From a virus: a stretch of DNA of 64,000 bases. Of this stretch, positions 1-64,000 are shown piece after piece. A program made the translations under genes and the position numbers. The notes beneath the pieces were generated by a model that ran no database searches, was not told where the DNA came from, and saw only the letters and a list, made by a program, of their open reading frames with translations. Position 1 is the first letter of the stretch; each line of letters begins with the position of its first letter. The stretch lies in IMG/VR virus record IMGVR_UViG_3300027963_000048, positions 1 to 64,000 of that record; one strand, 5' to 3'.

Positions 1-161
1 CAACCACACGGTGTGCCCGACTACTGATCGTTGGTTACGTATGCTAAGAATAGTCTCAATTTGAGTAGACACTGATAATCTCGCAACCGGTAATCTATTA
101 TATGTAAATTTGGCGGAGCGAATATATAATTAATAAGTTAATATTGTACAAGTTAGCCAAT
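1..161. other. Left-edge stretch with no gene seen
   Basis: I see no convincing reading frame or RNA gene here. The DNA becomes AT-rich towards its right end, just before the first small gene, so a promoter is possible, but no clear -35/-10 pair stands out. It may also contain the end of a feature lying to the left of the window. Confidence 0.3.
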
Positions 162-410
162 ATGGATAGAAGCTTTATGCAGCGTCCAATGTTTAATGTC
201 TGCGAACCGTTTTTGGACGTTTACGTCGTACAGTTGAACGTAGAAATGAAGGATATGCTACTAGACGTATTAGACCAATGTGGTGTATTAGAGAAAGAAC
301 TATATGCTTTTAAAAGGTCGTTGCAAAACCCAACTGCCAGTCGTGAACTCCGCACTCAAAAAAAACGCAGAGAATCTAACGAAGAACGTAACGACGATTG
401 GTCTACGTGA
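162..410 (+). CDS. Small hypothetical protein upstream of sigma factor
   Basis: This 82-residue frame starts at the ATG at 162; a TTG at 144 would add six residues. It has a hydrophobic middle and a very basic, polar tail (RTQKKRRESNEERND). I do not recognise the family. It lies just before the RpoD-like sigma gene and would overlap it by about 107 bases if that gene began at its first possible ATG (304). That long overlap is one reason I place the sigma start at 451. No clear ribosome binding site decides the start. It could be a short phage regulator or a non-coding frame. Confidence 0.45.
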   Translation: MDRSFMQRPMFNVCEPFLDVYVVQLNVEMKDMLLDVLDQCGVLEKELYAFKRSLQNPTASRELRTQKKRRESNEERNDDWST

Positions 411-450
411 GCACTTCGAAAGAATAAGCTTGATCCGTGGCGTCCTACGT

Positions 451-1245
451 ATGGATTTGAACTTCTACACCAATCAGTCTCCGATCTCGGACGAAACACT
501 CCTTAATCATCGGTTTTGTGATACTGACTTTAAAATAGACAGAAACGCTACAGAGCATGCTATATTCACAGCGCAAGGCGAAAAGATCGCCTTCCTGAAA
601 TATAACATCTACCGAAAGCAATTGAGAGAAGCATTATTTAGGGAGGACATAGATTTCGTAGAATTATCCACGCTCAAGCACACCTACGACGATCTTAGGC
701 ATATGATAGCTTCCTGCTATGCGAGTCTTGCACATTTCGCCACTACCAAATACGAAAGCCAACGTACCAGGAACGCCACATATGAAGATGAATACGAGAT
801 GTGCTGCTTAACATTGATGCGGTCGATCGATCTTTATAACCCCGCCCTCGGATTTAGATTTTCCACCTACGTAATGAAAGGGATGTTGACGAACCTTTAT
901 AGCAAAGTCCATAGCAATAGATCTAACATCATGAAAGTCTGGAATAAGACCTCTTCCTGGGATTGCGAATATGGTCAAGAGACTAACATTTCAGATTATG
1001 ACTGGCGCAAAATAGATCTCAAAGCAGATTGCAAAGACCTCGTAAATTATGGATTCAAGAATCTAACGCCAAATCAGCAGCATGTTGTAATATACCGCTT
1101 CGGCTTAGGGGTGACGCCTAGGACGTTGGAAGAGATCTCACAGCAATTAGGCGTTACTAGGGAACGAGTTAGGCAAATCGAAAGCAAGGCAATCAGAACG
1201 TTGCAATTGACATGTGAAAAATTCAGGGAGGCGATCCATGATTGA
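451..1245 (+). CDS. RpoD-type RNA polymerase sigma factor
   Basis: Predicted sigma-70 family factor that would direct RNA polymerase to phage promoters. The middle carries a region-2-like segment (about residues 105-150) with the typical 'L..SIDLYNPALGFRFSTYV' pattern for core binding and -10 recognition. The C-terminus (about residues 205-255) is a clear region 4 helix-turn-helix: LTPNQQ..V..RFGLG, then TLEEISQQLGVTRERVRQIE. The start is uncertain: ATG 451 gives 264 residues, while ATG 304 gives 313 but overlaps the upstream small gene heavily. The end overlaps the next gene's start by eight bases, so the two are translationally linked. It is distinct from the gp55-like factor at 12333 and probably serves an earlier gene class. 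Confidence 0.88.
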   Translation: MDLNFYTNQSPISDETLLNHRFCDTDFKIDRNATEHAIFTAQGEKIAFLKYNIYRKQLREALFREDIDFVELSTLKHTYDDLRHMIASCYASLAHFATTKYESQRTRNATYEDEYEMCCLTLMRSIDLYNPALGFRFSTYVMKGMLTNLYSKVHSNRSNIMKVWNKTSSWDCEYGQETNISDYDWRKIDLKADCKDLVNYGFKNLTPNQQHVVIYRFGLGVTPRTLEEISQQLGVTRERVRQIESKAIRTLQLTCEKFREAIHD

Positions 1246-2134
1246 TGAACTGCAGGCGCTACGCCAATCCATACATCACAATTTAGTCACATTGGACGAA
1301 TTAATTCGACGGTTAGAAGCACCCATCAAGCCGACCATTATTGCGCCGGAATCAGCATGGCCTGATCTTCTAGATCCCGAGTGGCCAGCTGCTTGGCCCC
1401 AACATCTTATTTCTGATTGTCATACTCTACAAGAGAAGACTTATCGAGCCATACAGATTGCGTCTAGCTACGATATAGCTCTGCTAAAAGATTGTAGGAT
1501 CTTAGACTTTGGCTGCGGAGATGGTCTAGTAGCAAATGAATTAGTTAAGCGCGGAGCGTCTGCCGTATGTGCCTATGACATTGCACCTGATAAAGCTTGG
1601 GACGGCATCGATAATTCCAAGATCACATTTATCACCGATCTAGAATCAGTGCTAGTTAACGCTCCGTATAACACGATTATCTTGCACGACGTTATCGATC
1701 ATGTGCCGTCAAGCACTTTGGAGCCAGCATTAAAACAAATTTTGGACGTATGCGCTAACGACGTTCGATTAATAATCACAGCTCATCCATTTACTAGTCG
1801 CCATGGTGGCCATGTATACGATGCCAAAAATTTGGCTTACCTACAACTGTTGTATAGTGAAGACGAGCTTGCATCTAAACAAATCAGGTGCCCATACAAC
1901 AACCGCTGGTCTAGGCCGCAAGCAGCTTACGAGAACGTGTTTAAGCGCCTAGGCTTAAACATCATGCGCAAAGAGGTAGATGTAGACCAGTTAGAGCCTT
2001 GGATTGTGAATAGGTTACTACCAATTATTGTTAAGCGAATCTATGATAACCAGATCTCTATGGATCAAGCAGAGAAAATCTTATCAGTATCATGGGTCCA
2101 ATATCTATTGGGCGCTGGAGCTAAAAATGAATAA
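1238..2134 (+). CDS. Class I SAM-dependent methyltransferase
   Basis: The 298-residue protein has a Rossmann-type methyltransferase core. Motif I is ILDFGCGDGLVANEL at about residues 88-102, followed by an acidic strand end (AYDIAPD) and a later 'TIILHDVIDHV' segment where motif IV would sit. The first 60 residues look like a helical leader. The start is the ATG at 1238, seven bases after a perfect GGGAGG ribosome binding site inside the end of the sigma gene. The substrate cannot be told. It resembles free-standing methyltransferases of surface-sugar clusters, which fits the many glycosyltransferases in this genome. The stop overlaps the next start. Confidence 0.75.
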   Translation: MIDELQALRQSIHHNLVTLDELIRRLEAPIKPTIIAPESAWPDLLDPEWPAAWPQHLISDCHTLQEKTYRAIQIASSYDIALLKDCRILDFGCGDGLVANELVKRGASAVCAYDIAPDKAWDGIDNSKITFITDLESVLVNAPYNTIILHDVIDHVPSSTLEPALKQILDVCANDVRLIITAHPFTSRHGGHVYDAKNLAYLQLLYSEDELASKQIRCPYNNRWSRPQAAYENVFKRLGLNIMRKEVDVDQLEPWIVNRLLPIIVKRIYDNQISMDQAEKILSVSWVQYLLGAGAKNE

Positions 2135-2492
2135 TTCTTTCAACGTGCTAATCTTAAAATTATTCGAAGCAAGGCAAATAGCGCACCTTGCACACTTTGC
2201 TACCAAGTCATTTTCTAAACACGAGGCTCTAGATGTCTTTTACACACAATTGCTACCGCTGATTGATGAATTAGTAGAAGTGTACCAAGGCGAATTTGGC
2301 TTGATCGAACTTGCTAGCATCTCACCAGCGCAATTGTCGCAAGAGATGACTCCGTACTTGCGACAATTGGCTAAGCAATTGAAATCAGCCAATCAGAACT
2401 TATCTGGCTCTTATTCTTACTACGCTAATATTATCGATGAAATAACGGCTTTAGTCTACCGGACGGTTTATAAATTAGAAAACCTTGGCTAA
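2127..2492 (+). CDS. Small helical hypothetical protein
   Basis: A 121-residue protein of mostly helical composition, starting at the ATG at 2127 inside the end of the methyltransferase gene and ending in a TAATG junction with the next gene. No family recognised. The tight overlaps on both sides suggest one operon with the sigma factor and methyltransferase. Confidence 0.6.
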   Translation: MNNSFNVLILKLFEARQIAHLAHFATKSFSKHEALDVFYTQLLPLIDELVEVYQGEFGLIELASISPAQLSQEMTPYLRQLAKQLKSANQNLSGSYSYYANIIDEITALVYRTVYKLENLG

Positions 2493-2779
2493 TGTTACAG
2501 CTAACCAACTCGATTTACAGCTTAGCGATAAAGAAGCGCCTAGACGCATTGTATACCAGTGATGTTACCACTCAGGCCGCATTTGACTTTATTAAAAGAC
2601 ATATTCCAGATGGCTTTGCAATATTTCCACTATCTTGCGAGGACTTTGTAATATACGATAGTGGAAATGGCAAGGCGTCAAGCGTATTAATCACGGCATC
2701 TGATCTTGATAGGCCAGATTTCGATAGTTGGATAATAGCTTATATGCTTGATGCTGCCTCCTCGTCATCATCTAGATAG
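2492..2779 (+). CDS. Small hypothetical protein with Ser-rich tail
   Basis: A 95-residue protein; its ATG overlaps the stop of the upstream gene (TAATG). The body (residues 1-85) looks like a folded domain of mixed strands and helices. The last residues (AASSSSSR) run into the low-complexity DNA that encodes the acidic tract of the convergent minus-strand gene. The two genes overlap tail to tail by 40 bases. Family unknown. Confidence 0.55.
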   Translation: MLQLTNSIYSLAIKKRLDALYTSDVTTQAAFDFIKRHIPDGFAIFPLSCEDFVIYDSGNGKASSVLITASDLDRPDFDSWIIAYMLDAASSSSSR

Positions 2780-3099
2780 TCAAAATACTCGTTCTCATCA
2801 TCTTCGTCGTCGTCATCATCATCTTCGTCATCATCTTCGTCGTCATCATCTTCGTCGTCATCATCATCTTCGTCATCATCTTCGTCGTCATCGTCATAAT
2901 CTTCGTCATCGTCCTCATCTTCATCTTCATCATCTTCTTCTTCATCGTCGTAGTCGTCCTCATCATCAAGATCGTCGCTGTCACCGAATCCATCTAGATC
3001 GTCGTCATCGATGTCAATATTACAAACAGCGATGTCTGACCATTTGGTGCAGCACGGGTCAATTATAGAGTAGCTAATTTGGAACGCATCATAAACCAT
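2740..3099 (-). CDS. Poly-Asp/Glu acidic protein
   Basis: A 119-residue protein starting at the ATG at 3099, six bases after an AAGTGGAG ribosome binding site. The first 40 residues are a normal-looking segment with two adjacent cysteines. From there almost to the end the chain is nearly pure aspartate and glutamate, with a few Tyr, Asn and Ser. Such tails can mimic DNA, bind basic proteins or act as acidic core or chaperone segments. The underlying DNA is a degenerate GAC/GAT/GAA triplet repeat, likely prone to length change. The last 40 bases overlap the convergent plus-strand gene. The function is unknown; a DNA-mimic or histone-like-protein binder is my inference only. Confidence 0.7.
   Translation of the reverse strand: MVYDAFQISYSIIDPCCTKWSDIAVCNIDIDDDDLDGFGDSDDLDDEDDYDDEEEDDEDEDEDDDEDYDDDDEDDDEDDDDDEDDDDEDDDEDDDDDDEDDENEYFDYLDDDEEAASSI
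2757..2960. repeat. Low-complexity GAN-triplet tract encoding Asp/Glu run
   Basis: About 200 bases made almost only of TCA, TCG and TCT-type triplets on the plus strand (GAT, GAC and GAA on the minus strand). Short units such as tcatcttcgtcg recur many times. It encodes the acidic tail of the minus-strand gene. The His/Arg-rich plus-strand frame over it is a by-product. Confidence 0.8.
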
Positions 3100-3123
3100 A
3101 TTAGTCTCCACTTAGGGGTCACT

Positions 3124-3354
3124 ATGTTATCTTTACTGCTAGTCGAAGATACTGGAGAGAAGCTAGGTAAAATTAATCTCTATAAAACAGAGCCTTTCGA
3201 TTTTACCTCTACGCAAATCCAAAATATTAGAGCCGCATCCGCAAGGCTTTTTGCGCAATCAAATGGCGTGTACGAATGGATTTTAACTGACCAGCCCGGT
3301 ACGGTAAATCCAAGTGTAACCACTACCACCACGACAGTTAAGCCTAAGCTTTAG
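3124..3354 (+). CDS. Small protein with threonine-rich C-terminus
   Basis: A 76-residue protein starting at ATG 3124 after a TAGGGG ribosome binding site. It has a compact N-terminal part (LSLLLVEDTGEKLGKINLYK...) and ends in a Thr-rich tail (SVTTTTTTVKPKL). A similar Thr-rich stretch occurs in the gene at 40771-41187. Such tails are usually flexible linkers and could carry O-linked sugar, though nothing here proves that. Convergent with thyX; the two stops overlap by four bases. Family unknown. Confidence 0.55.
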   Translation: MLSLLLVEDTGEKLGKINLYKTEPFDFTSTQIQNIRAASARLFAQSNGVYEWILTDQPGTVNPSVTTTTTTVKPKL

Positions 3355-4127
3355 ACTTTGCGGTATTGAGTGAGGACTTCGAATTTTCCAATCTCGTATT
3401 CGACCAGCTCGTAGTCGCCGAAAATATTCGGAGCCTCTTCCTTCATTACTAATAAGATAGCAATAGCTAAAGTCCGTATCTCATCATCAGCATGACGAGT
3501 TCCACGTAGCTCTATGAAATGCCTTAAAGCTCGCGCATTAGCAGTAACAAAAATCTTCGTCTCAGTAGCATTTGGCAATACACTGCGTGCAGCCTGCCTT
3601 GCTTGCTTCCTCCTTGATGTCCTATCGGTTACGTGCGCAAGTTTAGCATTTAACTTTTCAGCTAATTCGCAATAACCATCATGAGCAGCTTGCACAGTTT
3701 TTAACCAAATCTCGTGTAGCTCTGGGTCCGCTGCTATAATCTCCGGCTCCACGTATTCAGCTACCGATTCGTCAACGTACCTCTGGCTTAATTGGCTGTA
3801 TCCGAATCCAGCTCGGTGACGTACCAGTTCATGGGTAAGGCTTCTGCTTATGTCTGTGATTACAAGATTCCACATGCCGTGCTCAAGCACGCTACCGTGG
3901 CCCACCTCTAATATGTGACTAAGATATGCTTTGTTGCCACCTGGCCTAGGTTTTGCGAAGCTCATATAGCAGATGCGTCCGGCCATCTCGGTTAGCAATT
4001 CTGCGGGCTCATTGGTATCAGACTCCCACTGTACTTCATGATCGTCTAGGAATTGCTTGATCTCATCCTGGTCGCACATTTGTCGACCAACCACATACAC
4101 AGAAGGTTGGCTAGCCACCTTAATCAT
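3351..4127 (-). CDS. thyX: Flavin-dependent thymidylate synthase ThyX
   Basis: ThyX methylates dUMP to dTMP using methylenetetrahydrofolate, FAD and NADPH, and so feeds phage DNA synthesis. The ThyX signature RHR-x8-S is present at residues 103-114 (RHRAGFGYSQLS), followed by QRYVDE. A C-terminal FIELRGTRHADDEIRTLA segment matches the conserved flavin and dUMP-binding end. The length of 258 residues is normal for the family. The start ATG at 4127 follows a run of G (GGGGGGAT) that serves as ribosome binding site. It is transcribed away from the neighbouring glycosyltransferase. It fits functionally with the ribonucleotide reductase nearby. Confidence 0.95.
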   Translation of the reverse strand: MIKVASQPSVYVVGRQMCDQDEIKQFLDDHEVQWESDTNEPAELLTEMAGRICYMSFAKPRPGGNKAYLSHILEVGHGSVLEHGMWNLVITDISRSLTHELVRHRAGFGYSQLSQRYVDESVAEYVEPEIIAADPELHEIWLKTVQAAHDGYCELAEKLNAKLAHVTDRTSRRKQARQAARSVLPNATETKIFVTANARALRHFIELRGTRHADDEIRTLAIAILLVMKEEAPNIFGDYELVEYEIGKFEVLTQYRKV

Positions 4128-4186
4128 CGTATCCCCCCAATTCTGTAGATAACTGAACCATTTAAATTAAATACAGTCAGAAACAA

Positions 4187-4942
4187 ATGTCAGATAAGCA
4201 GTTATTTTTCACAGCTTCAACTGGCACGAAATTAAGATTTCCAAATTATTGGCGAATGTTTCTAAAGAGCCTCAAAGTAGCCCTTGATAACACGTCCTTC
4301 AAAGTACATCTTGTATTCGATGGAAACACGCTGCTAGACGATATCCCGAAAGATGTGAACGTCATCCGATACCAACACAGGATGCTACATCGATTCGAAC
4401 GCAGTCCGAGAAATAACCATTTAAAATGGCTCGACACCTGTCGTAGCACCTACCTTAAAACTGAAATTCCGTTTATAGCTCATAACCTTGGGTTTAGCAA
4501 TAATGTGCTGTACGCCGACATCGATTGCTTTTTGTTACAAGACTTTGTTATAGGATATACAGGAAAACCGTTTTGGGCTGGGTCGGCCAAAAACACCGAC
4601 AAGACACATTTCTGTCCAGGGTTAATGATATATCATGTGGGCAAGATGCTAGAGTTTGACATTGAAATCTTAGACCATATAGACAAGCACCTTGAAGGCA
4701 ATAATTCGTTTGACTTCGATGATCTGAATGCGATATTTCCGTTAGGATCGTACGGATTGTTGCCGCTAGAATATAACTGGAAGCCCGTGTGGGGAATCGA
4801 TGCTAATATTAAAGTGTTGCATTTCGCAGGCGCTAAGCCTAATTCGATCGAAGATAAGACAAGATTGCCGTTTGTTAGGCACTTGATAGACCCTAACCCA
4901 ACCGCATTCAATTACTATAGCGATTGGTTCGAAACACTTTAA
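4187..4942 (+). CDS. Glycosyltransferase, GT8-like
   Basis: A 251-residue protein with a GT-A-type layout. The N-terminus (FFTASTGTKLRF) starts the nucleotide-sugar fold. A DxD-like metal site lies in NNVLYADIDCFLL at about residues 105-117. The C-terminal part (LEYNWKPVWG, then LHFAGAKP) resembles the N-W and HF-x-G-x-KP motifs of family 8 enzymes. Acceptor and sugar are unknown. It is one of about ten glycosyltransferases scattered through this window, so a role in virion or host-surface glycosylation is likely. It diverges from thyX. Confidence 0.7.
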   Translation: MSDKQLFFTASTGTKLRFPNYWRMFLKSLKVALDNTSFKVHLVFDGNTLLDDIPKDVNVIRYQHRMLHRFERSPRNNHLKWLDTCRSTYLKTEIPFIAHNLGFSNNVLYADIDCFLLQDFVIGYTGKPFWAGSAKNTDKTHFCPGLMIYHVGKMLEFDIEILDHIDKHLEGNNSFDFDDLNAIFPLGSYGLLPLEYNWKPVWGIDANIKVLHFAGAKPNSIEDKTRLPFVRHLIDPNPTAFNYYSDWFETL

Positions 4943-4952
4943 AACTGCGACG

Positions 4953-5276
4953 TTATACTGGCAGTGCGCTTACTGGTCCTGTGGGTGCTGACCGTGCTTC
5001 TGGTGGTGCTTGTTCTGCTGGTGGTAATGGCACTGGTTTTGAGTAGAATTGTGATAATATCTCATACTTGAAGTCGTCAGCTACTTTGCTCAATAATACA
5101 GAGCAATCGAATGCCTGGCCTCGGAAAAAGATATTAGGTCTTGGGCTAGCGAAGTTTTTAGAAATTAGGACGGTTAGATCGAAACCGTATTTTTCTAGAA
5201 GCGGACCTGCTTCTTTGAGGAATTCCTGGAATTTCTCATTCTGTTTTTGGATTTCAATTTCGGGGCTTTCTGCCAT
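4953..5276 (-). CDS. Hypothetical protein with proline-rich tail
   Basis: A 107-residue protein with a helical, charged N-terminal two thirds and a Pro/Ala-rich tail (PVPLPPAEQAPPEARSAPTGP). The ATG at 5276 follows a good ribosome binding site (CGGAGAAG). It shares the four bases CATG with the start of the divergent gene at 5275. No family recognised. Confidence 0.6.
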   Translation of the reverse strand: MAESPEIEIQKQNEKFQEFLKEAGPLLEKYGFDLTVLISKNFASPRPNIFFRGQAFDCSVLLSKVADDFKYEILSQFYSKPVPLPPAEQAPPEARSAPTGPVSALPV

Positions 5277-5874
5277 GAGAACTTCTCCGTTATCTGAAAG
5301 TCAAGAGATCCACGAATTATTTACATTGATGCAGGCTGTTTATGCATCTGAAAGAATAATCATCAGACAGCAACCTGACACACCTTTCGAAAAATCATAT
5401 GCATATCGGTACGTTAAGTCTCTTAATGATAGACTTAAATCTTGGGAATTTAATAAAGCGCAAACCGAATACTTCATTAAATTCGTAATAAGGTATGTGA
5501 AAAACAAAAAAATCGGCATTAAGGGTTTCAGTGTGTTCCATCAGAAGAATCTCCTAGAATCATGTCTTAAACAAGTGTTGACTGATTTAGAATCATTTAA
5601 GCGGTTTAGGAAGAATTATGCTTTACTGATGAAATGGCTTCGGGAGCAAGCTAGAGATACTGACTTAAAAACTATATTACTTAAGCGCGTTAATGGTCTT
5701 TCAAATCTGCTCTTGTGGTACAAATCGAGTAGAATAACTGACGATATGCTAGCCGTATCGAAAGAGTTAATGGAATCACTTGATGGTTTGCCGCCAGCTG
5801 AACGTCAGTTACTGCCAAGCAATGTTCAGTTATTTCTTCTTCGTGGTAGATTAAAAGAACTCTCAAACGTATAG
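5275..5874 (+). CDS. Hypothetical helical, basic protein
   Basis: A 199-residue lysine- and arginine-rich, mainly helical protein. The likely start is ATG 5275, directly back to back with the minus-strand gene (their start codons overlap in CATG). The upstream ribosome binding site is weak (CGGGGC). The same frame stays open further upstream, but that part lies antisense to the other gene. It ends eight bases before the ribonucleotide reductase start, within its TAGGAG ribosome binding site, so the two are probably co-transcribed. Function unknown. Confidence 0.6.
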   Translation: MRTSPLSESQEIHELFTLMQAVYASERIIIRQQPDTPFEKSYAYRYVKSLNDRLKSWEFNKAQTEYFIKFVIRYVKNKKIGIKGFSVFHQKNLLESCLKQVLTDLESFKRFRKNYALLMKWLREQARDTDLKTILLKRVNGLSNLLLWYKSSRITDDMLAVSKELMESLDGLPPAERQLLPSNVQLFLLRGRLKELSNV

Positions 5875-5882
5875 GAGTGGCT

Positions 5883-8800
5883 ATGTTAGGTGTGTCAAAA
5901 GCGATCAACCCACGCGATTATTTTAGCCTTGATGTAAAATTCCTTAAGCAATACGAGGCTAAAAAGCCTAACTTCGGATTCAATGGATTGGGTGAACTTG
6001 TATTTTTCAGGACTTATTCTCGCCTTAAACCAGATGGGTCGAAAGAATCATTCTTTGATTGCATCAAGCGTGTTGTAGAAGGATGCTACGAAATACAACG
6101 GCGCCATTGCGTTTCTTTGCACATCCCATGGAACTTTAAAAAAGCGCAAGAAAGCGCCCAAGAGATGTTTCAGAGGATGTGGGACTTCAAATTCTTACCT
6201 CCTGGCCGCGGACTTTGGATGATGGGCACGGACTTCATGTGGTCTAGACTTGGCGCCGCATTGAATAATTGCTTCGATGGCAAGACAGAGATCATTACTA
6301 GAGATGGTGTTAAACAAATCGGATTGCTGGTAGGCACCGAACAGGAGTTGTTGACTACTGGTGGTAAATGGGTGAAAGCACCAATTAAATCATTTGGTGT
6401 ACAGGAATTATATAAACTGACGCTAGAGCGGGCTGGCGTCCAGAAGATTATCTATACTACTGCGGGCCATCGTTGGTTCGCTAAAGATTTACGTAAAACG
6501 CAAACTGTCGCTATTGAAGATACGTCTGGTGTAATTGTTAAAAAGCGACAGCATATTGGCTATAAAGAAGTAACAACAGTCAACCTGACTGAGCATCATA
6601 TGATGCAATCTGTGTATGGCAGTGGTGTCAATGGCAACGTCAGACCTAGTGCTTTTGGTGTTGCGCATGGCATTGCCTATGGTGATGGCACAACTGGTCA
6701 AGATTCTGAATCGTGTGGCACTTATCTCTATCTGTGTGAGCATAAAAATGAGGAATTATTAGAATATTTCCCCAATTGCCCTACTTCGTTCGATAAGGAA
6801 AAGGGCGTTGAAGGGGCAGTTAGAGTAGCTGACTTGCCTAGATTTTTCAGGCGGAAACCGTCTCTACGTGAATCTAAGAGCTATTTATATGGATGGTTGG
6901 CTGGATATTTTGCAGCTGACGGCACCATCAACACTAAGGGCAATCAGATATACATAGCTAGTAGCGAATACGATAACATGTTATTAGTGCGTGATGTTTG
7001 TGCTGTTCTTGGCATAGGCACAAATTCAATAGTCCAGACTACGCAAACAGTTACCCATGATGGCATCAAGAAAAAATTCATAGGATATAAAATTGGTATT
7101 ATGCCGATCCATCTTAATGAAGACTTCTTTTTGCTTTCTGAGCATAAGAAGCGGTTTTTAGATCATCGTAGCCATCGCGATAGGCCATTATACAAGTGGC
7201 ATGTTAAGTCTGTTGAACAGACTGGTGAATTTGCCGAAGTTTATTGTCCGCAAGTCCCAGATACACAGGCTTTTGCACTTGCAGATAACATATTAACTGG
7301 CAATTGTGCATTTATCAGCACTGATGATACCATAGAAGCCGATCCAGCAGAGCCATTCTGTTTTTTGATGGATATGGCGATGCTAGGTGTTGGAGTGGGT
7401 TTCGATACTAAAGGTAAAGACAGGATCGCTATAAAGAATCCATCTGCTAAAACCGTGGGATATCAAATAGAAGACTCACGTGAAGGTTGGGTAGAGTCAT
7501 TAAGGATGCTATTGCATTCTTACACGCTTAAGTATAAAGATGGTAAAGTAAAATTCGATTATTCGCTGATTAGACCAAAAGGTAGCCCAATCAATGGATT
7601 CGGTGGCACTGCAGCTGGTTCTGGGATCTTGGTGGAGCTGCACAACGCAGTTATCGCATTATTAGATAGCCGAGTCGGTAAAAAACTATCTAGCGTCGAT
7701 ATTACCGACATCATGAACATCATTGGTAAATGTGTTGTTGCTGGCAATGTTAGGCGTTGTTTGCCTAAAGGCACATTGGTCCACTTAAAAAGAGGTTTAA
7801 CACCAATCGAACAGGTGAGGGTTGGCGATTTAGTGTTAACAGCTGATGGATATTATCCAGTCATTGAGAATGTTAAACAGGGCGTTCAGCGGGTTGTTAC
7901 TATTAAAAATCAGATGGGTAAGTTCAGATGTACTGATCGACACCGCATTGCTATTATGTCTGGTGTTGGAAAATATGAGTGGAAGCGCGCCAAAGAACTA
8001 GTTAAAGATGATAGGATGGTGTTTGTAGATGCGATAATTCCAGGCGTCACAACTGCACTGCCTAGCGACACCGATGCGTCAACACGCGGTAACCAAATGA
8101 TCGTGCCTAATCTAACAACCGATGTGGCGTGGTTTATTGGCGCTATCCATGGTGATGGTTATGTGTATGATGGACGAGCATACAAAGGTCGTAAACACCA
8201 CGGTTCGTCTGTCTCCATCTCTGTGAATAGAGATGAATACCATGATGGGATGATCGAAAAAATAAGTACTGGCTTCGCAATGTTTGGATTTACTGCTAGA
8301 GAGCAGTCAAGCCATGATAATAGCCACAAATTACGAGTGACGTCACGAAAATTAGCGTCGTATTTTCACAAAAATTTAAAGACTGCTAAGACACCTCTAG
8401 ACGTGCCAGAATTCATTTTGTGTGGTATGCCAGAGATCAGAGCTGCATATTTGGCTGGACTGCTAGATACGGATGGATCTACCAAAAATAGACCTACTGT
8501 ATTACTGGCCAGCGTTTATGCCAAATTCATTAAGCAAGTGCAAGCGGTGTATTCAAGCCTTGGAATACCTACAAAGTGTGTGCTTAGAGCTGAAGAAGAT
8601 GGCACTAACCAAGCTAAATGGGAATTACATTTGGTTGGTGAAATGGCGATTTCAAAGTTCAATGAACTTGTTCAACAATATGCTGTTAAGCAATTGCGTG
8701 TAATGACTGGATATAGTGGCCATGACTATGGATTTCCTTCAGCATGGGTTGACAAGAGCACCATCGATTATGGTCGTTCATGGAGTCCGCAGCAAGCACA

Positions 8801-10268
8801 AATGTCATATAACAGAGCATGTCTATGTGATGCAGAGACAAATGATTTAGTGCCTATAGCTGTAGAAGCTGTAATTGATGAAAGCATCGAAGTCGAGACT
8901 TATGATCTATCGGTCCCAGGCAGGAATGAATTCGTTGCTGAGGGCATGCTTGTGCATAACACAGCGGAAATCGCCTTTGGTAGCCCAGATGACACCGAAT
9001 ATAGCAACATGAAGAATGTCACCGCTGGCTTAACTGAAACTGAACGAAATGAATTCTTCAATGTCACAAATGGTCTGTATAGCAAATCTCGTAGCCATGC
9101 TACTATCGATGATTTCACGGGAACTACTATCTCAGCCGATAAATTAAACAGAGCTATAGAGACCTGGAACGCGCTTAACAGCTACAGATGGGCATCCAAC
9201 AATAGCGTGTCCGCTGAAGTTGGTATGGATTATTCGAAATTCGGTGAGCAGATTGCTGCCAATGGCGAACCAGGGTTTATCTGGCTCCAAAATATGCGAG
9301 ATTATGGCCGCATGAAAGATGGGCATACTCCTGGTATTGATGGGCGAGTTGCCGGAAGCAACCCTTGCGTCGAGCAATCGCTAGAATCTTCTGAGTTATG
9401 TTGCTTGGTTGAGACATTCCCAGCCAGACATGATGATGCAGCGGATTTCATGCGCACATTGAAATTCGCATACCTGTATGCTAAAACCGTTACCTTGCTG
9501 CCTACCCATAATGTCCGCACCAATCAAGTGATGTTACGTAATCGTCGCATAGGCCTATCACAATCAGGTATAGTGCAAGCTTTTGCTAAATTCGGTAGAC
9601 GTGCTGTTTTGAGGGATTTTTGTGACGCAGGTTATAGTGAGATCGATAGTTGGGACATGATCTATTCAGAATGGTTATGTGTGCCTAAGAGCATCAAGAA
9701 GACCAGCATCAAGCCTAGTGGTTCGGTGTCGCTCTTAGCTGGAGCCACACCTGGCATCCACTACCCAGAAGCTACAACTTATTGGAGAACTGTACGTGTA
9801 GCCAAGGATAACATACTTGTTAAGATCCTCCAAAAGGCAGGATATAGGGTAGAACCTAGTGTGACTGATAGTCGTACTATGGTAGTATATTTCGCTATCA
9901 GCGATAGATCTGTTAAAGCGGTAAATGAGGTGAGTATGCTGGAGCAACTGGAAAATTGTGCTGCTTACCAACATTATTGGGCAGATAATCAAGTTAGTTG
10001 CACAGTTAAGTTTAAGAAGCATGAAGCTAAAGACATCGCTTCAGCTCTAGAATTATATGAAGACCAACTGAAGGGCATTAGCTTCTTGCCTTATTTCGAA
10101 CACAACTATCCACAAGCACCATATATCCCTTGTGCGCCACAGGAGGTCGATGAATATAATAGTAGCATTAAAGAAGTGGACTATACTGATTACATAATGG
10201 AAGCTGCTGGTAGCAACTATTGCGAAAATGACACGTGTGAATTGAAGACTGAAACAGCGGCCCAATAA
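5883..10268 (+). CDS. Class II ribonucleoside-triphosphate reductase with two inteins
   Basis: Adenosylcobalamin-dependent reductase of the monomeric Lactobacillus leichmannii (RTPR) type, making deoxynucleotides for phage replication. The 1461-residue precursor holds two inteins (residues 130-474 and 626-1026). Removing them leaves about 715 residues, close to the 739 of RTPR. Active-site residues are visible. NPCVEQ holds the thiyl-radical Cys (precursor 1162, mature about 416) and Glu two residues on. The redox Cys follows 11 residues later. The N-terminal redox Cys opens the extein after intein 1. The C-terminal shuttle pair is C-x4-C (NYCENDTC). The start at ATG 5883 has TAGGAG seven bases upstream; a GTG at 5877 is less likely. 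A strong hairpin follows. Confidence 0.95.
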   Translation: MLGVSKAINPRDYFSLDVKFLKQYEAKKPNFGFNGLGELVFFRTYSRLKPDGSKESFFDCIKRVVEGCYEIQRRHCVSLHIPWNFKKAQESAQEMFQRMWDFKFLPPGRGLWMMGTDFMWSRLGAALNNCFDGKTEIITRDGVKQIGLLVGTEQELLTTGGKWVKAPIKSFGVQELYKLTLERAGVQKIIYTTAGHRWFAKDLRKTQTVAIEDTSGVIVKKRQHIGYKEVTTVNLTEHHMMQSVYGSGVNGNVRPSAFGVAHGIAYGDGTTGQDSESCGTYLYLCEHKNEELLEYFPNCPTSFDKEKGVEGAVRVADLPRFFRRKPSLRESKSYLYGWLAGYFAADGTINTKGNQIYIASSEYDNMLLVRDVCAVLGIGTNSIVQTTQTVTHDGIKKKFIGYKIGIMPIHLNEDFFLLSEHKKRFLDHRSHRDRPLYKWHVKSVEQTGEFAEVYCPQVPDTQAFALADNILTGNCAFISTDDTIEADPAEPFCFLMDMAMLGVGVGFDTKGKDRIAIKNPSAKTVGYQIEDSREGWVESLRMLLHSYTLKYKDGKVKFDYSLIRPKGSPINGFGGTAAGSGILVELHNAVIALLDSRVGKKLSSVDITDIMNIIGKCVVAGNVRRCLPKGTLVHLKRGLTPIEQVRVGDLVLTADGYYPVIENVKQGVQRVVTIKNQMGKFRCTDRHRIAIMSGVGKYEWKRAKELVKDDRMVFVDAIIPGVTTALPSDTDASTRGNQMIVPNLTTDVAWFIGAIHGDGYVYDGRAYKGRKHHGSSVSISVNRDEYHDGMIEKISTGFAMFGFTAREQSSHDNSHKLRVTSRKLASYFHKNLKTAKTPLDVPEFILCGMPEIRAAYLAGLLDTDGSTKNRPTVLLASVYAKFIKQVQAVYSSLGIPTKCVLRAEEDGTNQAKWELHLVGEMAISKFNELVQQYAVKQLRVMTGYSGHDYGFPSAWVDKSTIDYGRSWSPQQAQMSYNRACLCDAETNDLVPIAVEAVIDESIEVETYDLSVPGRNEFVAEGMLVHNTAEIAFGSPDDTEYSNMKNVTAGLTETERNEFFNVTNGLYSKSRSHATIDDFTGTTISADKLNRAIETWNALNSYRWASNNSVSAEVGMDYSKFGEQIAANGEPGFIWLQNMRDYGRMKDGHTPGIDGRVAGSNPCVEQSLESSELCCLVETFPARHDDAADFMRTLKFAYLYAKTVTLLPTHNVRTNQVMLRNRRIGLSQSGIVQAFAKFGRRAVLRDFCDAGYSEIDSWDMIYSEWLCVPKSIKKTSIKPSGSVSLLAGATPGIHYPEATTYWRTVRVAKDNILVKILQKAGYRVEPSVTDSRTMVVYFAISDRSVKAVNEVSMLEQLENCAAYQHYWADNQVSCTVKFKKHEAKDIASALELYEDQLKGISFLPYFEHNYPQAPYIPCAPQEVDEYNSSIKEVDYTDYIMEAAGSNYCENDTCELKTETAAQ
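6270..7304 (+). other. Intein 1 with LAGLIDADG endonuclease domain
   Basis: A 345-residue intein inside the reductase. It begins with Cys (CFDGKTEIITRDG, block A) and has a TAGH block-B motif in TTAGHRWFA. Two LAGLIDADG-like motifs follow (GIAYGDGTT and WLAGYFAADGTI). It ends ILTGN, directly before the +1 Cys of CAFIST. The usual penultimate His is replaced by Gly. The insertion lies exactly before the conserved N-terminal redox cysteine, so that Cys doubles as splicing nucleophile and catalytic residue. Confidence 0.92.
7758..8960 (+). other. Intein 2 with LAGLIDADG endonuclease domain
   Basis: A 401-residue intein inserted in the conserved GNVRR^TA motif of the reductase. It starts with Cys (CLPKGTLVHL) and carries a block-B TDRH motif. 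It has two clear LAGLIDADG motifs (WFIGAIHGDGYV and YLAGLLDTDGST) and ends EGMLVHN followed by Thr, the canonical His-Asn/Thr splice junction. It looks intact and active, with a different insertion site and sequence from intein 1. Confidence 0.94.
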
Positions 10269-10275
10269 TGAAGGT

Positions 10276-10307
10276 ATGGCCCCCCTGCTGCTCTGCAGGG
10301 GGGCCAT
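10276..10307 (+). terminator. Strong GC hairpin after ribonucleotide reductase
   Basis: A perfect 13-base-pair stem (atggcccccctgc pairing with gcaggggggccat) around a six-base loop, eight bases after the reductase stop. No real T-run follows (tgtattga), so it may work as a weak or Rho-assisted terminator or as an mRNA-stabilising structure. Confidence 0.6.
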
Positions 10308-10321
10308 TGTATTGATGTAAT

Positions 10322-10552
10322 ATGAGATTTACGGAAGCTGAAACATACGACTTATATGTAGCATATCTAGAACCTATGTTACGTGAACAATACGGCCATC
10401 AATGCTTTAGTTACCAATACGACTTCAGTGGCGCCTATGTTTTGTTTCCGTATTTCGACATATCATTCGACGCAATCGACTTCGCAAGCCCGGAGGCAAG
10501 CTTAGCTTCCATCAGGTATAAAGAAGAAATAGCGTCAATCCTCTACATCTAA
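10322..10552 (+). CDS. Small hypothetical protein
   Basis: A 76-residue protein rich in Tyr, Phe and acidic residues. It starts at the ATG 14 bases after the hairpin; no strong ribosome binding site is visible. No family recognised. It sits between the reductase and helicase genes with another small gene behind it. Confidence 0.5.
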   Translation: MRFTEAETYDLYVAYLEPMLREQYGHQCFSYQYDFSGAYVLFPYFDISFDAIDFASPEASLASIRYKEEIASILYI

Positions 10553-10570
10553 ACATTAAGCGAAAGAACA

Positions 10571-10798
10571 ATGGAAACAATCCAGTCTAAACTCGACATC
10601 CAATCTATCTTGCAAAAGTTAGATGAAAAACAGAATGAACCAGTGGACATGGTGATTACTACAAATGAAGGGGAGTCATTTTACTTTTCAGCCAAGCTTG
10701 ATATAATGTTCGGCAGAAAGGCCACAGAGGAGCTTGAGTCTAGGTATTTAATAGTGGAGATCATAGGCGACGGAACATATACTCAAAACGTGGAATAG
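10571..10798 (+). CDS. Small hypothetical protein
   Basis: A 75-residue acidic protein with an alternating strand pattern (VDMVITTNEGESFYFSAKLD). It starts at ATG 10571, after the weakly ribosome-binding-like sequence GCGAAAGAAC. It ends six bases before the helicase start, so it probably belongs to the helicase operon. Family unknown. Confidence 0.5.
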   Translation: METIQSKLDIQSILQKLDEKQNEPVDMVITTNEGESFYFSAKLDIMFGRKATEELESRYLIVEIIGDGTYTQNVE

Positions 10799-10804
10799 AG
10801 TCAA

Positions 10805-12391
10805 ATGCGGGCTATCATCGTCGATAACAAATGGGTTTATTTCGACAACGTAACCGTGTCAGAAGAAGAGATCTTGTGGAATGAGTTCAGCGTCTCCAGA
10901 CCGAATGCTTACATTGATCCTAACCAGATGTCTCAATGGGATGGGGTATTTCGTAAGTATAATAGGGCTAAGAAAAGGGTCGCATTTCCGTTTCTGGGTA
11001 AAGTGAAAAAGCTTGCGGCGAAGCATGGCTTTCCGTTAGACATTGACGACCAGAGGAATTTAGAACGCAAGCTGTTCAAGATCGGTCATGACCATTTACC
11101 TGGGATTAAGCTAGAGCAGTACCAAATCGAAGCGACGGAAGCCGCGCTGAATGCAGAATGTGGCGTAATCAACGTACCAACCGGTGGTGGCAAAGGTGAA
11201 TTGGTTTGCGCTATCGTCAAAGCGCTAGATTGTGCTACTGTCATTTTGGCCGACCAAACGATCGTAGTTGATCAATTGAAAGCACGGCTAGAACTACGTG
11301 AGGTATCGGACACCGTTGGTATGTTCTATGCAGGTAAGAGGCCAAACGGAGAGACAGTAGTCGTTGGATCTATCCAATCTCTAACAAAGGTAAGCAAACC
11401 TCCTCAGCCGCCGTCAAAAGCTCATTGCGAGGATGAAGATGAATATAATCGCAAGGTTAAGCAATGGGAAAGATCTTATAAAGGATTTAAGACTCGGCAA
11501 AAAACCGCTAAATCGTTGCTTCAATATGTTGAAAATGCAGACTGCCTAATAGTAGATGAGGCAGATAGAGCAGTTAGTGACCCATGGAAAGTTTTATTCA
11601 GGTCGCACTTCAAGGGGAGCAGACGCTATGGGTTTAGCGGAACTCCGACCGATCCGGCTAAGCCCGTAGAAGCTATGGTTCTTGAAGAACATCTAGGCCC
11701 TATAATCTATACAGCGGAACGCAAGAAGTTGACTGAATTGGGACGAATTATACCATGCAAATACTATAGCATGTGTTTTGGCTTAGATGGAAGCATTAAG
11801 AACAGTACCACTTACGATCAAGCTTATAATGAATTCATGGTGGAAAATAACGCTTTTCATAATGACATCTTGAAGTTAACGACAGCGATCCTAAAACGTA
11901 ACAGCACAGATGGAGTGTTAATTTTAGTGGAGCGCGAGGCTTTAGGCAACAACTTATTAGCATTGTTTAAAGCCAATGAAATTGACACAGAGTTTATCTT
12001 CGGTAAAACTAACCACAAGCAACGGAAGATAGCGCTCAGCAGATTTGAGCAACGTGAGATCAGGGTTATTATAGGCGGTAAAATACTGAATCGTGGCCTA
12101 GACTTAAAAGGCGGTACTGAACACTTGATATTAGCTACTGGAGGTAAGCTAGCCACGGATTTCATTCAAAAGGTCGGCCGTGCGGTTCGACTTAATTCGG
12201 TAGGCAGCAGCAAAATCTACGATTTTTATTTCCGGTGTAATAAATACCTATATCAACATTCAAAAGCTCGATTAAAAGCTATTGTTGACATGGGTTACGA
12301 ATCAATAGTTGCATTTCCTGGTGGTACGATCGATGGAAGCGAACTCATCAGAAGAAGATTCAGTTTTAAATTTAAGTCCAAGTCCAAGTGA
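10805..12391 (+). CDS. uvsW: Superfamily 2 DNA helicase, UvsW-like
   Basis: A 528-residue helicase resembling T4 UvsW, which resolves branched DNA in recombination-driven replication. The first 100 residues form an N-terminal domain. Helicase motifs follow: motif I PTGGGKG at residues 125-131, motif II LIVDEAD at about 248-254, motif III SGTPTD at about 279, and motif VI QKVGRAVR at about 455. Motif I ends in Gly where Thr or Ser is usual, a mild deviation. It sits before the late sigma factor gene, which begins inside or just after its end. Confidence 0.85.
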   Translation: MRAIIVDNKWVYFDNVTVSEEEILWNEFSVSRPNAYIDPNQMSQWDGVFRKYNRAKKRVAFPFLGKVKKLAAKHGFPLDIDDQRNLERKLFKIGHDHLPGIKLEQYQIEATEAALNAECGVINVPTGGGKGELVCAIVKALDCATVILADQTIVVDQLKARLELREVSDTVGMFYAGKRPNGETVVVGSIQSLTKVSKPPQPPSKAHCEDEDEYNRKVKQWERSYKGFKTRQKTAKSLLQYVENADCLIVDEADRAVSDPWKVLFRSHFKGSRRYGFSGTPTDPAKPVEAMVLEEHLGPIIYTAERKKLTELGRIIPCKYYSMCFGLDGSIKNSTTYDQAYNEFMVENNAFHNDILKLTTAILKRNSTDGVLILVEREALGNNLLALFKANEIDTEFIFGKTNHKQRKIALSRFEQREIRVIIGGKILNRGLDLKGGTEHLILATGGKLATDFIQKVGRAVRLNSVGSSKIYDFYFRCNKYLYQHSKARLKAIVDMGYESIVAFPGGTIDGSELIRRRFSFKFKSKSK

Positions 12392-13283
12392 AGTACCGAT
12401 GCGACGTCACTATTTCAAAAACGAAATAGTGGAGTGGGAGCTAACTCAATACTTGTGGACAGGTTGTACTAGCGTAGTTCTCAGAGATAGAATCATGGCT
12501 AATGCGTCTGAATTGATCAGACAGGTCATTAGGAAGCAAGGACTACATCAGATATATCCTGGTCAAGACGATAGCAGCTTCGGTGATCTGTTAACCACTG
12601 GCTGGATGCAGATAGAAAAAACACTGTATAAATACAGAGCTAGGCCTCACTGTCGTAAGTGTTTCCATCTTGACCGGCCAAATGATAGTATAATCTATGA
12701 TCCGGGCACTAAAGAGTATGGTATAAAGACGCTCTATCAGGTCTTCAAGGAATTCAAGCGTTGTAAGAAGTGTAGCACCAGGCTACATTACGAACCTATT
12801 ATTGAACCAGTGCAAGGCTTATTCGGCGGGTCTGACACAATACTATTTCGCGGGATGAGCAAAGTCTTTAATATGTGGAGTCAGATATCAAGGACGGTGA
12901 TCTTAGCTTACATTAAGAAAGAAGGGCGTGATCGTAAAAACTCTCACTCTTATATCAATCACCTTAATAATAAATCCAAGCCATTAAATGATGTGTTGTT
13001 TCGGTTCGTGCAGGAAGCCCGTCAGGTTTGCATGTATAACAAGGAATATCTTGCTATTATCGATGCGCTTGAATATCTGGTCTTACATGATTTTAAACCA
13101 TATGATGGTTTAATTGGTAAGTTGATGGAGCGTTCTAAATTAAACCGAGCAACCGTCGCTGGTTTTCTAAGATTTGTGAAGTTAAACAGCTTCGATTTTA
13201 CTGATTCGCCAATCAATAGGACTATTAAAGACTTTAAGCTGGATCGGCGTGGGGATGCTAAAGACGCTGAAGATGAATCATAG
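12333..13283 (+). CDS. gp55-like late sigma factor with inserted zinc ribbon
   Basis: A protein of about 316 residues that parallels T4 gp55, the late-promoter sigma factor. The N-terminal part has an 'EIVEWEL' helix like gp55's 'AIIDWKTE'. A sigma region-2-like segment follows (DLLTTGWMQIEKTLYKYR), and later VFNMWSQISRTVILAYIKKEGRDR, matching gp55's 'ACFNAFVQRIKKERKE'. Between these lies an insertion with two C-x2-C pairs (CRKC and CKKC), probably a zinc ribbon. No region 4 is seen, as in gp55. The start could be ATG 12333, overlapping the helicase end, or ATG 12399, seven bases past its stop. TATAAATA boxes elsewhere fit a gp55-type factor. Confidence 0.65.
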   Translation: MEANSSEEDSVLNLSPSPSEVPMRRHYFKNEIVEWELTQYLWTGCTSVVLRDRIMANASELIRQVIRKQGLHQIYPGQDDSSFGDLLTTGWMQIEKTLYKYRARPHCRKCFHLDRPNDSIIYDPGTKEYGIKTLYQVFKEFKRCKKCSTRLHYEPIIEPVQGLFGGSDTILFRGMSKVFNMWSQISRTVILAYIKKEGRDRKNSHSYINHLNNKSKPLNDVLFRFVQEARQVCMYNKEYLAIIDALEYLVLHDFKPYDGLIGKLMERSKLNRATVAGFLRFVKLNSFDFTDSPINRTIKDFKLDRRGDAKDAEDES

Positions 13284-13311
13284 AAAATATACAGTGGTAA
13301 GGAGTGCTCCC

Positions 13312-13833
13312 ATGTCAGATCACTGGATTGAGTCGAAAATAGACACTGGCAAGTGTACAACTAGCGACATTGACGCTTTAATCTCTGAATCTTTAGAGAA
13401 AGCGATCAAGGACCGCATTAATAGCAGAACGGTTGTTTCAGCGCCAGAGACCAACCATAAAGATAATGCTACTGGCCACAATGCTTTAAGCACTGGCGGA
13501 ATTGCCGTTGGTCGACGGATTTTGCCGTCTCGTAAGCCGATCCACAAAATGTCGCATGGCAGATCGAAGCATGCACACGATAAGAGCACCAAGACTCAAC
13601 GTGAGAATGCAGCGAAAGCACGTGGAGAGAGCATGGGTTCTAGGCGTATCAAAATACCTCTTATGTGCGCTATAGAATCGATTAAAGCGATTCGTAAAAC
13701 TGGTAACATGCGCCTATTGCACGAAATGGCGCAGGAAGAGCCGATAGCCCAGATATTAAGAGAGCTAGCAGTAAGTGAAAACGATAATTATTATTTGAAG
13801 GCCGTTTTTGGCAACGAACATTTCGGTGACTGA
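13312..13833 (+). CDS. Hypothetical basic protein before terminase genes
   Basis: A 173-residue protein with a clear ribosome binding site (AAGGAG, spacing eight) before ATG 13312. The middle is very basic and His/Ser-rich (SRKPIHKMSHGRSKHAHDK), likely disordered or nucleic-acid binding, and the C-terminal third is helical. It ends in an ATGT junction with the next gene (TGATG), so they are coupled. The family is unknown; by position it may serve packaging. Confidence 0.6.
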   Translation: MSDHWIESKIDTGKCTTSDIDALISESLEKAIKDRINSRTVVSAPETNHKDNATGHNALSTGGIAVGRRILPSRKPIHKMSHGRSKHAHDKSTKTQRENAAKARGESMGSRRIKIPLMCAIESIKAIRKTGNMRLLHEMAQEEPIAQILRELAVSENDNYYLKAVFGNEHFGD

Positions 13834-14342
13834 TGTCTGACCCAGAAAATTTAGATGATCTAATTAATGAGTTAAAATCGCCCGGTTTGGTTAGCAAACC
13901 AATCGAAGAACCGCTTCGTCAGTTGGATAACAGACCTACTGTCGAAATAATGGGTTCAGCTCAAGCTGCACAAGCTCCTGTCGATGTTAAGAAATATTTA
14001 GATCAATTAGATCTCGTAACAGATGAAGTGCTTCAATCATGTAGATCTGACCGACAGGAAGCACAAGATACCATTAACTTGATTCGCGAAGAGATCGCAA
14101 AAGACATTGCACGTGGCCAATCACCCGGCAGATTGCTAGAATCATTGGTCACTGCTGTGGAAGTGAAGTCGGGCATTAATGGTACCGCCGTGAAAATGTT
14201 AGAGACTGCTGCTAAGACGCTAGCTGCCACCAAGGCTACATTAAATGTCAATAATATAAGTGTCAGTGGTAATAACGCAGCCAACATGGTCGATGCAGAT
14301 CTGACCAAGCTTCTAGCTGACACGCAGGAGTTTCAGTATTAA
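13833..14342 (+). CDS. Putative terminase small subunit
   Basis: A 169-residue acidic, helical protein directly upstream of the large terminase, where T4-like phages carry gene 16. The chain has a disordered N-terminus (about 45 residues) and a long helical centre (residues 50-130). A polar tail follows (NVNNISVSGNNAANMV), then a helical end. Small terminases bind the packaging start and stimulate the motor. The assignment rests on position and helical content; I see no diagnostic motif. The start ATG overlaps the upstream stop (TGATG). Confidence 0.5.
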   Translation: MSDPENLDDLINELKSPGLVSKPIEEPLRQLDNRPTVEIMGSAQAAQAPVDVKKYLDQLDLVTDEVLQSCRSDRQEAQDTINLIREEIAKDIARGQSPGRLLESLVTAVEVKSGINGTAVKMLETAAKTLAATKATLNVNNISVSGNNAANMVDADLTKLLADTQEFQY

Positions 14343-14364
14343 GACTTCATCGACGCAGCGTGAA

Positions 14365-16341
14365 GTGATCAAACGATGTCGAGATTCATGCTTATGGTTT
14401 CTGAATGCATTTGGTAAGATAAAGCATCCTTCAGCTGGCATGTTACCTTTTACTCCATTTAAATATCAGCAGAGAGCTATACAGTCATTCCGAGAGAAAA
14501 AATTAAATATCTTTAGAAAATGTCGTCAGGCTGGAATCAGTAAGATAAGCGGAGCATTTGCGCTCTGGTTTGCAATGTTTAATAATTATAAAACCATATT
14601 GATTGTCTCAAGGAAAAACGACGATGCTATGAGCTTCCTGAGGGAGCATGTAGTCTTTCTGTATGAAAACTTACCAGAGTGGATGCAAGAGCTTTGGAAG
14701 CCTATAAAATTAAATGAACACGAAATCATATTCCCTAATAATAGCAAGATAACGAGCTTAACCAGCCATCCGGAAGTATTGAGATCACACGCATCATCGT
14801 TAAACATCATTGACGAAGCGGCGTTTATTCAAGGCATGGATGTAATGTGGGCTGCAGGCTGGCCTACGTTGCAACATGGTGGCCGTGTCATATGCATTAG
14901 CACCACCGCTGGTGTAGGCGGGTGGTACTGGTCCACATGGACGGACGCAGAACAACGCATAAATGGATGGAACCCCATTAATATTAATTGGTGGGATATG
15001 GACTGGGCTATAGAATATAAAGACCAATTGTCAAACGATTTTAAGAGGATAGCGCCAACCGATAATCTTGTCAACTGCGATAACCAATTAATCGACGTTT
15101 CACAGTTTGGCAGGTTAAAGTTAGACCCCATGAAATATGGCCCCAAGTGGAGCCCCTGGCTAGAAGACCAATATAGAGCGCTACAAGAGCAAGGTGAGGG
15201 GTGGAAGTTCGAGCAGGAAATATTAGCTCATTTTGTAGGCAGTGGCGGTACCGTCTTGGACAAAAGCGTGCTATCTTATATGGGTGACTGCGTCCAGAAG
15301 CCAGATGAGAAGGTCAAGGGGATACAGGTTTATGTAAATCCAGCGAGTAATGAAGAAGAAGATATGGATTTCGAATTTGACTCAGAAGATGAAGGATTTT
15401 GGATTTGGAAAAAGCCGGTCCTTACTATACCGGAGCGTAGACGCAGTGGGATATTGTTAAATCCGACTATCCCAGCTCACAGTTACGTTATGGGCGTGGA
15501 TATGGCGACGGGTAAGGGCCGTGACTACAGTGCGATAGAAATCTTCGATGTCGATACTAGGGAGCAAGTGGCAGAGTTCATGGCTAGAGTGCTGCCCAGA
15601 GAATTCGTAAAATATATCGATCGTATAGGCAGATACTTCAATTGCGCGTTAGCTGTGGTGGAACGGAATAACGGGGGCGATATAATCATCGATCAGCTCA
15701 GATATGACATACAATATCCGCGGTTGTGGCGGCGTAAGGATCTAAATGATAAGCCTACACCTGGTGGAGCTAGTCGTAAGCGCCAAAAAGCAATGAAGGT
15801 AGCCGCTTACGGTTTTGCTACTACAGGGAGCAGCAAAGCGTCACTCAATAAATTATTGATGGATCACTTCCGCACCAATGGTGAGGAGGGATATACGATT
15901 TATTCCGAGCGATTATATAAACAATTTCAAACGTATGTTCGTAAACGTGATAGAATGGGCAGAGATACTATGAGAACAGAGGCTGAAGAAGGTTCAGGTA
16001 ATCACGACGACTTGGTTATTGCGACCGCTTTGGCTATGGTAGGTCTTGCTGATGCTGGTTTCTCAGATAGCTCAGGCTTGATGCCTGTGAATGGCGGTTT
16101 GGATTTTAAGAGCCCACTAGGGTCTATTATACAAAAAGATGTGTCTAAGGCGGCTTTGCAGAAAAGCATCCTCGAATCCGGAATGGGTGTAATGATGCCG
16201 ATGGCTTTGGCTCCCACTGATTTCCCTGATATAGCAGCGTCTCGCGCTATTGATGCCTTCACGCTGCAGCTAGGTGCTATTCCGATCTCACAAGGTCGAC
16301 CAGTAATTACTCCACCCAAATATTTTAAAAGAGATGAATAA
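14365..16341 (+). CDS. Terminase large subunit (packaging ATPase/nuclease)
   Basis: This is the gp17-type motor that pumps and cuts DNA. The ATPase domain has a deviant Walker A (CRQAGISK, residues 53-60), as in many phage terminases. Walker B is LNIIDEAAF (147-155) and the coupling motif is ICISTTAG. The nuclease domain begins with VMGVDMATGKGRDYSAIEIFD at about residue 375, supplying the metal-binding Asp, and a later NHDDLVIATALA carries another acidic pair. The length of 658 residues is normal. The first standard start is the GTG at 14365, which lacks a clear ribosome binding site. The frame is open up to an ATT at 14338, seven bases after AGGAG, so an unusual start nine codons upstream is possible. 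Confidence 0.95.
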   Translation: MIKRCRDSCLWFLNAFGKIKHPSAGMLPFTPFKYQQRAIQSFREKKLNIFRKCRQAGISKISGAFALWFAMFNNYKTILIVSRKNDDAMSFLREHVVFLYENLPEWMQELWKPIKLNEHEIIFPNNSKITSLTSHPEVLRSHASSLNIIDEAAFIQGMDVMWAAGWPTLQHGGRVICISTTAGVGGWYWSTWTDAEQRINGWNPININWWDMDWAIEYKDQLSNDFKRIAPTDNLVNCDNQLIDVSQFGRLKLDPMKYGPKWSPWLEDQYRALQEQGEGWKFEQEILAHFVGSGGTVLDKSVLSYMGDCVQKPDEKVKGIQVYVNPASNEEEDMDFEFDSEDEGFWIWKKPVLTIPERRRSGILLNPTIPAHSYVMGVDMATGKGRDYSAIEIFDVDTREQVAEFMARVLPREFVKYIDRIGRYFNCALAVVERNNGGDIIIDQLRYDIQYPRLWRRKDLNDKPTPGGASRKRQKAMKVAAYGFATTGSSKASLNKLLMDHFRTNGEEGYTIYSERLYKQFQTYVRKRDRMGRDTMRTEAEEGSGNHDDLVIATALAMVGLADAGFSDSSGLMPVNGGLDFKSPLGSIIQKDVSKAALQKSILESGMGVMMPMALAPTDFPDIAASRAIDAFTLQLGAIPISQGRPVITPPKYFKRDE

Positions 16342-16408
16342 ATGTTGATTCAGCTAATGCAGCATTAAACTATCATAGATATTTGAAGCTAAATTGAATC
16401 GAGTTAGA

Positions 16409-16813
16409 TCAGAATGCCACTATAGCCCATGATGTTAAGCAATTGCCATCATGGATATTAAACCATTTCTTATTAAATTTCACGAGCGATTCTTTTAATT
16501 CTCCTAAAACAGGGCAGTTATAGATGATTTTTCGAGGTTCAAAGCCTTTAACTAGAACGTAATGACCATCTATTAAGCATATAATTGGTAATTTTCGAGC
16601 TACGAAATATTTTAATAGATGTATAGTCATGTTGCCTGCTACGACTTGTAAACCTTTTTCTCTTAAGAAGCTTTCGATGGTTCGAATTTGGACTCCATCA
16701 ACGGCATTGGCGAGAGAGCCGTGCCTACGGACTTTGTGGTAATTAAGTAGCATTTGCAAGCATGCTACGCCACAATCAGAATCGCCATTTTGGTATATCG
16801 GTGATATGTCCAT
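16409..16813 (-). CDS. C39-like papain-fold cysteine peptidase domain
   Basis: A 134-residue stand-alone domain matching the C39 fold of bacteriocin-processing peptidases. The N-terminus QNGDSDCGVACLQMLLNYH carries the oxyanion Gln (8) and catalytic Cys (14). GHYVLVKGF supplies His 84. The usual Asp-Pro is replaced by NCP at 99-101, so the third residue would be Asn. C39 domains normally cut after Gly-Gly leaders and are fused to ABC transporters; here it is free and lies between terminase and portal on the opposite strand. It could process a phage protein or act on the host. Its own start is ATG 16813 after a GGAG-like site. Confidence 0.7.
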   Translation of the reverse strand: MDISPIYQNGDSDCGVACLQMLLNYHKVRRHGSLANAVDGVQIRTIESFLREKGLQVVAGNMTIHLLKYFVARKLPIICLIDGHYVLVKGFEPRKIIYNCPVLGELKESLVKFNKKWFNIHDGNCLTSWAIVAF

Positions 16814-16950
16814 GAGGGGCTCCTGTTACAGTATTTTCCCTCGGTGGCGAGTATCTGTAGATAAGTTGCTGGGCCAGATGCGCATTTAATAAATGTTAGC
16901 CCAATCTATGTGTTACATTTTATTAAAGATAAAATTATAGGAGTTAATCG

Positions 16951-18963
16951 ATGCCTAGCAATTGGTTGGTATTTGACCGCATCAGGGCTTTAACTAAAAA
17001 TTTCAACATCTATCCTGTAGAACGGATTTTTAGTAATCAAAGCAATCTTGATAAATTGACAGCTGGCGGAGAATTCTTAGACTTTAACCAGTCTGCTGCT
17101 ATTCTCGATCAGACTAACCTGCAAATTAATCGGCTGGAGAGATATAAAGACTACGAACAGATGGATCAGACTGGCGAGATCAGCCTGGCGCTGGACTTAT
17201 ATGCGGACGAAGCAAGTTTGGTAGACCCAGAAGTCAAGCATACTTTGGTCATCAAGGCTAAAACACGACGAATAAAGAAGGAATTAGAAGAGCTATTTTA
17301 CAATGTACTTCATTGGGACAACCAACTTCGGCCCACTGTAAGATATCTCTGTAAGTATGGCGATTTGCCATTCGAAGTGATTCTAGATGCGAATCGCACT
17401 GGTGTAACTGCATTAAAATACATGTCAGTTTATAATTTTACGAGAATAGAGACCAGGTATGGTGACTTAGTAGGCTTCTTTTATAGCGATCCTTTGTGGA
17501 GCAAGCCGATGTTCCTGCATCCTTGGCAAGTGATGCACCTCAGGCTATCTAGCTTCGAAAACATTTTTGCACCCTATGGCCGATCAATTTTAGATGGCGG
17601 TCGTAAAGCATTTAAACAATTGCGCTTGATGGAAGACGCAGCGTTGATTTATAGAATCACTCGTGCTCCTGAAAAACGTAAATTCACCATTCCTGTTGGC
17701 AATATACCCCCCAAAGAGGTGCCTGAATATTTGCAGATGATAGCTCGTAATTTCAAACGTCAGAGGTTCTATAATCCAACTACTGGTTCGTTCGATGAAC
17801 GATATAGCCCATTGATTCAAGAAGACGATTTTTTCTTACCTAGGCGAGCCGATGGATCCGGTCCTGATGTGGAGACCTTGCCTGGTGGCGAGAATATGGA
17901 CAAGATCCAGGATATCGAGTACTTTAAGAAGAAGATGATTGCGCCGATGAAGATCCCATTTGCAAGGGTTGGTATCGGTGAGGGTGCTGGTGAAGCTAAC
18001 GAGAAAAGCCTGTCACAAAGTAGCAGTGAATTCGCTAAGTCGGTACAGTGGATTCAGCGAGAAGTGTCCGCCGGATTAACGAAGGTGGCCATTGTACATT
18101 TAGCGTTAAGAGGTTTCGGAGCTGACGATTTAAAAGGCTTTACTATAAATTGTACCGCTAATAGTGCGATGGAAGAACTTTATCGCATAGAGACGTGGGC
18201 AACTCGCGTTAACGTTATGAGCGACATCAAGGGGCTCGGCTGGTTTCCTAAAGACTGGATCGTCACGCATTTTACTGATCTGTCTCCCGATGAGATCCAA
18301 GAGATAGATGAATATGCTGCCAATGAGGAAGAAGGTGGTGGTGGAGGTGGCGGCGGCGGTAGCGGCGGTGGTAGCAGTATACTAGGAGACATGGGTGCTG
18401 GACTTGACATTGGTGGTGGAGATGAAGGTGGAGGAGATGGCGGTTTAGGTGATTTGGATCTTGGCGGTGCACCTGGGGCTGGCCCGGAAGACGCAGGAGC
18501 TGAGGCTGCTGGCGGTGAAACGCCGGATGTCGGCGGTGATGCTGCTGCTGCGGCGGCGCCACCTGAGCCAATGGAAGGTCGGATCAGGGGTTACGATTAC
18601 GAAGCTGAAGATCGAGTCATTAATGAAATGCGCAGTAATAAAAAGAAAGAGCGACGCCGTGAAATCCTTGAATCATGGCGGAAAAAACGTGGAGATTTCG
18701 TCGGAGACGAAGCGATTGTAAACGGTTTCCAAGCTTTAATGGAGTCAAAGGAGCTGGATGGTCTCACTAAAGGCGGCTACAGTGCCGCTGATGAATTCGG
18801 CTACACTAGGCCGTTGGGTAGTAGCATCTTCAAGGTGACTATTAGTGAGGATGTCATTCGAGAAGTGATTAAAGAGAATTACGAAGTAATAGTGAATAAA
18901 GATGACGTTACAGCTACGATTGGCGATTCGGTGATTTCTGAAGCGGATCTGCCTAAGATATGA
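16951..18963 (+). CDS. Portal protein (gp20-like) with glycine-rich tail
   Basis: The portal is the dodecameric ring at the head vertex through which DNA passes. It has the T4 gp20-type features: 'EISLALDLYADEASL' near residue 72, then a long mixed domain. A DIEYFKKKMIAPMKIPFARV segment at about 325-345 and a QSSSEFAKSVQWIQREV helix follow. From about residue 455 to 545 the chain becomes Gly/Ala/Asp-rich, including nine Gly in a row, before a charged C-terminal domain. That insertion is not typical of portals. The start is ATG 16951 after AGGAG. The next gene's first possible ATG overlaps the stop, though the better start is 19011. Confidence 0.9.
   Translation: MPSNWLVFDRIRALTKNFNIYPVERIFSNQSNLDKLTAGGEFLDFNQSAAILDQTNLQINRLERYKDYEQMDQTGEISLALDLYADEASLVDPEVKHTLVIKAKTRRIKKELEELFYNVLHWDNQLRPTVRYLCKYGDLPFEVILDANRTGVTALKYMSVYNFTRIETRYGDLVGFFYSDPLWSKPMFLHPWQVMHLRLSSFENIFAPYGRSILDGGRKAFKQLRLMEDAALIYRITRAPEKRKFTIPVGNIPPKEVPEYLQMIARNFKRQRFYNPTTGSFDERYSPLIQEDDFFLPRRADGSGPDVETLPGGENMDKIQDIEYFKKKMIAPMKIPFARVGIGEGAGEANEKSLSQSSSEFAKSVQWIQREVSAGLTKVAIVHLALRGFGADDLKGFTINCTANSAMEELYRIETWATRVNVMSDIKGLGWFPKDWIVTHFTDLSPDEIQEIDEYAANEEEGGGGGGGGGSGGGSSILGDMGAGLDIGGGDEGGGDGGLGDLDLGGAPGAGPEDAGAEAAGGETPDVGGDAAAAAAPPEPMEGRIRGYDYEAEDRVINEMRSNKKKERRREILESWRKKRGDFVGDEAIVNGFQALMESKELDGLTKGGYSAADEFGYTRPLGSSIFKVTISEDVIREVIKENYEVIVNKDDVTATIGDSVISEADLPKI
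18331..18560 (+). repeat. Glycine/alanine-rich low-complexity region in portal gene
   Basis: GGT/GGC/GGA-rich DNA encoding a Gly-rich then Gly/Ala/Asp-rich linker. It is probably flexible and separates the portal body from a small charged C-terminal domain. Confidence 0.7.
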
Positions 18964-19010
18964 TTTTTCTCGCAAACCTATTTATAAGTAGTGGTATTGA
19001 GGGATTTAAA

Positions 19011-22000
19011 ATGAGCGTCAAGAAGTCTGAGCCTGTGAAAATTGATAGTCGTAAATTTTTAAGCATTATAAATGACAGCGCTCAATCGAAGATAGCGTTC
19101 TTCGAAGATCGTGTAAAAGAAATCGGCAAAAGCCTCAGCAAAGACTACCGGCTTGCGGCGCTCCAACCTAGTGATTTGGTGTTTGAGGACGTGAATAGCA
19201 ATGAGTACTTCATCGCTAATCATAGTAAAAACAATGGTCGCATTGAGATTTCGAACATACGCCCTGTCGAAATCTATGATAACGAGAAGAAGCAGCTGTA
19301 CTTTGAAAGCTGCTTAAAGCTCGTCAATGCGATAGAGGAAAACGACCAGAAAGAAATGGGCAATGCTTTCAGCCGTATGAAAGCACAGCGGTTCAGCTCC
19401 CGCATCATCCCGGAACACGGTTACGTGGTTGGCCGTGATGGAATTAGCCGTAAGGTTAATGTTGTAGAAGGCGCTACGATTGCAGCTAAGGTCAAGCGGC
19501 AAATCGTCGAAGCGGTGGTTGATTCATTACGTGACAAAGTCGTAGTTGAAAACAATACTGTGGTAAGTGCATACTTCAATGACGGTGAGCCCGTCAACTT
19601 ACCTGTCACCAAATGGGCAGGCAGGAAGCTGATAGCCAAGAACATGCGTGAGACCGCCAAAGACGCATATCTTTCACCTGGTTTCCAAAATCGAATCGCT
19701 AAGATAGCGAAGCAAATCACCGAAGGTAAAGTGGCCGGAGCTGTTAGCTTTATCAAGCCATTCTTGTTAGAAAATGAAGAATTCACACTACTGACCAAGA
19801 AAGAACTGCACAAGCTAGTTGAGAGCACTCTAGCGACAAAGGCAGTATTTAATCAACAGCTGTGTGAAGATGTTGCGACCTTGGTATATCGCACTAACCT
19901 CAAGGTAAATCGTGATACCATCTTGAATGAATGGATGCGAATTGGTAAATTCTGCGAGCATCCAACTTTAATTGAGAACGTCCATAAGCTCGAAGAGAGC
20001 CGCAAGTTCGAAGCGTCTTATGACTGCTTCTTGCAGATGCTGTTCGAAGCTATCTCTAATCGTGAAGTCGCTGCGGAAGCTTTGGCGACGACGCTTGACA
20101 GCCTTAAGACTCGGACTCCGCGGATTTCTGAGAGCAATGACTTAAGTTCAAAGTTAGCTAGCCTCGTTTCACGCCTTCGCTCGAAGAACGTTGACGATAA
20201 CGCTATAAATGAAGCTGAAGATCTAATCGCCACTATTCAGGAAGAGCTGTCAGCTCAAGATACTCTGCAAGATTACGATTCAATGCCTGGCGCTCAAGAG
20301 GCCCAAGGTGCGCAAGAGCCAGCCGCACCACCTGCCCCCCAAGCCCCTGTGATAACCATCAATAGCCCTTTAATCAGCATCGGCGGTCAGCCAGTTGGAC
20401 AAGCCGGTGGCGATCAGGACTTGGCTGGTCTAGGGTTAGATGATATGGGCGCTGAGGCTGCAATTCCAGACCTGGGCGCTGCGCCAGCTGCCGGTGCGCC
20501 TCCTGCGACCGATGATTTTGAAATGCCGCCTGCCTCGCCGCAAGCTGCACCAGCAGCGCAACCAGCTCAAGCTCCTGCGCAAGCTGGTCAAGCGCCAGCA
20601 CGACCCGGCATGCCACGAAGCCAACCACGTCAGCCTGGTTTACCTGAATCTCGTAACAGATTTGGCTCAGCCTTAAATGAAAGCCGCCCAGTGCACCCAG
20701 AGATGCAAGCCACTGGCAAACGCAAGCCAAAACGTGGTGGCGATCATCCAGAACAATTAGCTGAGGACCGTTACTTCTATGCTGATGATGTAAGCATTGA
20801 AGGCCTTAACGCCTACGGTAATCAAACTATTCCAGAAGACCGTGTAGCACTGGTCTCGAATTACATGAAGGGCATCAAAGAGGGATCTGAAGCACATCGA
20901 CTCGTCAAAGCCTGCCGCAAAGCAGGTGTGATGGTGAGCGAAAGCGACATTGGCTCAGCCATTGAGCAGGTCCACGACTATGACCATTCTACGGAATCAG
21001 ACTCTAAAAACGCTGATCATGACGTGATGGCAGAAATCGATGCTATTCATCATGAGATCGATAGCATGCACGACCGCATTGACAGCATCGAGGACGACTC
21101 GGATGAGGTTGATTCTGAAGTCGGGGGATTAGAAGATGATGAATCCATGATGGATTCTGAAGTCGGCGGATTTGAAGACGAAGAATCCATGATAGATTCT
21201 GAAGAATCAGAAGACGAAGAATCGACGATTGATTCTGAAATCGAGGAATTGGAAGACGAGGAATCGACGATTGACTCTGAAATCGAGGAACTGGAAGACG
21301 ACAATGATGATGAATTGCCAGAGCCAGAAGAAGGCATGGCTGAATCTCAATTCAAGTTTCCTACTGCGAAAAAGAAGCGCGGTATGAAAAGCTACGCTCC
21401 ACGGGATAACAAGCGTGGACCGGTAGCCGAAGGCGCCATAAAATGGTTAAGAAAGCAAAGTGATGCTGTCCTTGGTGAAGCACGCGGTGTTAAATTCATC
21501 TTGGACCATGGTAATCACGACCCTGATTTCTTGCCAGCTTTACTAAGTGAGGATGGTGAGATTCAAATTCCGATGCCAAAACAGCTGCATGAAGATGCAT
21601 ACGCTTTGGCTGATCGGAATCAGGTGAGCCATAGGCTTCACCAATACATCTTGCGCAATGTGACCGTTCTGCGACCCATCAGTGAATCCGAAGACACAGA
21701 AATTAATCAGACGGTCGCTGAGATCCAACGCAACGCCGATGGTGGCTTAAGTATCAACGTCACTGACCCATCCATCACTGTTCATAATTCTGGCTCTGAA
21801 ATGGCTCCAGTCGATGGAGTTGCAGCCGAATTACCAGCGCCAGATGAAGCAACGGACGATTCGATGCCTGATTTTGGTGGCAATGAATTAGATGAGTTGG
21901 AAGAAGAAGGCGAAGACGAGGAGATGGAAGAAGACGAAGAAGAAGGCGAAGATGAGGACGAGGAGATGGAAGAGGACGAAGAAGAAGGCGAAGACGAGGA

Positions 22001-22235
22001 GATGGAAGAAGACGAAGATGAAGAAGAAGATGAGGGCGTAGCTGAAGACAACGACATCACCAGTCCCGCTCATAACAGCTACAAGGGTCTACTGAATCAA
22101 GATCCTCGACAAGACGTTGAAGTGAAAATGCCACATAAAAACAAGGGCGATCAAGAAGAAGGATTTGGTGGCACCAGGTCCTTGAAGAAGATCGACAAAA
22201 AGGGTAACACTCCTAATGTCAAATTCGAGGAATAA
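19011..22235 (+). CDS. Very large acidic prohead-core-like protein
   Basis: A 1074-residue protein between portal and prohead protease, where T4 encodes its small acidic core proteins gp67 and gp68. I know no homologue of this size. The first 400 residues are helical and charged and look folded. Residues about 420-560 are Ala/Pro/Gln-rich. Two strongly acidic repeat blocks follow, at about residues 700-765 (15-residue E-E-S-T-I-D-S-E units) and 963-1010 (E/D/G/M units), separated by a folded-looking stretch. Its place and acidity suggest a core or internal head component that may be cut by the protease. The start ATG 19011 follows GAGGGATTTAAA; an ATG at 18960 is less likely. Confidence 0.6.
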   Translation: MSVKKSEPVKIDSRKFLSIINDSAQSKIAFFEDRVKEIGKSLSKDYRLAALQPSDLVFEDVNSNEYFIANHSKNNGRIEISNIRPVEIYDNEKKQLYFESCLKLVNAIEENDQKEMGNAFSRMKAQRFSSRIIPEHGYVVGRDGISRKVNVVEGATIAAKVKRQIVEAVVDSLRDKVVVENNTVVSAYFNDGEPVNLPVTKWAGRKLIAKNMRETAKDAYLSPGFQNRIAKIAKQITEGKVAGAVSFIKPFLLENEEFTLLTKKELHKLVESTLATKAVFNQQLCEDVATLVYRTNLKVNRDTILNEWMRIGKFCEHPTLIENVHKLEESRKFEASYDCFLQMLFEAISNREVAAEALATTLDSLKTRTPRISESNDLSSKLASLVSRLRSKNVDDNAINEAEDLIATIQEELSAQDTLQDYDSMPGAQEAQGAQEPAAPPAPQAPVITINSPLISIGGQPVGQAGGDQDLAGLGLDDMGAEAAIPDLGAAPAAGAPPATDDFEMPPASPQAAPAAQPAQAPAQAGQAPARPGMPRSQPRQPGLPESRNRFGSALNESRPVHPEMQATGKRKPKRGGDHPEQLAEDRYFYADDVSIEGLNAYGNQTIPEDRVALVSNYMKGIKEGSEAHRLVKACRKAGVMVSESDIGSAIEQVHDYDHSTESDSKNADHDVMAEIDAIHHEIDSMHDRIDSIEDDSDEVDSEVGGLEDDESMMDSEVGGFEDEESMIDSEESEDEESTIDSEIEELEDEESTIDSEIEELEDDNDDELPEPEEGMAESQFKFPTAKKKRGMKSYAPRDNKRGPVAEGAIKWLRKQSDAVLGEARGVKFILDHGNHDPDFLPALLSEDGEIQIPMPKQLHEDAYALADRNQVSHRLHQYILRNVTVLRPISESEDTEINQTVAEIQRNADGGLSINVTDPSITVHNSGSEMAPVDGVAAELPAPDEATDDSMPDFGGNELDELEEEGEDEEMEEDEEEGEDEDEEMEEDEEEGEDEEMEEDEDEEEDEGVAEDNDITSPAHNSYKGLLNQDPRQDVEVKMPHKNKGDQEEGFGGTRSLKKIDKKGNTPNVKFEE
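21105..21306 (+). repeat. Direct repeats encoding 15-residue acidic units
   Basis: Degenerate tandem units of about 45 bases encode E-D-E-E-S-x-x-D-S-E-x-x-E-L type peptides, five or so copies. The last two (EESTIDSEIEELED) are almost identical in DNA as well, pointing to recent duplication or gene conversion. Confidence 0.75.
21896..22040 (+). repeat. Acidic E/D/G/M repeat block
   Basis: Purine-rich (GAA, GAG, GAC, GGC, ATG) DNA repeats encode units such as EEGEDEEMEEDE three times with small length differences, near the end of the acidic core-like protein. Confidence 0.75.
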
Positions 22236-22239
22236 TCCA

Positions 22240-22965
22240 ATGCAGAGTAGAACGACGGTGAGAAGCGTGGCTTTGAACCGCCGACTAATCGCTGAGACCG
22301 GCGCTATCCCTGCCGGTCTTCGGTTAATCCGCGATACAATGCCATTTGAACCACTCGATACAAAAATGACCGTGAACGAAGACGCTCATGGTCGAGAAGT
22401 CCATGTGATGCGAGTCAAGGGCCTCTTTCAAATGGGCGATCTTAGCAATGCTAACGGTCGTTATTACTCCACTAGAGAAGTGCTAGTACCAGCGGTACAG
22501 AGCATCCAAGAAGATGTCTCCGGCCGAGCGGTGATGGGAGAATTTGATCACCCAGCTGACGCAAAAATCCATCTAAATAATGTTAGCCATCTCATCACTA
22601 ACATTTGGATGGAAGGCCAAAAAGTTTACGGTGAAGCTGAAATTCTACACCGTTTACCAATGGGCGCCTGCTTACGTGGTCTATTCGAGCACAAAGTACG
22701 TGTCGGCATCAGCAGCCGCGGCGTCGGCGATATGGAGATGATCGAATCGGGTGGACAGCAACTCTATCGAGTTATGCCTGGATACACCTTCGTAACTTGG
22801 GATGCCGTCGCTGAGCCTTCTGTCTCTGGAGCCATTCTACATAACATACAGGAAGGCCTTTATAAAAAGGTCAACGCTGTCAAAAAGATGAAACCGCAAT
22901 TGCGACCAGAGACTTACCAAAAGACCTTGGTTGAAGAAATAAACAAGTATTTTGGCATTAAGTAA
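22240..22965 (+). CDS. Prohead core protease (gp21-like)
   Basis: The assembly protease that matures the T4-type prohead by cutting core and capsid proteins, typically after (I/L)-x-E. The 241-residue protein has the family core: VMGEFDHPAD supplies the catalytic His region, SHLITNIWMEGQKVYGEAEI is the conserved strand pair, and VGISSRGVGD contains the nucleophilic Ser. The start at ATG 22240 has GAGGAAT eight bases upstream; an earlier ATG at 22216 lies inside the previous gene. Potential substrates in this window carry I-L-E or similar sites (capsid protein, the MKLxLILEA family). Confidence 0.9.
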   Translation: MQSRTTVRSVALNRRLIAETGAIPAGLRLIRDTMPFEPLDTKMTVNEDAHGREVHVMRVKGLFQMGDLSNANGRYYSTREVLVPAVQSIQEDVSGRAVMGEFDHPADAKIHLNNVSHLITNIWMEGQKVYGEAEILHRLPMGACLRGLFEHKVRVGISSRGVGDMEMIESGGQQLYRVMPGYTFVTWDAVAEPSVSGAILHNIQEGLYKKVNAVKKMKPQLRPETYQKTLVEEINKYFGIK

Positions 22966-22976
22966 TATAGTGTATT

Positions 22977-23005
22977 GACCTCCAGGAGAAATGCTTTTGG
23001 AGGTC
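22977..23005 (+). terminator. Hairpin after prohead protease
   Basis: An eight- to nine-base-pair stem (gacctcca with tggaggtc) and a 13-base loop, followed by acagtatttt. It is a plausible end of the portal-to-protease transcript before the inserted sugar island. Confidence 0.45.
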
Positions 23006-23019
23006 ACAGTATTTTCACC

Positions 23020-23027
23020 GATAAATA
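23020..23027 (+). promoter_or_regulatory. Candidate late promoter box GATAAATA
   Basis: One mismatch from the T4 late consensus TATAAATA, about 40 bases before the methyltransferase at 23067 and just after a hairpin that could end the previous transcript. Suggestive only. Confidence 0.3.
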
Positions 23028-23066
23028 TCACATAAACATGCCAACTTTATAAGCTGGGGAAACCAC

Positions 23067-23618
23067 ATGCTCAAAGCTGAAATCGTTCGTCTCAATAATA
23101 GCGTGATTAATAGCGTCGATTTGACGCAGCACTTATCTAGTGTGGATAAGGACTTTGTCAAGGTTTTCACTGCAGATTCTGGACAAGAACATTATAAGTT
23201 ACTTGCGCATTTATCGAATATTTGGTCTCCTATTACTATATTGGACGTTGGCACTTATAAAGGTTATTCAGCTTTAGCGCTTGCTAGCAATAGGTTAAAT
23301 AAGGTCGTTTCTTACGACGTTAATAAACAACACCAACAAGTAAATCGTGAGAATTTAGAATACAGGATCGGCGATGCTAGGGATTTCGAAAATTTCGCTG
23401 ATGTCAAATTAATACTTTTGGATACGGCGCATGATGGTGTTTTTGAACGGCTTTTCATCGACCATTTGATTAAGATTAAATGGTCAGGGCTAATGCTAAT
23501 GGATGATATCCATCACTTCGATGATCTGAAGCTTTTATGGGGTGAATTAAGACTCGAAAAGCATGATTTAACACATGTTGGCCATTGGTCAGGTACTGGT
23601 CTGCTTTGCTTCGATTAG
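23067..23618 (+). CDS. Class I SAM-dependent methyltransferase
   Basis: A 183-residue protein with the motif-I pattern ILDVGTYKGYSALALA (about residues 55-70), then VVSYDVN for motif II and VKLILLDTAHDG for motif IV. It closely resembles the methyltransferases often found in sugar clusters, where they act on a hydroxyl or on an unknown small acceptor. It opens the inserted island between protease and scaffold. It converges on the broken glycosyltransferase and overlaps it by 30 bases. Confidence 0.72.
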   Translation: MLKAEIVRLNNSVINSVDLTQHLSSVDKDFVKVFTADSGQEHYKLLAHLSNIWSPITILDVGTYKGYSALALASNRLNKVVSYDVNKQHQQVNRENLEYRIGDARDFENFADVKLILLDTAHDGVFERLFIDHLIKIKWSGLMLMDDIHHFDDLKLLWGELRLEKHDLTHVGHWSGTGLLCFD

Positions 23619-24357
23619 TGCAAATATTTGATTATATTCGGCGACAAGGCCAAGTTCCTCTACCACTGAATAGAGCAGGCCATTCCGTGGTAGTATAGTG
23701 TTATTGCCTATCATTATAGCATCTTTTCTGAGGACGAATTCTAGGTATTCTTTATCTGATAGGTGGTTGACATATTCATTTTCACGCCATGTCTTAGCGT
23801 TTTGCGTTCGGTGCCGTTTGTATTGGTCCACACTAAAGTAACCTATATCAATCACTGGCAATACATTTAATTCGGTCGGATCAAATGCGCCGAGATGTGA
23901 CCAACCATCACAGTAAGCACCGTCGAAAGTAAAACGTTTAGTCGAGTCTTTGCCTAGGATCGTGACGCCGAAGTAACTGCTACGCAACCATGAATAATCT
24001 AATATGTCTAACAGCAACGGCTGTGACCTGTGTGCTGCTAGCGGTTAAGCAATAATCTAGGATAAGTTTTCTACCATACTCTGTAATATGCATATCTGCT
24101 TGTTGCCACACTACGAAATCTGCATGGTGTTCAGCGTATAGCTTTTCCAGACAGATATTCTGAGCTGTAGCGATATCGGATGGCTCATTGATGTGATAGT
24201 TTATGATCTCTGCTTCGATGTTCGATTTAGCTAGGTGCTGTTTATTGTAATCATCCGAACAGTAAATGATGAGGTTAGGGTCTTTCTTTTTAAGGTACCA
24301 CAATGGATATTCTATAAGGTCTTGCTTATCGACATAAGTCGCAAATACTACTTTCAT
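23589..24357 (-). pseudogene. Glycosyltransferase-like gene split by a frameshift
   Basis: Two minus-strand frames read as one protein of about 255 residues. The first (24357 to 23980) starts MKVVFATYVDKQDLIEYPLW, includes FVVWQQADMHITEYG and ends in a stop. The second (from about 24017 to 23589) continues with SSYFGVTILGKD and carries DGAYCDGWSHLGAFDP. Removing one base near 23986-23992, in the sequence reading atggttgcg on the minus strand, would join HIRLFM to LRSSYFGV. The second frame has no good start of its own. This could be a real one-base insertion, a sequencing error or, less likely, a +1 recoded gene. The content suggests a nucleotide-sugar transferase. Confidence 0.6.
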
Positions 24358-24468
24358 CTTAACCTCAATTATAAGTTATTGAGCAAACGGCAACAGTGAT
24401 TTAACCATGCAACGCTGTCGTATGTACATACTATTTACGGTAAAATATAATTTAAACGTGAGCTGCAA

Positions 24469-25104
24469 ATGAAAATCACTGTTGGAATACCTGTTATATA
24501 TTGTGCAAGCTGCGTCAGCCATTGTATCGGTAATATCAAAAATCAGGACGTGGAACTCTTATTTGTAGACAATAATTCCGACATGGCCATCAAGCAACTT
24601 ATAAGGCCATATAGAACGATTGTAAATCCTAAAAACGTTTATGTAAACCCAGCGTGGAATCAATTGATGGCTGCGTTCCTAGAGTCTGATCGTGATTTAT
24701 TGATTATTATGAACAGTGACTTGTACGTGAAGCATGACTTGATTTCTAAATTAAAGCTGCTGCCGTTAGATGAGGAGAAAATCATCGTATGCCTTAACCT
24801 CGCTTCAGAATTTGTGGAAGCTCCAAGGACGGTGACCAAGATAAATGGTGGCGCAGCTGGCGTGTTCTTGGCACTCACCAAGGCCATGGTGAAATTGGTC
24901 TATCCTATACCCGATTCGATTAAACTATGGTTTGGGGACAATTGGATTTATCAAAGGCTGCAAAAGCACGGGTATCAATTAACAATATATAGCGATCTCC
25001 AAGCTAAACACGGATCGAGCGCTAGTGTTAGTGTTCTACCGGAAGCTTGTGAAGTCATAGAAAGGGATAAAGTAGCATGGGAAGCCCTACAACAAATGAT
25101 TTAA
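24469..25104 (+). CDS. Glycosyltransferase family 2
   Basis: A 211-residue GT-A enzyme. ITVGIPVIYCASCVSHCIGNI opens the fold; LLFVDNNSD and LLIIMNSDLYVKHDL correspond to the donor-binding strand and DxD-type metal motif (NSD). INGGAAGVFLALTK then WFGDNWIY provide the acceptor side. It overlaps the next gene by 28 bases. Sugar and acceptor unknown. Confidence 0.78.
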   Translation: MKITVGIPVIYCASCVSHCIGNIKNQDVELLFVDNNSDMAIKQLIRPYRTIVNPKNVYVNPAWNQLMAAFLESDRDLLIIMNSDLYVKHDLISKLKLLPLDEEKIIVCLNLASEFVEAPRTVTKINGGAAGVFLALTKAMVKLVYPIPDSIKLWFGDNWIYQRLQKHGYQLTIYSDLQAKHGSSASVSVLPEACEVIERDKVAWEALQQMI

Positions 25105-25673
25105 AGCATAATTTGATATTAAATCGTTTAATAAAGAATAAGTCTTATCGGACGTATGTGGAGATAGGCGTCCAATATAAGGCAAATTGGGACACTATTG
25201 AATGTGCGCATATGGTCGGTGTTGAGCCAGTCGGTGATTTAAGCGACGATCGCATCATCAAGGTCAGCAGCGATGAGTTTTTCAGGACGAACGATAAGTT
25301 TTTCGATTTGATCTTTATTGATGGCGATCATACAGCAGCAGCTGTGTCTCGTGATCTGACCAACGCAGCGAAATGGTTAGCTGAAGGCGGGACCATCGTA
25401 TTACATGACGCCTATCCGCCAGACGAAAGGCACACAACGCCTTATCTTTGTGGCACAGTATACGAGGCTGTATGGCACTTCAGAAGGCACGGTGGCTTTA
25501 AGGTCTTAACGTACGCAGGTGATTTCGGTGTCTGCCTTCTAAAGCGTGATCATGCGATACTACCCACGGTTCACGCCGTTAGTGATTATCTTACATATGT
25601 GACGCATGCCGATGAGATAATCAATCTTAAACGGATTGATGAAGAATTCTTAGCTGCATTAGATGCGTTCTAA
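25077..25673 (+). CDS. SAM methyltransferase, Methyltransf_24-like
   Basis: A 198-residue protein. TYVEIGVQYKANW is motif I, VGVEPVGD motif II and FDLIFIDGDHTAAAV motif IV with the IDGDH signature of this family, followed by GGTIVLHDAYPP. Such enzymes often methylate sugars or related small molecules. It starts within the end of the glycosyltransferase gene and converges on another, overlapping by 15 bases. Confidence 0.75.
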   Translation: MGSPTTNDLKHNLILNRLIKNKSYRTYVEIGVQYKANWDTIECAHMVGVEPVGDLSDDRIIKVSSDEFFRTNDKFFDLIFIDGDHTAAAVSRDLTNAAKWLAEGGTIVLHDAYPPDERHTTPYLCGTVYEAVWHFRRHGGFKVLTYAGDFGVCLLKRDHAILPTVHAVSDYLTYVTHADEIINLKRIDEEFLAALDAF

Positions 25674-26390
25674 ATTGTAATACGGATGCTGATGCATGTA
25701 ATGCGGTAGTGTCGATTTATCGAAATCATTTAAGTCCCACACTCCATGACATGTAGGATGTAAATCTGTGTTACGTGTATTTGGCCATTCTTTAAAAGTA
25801 TGAAGCCAATCTGGACGCCATTCGCTTCTATGGCCATGAATGGACAGCTTATATTCGATATTATCGATTGTTCTTGCGTAACCAAAATGGTAGACTCTGC
25901 CTTCAAGATAATTATGACCAACAGGTGCGTTTGGCATTATGATGCGTACTGGCATCATCTCGTCTGTAGCGACTTTATTGAAGGAGCGCCAAAATGTCAG
26001 CATCCGTATTAAATTATATCTGCAATTACCGCCGTATGCTTTTTTGATCGCATTTTCTAAGACATTTTGGTCCCATACTTCATCGGTGTCCACTGCTAAG
26101 ATCATATCAGCTTTTGCAGCACTGGCAATGGTATAGATGGTGTCACGATGTTGACCTTCAGTACCCCAATGCCCTTGATGCCAGTGCAATTTTCCTTTGG
26201 GATCACCAAATTGACTGCATGCTTCTTTTATTTTTATTAAAGAGTCAGGGTTAACTAGGCGGCTTGCATGCCCATGTGACGGCTTGTCTGTATATAGTAT
26301 ATGTATTTGGTCAACGTGATCATATATGCTCTTCAAAGAGTATGCTAGGTAATCTGAGCCATAATGGATTGGATAATATGCTATGATCAT
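25659..26390 (-). CDS. Glycosyltransferase (GT2-like)
   Basis: A 243-residue enzyme with YYPIHYGSDYLAYSLKSIYDHVD at the start and a DxD motif in MILAVDTDEVWD (about residues 97-108). A His/Trp-rich C-terminal acceptor region (HQHPYYN) closes it. The pattern is that of core-2/GT2-type transferases that read 'iaysl.si.d.vd'. It diverges from the adenylate-forming enzyme gene with only five bases between starts. Confidence 0.7.
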   Translation of the reverse strand: MIIAYYPIHYGSDYLAYSLKSIYDHVDQIHILYTDKPSHGHASRLVNPDSLIKIKEACSQFGDPKGKLHWHQGHWGTEGQHRDTIYTIASAAKADMILAVDTDEVWDQNVLENAIKKAYGGNCRYNLIRMLTFWRSFNKVATDEMMPVRIIMPNAPVGHNYLEGRVYHFGYARTIDNIEYKLSIHGHRSEWRPDWLHTFKEWPNTRNTDLHPTCHGVWDLNDFDKSTLPHYMHQHPYYNLERI

Positions 26391-26395
26391 CGTAG

Positions 26396-27490
26396 ATGCT
26401 CCATGAACCTTATCTATCTATGAATTTATTTAAAGCCTATGTTGACTATTATGGAAATGACAATAAAGAAGCTTTGTTAGAAGCTATCAAAAATTACGAC
26501 TGGGTCAATTATGAATTTGAATTGAAAGCCGTGTTTGATGCAAAGCCATCGCCGCGTGGGCAAAGTCACAAGCTTGATACTAGTGGTTCGACAGGCTTCC
26601 GTAGATCTTATGAATTTGGGCCGCATTGGGAATTTTGGTTATTGGGTCTGGAAACGGAGGTCAAAAATCAGTGCAATCACCCAGTGTTAATAGTAACGGA
26701 GGATTATGATTACTTGTACAATAGGCCACAGTTAGCTGGGCGTATGCATATTAACTGGCATCCGATGGAACCTTACGGTGTGACATGCTACCGCATCAAT
26801 TACACAGATCCATCTGAGGAATTCTTTAGATTTGTAGAGTCTTATGGCCCTTTTTCGGTTCAAACTACCCCAAAATGTGTTCTGAGCCTCGGCAAAAATG
26901 CGTCGTTCGTCAGAGCGATGCTACGCAGCGGTTCTACGCTTAGCACCACGAATTATGAGCCATTCTACAGCACTAGTTTATTTGTTAATGATAATAATAT
27001 AACTTGGGATAGTGGATTTGCTTTTTATACGTGCTCTTACGGGCATAAGCATTTGTTGCCCACGTTCTATGTAGCTGGAGGTTTATGTTATAGCCTAGTT
27101 AACGTGAACCATCAAATCGGCAGCGCTGCGGACCTGATCAGATTGAATGATTGCGTGATGTGCGAGTGTGGGAAGAAACGTGTTGAATTTGATTTTATTC
27201 CGCACATTAAAACCCAGCCTATGATCGGTAATCGTCTTTTATATAATCCAAGATTGGCTGACAGGTTAGTGGGGAGGTATACCAACATGCAATTCATTAA
27301 AGTGGTTGATAAGCTGGTGTGTGTCTATGAAGGTGAGATGGTTGACGATGATCTTTTAAGGGCTTTTGGTGTTGACGAATTTTTGCCTGATTCTTTCTGT
27401 TGCACTGCTAGATCTCATGACAAGATGGCCGCTTTTTGTGACATTACATTTCAATCGGACAAGTGCGTTAAGCAGAGAAAAAATAAGTAA
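26396..27490 (+). CDS. Adenylate-forming enzyme, PaaK/LuxE-like
   Basis: A protein of about 364 residues whose motifs match acyl-adenylate enzymes of the phenylacetate-CoA ligase/LuxE branch. LDTSGSTGFRRSYEFGP (about residues 61-77) is the AMP-binding P-loop. WDSGFAFYTCSYGHKHLLP fits the conserved central block. DLIRLNDCVMCECGKKRVEFDF has the C-x-CG motif typical of PaaK/LuxE C-terminal regions. These enzymes activate a carboxylic acid with ATP. In a phage sugar island it might attach or modify an acyl group on a glycan; that is inference. ATG 26420 is an alternative start. It closes the island. Confidence 0.55.
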   Translation: MLHEPYLSMNLFKAYVDYYGNDNKEALLEAIKNYDWVNYEFELKAVFDAKPSPRGQSHKLDTSGSTGFRRSYEFGPHWEFWLLGLETEVKNQCNHPVLIVTEDYDYLYNRPQLAGRMHINWHPMEPYGVTCYRINYTDPSEEFFRFVESYGPFSVQTTPKCVLSLGKNASFVRAMLRSGSTLSTTNYEPFYSTSLFVNDNNITWDSGFAFYTCSYGHKHLLPTFYVAGGLCYSLVNVNHQIGSAADLIRLNDCVMCECGKKRVEFDFIPHIKTQPMIGNRLLYNPRLADRLVGRYTNMQFIKVVDKLVCVYEGEMVDDDLLRAFGVDEFLPDSFCCTARSHDKMAAFCDITFQSDKCVKQRKNK

Positions 27491-27553
27491 GAATCAATGT
27501 GGTGCTCTTGTGTGGTTTCACAATGGGACCCAGGTGTAGATTAATTGTTTTAT

Positions 27554-27561
27554 TATAAATA
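27554..27561 (+). promoter_or_regulatory. Candidate T4-type late promoter TATAAATA
   Basis: An exact copy of the T4 late promoter -10 consensus, in the AT-rich gap before the scaffold and major capsid genes, 54 bases ahead of the scaffold start. It agrees with a gp55-like sigma factor being encoded at 12333. Confidence 0.55.
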
Positions 27562-27615
27562 ATTAATTCTACTATTTTCATCAAAATTACACTTAGATAG
27601 GCATTGGAGAGTGTC

Positions 27616-28314
27616 ATGGATAAGATCAAGGTTCTGTTGGAGAAGTCGGGTTGCAAGCCCGAATTAGTGGCTGGCATTTGCAATGCCTTAGACAAATACA
27701 AAACCTCTATCACCGAGCAATTCAGTAAGGAATTAGCTAATCGCGTTGATCGTGCGAAAAAGGTGTGCGTAGAGGAAACCGAATCTCACAAGCGAGAGCT
27801 TGCGAGACGCTTGCAGATTTTCTGCGAAGCGAAGAGTGCTGCGATTGAGTCGTCGCTGTCCCGCCAACAAGGTGCAGTTGAGACCAGGGCTATGGCCAAG
27901 TTGCGTCAAGTACAGACAGTACTAGAAGGCGTTCAACCTGAAGCCAAGCTTAATGGTCAAGCTAAAGCCACCATTCAAAAGGCGCAAAAGCAGATTCAGC
28001 AGCTCAACGAAGAGCGGAGCCAAGCTGTTGCTAAGGCTAATAGGCAAACTCAAATTGCCGAAAAGATCCTTAAGCAAAACAAGGCTTTGACATCACAAAT
28101 TGAGAGGCTTAACCGAGTCGTAGCAGAATCAGCTCCGGCGAAACGAGCTGCAGCTCCAATTGCAACTCGCCCTACGCCAAAGCCGGTGACTACTCGACCA
28201 ACGCTTTTGGAAAACCAAAATAGGACGACTGCTATTCGGCAGGCTCCTATTACCCGTACTGGTGGTTTTGATGTCTTAGACATCGCCGGTACTATGGACA
28301 GTGACTTAATTTAA
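27616..28314 (+). CDS. Head scaffold protein (gp22 position)
   Basis: A 232-residue, strongly helical coiled-coil protein (about residues 20-170 rich in Lys, Glu, Gln, Ala), then a Pro/Thr/Arg-rich linker and a short C-terminal motif ending GGFDVLDIAGTMDSDLI. It lies immediately upstream of the major capsid gene, as T4 gene 22 does, and coiled-coil scaffolds are typical. A TLLENQ sequence offers a possible prohead-protease site. The start ATG 27616 follows GGAGAG. Assignment is by position and composition. Confidence 0.72.
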   Translation: MDKIKVLLEKSGCKPELVAGICNALDKYKTSITEQFSKELANRVDRAKKVCVEETESHKRELARRLQIFCEAKSAAIESSLSRQQGAVETRAMAKLRQVQTVLEGVQPEAKLNGQAKATIQKAQKQIQQLNEERSQAVAKANRQTQIAEKILKQNKALTSQIERLNRVVAESAPAKRAAAPIATRPTPKPVTTRPTLLENQNRTTAIRQAPITRTGGFDVLDIAGTMDSDLI

Positions 28315-28333
28315 CCATTCGCAGGAGATTCAA

Positions 28334-29908
28334 ATGTTAGCACGTGGTAAGCATATCATCAGCGGTAATAACTCCATCTCGGAGGCCGTTGACGTTCATA
28401 AGGCCGCAATCATTCATGAGTCAAAGAAGAATGAATGCGTAAAGAAATGGGCACCTGTTCTCGGCAAATGCCGTGAAGTGCCTAAGCAAAAATTCGCCCT
28501 CATGGCATCGATCTTAGAAAACCAGTTCAACGCCTGGAATCCTAAGAATCGCAGCGTGATCCTCGAAAACCAGACCACTACCGCTGATATCGCGGATTTC
28601 ACCCGTTTCGCTCTCCCACTCATCCGCAAGAGCTACCCAAAGCTTATCGCTGATAACCTCGTTGGCGTTCAGCCAATGAGCCAACCAGCAAGCTTGATTT
28701 TCTACATCCGCTATCGTTACGCAATGACCAAGGGTCAAACCGTTGCCGGTACGCAGATCATGCGTCAAAACACCGCTCAAGCTTACAGCCGCCAAAACGG
28801 CTGGGCGCTTGACCCCTACTACTCTTCGCAAGAAGTGCGTCACGAGTCCCTCACCATCAGTGGCAGTCACACCGTAGTGAGCGGCACCCTTGCCCAACGT
28901 CCCGTGCTCTCCGGCACCGTAGTGGTAGAGGTGTTCCCCAACGAAGCAGACGCTGCTCCCGATTGCAACGACGCAACTCCCTGCCTCAGGGTTTCTTTCG
29001 ATAGCACAGGCTCACCTGACGTCATCCTGATCGGCGACTGCACGGGCTTCACCAGCACTATCGCCGTAAACACCGCTACCCCAGGCGCCACGGCTTTCAA
29101 CAGCACCACCGGTGCAGTTACCGTGACCTTGCGCGCAGGCTCGTTCCCAGTTGGCGCCGTAGCGTACGTTAACTACGAGTATGATCTCGAAGCTAACCCT
29201 TTCCAACCAGAAGTGACCTTAAGCATCGACAGTGACAGCGTTGCAGCTATCACCCGTAAGCTTAAAACCTCTTGGTCTTTGGAAGCCGCTCAGGATCTTA
29301 AGGCAGTTCACAACATCGATGCCGAATCGACCCTCACCGACCTCATGGCCGATGAAATGGTCGCCGAAATCGACCGTGAAATCATCAACGACCTCATCGT
29401 TGCCGCTTCCATCCGTGCGACACACAACTTTGCGACCGCTGCTGGTGCTAGCGTTAACTACACCGACCGCAACATCGCTTTGATGTACAAGACGCTCGAA
29501 GTGGCTAACATCATCCACCGGACCACCCTCCGTGGCCCTGCCAACTGGTTGGTGATGTCTTCTGACATCGCTTCCAAGTTCGAGCAGCTTAACGACTTCC
29601 GTGCGAGCGATGCGCTCACCACCGAAGGTGTTGACATCGGCATCATGAACATTGGTACCATCCAAGGCAAGATGCGCCTCTACAAGGACCCCCTCTTCCC
29701 CAACTGTAAGATCCTCCTCGGGTTCAAGGGATCGAGCGTTCTCGATGCGGGCTATTTCTACGCGCCTTACATTCCGCTTCTCTCCACCCCAACCGTTCTC
29801 GACCCCAACAGCTTCACACCTAACAAGGGCATCATGACCCGTTACGGTAAGAAGCTGATCGAAGACGGCGGCCTCTACTACGGTACCATCAACGTCACCA
29901 ATCTCTAA
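28334..29908 (+). CDS. Major capsid protein (gp23-like)
   Basis: A 524-residue shell protein of the T4 gp23 type. Characteristic parts are PLIRKSYPKLIADNLVGVQPM and SLIFYIRYRYA near residues 97-130. TRKLKTSWSLEAAQDLKAVHNID, with EIDREIINDLI, follows around residue 310, and a GFKGSSVLDAGYFYAPYIPL stretch lies near the end. The N-terminus holds two (I/L)-x-E sites (E62 and E78) where the prohead protease could remove the leader, as in T4 (E65). Residues 190-290 form an extra strand-rich, Thr-rich insertion. Codon use is strikingly C-rich at third positions compared with neighbours, as expected for the most expressed gene. AGGAG precedes ATG 28334. Confidence 0.95.
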   Translation: MLARGKHIISGNNSISEAVDVHKAAIIHESKKNECVKKWAPVLGKCREVPKQKFALMASILENQFNAWNPKNRSVILENQTTTADIADFTRFALPLIRKSYPKLIADNLVGVQPMSQPASLIFYIRYRYAMTKGQTVAGTQIMRQNTAQAYSRQNGWALDPYYSSQEVRHESLTISGSHTVVSGTLAQRPVLSGTVVVEVFPNEADAAPDCNDATPCLRVSFDSTGSPDVILIGDCTGFTSTIAVNTATPGATAFNSTTGAVTVTLRAGSFPVGAVAYVNYEYDLEANPFQPEVTLSIDSDSVAAITRKLKTSWSLEAAQDLKAVHNIDAESTLTDLMADEMVAEIDREIINDLIVAASIRATHNFATAAGASVNYTDRNIALMYKTLEVANIIHRTTLRGPANWLVMSSDIASKFEQLNDFRASDALTTEGVDIGIMNIGTIQGKMRLYKDPLFPNCKILLGFKGSSVLDAGYFYAPYIPLLSTPTVLDPNSFTPNKGIMTRYGKKLIEDGGLYYGTINVTNL

Positions 29909-29934
29909 TCAGATGGTTACATAATACGGAATCT

Positions 29935-29962
29935 CAATGCCCTGGAGCAATCCGGGGCATTG
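29935..29962 (+). terminator. Terminator hairpin after major capsid gene
   Basis: A 12-base-pair stem with one T-G wobble closes a GCAA tetraloop (caatgccctgga / tccggggcattg), 26 bases after the capsid stop and followed by ctgttta. It is the most convincing plus-strand terminator in the window. Confidence 0.65.
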
Positions 29963-30042
29963 CTGTTTAAGCCTATGCGAATTGGTGTGATTATCTATTT
30001 AATGCGCAAATGAAAGTACTTTAGCATTTTAGATGATATTTA

Positions 30043-30672
30043 ATGAAACTGTCTATTATTTTAGAGGCCAGACTTAATAAATTATGGCTAGACAAGCAAT
30101 CGGGTAAAGGCAATCCGATAATCGACAGAATCATAGCGGTTGATCCTACTGGGGGTGAATATTATTTGTGGTGATGCGCTATAGCTAAAGATAGATTAGC
30201 ACAAAAGCCACATGTTGCTGAAGCTATAGCGAGTTACGTAGCAGAGTACCCACAAATACCATGGACATTCTTAGATGAAGAAGGCGAAACAAGAACTCGA
30301 TGAATATCTGACCAGTACGGCAAGAAGTTAATCCGGCAGAGCAATCATACGGCTATTGCTATGTATTAATGGTTTATTGATAAGCAAGGAAATGACGATT
30401 TACTTAAAGCCATGAATGAAACAGAATTTTATATCGCAAAGAGATTAATTAAGCCAATTATCAAGTCTTTATTGCCTACGGGATGGAAACACCGCTTTAG
30501 TAAGAGATATCTAACGTTGATTTTATATCCTAATCCAGAAGCTTGGAATATTATCATTGAACTTGCATACTTAGACTATTCAACTACTGATAGTGTTATT
30601 AATCATCTAAAAGGTACGATAGACTATGAGGTAGCTTATCTTGCTAGGCGACTTGCGGACGACAGCGAGTGA
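30043..30672 (+). pseudogene. Degenerate fourth copy of the MKLxLILEA family
   Basis: The frame starts MKLSIILEARLNKLWLDKQSGKG and continues DPTGGEYYLW, clearly the N-terminus shared by the genes at 50496, 52186 and 53771. It then meets TGA at 30172 where the live copies have Leu (YYxWL). TGA at 30301 and TAA at 30367 follow in the same frame, and the frame stays open to 30672. The last 86 codons (from ATG 30412) could still be translated, but no ribosome binding site is obvious. The rest of the genome uses TGA and TAA as ordinary stops, so this is a decayed gene rather than a recoded one. Confidence 0.75.
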
Positions 30673-30724
30673 ATATACAGTATGACCTTTCCGCTAACAT
30701 TTAATGGTGCCACATAGGTGTATC

Positions 30725-31426
30725 ATGAGACTTAAAGACATTTGTGAAAGTGGTTTATCGAGGACACACAGCGGCATGACACAGCATGATTGCGCAATAA
30801 TAACAGCACACAGACAAAACCCGTGCGATTTAACTGCTTGCGCAGCTGACGTTACAGCTGTTGAGAAACTTAAGCAGCGCAATATCGATACGATTATGCA
30901 TAATAAAAGCGGAGAAATAGCTATAAACGATAGGTATGAATTTATCAAAAATTATGGCGGACTTTATAGCGAAATCAATAAAGTCAATAATAGAGATCTT
31001 AAGGCAGTTTTGCGGCAACACGGATGTGGCGTCACTGAGGTTGATGGATCATTTACCGAAAACTTCGGTACATCCAAAGCAGTCGATGTTAGAGAAGATA
31101 GCATGTTCGTGGTAAATCTTAAAGATGACCCAGATTTCAAAAATCTGATTATACAGTTAGGCAAAGAATATTGTCAAGATTCTGTGTTGTTAATTGATAA
31201 AGGCACAGATAAAGCATATTTGTACGGCACTAATAAAAGCGGTGAATTTCCTAAGCTTGACCAAGAGATGTACGTTGGCTCATGGCTTGGCGGTCATGGT
31301 GGGCAGTTCCACACTAGAGTGGATGGGCGACCCTTTGTTTTCCGAGAAGAGAATTTATCGCGCAATGCTGCATGGTGTGTCTCTCTTATTATTGATTACA
31401 GGAAGAAAAATAATCTAGCATATTGA
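30725..31426 (+). CDS. Conserved-type hypothetical protein, possibly DUF3293-like
   Basis: A 233-residue protein. The order LSRTHSGMTQHDCAIITAHR, then LKAVLRQHGCGVTEVDG, then DVREDSMFVVNLKDD and GKEYCQDSVLLID recalls a widespread phage and plasmid family. In that family a 'Q-D-S-V' segment follows an 'E-x-S-F-x-V' strand. No enzymatic motif is clear. It begins with a MRLKDI sequence somewhat like the MKL leaders of other proteins here, but lacks the I-x-E site. ATG 30725 is preceded by AGGTG. Function unknown. Confidence 0.6.
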   Translation: MRLKDICESGLSRTHSGMTQHDCAIITAHRQNPCDLTACAADVTAVEKLKQRNIDTIMHNKSGEIAINDRYEFIKNYGGLYSEINKVNNRDLKAVLRQHGCGVTEVDGSFTENFGTSKAVDVREDSMFVVNLKDDPDFKNLIIQLGKEYCQDSVLLIDKGTDKAYLYGTNKSGEFPKLDQEMYVGSWLGGHGGQFHTRVDGRPFVFREENLSRNAAWCVSLIIDYRKKNNLAY

Positions 31427-31569
31427 TTGGTTATCGCACATTTAATTTAGCTGCTAGTCTTAGTGAACGGCTGACCATTATAAACGTAGTCTAATGGTTG
31501 TGTCACAGCGCCTAAAACTGCAAACGGACTGCCATTGTACACGTTGCTTAGATCCACATTACTCATCTG

Positions 31570-32064
31570 CTACGATGGGCCCCACACATCTACCCAGAAC
31601 AAATCGCCTGAACCAACATCGTTCCATATTACACTGTTGGGGTCATTTGGGTCACTCCAGCAACCGGGGCCATCTACGCCTATTGCGTCATTGTCTATTA
31701 TAGCATTATTTAATCCGTATTTAAATGGGTTCTTGATATTTGCTACACAATTAACACCGAGATACTTGTACACGATTTCTGTCACAGCGGACACTGTAGT
31801 CAGGCTGTAATCACTCGGCAATGACTCTCCATAGACTTGTATCGTTTGTTCTATGGTAGTTTGTTCGCACTCGATTAATTGCGTGCGATTAGCGGCGATT
31901 TTTATTTGCGGAGTCTGACCCCAGATTGGGCCAAGTATTTTGGTGGTGAAGTCGAATATCATTTGCCCTTGGTTAGTGGCGGATTTTTTGATCCAGCTAA
32001 CGGTATAAATATTATCATAGCCGTCCTTGTAAGATAGATTCCCGGAATTTTGCCACCAAGCCAT
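31570..32064 (-). CDS. Hypothetical virion-like protein
   Basis: A 164-residue, strand-rich, Trp-rich protein (MAWWQNSGNLSYKDGYDNIYTVSW) starting after a TAAGGTGAC ribosome binding site. A central Thr/Ser/Val-rich area and a Pro-rich end (GCWSDPNDPNSVIWNDV) suggest a structural or surface domain. It lies opposite the start of the large baseplate-like gene. No family recognised. Confidence 0.55.
   Translation of the reverse strand: MAWWQNSGNLSYKDGYDNIYTVSWIKKSATNQGQMIFDFTTKILGPIWGQTPQIKIAANRTQLIECEQTTIEQTIQVYGESLPSDYSLTTVSAVTEIVYKYLGVNCVANIKNPFKYGLNNAIIDNDAIGVDGPGCWSDPNDPNSVIWNDVGSGDLFWVDVWGPS
32004..32011 (+). promoter_or_regulatory. Candidate late promoter TATAAATA before baseplate gene
   Basis: An exact TATAAATA on the plus strand, about 95 bases before the start of the 1212-residue tail protein. 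It overlaps the start of the divergent minus-strand gene. Plausible as the late promoter of that long gene. Confidence 0.35.
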
Positions 32065-32105
32065 GTGTCACCTTAAATCTATTTTAGGTATCTTTGGAGA
32101 AGCAG

Positions 32106-35100
32106 ATGGTTCAGTCCGCATGTAGTATAGATCTTAGGGCTACCATCATTAAAATTGATCGTAACCAGCCGCAACTGCATTTATTGCCTACTAACAATGA
32201 TCGCACATGCTATCAGCCTTTCTCTTATCCGGTTGTGATAAGTTGTCCGAGGGCGATCTCAGATGGCTATATAACGAACCGTGGTCCGATAGATTCATTC
32301 AAGATATCCCTATATGGTGATGATGCAGCTCTGTTAAGGTCTGAGAACGCTTACATACCTTCATATCCGTTAGTAGAATTTGAGATTGGTGGCGTTGAGC
32401 TCTTAGCCGATTACGCAATTAATTTAGCGAATGGCTCTTTTTGTTCCATCGAAGGCTTAACATTTTTTCAGTTTACCGCTAGATCTGGTCATCTCGTAAG
32501 GATGGAATACTATCAGGATATGATTGTCTATGATATCTCTAATCACTTTATTGACACGAGATCACTACCGAACGGCCACTATAGGGCGGCTTACACTGCG
32601 ACTTTTAATCTTAGGCTTTTGACTGAGGGGCTTCTCAATGAGTTTTATTGCATCAGCGATGTCGCTTCAGGCAAGAGCGAATTACAGCTCAATTTAAACC
32701 ACCCTGGTGATCTGCTCAGTTTCTTCCAACGAGGCACTCCGGCGTTCATTTTCACTGGCGCTCATCCAGCAGATGAACCTACATTACAGTTTTACAGGCC
32801 ATTCACTGACATATTTCAGGATATTTATGACGAACAGAGATTGATACCACAAATAAATTACGTTTACAATAGCACTAACGAGACATTCCCTTATCTAAGT
32901 TATATCTTGGGCTGGGCAGCCCCATATTTTCCAGCTAACGATACTGCGGGGATTCGTAAGGCTCTGCTGCGTAGAACCGTAGAATTGCAAGGAATCCGCG
33001 GTAGTCTTAATTCGATAACTTATCTTTTCGAGATATTGGGATATGATATTAAATTAGAGAAACTATGGGCGACACCAGATGGTAAACAGTTCATAGCTCC
33101 AAATGATTATTATAACGGAGTGCAATATTTAACATCTTCATATGTCGGGTATACAGACATTTTGATAAATGACTGGACTCCTGAGAATAGTCTACTAAAT
33201 GATTCGATAAAAGCAATAGGCCAACAAGGCTTCTATTCTTTCACTGCACCTCTTCGCAAAAACCTCAGCAATGGCCCATCGGCCTTAAGAAACGATTTAC
33301 CGTCTTCGTACAGAGGTGCAACGGTACAGGTCATTGGAGTAATAGAAGGATCAGCGGCGCAAGAATATCTCAAAGCTTTAGCTTTAGACGTAATACATGA
33401 GGTACCACCTGCTTACTACGAAACTGCATATATTATCGACGAAAATGGAAATCTTATCACTGAGCCAGGTATTATTGATCCGAGAGTTGATTGCCTGGCG
33501 GCTACACCTTGGTTCACTGGCAAAGCAGGATTCGTCGCTCAGACGTACGCTAACGTGATAGATTCGCCGATTCCGGTTCTAATTACGAATGGCGTCGAAT
33601 CTCAACATTTCGTATCGGGCGACCAAAATCAAGTGATTTTATGTCAACCATACCAATTTAAGCGGGGAGATGAATTTGGCCAATCTAATGGCCTAACGCT
33701 TGATCTTACCAATAACCGAATCAAGATAAACATTAATATCCCTCTATACAACAACACAAACGCTGATTATACGATAAAAAATCTGCGGCTTTACGTGTTT
33801 GCAACCTACTGGACTCAGGACCTGGTAGTCAAAGACTCATTAGTTAAAAACCTGTTCAGCAACAGGGCCACTATCGAAATTATTGACAAGGTCAGTGGTG
33901 ATCCCATCAACCCAAAAACGATCTTGTTTGCCTTGGAGTACCTGCAGAACGTCCAATCAGCCCACAGCATCATTAACCTGGTCAGATACAGGCTCGATAT
34001 CTCCGAGAGCTACCTCGTAGCAGATATGAGCATTGGTGGGGACTTCCCTCAGAAACACACGGTCGACTTTGGTAAATGGCAGGTGCCAGAAGGGCGACAG
34101 AGAATCCTTACTCCACAAACTGGTAAATGTGCTTACGACGACCCCGTCAATTACGGTTACACTGAAGCAGATATCAGGTACCGCAAACGCTTAATCGATA
34201 ATTTATTAAATGAATTAAACGCGTATCGGAGTTATAACTCTACCACTGGTAGTGGCATTTATGTGGTATATGGTGATGCTAATGATGGATCTTATAGACC
34301 GGCTTATTTTACAGCTTTGTTAGGAGACTGCCCATATAACGAGAGAGGTCAGACTATAGCACTAAATGGGCGGGCTGATGAAACCGACTACAACGACAGC
34401 TTCATAGCACGATCTCCATGTGGCGGGTACTGGGAACGCCCAGACTTAGTGTATTACAGTCCGACTAAAGCAGCTGGTAATTGGGACTATAATCAGATTA
34501 TCTCTCCAGAGCCTGCTATAATCACGACCTACGGTGGCGATAATAGTATGTTTGGTGCCTTCAGTCTTCAGGCTACCACGTCGCCAGCGACATTATGTGA
34601 AATTCCTACTACTGGAGATTATTTTTATCTTGGTAGGTCTACCGACCATATGCTACTTCAGCCAACGTGTTTATCAGACGAGCTGATCACTTTAAACTTT
34701 GGCGCAGTGTTTGGGACTGGCTGTTACGCTACCTATCCTCTTGGAATCAGGACCATTCGGCCTGGAGTTTTGGATCCTTGCTACGGTAGTCAGAGCGATC
34801 GTCAGGTGAACACGACTCCGTTAAAAGTGCAAGAACCAGGTCAGTCTTTTTTAGGTAACCTTGCTAGGAGTTATGCAGTCCAGATCAGGGAGTTCGACCC
34901 GCAGACAAGAAAGACTACTGAAAGGGCATTGCGTCCACAAGAATTACTGTTCACTGATGATTTCGATCCGAATAAGCCACTAGAATCTTTCATAGCTTAT
35001 CGGAAGCCCAGTTTAAATATCGTAAATCCCATTTTCCATCTGCCGGGATGCAGATTTCCAAATATGCGTAATCTAAAGTCCACCTTCACTAGTCCGACAT

Positions 35101-35744
35101 ATAGATTTAGGCCTTGGGACGGTTCATTGTGTAGTGCAGCAAGTTACAATACTCCTTATACAATCATCGGCAACGGAATTCCGGCGGACATTGACACGCT
35201 GGAAAATTTACCAGGGGAAGATATAGAATTATCTGGCATTGTACATACAATTTTTGACCAAGCACCAAGCCGTTCCTATGTTTCTTTCGATTGCCTAAGT
35301 GAACTTGGTACAGATAATGTCATTAATGTAAGTCCGGCGCTATTCACTTCTGCTGAGTTTTTGAATACCGAAATATTAGATGTCGCGGCCGGTAATCCAA
35401 GCGAGCGAGGTTATTTCACTTACAGTTACTTTGAAGATCCAGCGAGAGTAGAAGCGTTTGAACTTCTTGGTGTCCCGTCTGGTAGTACGGGACCATTTAC
35501 CATGGCGTTTAGACTCAGTAGCGGCATTTTAAGTGGCATGGGTTACAGGCTTGATCTAAATGGGGTTAAGGTAGTTGACGGTCAAGTCACCTTCACGGTA
35601 CCTGATGGCATTTATAAAAATGGTATTATAGATCCAAGCTATGATAGTTGTTTGATATCTAGCGTCTTAAAATCAGATGAGGATTTTGGAGCCGGTGGAA
35701 TTAAATTAGACGGTTACATTACTACGTTGATGGAAGTTGCTTAA
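32106..35744 (+). CDS. Large baseplate/tail protein, gpI-like region
   Basis: A 1212-residue structural protein. The first 230 residues form strand-rich domains. Around residues 260-320 the sequence reads PYLSYILGWAAPYF, then RKALLRRTVELQGIRGSLNSITYLFEILGYDI. This is the 'RR-L-x-x-x-V-E-L-x-x-x-x-G-T/S' pattern of phage tail protein I and related baseplate wedge proteins. The remainder is a long series of strand-rich, Tyr/Pro-rich domains likely exposed on the baseplate or as tail-tip decoration. ATG 32106 has TTGGAGAAG upstream; a TTG at 32094 is less likely. The end overlaps a convergent glycosyltransferase by 23 bases. Confidence 0.7.
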   Translation: MVQSACSIDLRATIIKIDRNQPQLHLLPTNNDRTCYQPFSYPVVISCPRAISDGYITNRGPIDSFKISLYGDDAALLRSENAYIPSYPLVEFEIGGVELLADYAINLANGSFCSIEGLTFFQFTARSGHLVRMEYYQDMIVYDISNHFIDTRSLPNGHYRAAYTATFNLRLLTEGLLNEFYCISDVASGKSELQLNLNHPGDLLSFFQRGTPAFIFTGAHPADEPTLQFYRPFTDIFQDIYDEQRLIPQINYVYNSTNETFPYLSYILGWAAPYFPANDTAGIRKALLRRTVELQGIRGSLNSITYLFEILGYDIKLEKLWATPDGKQFIAPNDYYNGVQYLTSSYVGYTDILINDWTPENSLLNDSIKAIGQQGFYSFTAPLRKNLSNGPSALRNDLPSSYRGATVQVIGVIEGSAAQEYLKALALDVIHEVPPAYYETAYIIDENGNLITEPGIIDPRVDCLAATPWFTGKAGFVAQTYANVIDSPIPVLITNGVESQHFVSGDQNQVILCQPYQFKRGDEFGQSNGLTLDLTNNRIKININIPLYNNTNADYTIKNLRLYVFATYWTQDLVVKDSLVKNLFSNRATIEIIDKVSGDPINPKTILFALEYLQNVQSAHSIINLVRYRLDISESYLVADMSIGGDFPQKHTVDFGKWQVPEGRQRILTPQTGKCAYDDPVNYGYTEADIRYRKRLIDNLLNELNAYRSYNSTTGSGIYVVYGDANDGSYRPAYFTALLGDCPYNERGQTIALNGRADETDYNDSFIARSPCGGYWERPDLVYYSPTKAAGNWDYNQIISPEPAIITTYGGDNSMFGAFSLQATTSPATLCEIPTTGDYFYLGRSTDHMLLQPTCLSDELITLNFGAVFGTGCYATYPLGIRTIRPGVLDPCYGSQSDRQVNTTPLKVQEPGQSFLGNLARSYAVQIREFDPQTRKTTERALRPQELLFTDDFDPNKPLESFIAYRKPSLNIVNPIFHLPGCRFPNMRNLKSTFTSPTYRFRPWDGSLCSAASYNTPYTIIGNGIPADIDTLENLPGEDIELSGIVHTIFDQAPSRSYVSFDCLSELGTDNVINVSPALFTSAEFLNTEILDVAAGNPSERGYFTYSYFEDPARVEAFELLGVPSGSTGPFTMAFRLSSGILSGMGYRLDLNGVKVVDGQVTFTVPDGIYKNGIIDPSYDSCLISSVLKSDEDFGAGGIKLDGYITTLMEVA

Positions 35745-36396
35745 CTTGATCGCTGATCGGTAAATGGTACAGTGCTGACAGCTTATATGCATTAGCCTTG
35801 TTCTGTCTTACGAATTCCGTATGTGGCATGTCATAATCATGGTGCAGATGTAACACTGGAGCATTAGACGGTAAGAATCTAATGCCGTTACGTTGCATAT
35901 CTAGGAATGTAGCTACGTCTCCATAACCATATCCTTGAAAATAATTCGCTGATTTACTCTTGGCCCAGTCTTCGACGTACATTAAAGTTGTGCCGCTTGT
36001 AGGCACTTTGGAGCTGTTCACTTCTTTGTATACATTTATTAATTTTTCGTGCTTGGCGGTCGAGAGGTCAGTTTGAAAATCAACATGTGGCCGCCCGGTG
36101 TAGTACAGATATCGTGGATATAGTGCAGTGCCAGGTGGTATGATTGTTATAAATTTTTCGTGGATTAATCGGTCACAATCTAACATGCAAACAAGGCCTG
36201 AATGGTTAATGAGAGTGTCTAATAGCAGCTGGCGGCTGTATTTTTCTATATTGACTCTGGTAAATGGTTCGTCAACTGGTGCTGGGCAATTGTGGCAGAT
36301 ATAGTGTATATCTCCTTTATAGAACGATCTGAGATGGTTGTATTGGATTTGTGCTAACGTTTTTCTGCTTTGATGAAAAATGATTATGATTTTCAC
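35722..36396 (-). CDS. Glycosyltransferase (GT-A type)
   Basis: A 224-residue enzyme with a GTG start at 36396 that shares GTGA with the stop of the upstream methyltransferase gene. VKIIIIFHQSRKTLAQIQYNH starts the fold, GLVCMLDCDRLI carries the DxD metal site (about residues 82-93), and LHLHHDYDMPHTEF lies near the C-terminus. It is translationally coupled to the methyltransferase, so the two probably build or modify one glycan. Confidence 0.68.
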   Translation of the reverse strand: MKIIIIFHQSRKTLAQIQYNHLRSFYKGDIHYICHNCPAPVDEPFTRVNIEKYSRQLLLDTLINHSGLVCMLDCDRLIHEKFITIIPPGTALYPRYLYYTGRPHVDFQTDLSTAKHEKLINVYKEVNSSKVPTSGTTLMYVEDWAKSKSANYFQGYGYGDVATFLDMQRNGIRFLPSNAPVLHLHHDYDMPHTEFVRQNKANAYKLSALYHLPISDQVKQLPST

Positions 36397-37133
36397 GTGC
36401 GCTTCCGCATTATGATGAAGTCGTGGCCGGTGACAGCTGACGGTCCGTTGACCCACTGGCCATATTTGATGGGTTCGATTATTCTTAGGTTTTGCTGTGT
36501 GATAGCTGCACGGATGTCACTTTCGGCGTAGGCTAGATTTTTATAACTACACGCAGCATCGATGTGATATTCAAGATTTTTAACGTGATTAAACTGGTAA
36601 GCGTGCTGCAGATTTGGCTTTTCTTTTGCGTAATAGCGGCTTAGTAAAAACCATGTCGATAGCACAATGCCGTCGTTTGCAAGAAGACGATCCATTTCCT
36701 TGAGGTACACGTTGATCCAGTCGAAAGGCTGATGATTAAATAATGCGAAGCATAAAATTAACGTCTGTGAACCATCTGGCAGGGGTATGCTAAATTCGTT
36801 AGATTTTATGCCCCCAGTGGGGTTAAATGCCGGATTCTCGGCATCGATATGGATGGTTCTGAATTGCTCGCCGTGGGTCTTTTTCAGTATATCCAAGTAT
36901 GCATCGTTACAATCAATGCCCACATATTGTGAAGGGACGATGTGGTTTTTTAGCTCAAAGAGGATCCTGCCAGTTCCACAACCAAGATCTAGTATCTGCT
37001 TACCAGGTCGAAGGTTTCCAAATTGCTTGATCAGGCCTGTCAATGCTTTAGATACTTCGATGTTAGTGATGGAATGCGGATTGAGCCCTCCATAAGGATG
37101 TTTGTCGTTCTCGTGGAACAAGGTAGGAAACAT
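36393..37133 (-). CDS. Class I SAM-dependent methyltransferase
   Basis: A 246-residue protein with textbook motifs. ILDLGCGTGRILFEL is motif I at about residues 43-57. YVGIDCNDAYL is motif II, LILCFALFNHQ fits motif IV and 'LLANDGIVLSTWF' the following strand. The start ATG 37133 follows AAGGAG. It is coupled to the glycosyltransferase behind it by a four-base overlap. Confidence 0.8.
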   Translation of the reverse strand: MFPTLFHENDKHPYGGLNPHSITNIEVSKALTGLIKQFGNLRPGKQILDLGCGTGRILFELKNHIVPSQYVGIDCNDAYLDILKKTHGEQFRTIHIDAENPAFNPTGGIKSNEFSIPLPDGSQTLILCFALFNHQPFDWINVYLKEMDRLLANDGIVLSTWFLLSRYYAKEKPNLQHAYQFNHVKNLEYHIDAACSYKNLAYAESDIRAAITQQNLRIIEPIKYGQWVNGPSAVTGHDFIIMRKRT

Positions 37134-37144
37134 TTGTGATCACT

Positions 37145-37167
37145 CCTTTAGATATATATCTGAAAGG
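37145..37167. promoter_or_regulatory. Near-palindrome between divergent genes with mirrored ribosome sites
   Basis: A 23-base inverted repeat with one mismatched pair, centred on an alternating TA core (agatatatatct). Its arms are the ribosome binding sites of both divergent genes (CTCCTTT on one strand, AAAGGAG on the other). It could be a two-way promoter core or an operator, or merely symmetry created by two Shine-Dalgarno sites. Confidence 0.4.
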
Positions 37168-37175
37168 AGACTGAT

Positions 37176-37430
37176 ATGAACAAGGATCAGAATGCGGCGG
37201 CTAACATTTGGTTAAATCTCAATAATAAGCTACATGCGCTTCTTGCGATGGACAAAGTCCGAACTCGTGAACAGAATTTAGTGTTAAGCAAGCAACTGGA
37301 GCAGATGCCTTATCAGGCTCGTATTGAATTCATTGAACAGCATTATGGTAAAAATTACTTAAATAAAGCTGTGCCAATTCTAGCGCAAATGAATTCAATA
37401 GAGCAGGCGTTACATGAAAAAACGGATTGA
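37176..37430 (+). CDS. Small helical hypothetical protein
   Basis: An 84-residue helical protein starting after AAAGGAG at ATG 37176. No family recognised. It overlaps the adenosine-deaminase-like gene by 17 bases, so the two are co-translated. Confidence 0.6.
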   Translation: MNKDQNAAANIWLNLNNKLHALLAMDKVRTREQNLVLSKQLEQMPYQARIEFIEQHYGKNYLNKAVPILAQMNSIEQALHEKTD

Positions 37431-38304
37431 CACACACCGTCATCTAGGCGGTAGCGTCCCGGAATCGTTTTTTGATGCTATCGATCTCAAGCGGCTGTTC
37501 CACGATGAGTACCGGTACGGCGTTGATGCTAAATGCACATTTGATTATTTCTTTAGTCGATTTAACTGCTTAGACCTGATTAATTGGACTGAGGAAAAGG
37601 TCGAACTGCTCTTGGATCACGTGACTGAGCGAATTAATGCCGAAGGCTACAGGACCATTTTAAGTTTCAGCGTCGATAAGTATTTGGCGGTTTACCATAA
37701 TTATACAGACGCTGTTTTTCATATTGCAGATTCTATACTAGATAAATCACAGAATATTAAACTGCTCCTTGGTGTTAAGTATGAGTCTGTGGAGAGAGAT
37801 TATACCAAGCTAATACGGGCTTTAAGTTCATCGAGAGTCACCGATGTCATCAGTGGAATCGATTTCATCAGCGACGAACGAAGACTTCAAAAGCCTTTAG
37901 TCGTTGACTTGCTCAAAGCCATGAAAGGGAAGTATCGTAGAGCTCATGTGGCAGAAAGGCAGCCAAATATAGTCGGCATTCAATTACTAAAAGATGGCTT
38001 GATTGACGGATTGGCGCACGGTATTTATTTAAATCAATTTAAAGAATTCTATCAACTGGTTGAGGATAATGGTATTTTCATCGATATGGCCATTACTAGT
38101 AACCTAGCTACCGGCACCATCTCCGATGTCTCACAACATCCTGTCCACGACTTTATGAAACACAAGTGCCGACTTACCTTAGGCACAGATGACCCTGAGA
38201 TCTTTGGGACTAACTTGGATACAGAGTATGGTTACATCGAATGTTATGACTGGCATGATAGGATTATAACGAATAGTGCTACTTTATGGAGCCAGTACAG
38301 TTAA
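37414..38304 (+). CDS. Adenosine-deaminase-like metal hydrolase
   Basis: A 296-residue amidohydrolase of the adenosine/adenine/AMP deaminase family, which converts an aminopurine to its hydroxy form using a zinc-bound water. The metal and catalytic residues are in place: H8 and H10 (DTHRHLGG), H178 and E181 (AHVAE, for the usual HAGE), H202 (LAHGI), and D259-D260 (LGTDDP). The protein is a little shorter than mouse ADA and lacks some insertions. In a phage it could recycle nucleosides or alter a purine-based signal; the substrate cannot be read from sequence. Its start overlaps the small gene before it. Confidence 0.82.
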   Translation: MKKRIDTHRHLGGSVPESFFDAIDLKRLFHDEYRYGVDAKCTFDYFFSRFNCLDLINWTEEKVELLLDHVTERINAEGYRTILSFSVDKYLAVYHNYTDAVFHIADSILDKSQNIKLLLGVKYESVERDYTKLIRALSSSRVTDVISGIDFISDERRLQKPLVVDLLKAMKGKYRRAHVAERQPNIVGIQLLKDGLIDGLAHGIYLNQFKEFYQLVEDNGIFIDMAITSNLATGTISDVSQHPVHDFMKHKCRLTLGTDDPEIFGTNLDTEYGYIECYDWHDRIITNSATLWSQYS

Positions 38305-38327
38305 ATATACAGTAATAGGAGATAGTA

Positions 38328-39044
38328 ATGGCTACATTTCGTAAAAAGCTGGACCGCGTTGTTTCATCTCAGGCTAGGATTTTGTCTGAGAGCTACGAAT
38401 TCACGCTGCCTGTTATCAACCATGCGGCTAGCTTCGCTTCAGCCATTGAGCTACAATCTACGCTGGTCGAAGGGGCCTTGCTCAATATTACCAGATTCGG
38501 CAGCCAAGCATTATCTGTGCCTTCTGGTCAGTATTTGATTTGGACCAGCGATAAGGATAACACACAATTGATTAGGTCGGAGGATATCAGTAGGTATCCT
38601 GAGGCTTTCGATCGGCCTGCCGACACGTTCGAGATCCGGACCAAGGACCTCATTAATAATTATCATAGCGTAGAAAAAGTGTTGGCTGAAGGCGACGATT
38701 CAGGTGAGGATTATACTAGCAAGACTAGGAAAGCCGATCGCACAGCGCTGCATGCTGCTAAACAGAACAGTGGCATGTCAGAGGAAGAACTAGGCGATGC
38801 TTGCGGGGTCCATCGATCTACCATAAGCCGACTGATGCGCAGACCACGCGAGACTAAGGGATCTGCAGATCCGGGTGGTCGTAATCCTAGCATCCAGGTA
38901 GCAGCTAAGCTCGCAAGCGTACTTCAGACAGGAGTGGAAAGCTTGTTTCCTGATCTGCTAACCCGCAAGCCCAAGACCAGAGGAGCTAACCGAAAAAGCG
39001 GCAAGACCAAGGGTCTAGGTAAAAAGAAGCGTAATAGCAAATAA
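38328..39044 (+). CDS. Helix-turn-helix protein, Cro/C1-type domain
   Basis: A 238-residue protein. An N-terminal domain of about 110 residues is of unknown type. A helix-turn-helix follows at about residues 138-200 (AAKQNSGMSEEELGDACGVH, then STISRLMR, with AAKLASVLQTGVESLFP), like XRE-family repressors. The tail is lysine-rich (about 30 residues) and may bind nucleic acid. GGAG precedes ATG 38328, with an ATATACAGT motif just upstream. The stop overlaps the next start. It may be a regulator or a DNA-binding virion component. Confidence 0.62.
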   Translation: MATFRKKLDRVVSSQARILSESYEFTLPVINHAASFASAIELQSTLVEGALLNITRFGSQALSVPSGQYLIWTSDKDNTQLIRSEDISRYPEAFDRPADTFEIRTKDLINNYHSVEKVLAEGDDSGEDYTSKTRKADRTALHAAKQNSGMSEEELGDACGVHRSTISRLMRRPRETKGSADPGGRNPSIQVAAKLASVLQTGVESLFPDLLTRKPKTRGANRKSGKTKGLGKKKRNSK

Positions 39045-39940
39045 TGGCCGCATTAGAATACCCAAGATGGAAATTCAGGTACGCTAGGTATAAGACAGAT
39101 CCTAGGCCAGATATTCTATTGCTTGGTAGTTATAAGAATCCTGGGACTGGTAACACTTTAGTCGGCGGCGTTAATCTTAATTATTGCACAGATAAAGAGA
39201 TAAATCAAATTCGATCCGCCTTAGATAAATTCGCAGCCGGTAAGTCGCTCTATCAGCGATATCACATCGGTAGGCAATTGTTCCCTAGCGTTTTCACTAA
39301 CAAATACAGAACATATAAAGCTAGCGAGATTAAGGGGTTAGAGAAAGATGTAATTTATCCCACGATGGGTGTTTTGCAACGTATTGGGCAATTCGCAAAA
39401 TCACTGTTTAACAAGGCACTCGGTCGCACGCCTAGAAAACAAGAGATAGAAGATTTAGATAACATCGATCCTGAATCATATCAGGAGATGAAGAAAACAG
39501 TGCAGACACCGCAAGAATTCGATGATAAATTAGACGTAGCGATCAAAGATATCGACTCCGATTCTCAGGTACCGGTCCCTGAAGTAGAAAAGGCTCAAGA
39601 AGAGCAGCAAGCTGCTACTGACGCACGCTTAACCAGCCAAATGTCGATGCAGCAAGAGACACCACCTGAAGCAGATGAACTGTCGAAGCCGGACACCGAA
39701 CTGGACGTGATGCAAGCGCCCGAGACAGTAGAATTGGCGGAACCGACACCAGAATTACAGGATCCTGTGCCATTTGAAGAACCCGAAGAAATTGAAGCAA
39801 CAGATACGCCTGAGCAAGATCTTGATGAAGTTAGCGAGGAGAAACCGGTACAGCCGGTAATAAATCAAAAGATCGATCAAGCATTGGCGCGTACCGGCAA
39901 TAAGCCAGGCGAAAAGGATCTTGGCATGCCTGGTGCCTGA
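39044..39940 (+). CDS. Hypothetical protein with acidic Pro/Glu-rich tail
   Basis: A 298-residue protein with a folded, basic N-terminal 110 residues (KFRYARYKTDPRPDILLLGSY, then NLNYCTDKEINQIRSAL and IGRQLFPSVFTNKYRTYK). A long acidic, Pro/Gln/Glu-rich and probably disordered second half follows. The N-terminal pattern looks like a conserved phage domain, but I cannot name it. It is coupled to the helix-turn-helix gene (TAATG) and overlaps a convergent glycosyltransferase by 64 bases. Confidence 0.6.
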   Translation: MAALEYPRWKFRYARYKTDPRPDILLLGSYKNPGTGNTLVGGVNLNYCTDKEINQIRSALDKFAAGKSLYQRYHIGRQLFPSVFTNKYRTYKASEIKGLEKDVIYPTMGVLQRIGQFAKSLFNKALGRTPRKQEIEDLDNIDPESYQEMKKTVQTPQEFDDKLDVAIKDIDSDSQVPVPEVEKAQEEQQAATDARLTSQMSMQQETPPEADELSKPDTELDVMQAPETVELAEPTPELQDPVPFEEPEEIEATDTPEQDLDEVSEEKPVQPVINQKIDQALARTGNKPGEKDLGMPGA

Positions 39941-40740
39941 ACCTGTTGAGCCTCCGCAAGCAACTCGGCCATTTTCTCTTGCGTGATTTTCGTCTTGAAA
40001 TGATCTAACACATCATCGTAAGGTAGCCCCAATTCGATACGGCCGACGATATAATTAAATATTCTGTCTTCTAGTACTAAGCGAAATGGAATGCCTTTTG
40101 GTCTGTTAAAGCGATGTAGCCATTTCAGAAATGGTAAACAGATGTTTTTACCGCCTTTCTGTCTCGTTTTCTCTTGGATATAACCCTCTTCACCGCCAAA
40201 TCCTCGAAAATTGTAGTTAAAGCCGGGCCAAGATTTAGTTCGCATCAGGAGCAAACCACAACCTTGCATAGGTATTTCGAATGGATCGCCGCTAGCGTGC
40301 TGCGGGTTTGTGCCCCAAGTACCGAACATATCACCTGACCAAACGGGATCGAAATGGGTACTTACGTTGATCATATCATCGTAGACGAGAGGACCTTGGT
40401 ACAGATCATTCGAATTCCAATTATCAAGCAGGAACTTGGATAGTTTCTTTATAGAATCTGAAGGGAGAAGCACATGACAATCGATGCACATGGTAAATGG
40501 CGTGGTACTATGCTCGAAGACCTTCTGCTTTCCATATGCTGGCCCGATCCCATGTGGCTCGTGGTAATAGGCGGCTTGAGCTGATGTACACAGGTCTCGT
40601 AAGGCATGCTGTCCGCTAGGTTGGGTGTCGATCACGATGATTTTGAAGGCATTGCCGTGATACATCCTAAGCGCTTGTACAGTGAAATAAGCGCCATCGT
40701 AATCATCATAAACTGGCAAGCCTATTGTTAGCACGTCCAT
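39877..40740 (-). CDS. Glycosyltransferase family 2
   Basis: A 287-residue enzyme starting MDVLTIGLPVYDDYDGAYFT. A donor-binding strand (FKIIVIDTQPSG) and a CIDCH segment stand where the DxD motif is expected. QGCGLLLMRTKSWPGFNYNFRGFGGEEGYIQEKTR resembles the conserved GGED region of GT2 polypeptide N-acetylgalactosaminyl-like transferases. A C-terminal tail of 40 residues overlaps the convergent gene. Sugar unknown. Confidence 0.75.
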   Translation of the reverse strand: MDVLTIGLPVYDDYDGAYFTVQALRMYHGNAFKIIVIDTQPSGQHALRDLCTSAQAAYYHEPHGIGPAYGKQKVFEHSTTPFTMCIDCHVLLPSDSIKKLSKFLLDNWNSNDLYQGPLVYDDMINVSTHFDPVWSGDMFGTWGTNPQHASGDPFEIPMQGCGLLLMRTKSWPGFNYNFRGFGGEEGYIQEKTRQKGGKNICLPFLKWLHRFNRPKGIPFRLVLEDRIFNYIVGRIELGLPYDDVLDHFKTKITQEKMAELLAEAQQVQAPGMPRSFSPGLLPVRANA

Positions 40741-40770
40741 ATTTTATCGTACGTTCGCTAGGCTCGATGG

Positions 40771-41187
40771 TTACAATACACCTTGCCTTTTAGCTATCTT
40801 CGCTAAAACCGTCAGAAACTGTGGCATTATTTCTATAACATCTGGGTTTGCATCAAGCCATTCTTGCCCCAACTGAGTAGCTAAGGCTTCAACAGATGTG
40901 ATATTGCGCAGAATGTTATTGGTCTTTATCGTAGATAATTCAGTAGCGTTGCCTTTTATCCAGAAGCTTTCTGAGCTGAAATTCGATCCATCATCAGATA
41001 GGATGTTGCACCCGAGTAGGAACCATTGGTCGTAGGTTGCACCAGGCACAGGTGGGACCACCGTAGGGTCGGTCGCTGGAACTTCTGGAAATACTGGCTC
41101 AGGGATGCTTGGAGCAATCGTGGTGGTGGTGACATCAGGTGTTACAGGCGCTTCCGTGGTAGTCGTTGTGATATCTGGATCAGGCAT
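40771..41187 (-). CDS. Thr/Pro-rich hypothetical protein
   Basis: A 138-residue protein opening with a Thr/Pro/Val-rich low-complexity segment of about 50 residues (ITTTTTEAPVTPDVTTTT), followed by a folded domain (residues 50-138, WFLLGCNILSDDG, then a helical end). Thr/Pro-rich linkers are frequent in virion decoration proteins and can be glycosylated. AGGAGAGAT precedes the ATG at 41187. Family unknown. Confidence 0.55.
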   Translation of the reverse strand: MPDPDITTTTTEAPVTPDVTTTTIAPSIPEPVFPEVPATDPTVVPPVPGATYDQWFLLGCNILSDDGSNFSSESFWIKGNATELSTIKTNNILRNITSVEALATQLGQEWLDANPDVIEIMPQFLTVLAKIAKRQGVL

Positions 41188-41239
41188 CGCATCTCTCCTT
41201 AAGTGTTAAGGTATCTTCACTAGGCATCAATCAATTATC

Positions 41240-41259
41240 TATCTTTTAATTAAAAGATA
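41240..41259. promoter_or_regulatory. Perfect 20-base palindrome between divergent genes
   Basis: The sequence tatcttttaattaaaagata is its own reverse complement and lies in the 107-base gap between the divergent genes at 41187 and 41295. It could be an operator, or a weak AT hairpin read either way. Confidence 0.45.
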
Positions 41260-41294
41260 CTTTTATTGAACGTCTGATTAAGATGGAGCCGACC

Positions 41295-41564
41295 ATGTCT
41301 ACACCAATGCAAGCATTGCAGACTATCTTGGAAGAACTAGACACGCAAGAATTGTTTCTATCTGATTTCGAAGATACATTGGGCGAGGTAGTAGATAATC
41401 TTATAAAGTCTGCAGCAGCTGCTACACCGGAAGTCAAGTCTACTATAGAAGCCGTGATTAACTCACTTGAACAAATGGCAAGTCCGGAACATGATGTGAA
41501 AGACACGCTGTTACAGCTAAGTGACATTTTTAGGAAATGTGCAATCGATGCGTCCGCCAGTTAA
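41295..41564 (+). CDS. Small acidic helical hypothetical protein
   Basis: An 89-residue acidic, helical protein. ATG 41295 is preceded by GGAG at good spacing; an ATG at 41283 contains that site and is less likely. It overlaps the next gene by 17 bases. No family recognised. Confidence 0.55.
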   Translation: MSTPMQALQTILEELDTQELFLSDFEDTLGEVVDNLIKSAAAATPEVKSTIEAVINSLEQMASPEHDVKDTLLQLSDIFRKCAIDASAS

Positions 41565-43197
41565 CAAATTCGGTAAAGATCTCTTGCAATGGGCCCTAAA
41601 AAATAAGCATATATCGCAATCAGAACAAGCTTATATTCTAGGGATTTCTCTAGAAGCCTATAGACGTAGGATTAGGACAGCAGGCAAGCCGAAAGGGGTA
41701 TCGAATTTTAAACCAACGGGTAACCCGCTACCATGTATCCCACCAGATGGCCATTACAGTGACCCTGTCTGGTTACGTGACGCCTACGCCAAGCACTCCG
41801 TGCGAGATCTTGCCAGGCACTTCGGCATATCAAGTAAGAGGATAACAGATTACTTAACAAAATTCCGAATATCGAAACCAGTTGTACCGGTTAGCCCCTA
41901 TAATAACAGACAATGGTTATTTTTTTATTATTGGGTAAAGAGATTAAACGTAGCTCGCTTAGCCAAGAGAGCTGGAGTAGCATATGGTACCATTATGAAT
42001 TGGCTAACGAAGCATAGAGTGCCTATCCGACACATAGGGATCAGCAAACACCAGAGATTTCACGAGCATTATGTCTCGACCTTCAGGCAAATCCGCAACT
42101 GTCAGTGGCTGTCGGTAATTTGGCATGACCAAAAGTTCATCATGCTTTACGCTAATTTGAGGAAACGGTATTTTATAACATTGCATTTCGTAAACAAGGT
42201 CACAGATGGTCTGCAGATCACGCTATGGCAAAAACCAGCTATAACCGACTGGGATCGAATCTTTGTCTCGTGCAAAGAAGGCGATCTAACGCAAGAGCAG
42301 GCTAATCCCGCATATCTTAAAGCCACGATGGATTTCTCAGCCCATCCCTTGCATAGGATAGCGGTCCGAATGCAATTCTTTGACATGTTCAAAGCACAAA
42401 ACGGAAGATTCGATTTCGATAAATCTGATCTACTAGCCGATTTACAACAATGCTATGATACTAAACGCTCATTGATCACCAGAAATGGGAAATGGTTTTT
42501 CCATAGCATGCAGGGTAACAAGAAACAGAAGGGTAGACGCATTGCTTTCCATTGTTGGGGTTTATCTGAATATGTTAATAAATGGTATAGCATGCCGAAG
42601 TTTTTGCGCTGGGCTCCGCATCGTTATTTCGATAAAATTCAAAATCCCACCACTTTCGATATGCTAAATCAGGTATGTCAACACCGACGAAATAGCAGAC
42701 ACCCGGATCTACTTCCAGAGCCGTCCCTTTTAAGATTCATTTTAGAAGAGATAAAACCGGAGACCATGGTAGATCTTTGGCCTAATAAAGGCTTAAATGC
42801 TATCTCAGCACATATGGCTAATGTGCACTATCATAGCAGAGTGATAAGCGATGACAATATAAAACGTTTAAAATCCATCGGTATCTACGCCTACAGAGAG
42901 GATCCGTATCGCAAGTATGACCTTCTGGTTTGCCTGTCTAAGACATATAAAGTGAAGCCTTGGATGTTAGAGGGATTCTTCAGTAAGGCAGATAGGATTT
43001 TAATATATGCTAGTGCTTGGCATATTGGTGACACTATTAATTTGTACAAGCCTGAGCGTGTCTTCTCGTTAATCAATAGGTTCAAATCTAGAAAACCTCC
43101 GTATTATTTGCTATTGTTGAAAAAGGATGAGACGATGGCCTCGATTAGAGGCGCATCAGAGACATGGCCCAGTGAATTCCCACCCCGGCAAAGCTAA
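41548..43197 (+). CDS. Multi-HTH protein with Rossmann-like C-terminal domain
   Basis: A protein of 549 residues. Its first 180 residues contain three successive helix-turn-helix-like segments (ISQSEQAYILGISLEAYRRRI; SVRDLARHFGISSKRITDYL; NVARLAKRAGVAYGTIMNWL). The middle resembles no family I know. The last 140 residues (ETMVDLWPNKGLNAISAHM, then YRKYDLLVCLSKTYK) look like a methyltransferase-type Rossmann fold without an intact motif I. It might bind DNA at packaging or replication sites. It lies upstream of the fibre-like gene. Start chosen at ATG 41548 as the first ATG. Confidence 0.5.
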   Translation: MRPPVNKFGKDLLQWALKNKHISQSEQAYILGISLEAYRRRIRTAGKPKGVSNFKPTGNPLPCIPPDGHYSDPVWLRDAYAKHSVRDLARHFGISSKRITDYLTKFRISKPVVPVSPYNNRQWLFFYYWVKRLNVARLAKRAGVAYGTIMNWLTKHRVPIRHIGISKHQRFHEHYVSTFRQIRNCQWLSVIWHDQKFIMLYANLRKRYFITLHFVNKVTDGLQITLWQKPAITDWDRIFVSCKEGDLTQEQANPAYLKATMDFSAHPLHRIAVRMQFFDMFKAQNGRFDFDKSDLLADLQQCYDTKRSLITRNGKWFFHSMQGNKKQKGRRIAFHCWGLSEYVNKWYSMPKFLRWAPHRYFDKIQNPTTFDMLNQVCQHRRNSRHPDLLPEPSLLRFILEEIKPETMVDLWPNKGLNAISAHMANVHYHSRVISDDNIKRLKSIGIYAYREDPYRKYDLLVCLSKTYKVKPWMLEGFFSKADRILIYASAWHIGDTINLYKPERVFSLINRFKSRKPPYYLLLLKKDETMASIRGASETWPSEFPPRQS

Positions 43198-43213
43198 AGA
43201 GAAGGAGATTATA

Positions 43214-45835
43214 ATGGCCACAGCTTATACTCGGATTCCTCCCTACACACAACTTACGGATGCGTCGACTGTAGCAATATCAGGCCCAGATGGTCTGGCT
43301 ACTGATTACCTATTCGACGCTCAAAGCCGAGCGCTGTGGTTCAAGGATGCGCAAGCGGCTACGTTTCTACACGGCACGACGCACATCAGCGAAGACCCGA
43401 TCCCTGGAGCAACGTGCGACACGCCAGGGTTACTGTCAGCTAACGACAAATGTAAGCTCGATGCGTTGTTGCAGACCAGAATCGGCGTACTAGGTTTTCA
43501 AGGTGCCGGATTCCCAGACGATGGCGGTTGGCTCCAAGGCGATATCATTTTGGCTGCAGGCACGGAATTTATCAGCCTCGAACGTATCGGCAACGTTGTC
43601 CGCTTTACTGTCGATAGCCCAGTCCCGCTTACATGCTCATGCGAATCATGTAACCAGATTTTCTGGGTGCAAGATGATACAGACACCGCAAGTGTCCGCC
43701 CTCCCGTTTGCTCAGGCAAATTGCCTGGTGTTAACTCCTATGGCGAGTTAAAGGTCTACGTCTTTCCGCAGAGCACGATAGTTGATCCAAATAACCCGTC
43801 GGCCAAGTTAAATCTAAAAGGCAATTATCCATCATTGATCTTTAAACGCTATGATGATACATTATCACCTGGGTCGGCTGAATTCGAATTGACCCTTAAG
43901 CGCAGCTCATTAAATAAGCTCGTAATGGAGACTGGGTGGGCTTTCACCCCCGGAGCGGTAGGTGGAGTAGCCGAATGCATCTGGTTTACTGGCTTGGATG
44001 CCGACGGCAAGCAAACCAGCTTCCAATTTAAACCAGATTCTGACTCTAATGCCCTCGGCATGCTGTTGTACAAAGGCAATCTAATTACAAAGAAGATGGG
44101 AGTGGTTACAGGATATGATTCATCAATCCTGACCAGTAACATCTATCAATGGCGCCAATGGGATATCCTAAATCAAAAACCCATTGGCGATTCTTATACA
44201 GCCACTAACGTTTGGATGTACAAAAATCCCGGCAGCGTCAGCACTGGTACCAGCGCTCAGGCGTTGATGCTTGACTATACAATCGATATCTTGCCAATTG
44301 GAACGTTAACCGATATCTGGGCATTTCAAGTCGGTGAAGTGAACGGCGTGGTTAACTACCGATATTTCTTTAATCAACGGCCAAGTATTAACCCGAATCA
44401 AATCTGGTCCACGATCGACCACGTAAGCTTCGGCGACACCGTCGTAGCACGTGACATCCAAAATGAAATAGCACACAGTGTCGATGGCTTTCCGATGACG
44501 ACTGACGTTCAGCCTGCTACCATTTACGATGACGGTCGTAACATAGAATTGAGCCGCTGGGGTATAACCAATTACGACGTACCAATCATCCCAATCACCG
44601 CAAATGGAGTAACTGGAACCGGACCTGTGCAGGCTAGCGACCTCAACGGCGCTTACATCGACACGACAAGACCAGCATTATTGGTTTATCCAAACGCGCA
44701 CACGTCAGCTGGCACAGCGCCTTTCGGAAACTACCAGCAGCCCACTATGATTTGGAGTCGGTCAAGCCTTAAAGATGGTTTGATACGTATCAGAATGGGG
44801 CGGCCAGGGTCTCCTGGGACCATTGGTGGTTTGAGTTCATACTTTGGCCCGGTCATAGGCAGAAACTACTTCGACGTGCTATTGAAGGCTAAGATTGATG
44901 AAGAGATGGAAGCTTATGGCCAGGTCGAAGCCATTGGTACTTTCGATGGATATCCGTTCATCCAAATATCTGGTGTTGCGTTCCACGATATTCCCAAGTT
45001 CGGAACTATAGAAATAATCAGCACCAGCTCTGCGACGGCTGGTAAGACTTTCCAATTTAACCGCAAGACGATCTTTGCAGGTGGGACTGGAACTGGCACC
45101 GTCAAGGATCTGGTCATGGGTACCGTACTGCTGAACACGTACACCGGCGCTGAACCATACGTTGGTCAAGCGGGTGACATCGTCAGATTCATCCAACAGG
45201 ATTACTCAAATCCAGTCGCAAGGACCATCTGGAATTATCAAGTCGTCGATGGGCAACCGATCACCACTTTGCAATTTACAGTCGGTATGCTTGATATGAC
45301 CAAACCTTACAATTATAACACTTACCCTGTAGAGGCAACGGAACCCCAAGCTAGTGACATTATCAGGGGCCTGAATGATACAGGCACTTACGGTGGTCCG
45401 ATCAGTAGTGCGATCTACCAGCAGAATGGCTTGTACTTTGGTACTGGCACCAAACCACCAAGCAGCGTAAGCTCATTCTTCATCGTTGAAGGCGGTAGTT
45501 TTGGAAGTAGCGATGGTAAAGAGTATTGGAACGAACTGACGATTATGGTTAAAAGTGAGCAAGTCTGGATTTGGTGGAACGACCTCTTAATCCCACCAAA
45601 TGCTAATGAGACTAACGCTCAACAAAATCCACCTACGTTCCAAATCACTCAGCCATACTATCTGATGAAAGACTTCAGTGCTCTCACGAGTGCAAGCCCT
45701 GCTTATTATCAAAAGGAAATGGAAGGTAAATACGGTATTCGATGCTTCCCCGGAGCCGTGATTAGGGATATCGATATCAAGGGACAAGTGCAATTGTTCA
45801 ACGAATACATCTACGGAAATCTAAATCTTGGCTAA
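43214..45835 (+). CDS. Tail-fibre-like virion protein
   Basis: An 873-residue protein with AAGGAGATTATA before ATG 43214. The N-terminal 100 residues (TRIPPYTQLTDASTVAISGPD, then CDTPGLLSANDKCKLDALL) match the repetitive beta-rich attachment segments at the start of phage fibres. The rest is strand-rich with many Gly, Thr, Asn and aromatic residues, suggesting a trimeric fibre or tailspike with a receptor-facing C-terminus. No catalytic motif was recognised. Function is inferred from composition and length. Confidence 0.6.
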   Translation: MATAYTRIPPYTQLTDASTVAISGPDGLATDYLFDAQSRALWFKDAQAATFLHGTTHISEDPIPGATCDTPGLLSANDKCKLDALLQTRIGVLGFQGAGFPDDGGWLQGDIILAAGTEFISLERIGNVVRFTVDSPVPLTCSCESCNQIFWVQDDTDTASVRPPVCSGKLPGVNSYGELKVYVFPQSTIVDPNNPSAKLNLKGNYPSLIFKRYDDTLSPGSAEFELTLKRSSLNKLVMETGWAFTPGAVGGVAECIWFTGLDADGKQTSFQFKPDSDSNALGMLLYKGNLITKKMGVVTGYDSSILTSNIYQWRQWDILNQKPIGDSYTATNVWMYKNPGSVSTGTSAQALMLDYTIDILPIGTLTDIWAFQVGEVNGVVNYRYFFNQRPSINPNQIWSTIDHVSFGDTVVARDIQNEIAHSVDGFPMTTDVQPATIYDDGRNIELSRWGITNYDVPIIPITANGVTGTGPVQASDLNGAYIDTTRPALLVYPNAHTSAGTAPFGNYQQPTMIWSRSSLKDGLIRIRMGRPGSPGTIGGLSSYFGPVIGRNYFDVLLKAKIDEEMEAYGQVEAIGTFDGYPFIQISGVAFHDIPKFGTIEIISTSSATAGKTFQFNRKTIFAGGTGTGTVKDLVMGTVLLNTYTGAEPYVGQAGDIVRFIQQDYSNPVARTIWNYQVVDGQPITTLQFTVGMLDMTKPYNYNTYPVEATEPQASDIIRGLNDTGTYGGPISSAIYQQNGLYFGTGTKPPSSVSSFFIVEGGSFGSSDGKEYWNELTIMVKSEQVWIWWNDLLIPPNANETNAQQNPPTFQITQPYYLMKDFSALTSASPAYYQKEMEGKYGIRCFPGAVIRDIDIKGQVQLFNEYIYGNLNLG

Positions 45836-46145
45836 GTTTACTCGGAGATTGGCGGTTAGCAGAGGCACGCACAAGGTCTCTGCTACCGAAGAAAACATCA
45901 AGGTCAAAATAAGACGAGCACTACTAACTGACCCTTTAGAACATGAACCCGTAAGTCCCTTCTCGAAAGGCCTGAAAGGCCATCAATTCATCGGTGAATT
46001 TAGTTTCAATGGAGTGCCCGCTCACGGGTTCGTGTTAAGGATATACGAACAGGGCCGGATGATCTTTAAGAGGGTCGTGCCACCTTCAGGCATTATTGGC
46101 GCTTTACCGTTAAAATCTAACCATTCCTATGTCATTACCCTCTAA
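45828..46145 (+). CDS. Small hypothetical protein, TTG start
   Basis: A 105-residue basic protein beginning at TTG 45828 within the last codons of the fibre-like gene. It has a short strand-rich domain (GHQFIGEFSFNGVPAHGFVLRIYE). Possibly a fibre-associated or decoration protein; no family recognised. It overlaps the convergent gene by 11 bases. The non-ATG start lowers confidence. Confidence 0.45.
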   Translation: MAKFTRRLAVSRGTHKVSATEENIKVKIRRALLTDPLEHEPVSPFSKGLKGHQFIGEFSFNGVPAHGFVLRIYEQGRMIFKRVVPPSGIIGALPLKSNHSYVITL

Positions 46146-47949
46146 TGAAATTACGCAGCAGCTTACTTTCAGCGAGGACACTCATTGTAATGCGGGTGTC
46201 GATTGAACGCAAGAGCTTATCTAATGATTCTACAATGATCGCACGGTCGATCGCATCCCATTCGTTAAAGAAATTGTAAGCGCTCTGCTGCTGTTGCAAT
46301 GCCTTTTCTTGCTCTGTTTTGGCCTTGCGTTTCGTGCCGCCTTCGGACGCTTCGTTACGCAAGATCAAAGCGACGGCTTTTAATTTTCCAAGTACCTCGT
46401 TGTATCTGTCTCGGCTCAGTTTATTGCTGTAAGTTAGCTTGCCTGGTGGTGCTACTTTTCCTTCTTTAGCCAGTTCTGTTAATTCTTCCTCTTCCGTCTC
46501 GAAACTGCGACGGATGCCATCAAGTGATAAGACTGGCATTCCGCTACGCAGCCAAGGCGATTTGTATGGTGGGCCTTCTTTGCTTGGTTCTAACTCAGGG
46601 TCTTCCGTCCCAGCGACGTACCAGCCCGGATTACCACGTGGTATTTGGATATTAGATCTTTCTGTGCCTTTGCCAGGGTAACTAGCAGCGGCTTCACCTA
46701 AGATCCGGAGGAGCATCCGGTATTCGGTCTCCTTCACCTTGGTGGTGTCGTAGGTCGATTGACCGCCAGTCGGTAGGCCAAGCTCAGTAAGTTTAGCTAG
46801 ATATGGCGTGTCTTTTATCATGTCTGCGTAGCCGTACAGCATTAACTCTATCATGTCGCTGATCATACCAGGATCTAAGCGATCAGCTTCTTGAGTCATA
46901 CGGTCTGGAACCGACCCTGCGGCTGAGGTGACACCACCTTCGGGGCCTTCCTTGGGCTTATCGAGGCTGGTCGTTTTAATCTGGGTTACGCGGTCCGGCG
47001 TGTCGATTGTACTAAGCATACCGGTGGAAGCACCCTTAGATGACGCCTGATTAAAGAAGTCAATGCGTTCTTGTAGTGCTATTATCCCCTGCAGTGCCTT
47101 TTTGGTAGCTTCCTCGTCTCCTGAGGATGCTATAGCGGCAAACTCTTTACAGGCTTTGACGATGTCGGTGCTGTACCAGCCAAATGGGTTATCTATGTTT
47201 TTGTCACTGCGCGATTCAACGTCGAATGGGGGCTTGACTTGTGCTGCTACCTTTAGCGCTTGCTCTGCGGTAGGATTGTCAATGATCGATTGCAGGCCCT
47301 TTATTCCATATAAAGGGTGGTTTTTGTGTAGTTGCGATGACTTTCCTGATGCAGCCATAGTCTCGGCTGTGCCGCCTAAGCCGTTAAGCATTGCGTGCTT
47401 TACGTCTACCATGAGCCGTTTGATGAATGGTGGTTCGCCTCTGTCTACACCTGGCCGAATCATTTGACTTAGAGCTGTTAGGCCAAGCGAATAATAGTCT
47501 TCCCAAGACCCAGAACGGCTTCCTTTGCCAGCTAGCTTTTTCGCTATGCGATAAACTGGCGCCGATCCGTATGAGCCAGGATTGCGTGGTGATCGTCCCT
47601 TTTCGGTATCACTACGTGTCTGCCCAGTGATAGCTACGGTGGGGTCTCCCGCTACCGCGATGATGAATTGCTCAGGCGTGAATTGCGGCGCTGGCCCGCC
47701 GGGAGCAAAGTCCGGCGGTGGGGTAAAATTCTTGCTGCGCCATTCTTTTGTATAATGCGCCTTGCTATCGAGCGGATTGATCGTATTATGCAATATGTCT
47801 TCTGCATAGCCACGATTATAACCAGCTGCGTAGGGATCTATCCAAGGCGCAGTCTTACTGTCTGCTTCAGAAAGGATCAGCTTAAATGCTGCAGCGCTTT
47901 CAGCTATCAGCCGAGCCAAAGATGCCGATAAAGAAGATTTAAAATCCAT
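46135..47949 (-). CDS. Large hypothetical protein, possible virion component
   Basis: A 604-residue protein. The N-terminus MDFKSSLSASLARLIAESAAAF includes an I-A-E site that the prohead protease could cut. The region around residues 150-195 (GSWEDYYSLGLTALSQMI, then PPFIKRLMVDVKHAMLNGL) loosely resembles the helical region 2 of sigma factors, but no region 4 follows, so I do not call it one. Long Lys/Glu/Gln stretches near the C-terminus look helical. I do not recognise a family. The gene lies alone on the minus strand next to a glycosyltransferase. Confidence 0.55.
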   Translation of the reverse strand: MDFKSSLSASLARLIAESAAAFKLILSEADSKTAPWIDPYAAGYNRGYAEDILHNTINPLDSKAHYTKEWRSKNFTPPPDFAPGGPAPQFTPEQFIIAVAGDPTVAITGQTRSDTEKGRSPRNPGSYGSAPVYRIAKKLAGKGSRSGSWEDYYSLGLTALSQMIRPGVDRGEPPFIKRLMVDVKHAMLNGLGGTAETMAASGKSSQLHKNHPLYGIKGLQSIIDNPTAEQALKVAAQVKPPFDVESRSDKNIDNPFGWYSTDIVKACKEFAAIASSGDEEATKKALQGIIALQERIDFFNQASSKGASTGMLSTIDTPDRVTQIKTTSLDKPKEGPEGGVTSAAGSVPDRMTQEADRLDPGMISDMIELMLYGYADMIKDTPYLAKLTELGLPTGGQSTYDTTKVKETEYRMLLRILGEAAASYPGKGTERSNIQIPRGNPGWYVAGTEDPELEPSKEGPPYKSPWLRSGMPVLSLDGIRRSFETEEEELTELAKEGKVAPPGKLTYSNKLSRDRYNEVLGKLKAVALILRNEASEGGTKRKAKTEQEKALQQQQSAYNFFNEWDAIDRAIIVESLDKLLRSIDTRITMSVLAESKLLRNFIRG

Positions 47950-47959
47950 CGAAGTAACC

Positions 47960-48496
47960 TCATAGCGTTTTATTATTTTTCATGGGAAGGTATAACAGAT
48001 TGTGGTTGACTTTTGCTCGGTCTAGAAACTCACGAAAAGGAAATTCAGTAGGTTGGTAATATAATTCCCGATGCTTCCGTATAAGACAGCTGCGAAGATC
48101 AACAGCTCCAAATTGATCCGTTGCAAATACAACGTCAGCCTTGTAATCGTCCAACGCTTGTTTCATTTTCGATAGTAGATCTTTTGGCTTGACACTATTC
48201 CAATATATGAAGCAAGGACCTAAGCTGTTATGGCTTGCGAGGTTTAGACACGTGCCGACAGTTAAGTCTTCCTCGGTATCATAAATCGACACCATACGCG
48301 CCGCTTCAATATCTAGATCAGCGGCTTTGGTTAAATTACTGGTATTATTAAGCAAGATGATTTCTTTATATGGATAATCTTGCTCTTGAACATTAGAAAG
48401 CAACTCCATGGCGTTATCATGTGCGTCAGGATATACGATTAGGGCCACACTGATTAGTTCAATGTGGCCCGTATGATTAGATTTTTGGAGTGACAT
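47960..48496 (-). CDS. Short glycosyltransferase-like protein
   Basis: A 178-residue protein with a GT2-like start (ISVALIVYPDAHDNAMELLSNVQEQDYPYKEIILLNNTSN) in which nucleotide-sugar binding residues would follow the NN pair. A clear DxD is missing, and only the N-terminal domain of a full enzyme is present. It may be a truncated or non-catalytic homologue. It overlaps the next gene on the same strand by 20 bases. Confidence 0.5.
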   Translation of the reverse strand: MSLQKSNHTGHIELISVALIVYPDAHDNAMELLSNVQEQDYPYKEIILLNNTSNLTKAADLDIEAARMVSIYDTEEDLTVGTCLNLASHNSLGPCFIYWNSVKPKDLLSKMKQALDDYKADVVFATDQFGAVDLRSCLIRKHRELYYQPTEFPFREFLDRAKVNHNLLYLPMKNNKTL

Positions 48497-48800
48497 TAGT
48501 GAGAATGTACTCGATGATCTTTTTAAGCAGGAAGCTAGCGATCAGTTCCCAAGGGAATAGCAAATGCGGTTGAGGCTCGCCGTTAGCGACGATCTCTATT
48601 AGTGTTAAAGGGTCTTGCTCGGCTGCTTGCGAGACGAATTGTGTGCCCTCTGGAGCACCAAGGATTTGCTTTTGGCAGTAACCTTGTACCACCCAAGCAT
48701 CTAGGGCGAATTGAGCCCGATTCTCTACGACTGTGCCAGCCCTCAACAGCTTTACTACGTTGAGCATTTCTTGAACTGGGACATCTGCCGGATAATTCAT
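48477..48800 (-). CDS. Small hypothetical protein
   Basis: A 107-residue helical protein with a near-perfect ribosome binding site (AAGGAGGTGG) before ATG 48800. It has a hydrophobic segment near its C-terminus (ELIASFLLKKIIEYIL) that could sit in or on a membrane. Family unknown. Confidence 0.55.
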   Translation of the reverse strand: MNYPADVPVQEMLNVVKLLRAGTVVENRAQFALDAWVVQGYCQKQILGAPEGTQFVSQAAEQDPLTLIEIVANGEPQPHLLFPWELIASFLLKKIIEYILTNVTPKI

Positions 48801-48845
48801 AAGCCACCTCCTTTTCTAAATGTATGTACTAACGAAATATAAATT

Positions 48846-49109
48846 ATGAAACTAAATCGGATAATAGAAGACAGTAACTTCAATTCAGTCCAACCGGCTG
48901 GAGTAAATTCATGGGCTGGGGCCAAGATGGCACAAGATATCATGGATCCAGAATTACACACGCCCGATAACGAACCCACAGACGTTAACCTATCATCACC
49001 GGGTGCAGAAGAGACTGATCTACTCACTACCAGCATTGATGATACAGAAAAAGCGATGGATACCTTCTCATGGATGATCCCAACCTTCAAGGATCCAACG
49101 GTAAAATGA
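48846..49109 (+). CDS. Small acidic protein with capsid-targeting-like N-terminus
   Basis: An 87-residue acidic protein starting MKLNRIIEDSNFN. The N-terminal MKLxxIxE pattern, with an (I/L)-x-E site after residue 8, matches that of the large paralogues downstream. The rest is acidic, low in structure and holds helical ends (DDTEKAMDTFSWMIPTF). The ATG directly follows an AT-rich TATAAATT and lacks a clear ribosome binding site. It ends with an ATGA overlap into the next gene. I infer an internal head component; unproved. Confidence 0.5.
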   Translation: MKLNRIIEDSNFNSVQPAGVNSWAGAKMAQDIMDPELHTPDNEPTDVNLSSPGAEETDLLTTSIDDTEKAMDTFSWMIPTFKDPTVK

Positions 49110-49639
49110 CATTCTCAGACACACTTGACCTCCTGATGGTCGACCCGAAGCAAGTTGAACGCAATAGCGTCCTGCAAGACTGCATCCACACTTCGAAAGA
49201 ATTAGAAAAAACGCGCTACAAATTGATGAATCTAGAACATAAGCTCAAGACACTGCACCATAAACTAAATTGCGAGTTAGCTATGCAATTTAGGAAGGAA
49301 TACCCTAATTTAAATATTAATATTCATAGAAACAATTGCAAAGTAGGCTATAAAAGCAAGCATCTTCTACTAAAACCAGACTTCAAGAAGCAATTTTGGA
49401 GCGTCGACAGTGCCGATTCAGCGTTCGCTAACAGATTCAAGCGAGACGCAAGGGCTGTCTTACTGCTGAGTACACCATTGACCGAATTAATAGCCAAAAT
49501 AGCTGAATTTTTCCGTCTAGCCTATAAAAGCTTAGGCGAAGACATAACTGATCATGACGGAGTGTTGATTATCGAAGGTAAATCAGCCAATTTGATGCAA
49601 CTTGTCCAATTTTCGAGGAGCGCCGATGTTATCTCTTAA
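49106..49639 (+). CDS. Hypothetical coiled-coil protein
   Basis: A 177-residue protein beginning with an ATGA overlap at 49106 (an earlier ATG at 49070 is possible). Residues about 20-65 form a helical, coiled-coil-like stretch (HTSKELEKTRYKLMNLEHKL), followed by a mixed domain. No family recognised. The gene overlaps the following one by 14 bases. Confidence 0.5.
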   Translation: MTFSDTLDLLMVDPKQVERNSVLQDCIHTSKELEKTRYKLMNLEHKLKTLHHKLNCELAMQFRKEYPNLNINIHRNNCKVGYKSKHLLLKPDFKKQFWSVDSADSAFANRFKRDARAVLLLSTPLTELIAKIAEFFRLAYKSLGEDITDHDGVLIIEGKSANLMQLVQFSRSADVIS

Positions 49640-50489
49640 GAGCATAGTCTCAGTTATTAAGGCAGCGATTGGAAACCAGGCCTCCTACATGCCAGTTTAT
49701 GAAGATACTAACATGTTAAGCTTCGTCGTAGCTGGTAACCAGAAAGACCTGCTACCTGCGATATCAACCGTAAGAGCCAAATGCGAGGCATGGGGCTTGC
49801 ATTGTGAGGACGCCAGAGTCAGAGGTGGGCGAGTTTGCATGATTAGTCACCGAGCCCTTTCCGAGCACGAAACCGCCATCATCGGTTCCTTGCTTGGTGA
49901 GCAGATAAACTTAGGCACCTTTGAAAACAGACTCGACAGGGCGCTCCAAGAAGATCAATTCAAATCAGCGACGTCTGGTATTACCAGAGCGAACCAGTCA
50001 AGTCGTCAGCGGCAGTACTACGACCCGAAAAGGGCAACGTACGCCGGTAAAAGAACACTACCTACAAGAAGAACTGCCGTATCAGAGAGTATACATGGCA
50101 TAGCGACAGCTACCGGCGAACAGCCTAAAGCTCTATTCCAGAAATTCGGAGTCGCATTGAGAAGCCTTGGTAACAATTTAGGGATAGGTGCAATACAAGA
50201 CATCCTAAAATCCAAAGGTATCCAATATAAAAAATCTAATGACGGATTAAGTCTAATATTCACAGTAAAGAACGCACAGACTGGAACTGATATACCAATC
50301 CACCGCATCACATGTGAGACGCTCGAAAGTCCGAACGACTTCCAAGAATCGTTATTGGCTCTTCTAGATATAGCAAGAGGTGATGCACCAGGGTCATTTC
50401 AGGCTAAGCAAGCACAAATGCAAGATATTCAGAAATCAGCCAGAGAGATCTCTACGGCGGTGGCTAGTCCTAACCCTCTGCAACAGTAG
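49626..50489 (+). CDS. Hypothetical basic protein
   Basis: A 287-residue protein with GAGGAG eight bases before ATG 49626. The first 100 residues look like a small alpha-beta domain. Residues 110-145 are Arg/Ser/Gln-rich and probably disordered. The end is helical. It lies in one tight run of plus-strand genes leading into the MKLxLILEA paralogues. Unrecognised. Confidence 0.5.
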   Translation: MLSLKSIVSVIKAAIGNQASYMPVYEDTNMLSFVVAGNQKDLLPAISTVRAKCEAWGLHCEDARVRGGRVCMISHRALSEHETAIIGSLLGEQINLGTFENRLDRALQEDQFKSATSGITRANQSSRQRQYYDPKRATYAGKRTLPTRRTAVSESIHGIATATGEQPKALFQKFGVALRSLGNNLGIGAIQDILKSKGIQYKKSNDGLSLIFTVKNAQTGTDIPIHRITCETLESPNDFQESLLALLDIARGDAPGSFQAKQAQMQDIQKSAREISTAVASPNPLQQ

Positions 50490-50495
50490 ACTCAC

Positions 50496-52172
50496 ATGAA
50501 ACTTGCACTTATTCTAGAGGCGAAGCTTAACCGCCCTTGGCTCGAAAAACAGCTCGGTAAAGATAATCCAGCTGTTCAAAAAATCGTGAACACTGATCCA
50601 ACCGAAGGTTCATATTACCAATGGTTGGCATCTTTGTACAAGAAGCGCGGATCAGATGACTTCTTAACTCGGGAATTACGCGCAGACATCGACGAATGGG
50701 ATCGCAATAAACAAGCATTGAAAAATCTTGAAATCAGCAGTGACTTAAACGGCAAGGACTTGACGTACTTGGCGGACAATCTAGAATCATTAAGGTACGA
50801 TAGGGCTTTGAGAGCGTCTACAGGCTTAGGCAGCGGTGTCTATCACCTCAGTAAAGATTATCCAGGCGCTAAAATATTACTGAATGACGGACAGTATATT
50901 CTGTTCGAGATAGCGGGCAAAGACGCAGCTTCGATTGATAGTCTTGAGCGACTTGGGATGGGCACGTCTTGGTGTACTAGAAAAGGCAGTAATATCAGTG
51001 GGGCTGCGCAGCGATATCTAAAATCACGCACGCAGTATGTTCTATATAGGGATAAAAAACCTCTATATCAATTCGATGATAAAGACTTCATGAATGCTAG
51101 AAATGAAAATGTTATCCCTGAGCGTGATGCCGCTTCGAAGATCCTTGATGCCATGGGATATGCGTGTAATGAAGCATTGATGGTGGCTCAGATAGCCTAT
51201 GGCGATCCGAAATCTGTCAATATGACGCAAGACATGGTCAATAAGTACAAGCAAGGTGTATACCGTTTCGATGGAGTTACCGGTTTTCAACGCATTCCAG
51301 CGTTGGAAGCGTTTATCAAGTCAGACATGCACGAATACATCTTGTACGCCACCCAAATTCTAAAAAGGCGCGTGCCGGAAATCGAGGAATGGTTCATTAA
51401 TAATAACAATAAGTTTAGATCCCATACACAGCGCTACTTTACTGACCACTTGACTAACTACCTGTTATCATGCTGCAAATTTGAGGAATGGCCGGAGGGT
51501 GAAGAACTGCTGAAGGAGAATTTGGCTGCATATACACGTTATTTTGTGCAACGCCGCACTCAACCCAACGTGTTAATAGAACGTTCGCCTGAATTGGAAA
51601 AATGGCTGTTAGCCGCCGTTAATTTGGTACCCGTGGATTTTGTAGAAGATGGCAATCTAAATCTGATATTAAATTACCTATGGGACCTCAAAGTTGGAGA
51701 ATGGCCGGAAGGTGAGAAAAGACTCCTTAACAGTGCTAGCTTAGAGGGTTTACGGTATGCTATACACGTACACAAACGTTCCATAGCCGTAGAGAATTGG
51801 CTGGCGGCAGAGTGCTCAATCTTCCATGTCAAGGATTACGTAGCCCATGTGACGGATGGTAAACCGATTCCAGATTTCGAAGATAAAGCCATAGCGGCTA
51901 TGAAGTCCTCTTTAGCAACTAAGCCGCGTGATGGACAGTATCCGTATCCGGAACCTGTTTTCGCAGCGAGGTACGCACTTGAGGTATTAAAGCGACGGTG
52001 GCCTGCTGCTGAAAATATAATCTCGCTTGGTCGGCCTAACCATCCAGACATTGAAGCGTATTTTAAAGAATTCAATTATGCCATGGGTCATCAAGGCTTA
52101 ACTAACCAACCGTCAGGACGTACAGGAATGCCCGGCCAAAAGCCATGGGCTCTGTACAGCGAATCAAAGTAG
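50496..52172 (+). CDS. MKLxLILEA-family protein A, candidate internal head protein
   Basis: A 558-residue member of a three-gene tandem family. It starts MKLALILEAKLNRPWLEKQLG, with an (I/L)-x-E site after Glu 8, then the shared DPTxGxYYxWL segment. A domain at about residues 120-205 holds the conserved GTSWCTRKG, QYVLYRDKKPLYQFD block. The remainder has degenerate WP-E-x-E repeats (EWPEGEELL, EWPEGEKRL, RWPAAENII). The N-terminus resembles T4 capsid-targeting peptides removed by the prohead protease. Such proteins are packaged with DNA and enter the host. The WCT domain could be the effector. Both roles are inference. Confidence 0.6.
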   Translation: MKLALILEAKLNRPWLEKQLGKDNPAVQKIVNTDPTEGSYYQWLASLYKKRGSDDFLTRELRADIDEWDRNKQALKNLEISSDLNGKDLTYLADNLESLRYDRALRASTGLGSGVYHLSKDYPGAKILLNDGQYILFEIAGKDAASIDSLERLGMGTSWCTRKGSNISGAAQRYLKSRTQYVLYRDKKPLYQFDDKDFMNARNENVIPERDAASKILDAMGYACNEALMVAQIAYGDPKSVNMTQDMVNKYKQGVYRFDGVTGFQRIPALEAFIKSDMHEYILYATQILKRRVPEIEEWFINNNNKFRSHTQRYFTDHLTNYLLSCCKFEEWPEGEELLKENLAAYTRYFVQRRTQPNVLIERSPELEKWLLAAVNLVPVDFVEDGNLNLILNYLWDLKVGEWPEGEKRLLNSASLEGLRYAIHVHKRSIAVENWLAAECSIFHVKDYVAHVTDGKPIPDFEDKAIAAMKSSLATKPRDGQYPYPEPVFAARYALEVLKRRWPAAENIISLGRPNHPDIEAYFKEFNYAMGHQGLTNQPSGRTGMPGQKPWALYSESK

Positions 52173-52185
52173 GCACGGAGATCAC

Positions 52186-53649
52186 ATGAAACTATCACTC
52201 ATACTAGAGGCTAAACTTAATCGCCCCTGGCTCGAAAAACAGCTCGGTATAGATAATCCAGCTGTTCAAAAAATCGTAGACACCGACCCAACTGGCGGAT
52301 CTTATTACAAATGGTTAACTGCGCTTTATCAAAAGTCGCAATCCGATGATTTTCTCACGCCCGAATTAAAAGCCGACATCGGAGAATGGGCCAATAACGC
52401 AAGAGCTATCAAAAGTGCAGGATTAAGCTCAGACTTGAACGGTAAAGATCTCGCATACTTCTATGACGTGCTAGCAAAAATGCGGCAGTATAAAGCCATT
52501 AAAGCCTCACACACTAAAAATAGTGGGGCCTATTATTTATTCAATAATTATCCAGGGGCCGAAGCTATTTATAATGACGGCAATTATATCATGTTTAAAG
52601 TCGAAGGCAAGAACGAAGAATCGATAGACAGCTTGCAGAAACTCGGAATCGGAACCGGATGGTGCACCAGGCTAGGCGGCGATGTGGAGGGTGCCGCTGA
52701 AGAATACTTATCTGATACGCAATATGTGTTGTATAAAAATGGTGAGCCTATCTGTCAATTCAGTAGACAAGACTTTAAAGATGTGCGTGATGAAGAATAC
52801 AAGCCACCTGCTGATGTGTTACGATTAATACTTAAAGTGGTCGGCCCAATTAATGATCAATTAAAGACGCTAGAGATAGGACAAAGGATAGCTGAATCAA
52901 ACAACTTCGCCGATGCATCACCCGAAGACCTGTGTCGCTATGCTGTGGCCATGAAACAGCGGTGGCCAGAAGCTGAGCCAATCATTAAAACATCACCAAA
53001 GTGGGCCCGAGAATACGCATTAAACGTCTTAGGGGAAACGTGGCCTGACGCCGAACCGTATATCATGACAGACCCTCAGTCTGCCGTGGTTTATGCTATA
53101 CATCTAAAGGGTCGATGGCCGGAAGCTGAAAAATATATCAAGCAAGATCCCGGATATGCTATACTATACGCTAGAAAATTATTTAATAAAGGCGAACGAT
53201 TTCTTGAAGCCGAGCCGTATATCGAAAAGGACGCTCGCATGGCGTTCGAATACGCCCAAAGAATCATAAAAGGTGAATGGCCAGACGCAGAAAAGTATAT
53301 CATGCAGGATCCTCAGGTGGCCTACAATTATGCTGCTTACGTGAGGGAAGACCGCTGGCCAGCAGCTGAACCCATCATAATGCGAGATCCTCAGGTAGCA
53401 TACAAGTATGCTTATGCTTTCATAAATGGTGAATGGCCAGAGGCGGAACCATACATAATGACTGAACCATATACAGCATATGCTTACGCTAGGTTTCTAA
53501 AAAGGGAGCGATGGCCAGAGGCCGAACCGTACATCAAGAAGAATCCCGAGGCCGCTAAACTTTATTTTGATTGGGTTAATAAGGATATCAGCAGAGGTGC
53601 GGACGCCTATGATGACTCGTCGAGTTGGGTTGATGCACGAAATATATAA
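52186..53649 (+). CDS. MKLxLILEA-family protein B with eight WPEAEP repeats
   Basis: A 487-residue paralogue: leader MKLSLILEAKLNRPWLEKQLG, the shared YYKWL segment, then the WCT domain (GTGWCTRLGG, QYVLYKNGEPICQFS). From about residue 258 to 466 there are eight tandem 26-residue repeats of the form x-RWPEAEPYIMxDPxxAYxYAxxV. These look like two-helix units of a solenoid, with a repeated Trp-Pro turn and Tyr-Ala packing. The 5' DNA is almost identical to that of copy A, indicating recent duplication or conversion. Solenoids of this type usually bind protein or peptide; the ligand is unknown. Confidence 0.65.
   Translation: MKLSLILEAKLNRPWLEKQLGIDNPAVQKIVDTDPTGGSYYKWLTALYQKSQSDDFLTPELKADIGEWANNARAIKSAGLSSDLNGKDLAYFYDVLAKMRQYKAIKASHTKNSGAYYLFNNYPGAEAIYNDGNYIMFKVEGKNEESIDSLQKLGIGTGWCTRLGGDVEGAAEEYLSDTQYVLYKNGEPICQFSRQDFKDVRDEEYKPPADVLRLILKVVGPINDQLKTLEIGQRIAESNNFADASPEDLCRYAVAMKQRWPEAEPIIKTSPKWAREYALNVLGETWPDAEPYIMTDPQSAVVYAIHLKGRWPEAEKYIKQDPGYAILYARKLFNKGERFLEAEPYIEKDARMAFEYAQRIIKGEWPDAEKYIMQDPQVAYNYAAYVREDRWPAAEPIIMRDPQVAYKYAYAFINGEWPEAEPYIMTEPYTAYAYARFLKRERWPEAEPYIKKNPEAAKLYFDWVNKDISRGADAYDDSSSWVDARNI
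52957..53583 (+). repeat. Eight 26-residue WPEAEP-type repeats
   Basis: Eight consecutive units (lengths 26, 25, 27, 27, 26, 26, 26 and 26 codons) each carry W-P-E-A-E-P/K-x-I, D/N/S-P and Y-A landmarks. Unit 4 has lost Trp-Pro (RFLEAEP). Similar but more worn units are in the neighbouring paralogues. Confidence 0.85.
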
Positions 53650-53691
53650 GCGCTAGAGAAAGCCAAACAATATAGAGCCATCAAAGCCTAA
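53650..53691 (+). pseudogene. Relic fragment of the same family
   Basis: Immediately after the stop of copy B the DNA reads in frame ALEKAKQYRAIKA then a stop. This matches the internal segment 'LEKIREHKAIKAS' or 'LAKMRQYKAIKAS' of the intact paralogues. It looks like a leftover of another copy removed by recombination. The following 80 bases before copy C show no further clear similarity. Confidence 0.55.
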
Positions 53692-53770
53692 ACCACCACG
53701 GCCACTAGCCGCTTCCTGCGCTCATATCATAGCAAATTTAACATGTACCCAATTTACAGGTATTCATAAA

Positions 53771-55177
53771 ATGAAGTTATCACTTATCCTAGAGGCGAAG
53801 CTTAATCATACTTGGCTCGAAAAACAGCTCGGTAAAGATCACCCAGCAGTGCAAAAAATCGTAGACACGGATCCGACCGGTGGCTTTTATTATGAATGGT
53901 TGGTGCAAAGATTTAAACAAGCGAACACAGACCAATTTCTAACACCGCAATTGCGAGATTCAATCGTCGAATGGGATAGAAACAAGCAAGTGCTGCGTAA
54001 TCTAAATATCGATGCTGACTTAAATGGTAAAAATTTAGCTTATTTTAATGATGCTTTAGAAAAGATCCGAGAACATAAGGCCATTAAAGCATCATCAGTG
54101 CGCGGTTCAGGCGTGACGCACATGGGCACGGAGTACCCAGGCGCAAAGGTCATATATGATGATGGTCAGTATGTTCTCTTTAAAATCGAAGGTACGAGCC
54201 CAGAGGCAATCGACAGCTTAGAGCGATTGGGAGTGGGTACTCGTTGGTGCACGAGAAGAGGCGGTAGAGTTAATAAGGCAGCTGAACATTTAAGCACAGA
54301 CACACAGTATGTGCTTTACAAAGATAAAAAGCCATTATATCAATTCGACTCTAGTGAATTTAAGGACACTCACAATCTTCCCGAATATAGCATACCAGAC
54401 AAAGCGTCAGCGCTCATAATGTTAGACTATGTGGGACCTATCAACGATACTCTAAAATTCGCCGCTGCAGTTTACGAATACGATACCTCAATGCTGTCTG
54501 AAGTGCCTGAAATTCTTGCTCGTTACCTGAGTGGAAACTTACCGACTTTCATTCAACCATCTGAAGTGATTGAGCAGTATCTATTACAACAATGCGAAAA
54601 TGGCGAGGACGAAGAGGCAGCTTACCATCTCATCGATTATGCAAAACACTACAGAGTAGGCCGTTGGCCAGCGGCAGAGCCGTATTTGATACATGATCCT
54701 AAAACGGCATATGCTTACGCTGATAGAGTCATCGGTGGTCGATGGCTCGAAGCTGAATCTATCATTGCCAAAAGCGCTACTGCCGTTAGCTACGCCATTG
54801 CCTTCTTCGGGGGTGACAGATGGCTTGAAGCCGAACCATATCTGCTTAACGAAGGTGAGGTAATACATGCCATACTCTATGCTGGTAAAGTATTAGAAGG
54901 GCGCTGGCCAGCTCTAGAGCATCGTATCGCAAAAATGGATCAGCCGCTGTTTGCCATGATGGAATACACAAGGTTGGTACTCAATCGCCTTCCAAATGGC
55001 CCAAAGTCGCTGCCTGAATTTGAGCAAGCTGTGATCAACGATCCTTACAAAGCATATAATTATGCTAGGCGTGTTATTAACGCAAGGTGGCCAGAAGCAG
55101 AACCTATAATTATGGCGTCGAAATATGCAAATGATTACCAACACTGGCTAACAGCCAAAGAGGCGCTACCGTTTTAA
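53771..55177 (+). CDS. MKLxLILEA-family protein C, candidate internal head protein
   Basis: A 468-residue third paralogue, with leader MKLSLILEAKLNHTWLEKQLG, shared DPTGGFYYEWL, and a WCT domain (GTRWCTRRGG, QYVLYKDKKPLYQFD). About six worn repeats follow (GRWPAAEPYLIHDP, GRWLEAESII, DRWLEAEPYL, GRWPALEHRI, ARWPEAEPIIM). The repeat section is less regular than in copy B, with inserts such as LPNGPKSLPEFEQ. The gap of 120 bases before it contains a relic of another copy. A glycosyltransferase gene follows after 44 bases. Confidence 0.6.
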   Translation: MKLSLILEAKLNHTWLEKQLGKDHPAVQKIVDTDPTGGFYYEWLVQRFKQANTDQFLTPQLRDSIVEWDRNKQVLRNLNIDADLNGKNLAYFNDALEKIREHKAIKASSVRGSGVTHMGTEYPGAKVIYDDGQYVLFKIEGTSPEAIDSLERLGVGTRWCTRRGGRVNKAAEHLSTDTQYVLYKDKKPLYQFDSSEFKDTHNLPEYSIPDKASALIMLDYVGPINDTLKFAAAVYEYDTSMLSEVPEILARYLSGNLPTFIQPSEVIEQYLLQQCENGEDEEAAYHLIDYAKHYRVGRWPAAEPYLIHDPKTAYAYADRVIGGRWLEAESIIAKSATAVSYAIAFFGGDRWLEAEPYLLNEGEVIHAILYAGKVLEGRWPALEHRIAKMDQPLFAMMEYTRLVLNRLPNGPKSLPEFEQAVINDPYKAYNYARRVINARWPEAEPIIMASKYANDYQHWLTAKEALPF

Positions 55178-55221
55178 TAGTCGATCAATAAATAAAGCAC
55201 ACGCTACTGCAGGATTTGATT

Positions 55222-56484
55222 ATGACTGATGCCGCAATTACCGTTATCCTTAACGGCTATAAACGACCACACGTGTTAGCCGAGCAGTTGCAAGCTATCG
55301 AAAGTCAGACAATCAAGCCCGTTCAAATTATGTTTTGGAAAAATGCCAGCGACGCCACCTTTGACCAAGACCTAATTGCCAGATGTCAATCATTTACCAG
55401 TAGCGTAAATGTGGGTGTATGGGGACGATTTGCGTTAGCCCTGCTAGCGGAAGGCGAATACGTTTGCGTCTTCGATGACGACACAGTTCCGGCCCCAAGA
55501 TGGCTCGAAAACTGCGTGACCTCGATGAAAAAACGAAGGGGGCTCTTCGGTACCATCGGTGTCGTTTTCGACACAGACCAAGGCTACGATGGACAAATCA
55601 GGCGCTTCGGCTGGGATACTCCCATTGACGATATTAAACAAGTAGACATAGTCGGTCACAGTTGGTTCTTTGAAAAGAAAATGCTAGAATATTTCTGGCG
55701 AGAAATCCCAGACCGTAAATTTTACCTATGCGGCGAAGACATGCACTTCTCATACATGCTGCAAAAATATGCGAACTTGCCTACTTTAGTCCCACCGCAT
55801 CCAGCTCAAGATCAATCACTCTACGGTTCAATTCCGGAAAAAGCGATGAAATATGGGATGGAGCCGGTCGCAATTTCACATGGCACCAATTGCAACGTTA
55901 AATTCAACGATTACCTGTTCAAGATACGAAGTGGAGGTTTCAAGCTGCTAAAAGATAATTACCAAAGACCATACTTAATAACACAATTTAAATTTATAGA
56001 TGTTTACGATGCTACGGTCTCAGATGGAGCGCCAGACTGGCGTACCCCATATGAATTGGGCCTTGCTTATAAATTCCTTGCTACGCTAGCACGCCTTAAT
56101 ACTACCATGTCAGTAAAGTATAATAGTGAGTCGATGTCGCTGGTAAACAAGCATCCGTTCCCACTGGATACTGAAAAACCAACCATTTACGTTGACGTGA
56201 AGGGAATAGATCTAAGCCAAGCGGACTGCATTGAGCGCTTGCGCAGTAAGATCGACCTGATTAATCACGGTGGTTACTATATTGGTTCAAGCCTTTTTAA
56301 CGGAGCTACGGAACATCCCGAAAATGGCCAGCACATCGATATGCTTAAACAGTTAGAAGCTATGGTTGGGGCACCGGTTGAAGGCAAGAATTCTATCATC
56401 AAGCTAAATGGGTCAAATAGCACAAATCCAGACACAAATCATATGTTAGATTCGATCTTGTTCCTCATTATAAAGAAGATCTAA
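55222..56484 (+). CDS. Glycosyltransferase family 2, two-domain
   Basis: A 420-residue enzyme. AITVILNGYKRPHVLAEQLQAIESQTIKPVQI is the standard GT2 start, and YVCVFDDDTVPAPRWLE holds a DDD metal motif at about residues 78-93. FYLCGEDMHFSYMLQKY is a clear acceptor-side 'GED' motif. The C-terminal 150 residues form an extra domain. ATG 55222 follows AGGAT. It overlaps the convergent wecB-like gene by 39 bases. Confidence 0.82.
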   Translation: MTDAAITVILNGYKRPHVLAEQLQAIESQTIKPVQIMFWKNASDATFDQDLIARCQSFTSSVNVGVWGRFALALLAEGEYVCVFDDDTVPAPRWLENCVTSMKKRRGLFGTIGVVFDTDQGYDGQIRRFGWDTPIDDIKQVDIVGHSWFFEKKMLEYFWREIPDRKFYLCGEDMHFSYMLQKYANLPTLVPPHPAQDQSLYGSIPEKAMKYGMEPVAISHGTNCNVKFNDYLFKIRSGGFKLLKDNYQRPYLITQFKFIDVYDATVSDGAPDWRTPYELGLAYKFLATLARLNTTMSVKYNSESMSLVNKHPFPLDTEKPTIYVDVKGIDLSQADCIERLRSKIDLINHGGYYIGSSLFNGATEHPENGQHIDMLKQLEAMVGAPVEGKNSIIKLNGSNSTNPDTNHMLDSILFLIIKKI

Positions 56485-57450
56485 CAGTTTACCGGCTGCG
56501 AAACCATCACCGTAAGGTGACGGTAACACAACGCGATACTGTAATTTAGCTGAAAATAATTCATGTAATTGGCGTGGACTAGGACACAAGAATGCATGAG
56601 TATCGATACCCTCTACGCGTTCCGTACTCGCACGACATACAATCGCTGTCTTCTTGAGAAATGAAGCCTCCTCCTGTATCCCACCAGAGTCGGTAATCAC
56701 CAGCTTGCATCTCGCCAGCAAAGCAAGGCAGTCGTCATGAGGCAAAGGGTCCACAGCGTGCACTTTTCTTAAGATGCTCACGTGCTTGGTTACACTAGGG
56801 TTATGATGCGCTGGTAATATGAATTTAAGCTCCGGGTAAGCTAAGGCTAGATTTTCGAAAGCCTTAAACCATGCTTCTATATGCTGCAAGTTCTCACGAC
56901 GATGCATGGTAATTAGCACTTCATCACCATAAGTGACGCTAAGATCCCTAAGATTATCGAGTGCCGTATTACCGATCACTGGTGCTAGAGCGTAAATCTT
57001 CTCATTACGTAGGTTGGTGGCAGCCCGTTGCGTAGGACAAAGATTGATCGTAGCTATTCGACTGATCATCTGCCTATATGCTTCTTCCGGATATGGACGC
57101 TTCAGATCGTACGTTCTAAGCCCAGCTTCTAGATGCAAAAGGATCTTGTTGCGATGAAACGCAGCCAGAGCGCAAGTTAATGCAGTAGCCGTATCGCCCT
57201 GCACAATCACATGGCTAATACCGTTGAAGATCTGGTCAGTCATAGCTCCAATTGAGCTAACTATTGCATCAAGTCTGTTATCAGCATACGATACTGAAAG
57301 CACGTGGTCAGCTGGTTCGGTCACCTCTAGATTATAGTGTTGGCCAATATATAATGTCCTGTAGGAAATGCTACGGGCTTTGCATTCCTTGATGATCGGT
57401 TTAAGCTTAATATATTCAGGTCTGGTGCCGTAGCATAGTAAAATCGGCAT
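56446..57450 (-). CDS. wecB: UDP-N-acetylglucosamine 2-epimerase (WecB-like)
   Basis: Converts UDP-GlcNAc to UDP-ManNAc. All landmarks are seen: GTRPEYIKL near the start, VQGDTATALTCALAA, HLEAGLRTYD, then PEEAYRQMISRIA, ITMHRRENL and ITDSGGIQEEASFL with STERVEGI close behind. The length of 334 residues is a little shorter than the 376 of E. coli WecB, trimmed mainly at the C-terminus. It lies directly behind a UDP-sugar dehydrogenase gene (one base between), so together they may make UDP-ManNAcA. The minus-strand order places the dehydrogenase first. Confidence 0.9.
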   Translation of the reverse strand: MPILLCYGTRPEYIKLKPIIKECKARSISYRTLYIGQHYNLEVTEPADHVLSVSYADNRLDAIVSSIGAMTDQIFNGISHVIVQGDTATALTCALAAFHRNKILLHLEAGLRTYDLKRPYPEEAYRQMISRIATINLCPTQRAATNLRNEKIYALAPVIGNTALDNLRDLSVTYGDEVLITMHRRENLQHIEAWFKAFENLALAYPELKFILPAHHNPSVTKHVSILRKVHAVDPLPHDDCLALLARCKLVITDSGGIQEEASFLKKTAIVCRASTERVEGIDTHAFLCPSPRQLHELFSAKLQYRVVLPSPYGDGFAAGKLLDLLYNEEQDRI

Positions 57451-57451
57451 G

Positions 57452-58522
57452 TTATTCCTCTAAAGCGTATTCAAACTTCCAGCCATACATCTTTCTCAAT
57501 TGATCTATGACCTGCTGACGTTCTACTATAGTGACCTTCGTGCCCTTAGCGGCGATTGCGTTAGCAAAAGCGAGACGCTGCGAATTATCTAATATAGTTG
57601 ATTCATCTTTAAAGGTCACACGGTCCATCACAATGGACGTTTGGTCCTTAGCCTCGTCAACCATAAACATCAAGTGCGAGTCGTTTGCTTGATCTATGGC
57701 TACGTTTAGTTCAGCCGAGATTTTCACATCCTCAGAAGCTTTAATATAAGCTTTATTGTCGCGAGGTAAGCACGGTCCACCATAGCCAAATCCGTACTTA
57801 AGACAATGGTGATTTATTCTTCTGTCGTCGCCTATAGCATTTAGTACCACATCAGAGTTGCCTTTATATCTAGATACCATATCGCCTACTTTATTAGCAT
57901 ACGCTATCTTCATCGTCAGGAAAACATTGGTTGCTAATTTGGTAATTTCAGCCTCGGCAAACGACATCATCTTTACGGACGGCTTATTGAGACAAATGCT
58001 GCGATGTAATTCTGCAATTATGGACATCGACCTTGTGTCGGTGCCCCCGATCAACACCACGTCTTGGTTCTGCTGGTCTCGAATGATCGACCCCTGAGCG
58101 ATGAATTCAGGGTTATAAATGAGATGGTTATGATCCACTAGATTTAGCACAGTAGCGCAATAGCCTGGCATAACAGTAGAATTAATGGCTATTACTTTAT
58201 CACGTAGCCCTAAGGCTCGGATATCACGCAGCGCCTGCGTGATCAAAGTGTGATCGTAAGACCCATCAGGCAAGCTGGGTGTGGGCAGGACTATGAAGAT
58301 GACATCTGCCTCTGCGATGTGAGAGAGGTCATCTCCGATGATCAACCTTGAATCGGCAAGGTAACTCTCTACCATTGGCTCCGCAGTGTGTAGTGCTTTG
58401 GTCCTGATCGCCTCGACCAATTTAGCATCTGTGTCACATGCATAGATTTGGTGGCCCGCTTTGTCAAGATTAAGGGCAAGACATAAGCCTAATTTCCCAA
58501 CACCTATGATGCCGATCTTCAT
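57452..58522 (-). CDS. UDP-sugar 6-dehydrogenase (WecC/Ugd family)
   Basis: NAD-dependent oxidation of a UDP-sugar to its uronic acid. The N-terminal Rossmann motif is GIIGVGKLGLCLALNL, with VIFIVLPTPSLPDG and YNPEFIAQGS typical of the family. KLATNVFLTMKIAYANKVG lies in the central helix, and the catalytic Cys is in GYGGPCLPRDN. The length of 356 residues is short against about 390-420, as the C-terminal UDP-binding half is reduced. The start chosen is ATG 58522, with GTGAGG upstream; four more codons could precede it. With the adjacent epimerase, UDP-ManNAc is the likely substrate, but UDP-glucose or UDP-GlcNAc cannot be excluded. Confidence 0.85.
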   Translation of the reverse strand: MKIGIIGVGKLGLCLALNLDKAGHQIYACDTDAKLVEAIRTKALHTAEPMVESYLADSRLIIGDDLSHIAEADVIFIVLPTPSLPDGSYDHTLITQALRDIRALGLRDKVIAINSTVMPGYCATVLNLVDHNHLIYNPEFIAQGSIIRDQQNQDVVLIGGTDTRSMSIIAELHRSICLNKPSVKMMSFAEAEITKLATNVFLTMKIAYANKVGDMVSRYKGNSDVVLNAIGDDRRINHHCLKYGFGYGGPCLPRDNKAYIKASEDVKISAELNVAIDQANDSHLMFMVDEAKDQTSIVMDRVTFKDESTILDNSQRLAFANAIAAKGTKVTIVERQQVIDQLRKMYGWKFEYALEE

Positions 58523-58533
58523 AGCCAGCCTCA

Positions 58534-59142
58534 CTAGCTCACAAGACGCTGTATGGCCGAATGGACCTGGTCGGTCCAGCGATCGCCACGCACATCTGTT
58601 ATGTGTTCAATATATACATCTTGGTGTCTGCTCGCCATCTGCGGATTGTTAGTTAATAGTAATAGCTTACTATTAGGCCGACTGTGTATGAAATATTCCC
58701 ATAATTTCACTCGATCGTATGTTACAACAAATGGTAAAACTGACCAGCTTGATTTGGCATAATCGTTATATGGATCTTCGTCTATAGCGTGTCTACAGAA
58801 CAATATTTCATCTGTGCTGTAGAATACGCTGAGCAAACGGTGTAATCTTCTCTGATACGTGGTTCTGACCTCGTCGTTCTCTACCCACCATGGTTCAACG
58901 CGTGCATATTCATGGAACAAGAAGGCATCATTGTCTGGAGACAATAGAAACCCGTCACGCAGGTAACGCATATTAAAATCGAAGAAATGCTTGCCGCCAG
59001 ACGCAATACATTTGGTGACGAAGGATTGAGAAGTGATATTCCAGTCAAACGGGTACGCTGGTTGGTTAAACTTCCTAATTACAGTGGTTAACATGCAGCC
59101 GCCGTAGCCGCCTAGATTTACTATTATCACATTTTGATCCAA
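58534..59142 (-). CDS. DUF1796-like protein (putative papain-like cysteine peptidase)
   Basis: A 202-residue protein. IVNLGGYGGCMLTTVIRKFNQPAYPFDWNIT and later GKHFFDFNMRY resemble DUF1796, in which a conserved Cys and PFDW motif suggest a papain-like fold. FCRHAIDE and LLLLTNNPQ follow. The family often sits in surface-sugar clusters with unknown role. It overlaps the fucosyltransferase-like gene by 16 bases. Confidence 0.6.
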   Translation of the reverse strand: MDQNVIIVNLGGYGGCMLTTVIRKFNQPAYPFDWNITSQSFVTKCIASGGKHFFDFNMRYLRDGFLLSPDNDAFLFHEYARVEPWWVENDEVRTTYQRRLHRLLSVFYSTDEILFCRHAIDEDPYNDYAKSSWSVLPFVVTYDRVKLWEYFIHSRPNSKLLLLTNNPQMASRHQDVYIEHITDVRGDRWTDQVHSAIQRLVS

Positions 59143-59984
59143 TTATCTAAATAAAGCCTACGATGCAATAAATCTGGCTCAGTACCCATGAAGTAATCTT
59201 TTGGCGCTACAATTGATTTTACGGGTTTGGCTAAATAACCAACCCATAGACCAAAAGTGGTGAATGGCGATAAGATGCTGCCATCACACAATTCCATTAG
59301 TTTAAAATCTTCAAGTGTGTTATTTCCGCTGGAAAAGATGAAATTATAACGATATTCTGCTAGGATCTGTTTTGCTGCAGTTAAATCACGGTCATGTTGG
59401 CCTTCCTTAACATCTCTTGACCCGCCAGCGAAGACGAAATAATCGGCATTACCGAAGTATTCGAAGGCTCTGTCTAGATAATTTTTCAATGGATCGCCCA
59501 TCATCACAGCTTCGCACGTATCTTTCTGTGGGCTCATGAATATGTTATCGCCCAGGCGTAAATGCAGGCTAACGACTTTACTGTGCTTGCGTGACGGCGC
59601 TATTGCTTCAAACTTATGATGTGCGCTGGCGAACGTGTTAGAGTTAGCGTTAAGGCCTACACACTTCCTTATCTGAGGCAGATGCTGTTCGAAGTAGCGT
59701 ACATCTTGAAAATATCCAGCGATATCGACATTGTCAGGTGTTTGAAAAAATCCGTCAGTATATGTGCTAGCTTCTTCTACGGTGCAACCGGTTTTGACTT
59801 CTTTAAATTCTTCTGGGATGTTTAGATGCTTCAGTAGGCATTCTTGATTGTGCCATATTTTGGTGTCGGTGGGCGGTAAACACATTTCGTAGTTATTCGT
59901 CAGGGCTAAGCTTTTGAGTGCAGCGTACTGGAACAACTGGTTACCAAATCGACCCATAGTGCCGATTCTAGAAAACGTTATCAT
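59127..59984 (-). CDS. GT11-like fucosyltransferase
   Basis: A 285-residue enzyme with the family-11 landmarks GRFGNQLFQYAALKSLA at residues 12-28, VVSLHLRLGDN (for the donor-binding HxRxGD) and YFVFAGGSRDV. ILSPFTTFGLWVGYLAKP corresponds to the 'S-x-F-S-x-W-x-x-x-L' end. GT11 proteins transfer fucose from GDP-fucose, mostly alpha-1,2. The RLGDN variant replaces the usual Arg-Arg-Gly-Asp, so a related deoxysugar donor is possible. It starts at ATG 59984, four bases over the aminotransferase stop. Confidence 0.78.
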   Translation of the reverse strand: MITFSRIGTMGRFGNQLFQYAALKSLALTNNYEMCLPPTDTKIWHNQECLLKHLNIPEEFKEVKTGCTVEEASTYTDGFFQTPDNVDIAGYFQDVRYFEQHLPQIRKCVGLNANSNTFASAHHKFEAIAPSRKHSKVVSLHLRLGDNIFMSPQKDTCEAVMMGDPLKNYLDRAFEYFGNADYFVFAGGSRDVKEGQHDRDLTAAKQILAEYRYNFIFSSGNNTLEDFKLMELCDGSILSPFTTFGLWVGYLAKPVKSIVAPKDYFMGTEPDLLHRRLYLDNWIKM

Positions 59985-60625
59985 ATGGTCCTCATATTTT
60001 TAAAAACAGTGAACTCAGTTAAATCTCGATAGCCATTGATCTCTTGGCTATCAGGAACATGCTCGGGATAATTGTGCATCAGCTCTAAGCCCCGGGCTGC
60101 GACAGAAGGCGCCATGTACATGTTCCAGCCACAGAACGTGATATCATCTTCCTTGTAGAATTTCTCGGACCGTCCTTCATAACGCGCTTTTTTAAGCCAA
60201 TTAACGGCATCTATATTATCAGTCAATATCATGCCGCCTTTGCCAATATTCAACTGCTTCTTAATATGAAAACTCAAGCAGTAAAACTGGCCTGCATTAT
60301 ACATTTTCGAGGTGAAACGTTTAGCACTGTCGTGGATAGGATACGGTTTAAGCTGGTATTGGCCAGTCCAGTGGTTTACGCTCCCACTCTTATCAAAGAC
60401 TACTTCACCACCGGCGTGGATTATCGACATCGGCACGCTGAGGTAAGTCTTTGCTGGAATGGTGACAGTTTGCACATTCAAGTACTTGCAGCAAAGGAAT
60501 ATCGCATTTGTACATGAATCTACGGAGACTGCATAAGGTGCTCCGGTATAATGTGCCACTTCATCTTCAAACATCTCAACGATTTTAAAAGGGTTATGCT
60601 TCGATAGATTAGCGGGCATCATCAC
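59981..60625 (-). CDS. Half-length DegT/DnrJ/EryC1-type sugar aminotransferase
   Basis: PLP-dependent enzymes of this family turn keto-sugars into amino-sugars. Seen here are VSVDSCTNAIFLCC, TVTIPAKTYLSVPMSI, HDSAKRF (for the PLP ring-stacking and Asp motif), and SFHIKKQLNIGKGGMILTD with the Schiff-base Lys (K in HIKKQ). However, the chain is only 214 residues against about 370-400. The C-terminal small domain is absent and the last 40 residues are unfamiliar. It could be a minimal, active version or a decayed one. Neighbouring GNAT and glycosyltransferase genes fit an N-acetylated amino-sugar. Confidence 0.75.
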   Translation of the reverse strand: MMMPANLSKHNPFKIVEMFEDEVAHYTGAPYAVSVDSCTNAIFLCCKYLNVQTVTIPAKTYLSVPMSIIHAGGEVVFDKSGSVNHWTGQYQLKPYPIHDSAKRFTSKMYNAGQFYCLSFHIKKQLNIGKGGMILTDNIDAVNWLKKARYEGRSEKFYKEDDITFCGWNMYMAPSVAARGLELMHNYPEHVPDSQEINGYRDLTEFTVFKNMRTI

Positions 60626-61013
60626 GTTCCAGGATGTAATACTTCTGTTTAAAGCCAGCCTTTAGGAACAGCTGAAGACTAGCCTCGTTATCAACCTTCA
60701 CCTTTGCGTAAAGTCCTTTGCGATTTTTTAGGTATTCGTTGATCATGAACGACGCTATGCCTTTGTTCTTGTGCTCGTGCACAACGCAAACCCTCAGGTC
60801 GCCATCTATGTCCCCCACGAAACCAACAGGCTCATCAGCATCTGTGACACAAATCTTGTAATCTTGATGATGATCCATCATATATGCTGTCTGCTGGTCT
60901 GGAGTAATTTGGACTTGCTGTATAAACCCTTGGGCATTGCGTGGATCGTTCCTTAAGCTTCGGACGAAACCCCAATAATCAAGAGAGCAATTCACCAGTT
61001 TATACTTTACCAT
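60609..61013 (-). CDS. GNAT N-acetyltransferase
   Basis: A 134-residue acetyl-CoA enzyme. DLRVCVVHEHKNKGIASFMINEYL contains the beta4 strand and the 'H-x-x-K-G-I-A' pyrophosphate loop, a variant of Q/R-x-x-G-x-G/A. LYAKVKVDNEASLQLFLKAGFKQ is the classic C-terminal N-x-x-A-x-x-x-F-x-x-x-GF motif. It sits next to the sugar aminotransferase and probably acetylates the amino group it makes. The start ATG at 61013 is best spaced from GAGGAAG; ATG 61019 is alternative. It overlaps the following gene. Confidence 0.82.
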   Translation of the reverse strand: MVKYKLVNCSLDYWGFVRSLRNDPRNAQGFIQQVQITPDQQTAYMMDHHQDYKICVTDADEPVGFVGDIDGDLRVCVVHEHKNKGIASFMINEYLKNRKGLYAKVKVDNEASLQLFLKAGFKQKYYILERDDAR

Positions 61014-61777
61014 ATGCATAGCTTCCTCATATCATCGTGCGTTTCACCTTTATGTATATGGAGGTAGCCCCTATTGCATGTAAGTCCAAGTAGATGATTC
61101 ATCGTAGTGCCAACATTAATGTAAGTGTTCTGTGGATTAACTTGATGTAGTCTATGAATGAGCATTTGAGTCAAGCTAGACGCTGAGAAGATGAAAAGAT
61201 GATTCGTTATTTGAGACTCCTGCACCCATTGGGTCATTTCCTCAATAAGTGGCTGATCATTCACTATACAGTTAGTGCCTACTTTAAACCATTTCACAGG
61301 CTTAACTGTAGGATGCAGATTGGCGCTGCCGTTAGCTATTAAAACTAACGTGGGATGTGCAAGGATCAACGGCAATATGTGGTCTAAAAAATACGGATAA
61401 TTGCCATTTACAAGAAGATTAGCCCAAGTCCAATATTTAGTCTCTGCACACAAGGTATCGAAGAACATCCTGTTCTCGTGGCCCACGCAACATTTGCATG
61501 ATATACCTTTATAGTACTCTGGCGCATCGTACTTAAATGAAGCTATCAACTTGTCGACTATCTGTCGGTGAGCCACCGGATCTACGTCTTTGTGATCCTC
61601 TGGAGCCCAGGCAGCATGATACCTCTGATCGCCAACTATCGACTCATCTGCGCTAAGCCTTAAACGCTTTCCTTGCATGATAAACATTTCGCCATCGGAG
61701 TAGCGCGTGAATGCAAAGTTTTCACCATTTAGCATCTTGGTATGCAAATGGGTCAAATCTGACCTAAATTCTTTCAT
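61007..61777 (-). CDS. GT-D-fold glycosyltransferase-like protein (DUF1792)
   Basis: A 256-residue protein. FAFTRYSDGEMFIMQGKRL near the start matches the 'F-x-R-Y-G-D-G-E' motif of the GT-D family (DUF1792), where the acidic pair handles a metal or sugar. TLVLIANGSANLHP and NHLFIFSASSL are further conserved strands. GT-D enzymes lack the usual DxD and transfer glucose to glycoproteins in some streptococci. Here it may extend the glycan made by the cluster. Confidence 0.65.
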   Translation of the reverse strand: MKEFRSDLTHLHTKMLNGENFAFTRYSDGEMFIMQGKRLRLSADESIVGDQRYHAAWAPEDHKDVDPVAHRQIVDKLIASFKYDAPEYYKGISCKCCVGHENRMFFDTLCAETKYWTWANLLVNGNYPYFLDHILPLILAHPTLVLIANGSANLHPTVKPVKWFKVGTNCIVNDQPLIEEMTQWVQESQITNHLFIFSASSLTQMLIHRLHQVNPQNTYINVGTTMNHLLGLTCNRGYLHIHKGETHDDMRKLCIW

Positions 61778-62468
61778 GGTGTTTACCGTTCATCAGTACC
61801 AGCACAGGTTGATATGGCGTCATCTCCACCGTATTTATCGTCTGCTCCCACCAATTCGCCGTAAGGCCGAATTGATCCAGAATATTCCACCGTTCACATA
61901 ATTTTATCAGCCTTTTTCCGTAGATGCGGTGCACGTTGAAAACTGTAAGATCCCTACCGACTGGAACAGCTAAAAAATGCAAACCATTGGGCCTAACTAG
62001 GTCTACCAATTTTGTCATAGTCTTTAAATCGCCGTTAGCATCAATAGGATCGCCATATCTTCCAAGGCCATCATGTTCCACGGAAGAGATATTAAGGCAA
62101 GCGTCGAAGCGTCGGTTTAGGCTTTCGGGCTTCACATACTTAATGGCCTCATTGACAAATGGCCGATCGCCATATTCTGAGACGGTGACAGTAGCTGCTC
62201 CAAATACAAGGCAGATAGCCTCATACCATGGGTTAGCTGAACCTATTAGTAGAACATCCATGCCAACTATAGGGTACTGCCTTAGTGCTTGATAGAGCCA
62301 TGCGTCAGTTTCGCCGTAATAATAAGTCGCTCCGGTTCGGACCGCATCCATGTATTCGATAAATCTGGCTGGTGTATAGTTTAATGAATGGTCTAGCTTA
62401 GAGTCATCCCTCACGTTAAATGCTATAGGCTCATCTAGTTGAGCCAGATATTGGTTTAAAGCACTCAT
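61764..62468 (-). CDS. DUF268-like protein, possible methyltransferase fold
   Basis: A 234-residue protein. SSVEHDGLGRYGDPIDANGD is the signature of the DUF268 family, and 'MDVLLIGSANPWYEAICLVFGAA' and VTVSEY resemble a methyltransferase motif I/II region. PNGLHFLAVPVGRDLTVFNVHRIYG completes the family pattern. The role is unknown, but DUF268 genes cluster with glycan genes, as here. It is the first gene of the minus-strand run. Confidence 0.65.
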   Translation of the reverse strand: MSALNQYLAQLDEPIAFNVRDDSKLDHSLNYTPARFIEYMDAVRTGATYYYGETDAWLYQALRQYPIVGMDVLLIGSANPWYEAICLVFGAATVTVSEYGDRPFVNEAIKYVKPESLNRRFDACLNISSVEHDGLGRYGDPIDANGDLKTMTKLVDLVRPNGLHFLAVPVGRDLTVFNVHRIYGKRLIKLCERWNILDQFGLTANWWEQTINTVEMTPYQPVLVLMNGKHHERI

Positions 62469-62518
62469 TGCGACACCTTTAGTATTCTCTGTACTATATA
62501 ATTACCCAAAATTAAAGG

Positions 62519-63088
62519 ATGGGAAATAGATTTAGCTCTCCTGACATTCCTTCAGTAGAATGCAACTATATTGAATCGATCTTAGTAAAGTTGGTACATT
62601 ACATAAATAAAGCCCTTAAGGTATCGTATAGGCCATGCGACTTTTGGGGCTTTGCATGGACTTGCTACCACAAGTGCAAAGTATACGAGACTCATTGGCG
62701 CTATTATTTTTTTATCAGCTTATATCGTATAATCTATCAATTTATTCTTAAGGAAAATCAGAACGTAGCCCTGAGACTTAGGGGCAAGGATCTAGTTGAT
62801 AAACTGGAGGCTACACAAATGAACACTTTAAACACCGCATGGCACAACTTCCTTAAAACAAACGGTGGAATAGAGCACGTTGTAGAAGTCTTGCTGTTTG
62901 ACCAGCCAAAAGCCCAACGTCAAATGATAATAGATCACTACGTGAATGGAATGACGACTGAAGAAATCGGTAAGGCGTATGGGATTACCAAAAACAGAGT
63001 TAGACAGTTAATGAAAGCGAATTTAGCACTGCTTAAGGAATTCTTATATTATGTTAAGGATCTAGGTGAATTTTTATCTGAATTATAG
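62519..63088 (+). CDS. Sigma-like protein with region-4 helix-turn-helix
   Basis: A 189-residue protein. The C-terminal 60 residues read MIIDHYVNGMTTEEIGKAYGITKNRVRQLMKANLALLKEFL, a close match to sigma region 4 in layout (compare the RVRQIE segment of the factor at 451). The N-terminal 100 residues are aromatic-rich and helical (FWGFAWTCYHKCKVY, HWRYYFFISLYRIIYQFI). They may be a worn region 2. It may bind core polymerase or DNA as an accessory regulator. The ATG at 62519 has AAAGG too close to it, so the exact start is uncertain. Confidence 0.55.
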   Translation: MGNRFSSPDIPSVECNYIESILVKLVHYINKALKVSYRPCDFWGFAWTCYHKCKVYETHWRYYFFISLYRIIYQFILKENQNVALRLRGKDLVDKLEATQMNTLNTAWHNFLKTNGGIEHVVEVLLFDQPKAQRQMIIDHYVNGMTTEEIGKAYGITKNRVRQLMKANLALLKEFLYYVKDLGEFLSEL

Positions 63089-63466
63089 GACTCTTGCACC
63101 GAAGAAGCAAGGCCCCTCAGCTCCGAGCCAATCGTATAATCTATCGCCTGGTTCGAACGACATTGTTGTTCTGCTGCCATCTATCAATTGGAGATGGATG
63201 ACCCCATTGTCATACACCTTTTTAAACCTACGCATTCTGACGCCTTCTACTGACGGTCTCCGAGAGGCATCGCTCAAATAAAGTCTCAGACTAGCATATT
63301 CTGGTATAGTGCTGCCAAAGAACACCTTCACTCCTAAACTGCATAGCTTGTTGCAGCTGGCGAGTTCACCGTCAGGGAAGATAAAATCAAAACCAAAGTA
63401 ATTGATATTACCTATTACAGCGTCAAATTGTGGCGCTCTTTGGCAGTTCATAGGAATCTCGCGCAT
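63083..63466 (-). CDS. Hypothetical protein
   Basis: A 127-residue protein with three cysteines, mixed strand and helix pattern and a C-terminal GCFFGARV-like end (GAEGPCFFGARVL). The start is ATG 63466 with GAGGAAG upstream; ATG 63451 is an alternative. It converges on the sigma-like gene with a six-base overlap. Family unknown. Confidence 0.5.
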   Translation of the reverse strand: MREIPMNCQRAPQFDAVIGNINYFGFDFIFPDGELASCNKLCSLGVKVFFGSTIPEYASLRLYLSDASRRPSVEGVRMRRFKKVYDNGVIHLQLIDGSRTTMSFEPGDRLYDWLGAEGPCFFGARVL

Positions 63467-63489
63467 AGCTTCCTCTCTATGACGTGTAT

Positions 63490-63523
63490 AAACAAAAACG
63501 CCCAGGATTATACACCCTGGGCG
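63490..63523 (-). terminator. Intrinsic terminator on minus strand
   Basis: Read on the minus strand, an eight-pair stem (CGCCCAGG with CCTGGGCG) with a nine-base loop is followed directly by TTTTTGTTT. It is a textbook Rho-independent terminator. It lies just downstream of the small gene at 63531-63782. Confidence 0.8.
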
Positions 63524-63530
63524 ACGTCAT

Positions 63531-63782
63531 TTAATCGGCGTGAATCATATCAACTTGGTTGTCATTAACGCTAGCGAAATAACTACCTACCATCGTGCTA
63601 CCGTAGGTGTTGGATTTGAAGACGTTAATGCGATAATAGCGTCCGAATAAATGATGGCACAAGGATTTATCGAAAATCGGCTTATCAACCTTGGTCCAGA
63701 GTGACTCGACTATGTCGTCAACCGACACCTTGACTTTTATTTCTTTTTCTTTAGCCATGTTCGAACTCAATATCTCAGCCAT
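63531..63782 (-). CDS. Small hypothetical protein
   Basis: An 83-residue protein starting at ATG 63782 after GGGGGAG. It has a lysine-rich strand (KEKEIKVKVSVDDIVESL) then an aromatic-rich part (FGRYYRINVF). It is followed by an intrinsic terminator, so it is the last gene of a minus-strand transcript. No family recognised. Confidence 0.6.
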   Translation of the reverse strand: MAEILSSNMAKEKEIKVKVSVDDIVESLWTKVDKPIFDKSLCHHLFGRYYRINVFKSNTYGSTMVGSYFASVNDNQVDMIHAD

Positions 63783-63829
63783 GATACTCCCCCTATATTC
63801 CACTCTGAACCCAACTACATGTGGCAGTA

Positions 63830-64000
63830 TTATTGATCCTTGAGTATGGGCAACTTACGTCTCCTGTATTCCCTGACAAGTGCTAGATACATCGGATTTG
63901 GATCGCTGTCATAATACATATCATCTGCACTAGGCCCGCTGCATCCATAGTGTATCTCATCATCGCCGTCTCTTTTTAATTTAGCAATGATGTTAGCAAG
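63830..64000 (-). CDS. C-terminal end of an unknown gene (partial)
   Basis: The last 56 codons of a minus-strand gene entering from the right edge, ending MYLALVREYRRRKLPILKDQ and stopping at 63830. The visible part is acidic, then basic, and unrecognised. Confidence 0.55.
   Translation of the reverse strand, partial: LANIIAKLKRDGDDEIHYGCSGPSADDMYYDSDPNPMYLALVREYRRRKLPILKDQ

Follow-up and report, generated by a model that had tools for sequence, protein, structure and literature searches.

Results

Leader genes and head genes of the phage

The window analysed here is the stretch from position 1 to 64,000 of IMG/VR record IMGVR_UViG_3300027963_000048, which totals 115,614 bases. The phage belongs to the T4 superfamily and encodes both a gp23-type capsid protein and a gp21-type S77 protease (Table 1). 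A gp21-like protease had been placed at 22240 in the original prediction, and the Peptidase_S77 match of the open reading frame (ORF) found there bears this out. An (I/L)-x-E motif was present at the candidate capsid cleavage position in all 10 aligned capsid proteins.

The four genes first noted (48846, 50496, 52186 and 53771) were said to begin MKLxxI-x-E with Glu at residue 8, and the ORF translations agree: M1, K2, L3, I6 and E8 are invariant among them. The three large genes were also confirmed to have a YYxWL segment and a WCT domain (GxGTxWCTR) in common, and they are paralogues, 50496 and 52186 being 56-57% identical to 53771 across the first 230 residues. Without their leaders, the WCT proteins have predicted sizes of 53-63 kDa and a pI of 5.0-6.9. 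Repeats of the RWPEAE type are unevenly distributed, with six matches in 52186 (residues 259 to 447, within an alpha-solenoid), five in 53771 and only three repeat-like matches (RWP.AE) in 50496. The small gene 48846 has the leader in common with the WCT genes and nothing else.

The leader set is larger than these four genes. It also includes a decayed WCT copy at 30043, which has 52% identity with 50496 across residues 1-52 (E 1.1e-13). The others are the gene at 30725 for a predicted SAM lyase, whose listed ORF begins 21 bases upstream at 30704, and genes 66854, 68807 and 114496 of the record. Apart from the decayed copy, the nine places in the record fall into six independent gene families, and the cargo behind the leader consists mostly of unrelated proteins.

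Table 1. Head genes and leader genes of the phage (positions in the record; the window is positions 1-64,000)
Feature	Position	Strand	Details
gp21-type S77 prohead protease, predicted leader cutter	22216..22965	+	PF03420 (Peptidase_S77) 65.6 bits, cut-off 27; phrog_207 E 1.6e-41
gp23-type major capsid protein	28334..29908	+	PF07068 270.9 bits; candidate cleavage site Ile76-Leu77-Glu78 at 28559-28567
Decayed fourth WCT paralogue	30043..30198	+	Leader MKLSIILE and N-terminal 43 codons, then in-frame stops
Predicted SAM lyase	30725..31426	+	Leader MRLKDICE 30725-30748; PF23780 44.3 bits, cut-off 28, E 2.1e-11
Small acidic gene, 87 aa	48846..49109	+	Leader MKLNRIIE 48846-48869; predicted mature start DSNF; mature pI 4.1
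WCT paralogue 1, 558 aa	50496..52172	+	Leader MKLALILE 50496-50519; WCT motif about 50970-50978
WCT paralogue 2, 487 aa	52186..53649	+	Leader MKLSLILE 52186-52209; WCT motif about 52660-52668
WCT paralogue 3, 468 aa	53771..55177	+	Leader MKLSLILE 53771-53794; WCT motif about 54245-54253
Three more leader genes, beyond the window	66854, 68807, 114496	+	Found by DNA-form leader search

Frequency of the leader

The DNA form of the leader pattern, which also allows N, S, H or Q at residue 2 and F at residue 3, occurred six times in the window against 0.22 expected, and none of 100 shuffles reached six. The whole record contained nine matches, all on the forward strand, compared to one for the same pattern read backwards. 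Among 171 greedy non-overlapping ORFs, seven carried [KR]2 L3 I6 E8; owing to its overlap with a longer antisense ORF, 48846 is not among them. When the same residue classes were placed in all 1,680 arrangements within residues 2-9, only the actual arrangement hit seven ORFs, three of them the WCT paralogues, and the next two hit four. In 25 related records the leader was matched 49 times and a control pattern five times.

Leaders and proteases in other phages

One scan of viral contigs yielded 264 confirmed WCT relatives. The WCT proteins of other phages begin with different leaders, yet (L/I)-x-E ends at residue 7-20 in 46 of 51, compared to 61 of 184 neighbouring ORFs and 51 of 306 inner stretches (P 8e-14 and 5e-25, respectively, values that ignore kinship). 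The motif is a short one and stands N-terminally in one third of neighbouring ORFs. The WCT proteins of L214 and L230, records with an S77 protease, have no such N-terminal (L/I)-x-E counting from the first ATG. All 20 capsid-clade records tested contained an S77 protease above cut-off; among 49 WCT records, 31 gave no S77 match, several of these being longer than 140 kb and having leaders. Caulobacter phage CcrBL9 gave no S77 match and seemed at first to offer a natural negative. Ile-Ala-Glu ends at residue 20 of its WCT protein, however, so it does not serve as a clean one.

A second leader type was found in other phages (24 matches against none for the control). Cargo above the Pfam cut-off comprised GNAT (L025, L115 and L127) and DUF5662 (L126) in related phages, while the second leader type preceded GNAT, nucleotidyltransferase and GH19 domains; the set of cargo differs from phage to phage. 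In some leader proteins of other phages a Tat export signal starts at the predicted cut. Shine-Dalgarno-like sequences were rare upstream of leader genes (10/57, 2/25 and 8/60, compared to 294/558 for control capsid-clade ORFs). An upstream A-rich box failed as a general mark of leader genes on two held-out sets.

A WCT homologue annotated as a structural protein

Searches with tblastn of 50496, 53771 and genes 66854 and 68807 against named phages gave no matches, and the connection to named phages was made through a relative in G017. By this route, and also by fold (E 4.8e-6), we reached gp279 of phage PA5oct, a WCT homologue that starts MKLFEVFTLYE; as in the window proteins the WCT domain is present, whereas the RWPEAE repeats are absent by eye. 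PA5oct encodes an S77 protease. The notes in its sequence record, from which all mass spectrometry (MS) statements here are taken, describe gp279 as 'structural protein, ESI-MS/MS'. The original prediction knew of no description of this family as internal head proteins. On one point this has to be amended: the homologue had already been labelled a structural protein, although the label carries no head or injection role.

An MS note is attached to five of the seven leader coding sequences (CDS) of PA5oct compared to 93 of all 445; gp158 and gp103 are the leader CDS whose record entries have none. With a looser pattern, only 16 of the 93 MS-noted proteins have a site near the N-terminus. The MS notes take in likely carry-over such as ribonucleotide reductase, UvsX, RIIB and FtsH.

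Relationships of the WCT domain

In the window proteins, the WCT domain was assigned to no family by Pfam, PHROGs or PADLOC; PHROGs matched only the repeats of 52186 (phrog_11280, unknown function, E 2.1e-6). Of the aligned WCT family members, 45/50 matched PHROG 28193 and 43/50 matched PHROG 17056, both of unknown function, whereas the window proteins matched neither at E 0.001. A possible resemblance to PcfJ appeared in several searches. In Foldseek the WCT model found six PcfJ-annotated viral proteins at E 0.002 to 0.1 with low TM-scores, and profile comparison with the 50-row WCT alignment gave a weak match at the motif (probability 39%). One leader protein of a related phage had a PcfJ match below cut-off, and a three-row WCT profile did not match the PcfJ-like leader protein. 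The curated PcfJ profile (PF14284) gave no match above its cut-off: it hit none of the window proteins and, at E 0.017, one of the 50 family members. The WCT domain is an unnamed family that corresponds to PHROG 28193/17056 and is perhaps PcfJ-like.

When the WCT model was compared to the PDB, the 25 best realigned matches were acetyl- or acyltransferases, the top one below the tool's safe level (Z 5.7, rmsd 3.7, 94 residues), and Foldseek gave no GNAT match at E 0.001. For the solenoid model the matches (Z ≤8.2) were to Integrator, AP-3, PUF and designed repeats, similarities that reflect a common arrangement only. By eye, gene 66854 had looked like an ADP-ribosyltransferase and gene 68807 papain-like; the former reading had no profile, PDB or pairwise support and was dropped, and the latter had no profile support.

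Discussion

We consider it likely that the 8-residue leader is a propeptide for capsid targeting, specific to the phage and of the T4 internal-protein kind, that it is removed by a cut after Glu8, and that the mature protein is ejected with the DNA. Capsid targeting, as originally predicted for the reported family, is supported by a leader that stands on unrelated proteins of one phage and recurs in related phages, that varies by phage group while keeping (L/I)-x-E, and that accompanies S77 in 20 of 20 related records, with one member noted by MS in PA5oct. The leader, the protease, the diversity of cargo and the (L/I)-x-E ends across the family are read from sequence. We infer packaging, with the support of this comparison, and likewise the cut, the ejection and the effect of the proteins on the host.

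T4 gp21 cleaves after L/I-X-E (PMC9026906). In the proposed mechanism, the leader would carry the newly made protein into the prohead core, and cleavage after Glu8 by the S77 protease would follow. The mature protein (beginning AKLN, or DSNF for the small gene) would remain with the DNA and reach the next host by ejection. The leader would act as a module ahead of unrelated cargo: the triplicated WCT proteins, the predicted SAM lyase and small proteins. The SAM lyase would strip SAM from SAM-dependent restriction-modification enzymes as the DNA enters. For the WCT proteins, ejection together with the DNA is probable. More speculatively, their likeliest action would be that of early effectors: the conserved alpha/beta WCT domain may be what is active, with the alpha-solenoid repeats reading the target, and the copies may differ in target.

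The nearest parallel is T4, which likewise has gp23 and a gp21-type protease and in which IPI-IPIII and Alt, though otherwise unrelated, share a short N-terminal leader (the CTS) ending in (L/I)-x-E. Anti-restriction cargo also has a counterpart, with a predicted SAM lyase here and restriction inhibitors in T4 (PMC12373910). The leader, however, is 8 residues with Glu8 here compared to the 10-19 residues given for T4 internal proteins in PMC9026906; those proteins are small and basic, whereas the mature WCT proteins are far from small and are neutral to acidic. The cargo families also differ from the T4 internal proteins. The polyvalent proteins of phages and plasmids, as presented by Iyer et al. 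2017 (PMC5512222), are likewise injected host-directed enzymes, including ART and GNAT domains and occurring in phage head contexts, but are large and multidomain, whereas here mostly a single cargo domain follows a short leader.

Three other explanations were weighed against capsid targeting of injected proteins. That MKLxxIxE is simply a common start, its likeness stemming from recent duplication, fits the paralogy of three of the four first-noted genes and the existence of a decayed copy, but this explanation is hardly credible and is already contradicted by the counts: the shuffles never reached the observed number, the leader also stands on unrelated proteins, and the related records exceed the control. 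We also regard it as very unlikely that the N-terminal motif serves localisation, stability or translation start with no connection to the capsid. The scarcity of Shine-Dalgarno-like sequences ahead of leader genes implies that the 5' end of these genes is special at the DNA level too, as this explanation would have it. From phage to phage, nevertheless, the letters of the leader change and its (L/I)-x-E end is kept, and the association with the S77 protease and the excess of MS notes among PA5oct leader CDS point to the capsid.

Closer to the T4 model, the leader proteins could be targeted to the prohead as parts of its core or assembly apparatus, as T4 gp67/gp68 are, with a role inside the head and none as host effectors. 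A 73-aa leader protein of PA5oct, gp333, is MS-noted and sits between the portal and protease genes, and in T4 the same protease cuts core proteins (PMC9026906). Cargo such as SAM lyase, GNAT, nucleotidyltransferase and GH19 is hard to explain as scaffolding, however, and the leader set varies among phages, which makes this explanation unlikely, though less so than the other two.

It is conceivable, at somewhat short of an even chance, that many T4-superfamily and jumbo phages have a general injection system with propeptide dialects of their own (MKLxxIxE, MRAxEFxxE, MKLxxLFE), each an exchangeable tag on unrelated enzymes that is read by the phage's own core and S77 protease, and that in some the cut exposes a complete Tat signal. 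A packaged cell-wall enzyme would then be ejected into the cytoplasm, from where the Tat machinery of the new host itself would send it on to the periplasm. Injected phage proteins are usually learned by virion mass spectrometry and genetics, phage by phage. If the proposal is true, injected repertoires could be readable directly from genomes. A leader that is recognised by its recurrence within a genome and by (L/I)-x-E at its end would yield candidate injected effectors for testing, predicted anti-restriction and host-modifying enzymes among them, also in jumbo and T4-like phages that are uncultured. The leader also suggests a plausible role for the widespread unnamed family of PHROG 28193/17056.

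Leader genes in the phage record

Reading of the open reading frames bore out the leader starts that the original prediction had claimed for three tandem genes and a small acidic gene. The leader is an eight-residue start of the MKLxxIxE type with a predicted cut after Glu8. When the full IMG/VR virus record (115,614 bases, of which bases 1-64,000 form the window) was searched with the DNA form of the leader, nine places were found, all on the plus strand, compared to one for the reversed pattern. The window alone gave six matches against 0.22 expected, and none of 100 dinucleotide shuffles reached six. The residues [KR]2 L3 I6 E8 occurred in 7 of 171 greedily chosen ORFs of the record; among 1,680 placements of the same residue classes this was the only one to reach seven, and the second best gave four. 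Three of the seven ORFs are paralogues, leaving five gene families (the WCT genes, with the motif GxGTxWCTR, and 30725, 66854, 68807 and 114496), or six upon addition of 48846, which the greedy choice had left out.

Places of the leader in the virus record
Feature	Position	Strand	Evidence
Small acidic gene	48846	+	leader search of record
WCT gene	50496	+	leader search of record
WCT gene	52186	+	leader search of record
WCT gene	53771	+	leader search of record
Decayed fourth WCT copy	30043	+	leader, stop after residue 43
Predicted SAM lyase with leader	30725-31426	+	PF23780, 44.3 bits vs 28
Leader gene, 266 aa	66854	+	leader search of record
Leader gene, 143 aa	68807	+	leader search of record
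Leader gene, 77 aa	114496	+	leader search of record

Head genes and prohead protease

Three genes of the window place the phage in the T4 superfamily; they code for a major capsid protein of the gp23 type (PF07068, 270.9 bits), a portal protein (phrog_213, E 4.7e-69) and an S77 protease of the gp21 type. The gp21-like protease had been predicted earlier, and the profile search identified it as S77 type. The capsid protein matched 2,515 named phage records, with identity below 60% in each. It carries the site Ile-Leu-Glu78, and all 10 capsid proteins in the alignment have (I/L)-x-E, the same end as in the WCT leaders, at this position.

Another possible head-core protein, of 604 aa (46135-47949, minus strand) and with no match in Pfam or PHROG, carries close to the N-terminus two (L/I)-x-E sites whose last residues are 17 and 28 (MDFKSSLSASLARLIAE, FKLILSE). 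A stand-alone C39 peptidase domain (16409-16813, minus; 50.6 bits, cut-off 22) and a CAP-domain protein (L005:1302-1787, plus; 64.2 bits, cut-off 21.1) are both unusual for a phage. The genes of 55216-62468, which adjoins the WCT cluster, lie mostly on the minus strand and look, by eye, like sugar-nucleotide and glycosyltransferase genes.

The leader in related phages

We sampled the records behind 24 of 80 capsid-protein loci (72-100% identical to the capsid protein of the window) plus L009. The leader pattern gave 49 matches in 18 of these 25 records and the control pattern 5, although the 49 include spurious ones in G016 (stop within the leader) and G017 (a frame of only 15 residues), and G004 and G005 have genes in common. 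In 16 records found mainly via WCT relatives the counts were 17 and 7. The S77 protease was above cut-off in all 20 capsid-clade records examined.

The cargo behind the leader varies from gene to gene. Among ten cargo proteins scanned with profiles, GNAT (L025, L115, L127) and DUF5662 (L126) were above cut-off and a phosphoribosyltransferase match (L101) lay right at it; ART-PolyVal (L119), PcfJ (L017) and RNase_T (L092) fell below, and L134 and L095 gave nothing telling.

By eye, a stretch GHW/GYW..YPNS...GR.SFL..P.DR recurs in the small basic leader proteins at L112:1501(+), L130:110(+) and L133:2338(-), from three related phages; in the phage of the window it makes up the N-terminal portion of the 66854 protein (L005:2854-3654(+)), which is longer. 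Among 57 capsid-clade leader genes, 20 have an A-rich box that ends in TA, 3-6 bases ahead of the ATG (e.g. 48834-48845, L005:2842-2853), compared to 16 of 558 control ORFs; this pattern was chosen post hoc, and in leader genes of two other groups it was found in 0/25 and 5/60. Shine-Dalgarno-like sequences were scarce in all three sets (10/57, 2/25 and 8/60; control 294/558).

WCT proteins in other phages

Two relatives, one in G003 (pairwise E 8e-9) and one in G017 (from a search with matches in 3 of 33 records), opened the way to 13 records of named phages. Eleven are of Pseudomonas phages (two being PA5oct) and two of Caulobacter phage CcrBL9. A scan of viral contigs confirmed 264 relatives, from which 79 loci were retained. 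In 46 of 51 non-redundant WCT proteins, read from the first ATG, an (L/I)-x-E site ends between residues 7 and 20, compared to 61/184 for the remaining ORFs at these loci and 51/306 for inner stretches of the same proteins (Fisher tests, which ignore kinship among proteins). The letters ahead of this end vary by phage (MRAREFLIE, MKLTEYILLE, MLSFRDYLLLLE, MKLIDLFE, MRLDLIFNGTILQE) while the end stays, which points to conservation of the cut rather than of the sequence.

The five exceptions were L155, L167, L198, L214 and L230. L155 and L167 are on records of 494 and 334 kb without an S77 match, and L198 reads MKIREILVE from a later ATG; the records of L214 and L230 do have S77. An S77 match above cut-off was present in 18 of 49 WCT records, many of the remainder being fragments, and several large records with leaders also gave no S77 match.

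Genes beside WCT genes often bear the leader form of their own phage group. In 23 records MRAx[DE]FxxE gave 24 matches, 6 of which lie within one 37-kb record, and the control pattern gave 0. Scanning of ten proteins, eight with this leader or near it and two Tat examples, showed mixed cargo, with GNAT, nucleotidyltransferase and GH19 above cut-off.

A Tat-type export signal directly follows the predicted cut in leader proteins of other phages (L248:895-1527(-), L261:2927-3871(-), L266:11357-11662(-); further cases L135:2800(-), L137:793(+), L259:474-1241(-), L265:2275(-)). In one example, a GH19-domain protein, MRATEFVTE is followed by MDRRGFLRGLAGAG; in another, which has LysM and SLT domains, MRFKEILE is followed by DMSRRGFLKGVAG. 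In L248, L261 and L266, residues 9-29 correspond to positions 1-21 of Pfam TAT_signal; the first two score above cut-off and L266 slightly under it. A viral-contig scan gave 13 stretches, eight in frame, five of these distinct by eye.

In PA5oct, which has an S77 protease, the WCT homologue gp279 (MKLFEVFTLYE-DK) is labelled a structural protein with the note ESI-MS/MS in RefSeq; 93 of 445 CDS carry an MS note. The looser pattern M[KR][LI].{2,8}[LI].E opens 11 frames, seven at annotated starts; five of these (gp333, gp279, gp246, gp105 and gp104) bear the MS note, which gp158 and gp103 lack. Another, gp213, fits from an alternative start only and has no note; three frames were left out as not being annotated starts. 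The enrichment (one-sided Fisher P 0.005; 0.012 with gp213) supports the leader reading but falls short of proof, since the pattern was loosened after the MS-noted proteins were known and the MS list holds likely carry-over.

Predicted structure of the WCT proteins

Residues 1-235 of 53771, predicted from a 50-row alignment, gave a mean pLDDT of 87.2 (leader block 62; remainder of the first 100 residues at least 91). Among viral models it matched the PA5oct (E 4.8e-6) and CcrBL9 (2.4e-4) proteins and six models annotated PcfJ (E 0.002 to 0.1), with TM-scores of at most 0.5. No solved structure matched at E 0.001; the best 25 realigned rows were acetyl- or acyltransferases (Z up to 5.7, residues 114-235), a resemblance that may be simply a common arrangement. 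In the full-length model of 52186 (487 residues, pLDDT 86.4), paired helices between about residues 209 and 450 form an alpha-solenoid bearing the RWPEAE-type repeats; its best PDB match (Z 8.2) is not telling for such solenoids. G156, W159, C160 and T161 are invariant in the 50 rows. No Pfam family covered the WCT domain in the profile search. Of the 50 members, 45 matched PHROG 28193 and 43 matched PHROG 17056, two families of unknown function; neither matched the window protein itself.

A proposed route into the host

According to PMC9026906, T4 gp21 cuts after L/I-X-E, and N-terminal propeptides of mature-virion proteins span 7 (Alt) to 65 (gp23) residues; those of the IPs target the core, ten residues from the start of IPIII being enough, and fusions are packaged, then delivered. 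Ip1-3, according to PMC12373910, have the leader alone in common and block different type IV restriction enzymes. The WCT leaders and the capsid protein site have the same end as the T4 rule. From these parallels and the sequences we read the leader as a capsid-targeting propeptide, which would take the WCT protein to the capsid, and the WCT proteins as effectors that would be packaged, cut and ejected.

That such propeptides may let T4-like phages take up various proteins (PMC9026906) and that T-even ip genes can be found by leader (PMC12373910) has been published before. Our search of the open-access literature found no account of an MKLxxIxE leader family, of a head-protein role for WCT proteins or of Tat signals placed after leaders of this kind. 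For action in the host, our tentative working model, possible rather than probable, is an active domain steered by the repeat array. The predicted SAM lyase 30725, if packaged, would be acting on SAM just as the DNA enters.
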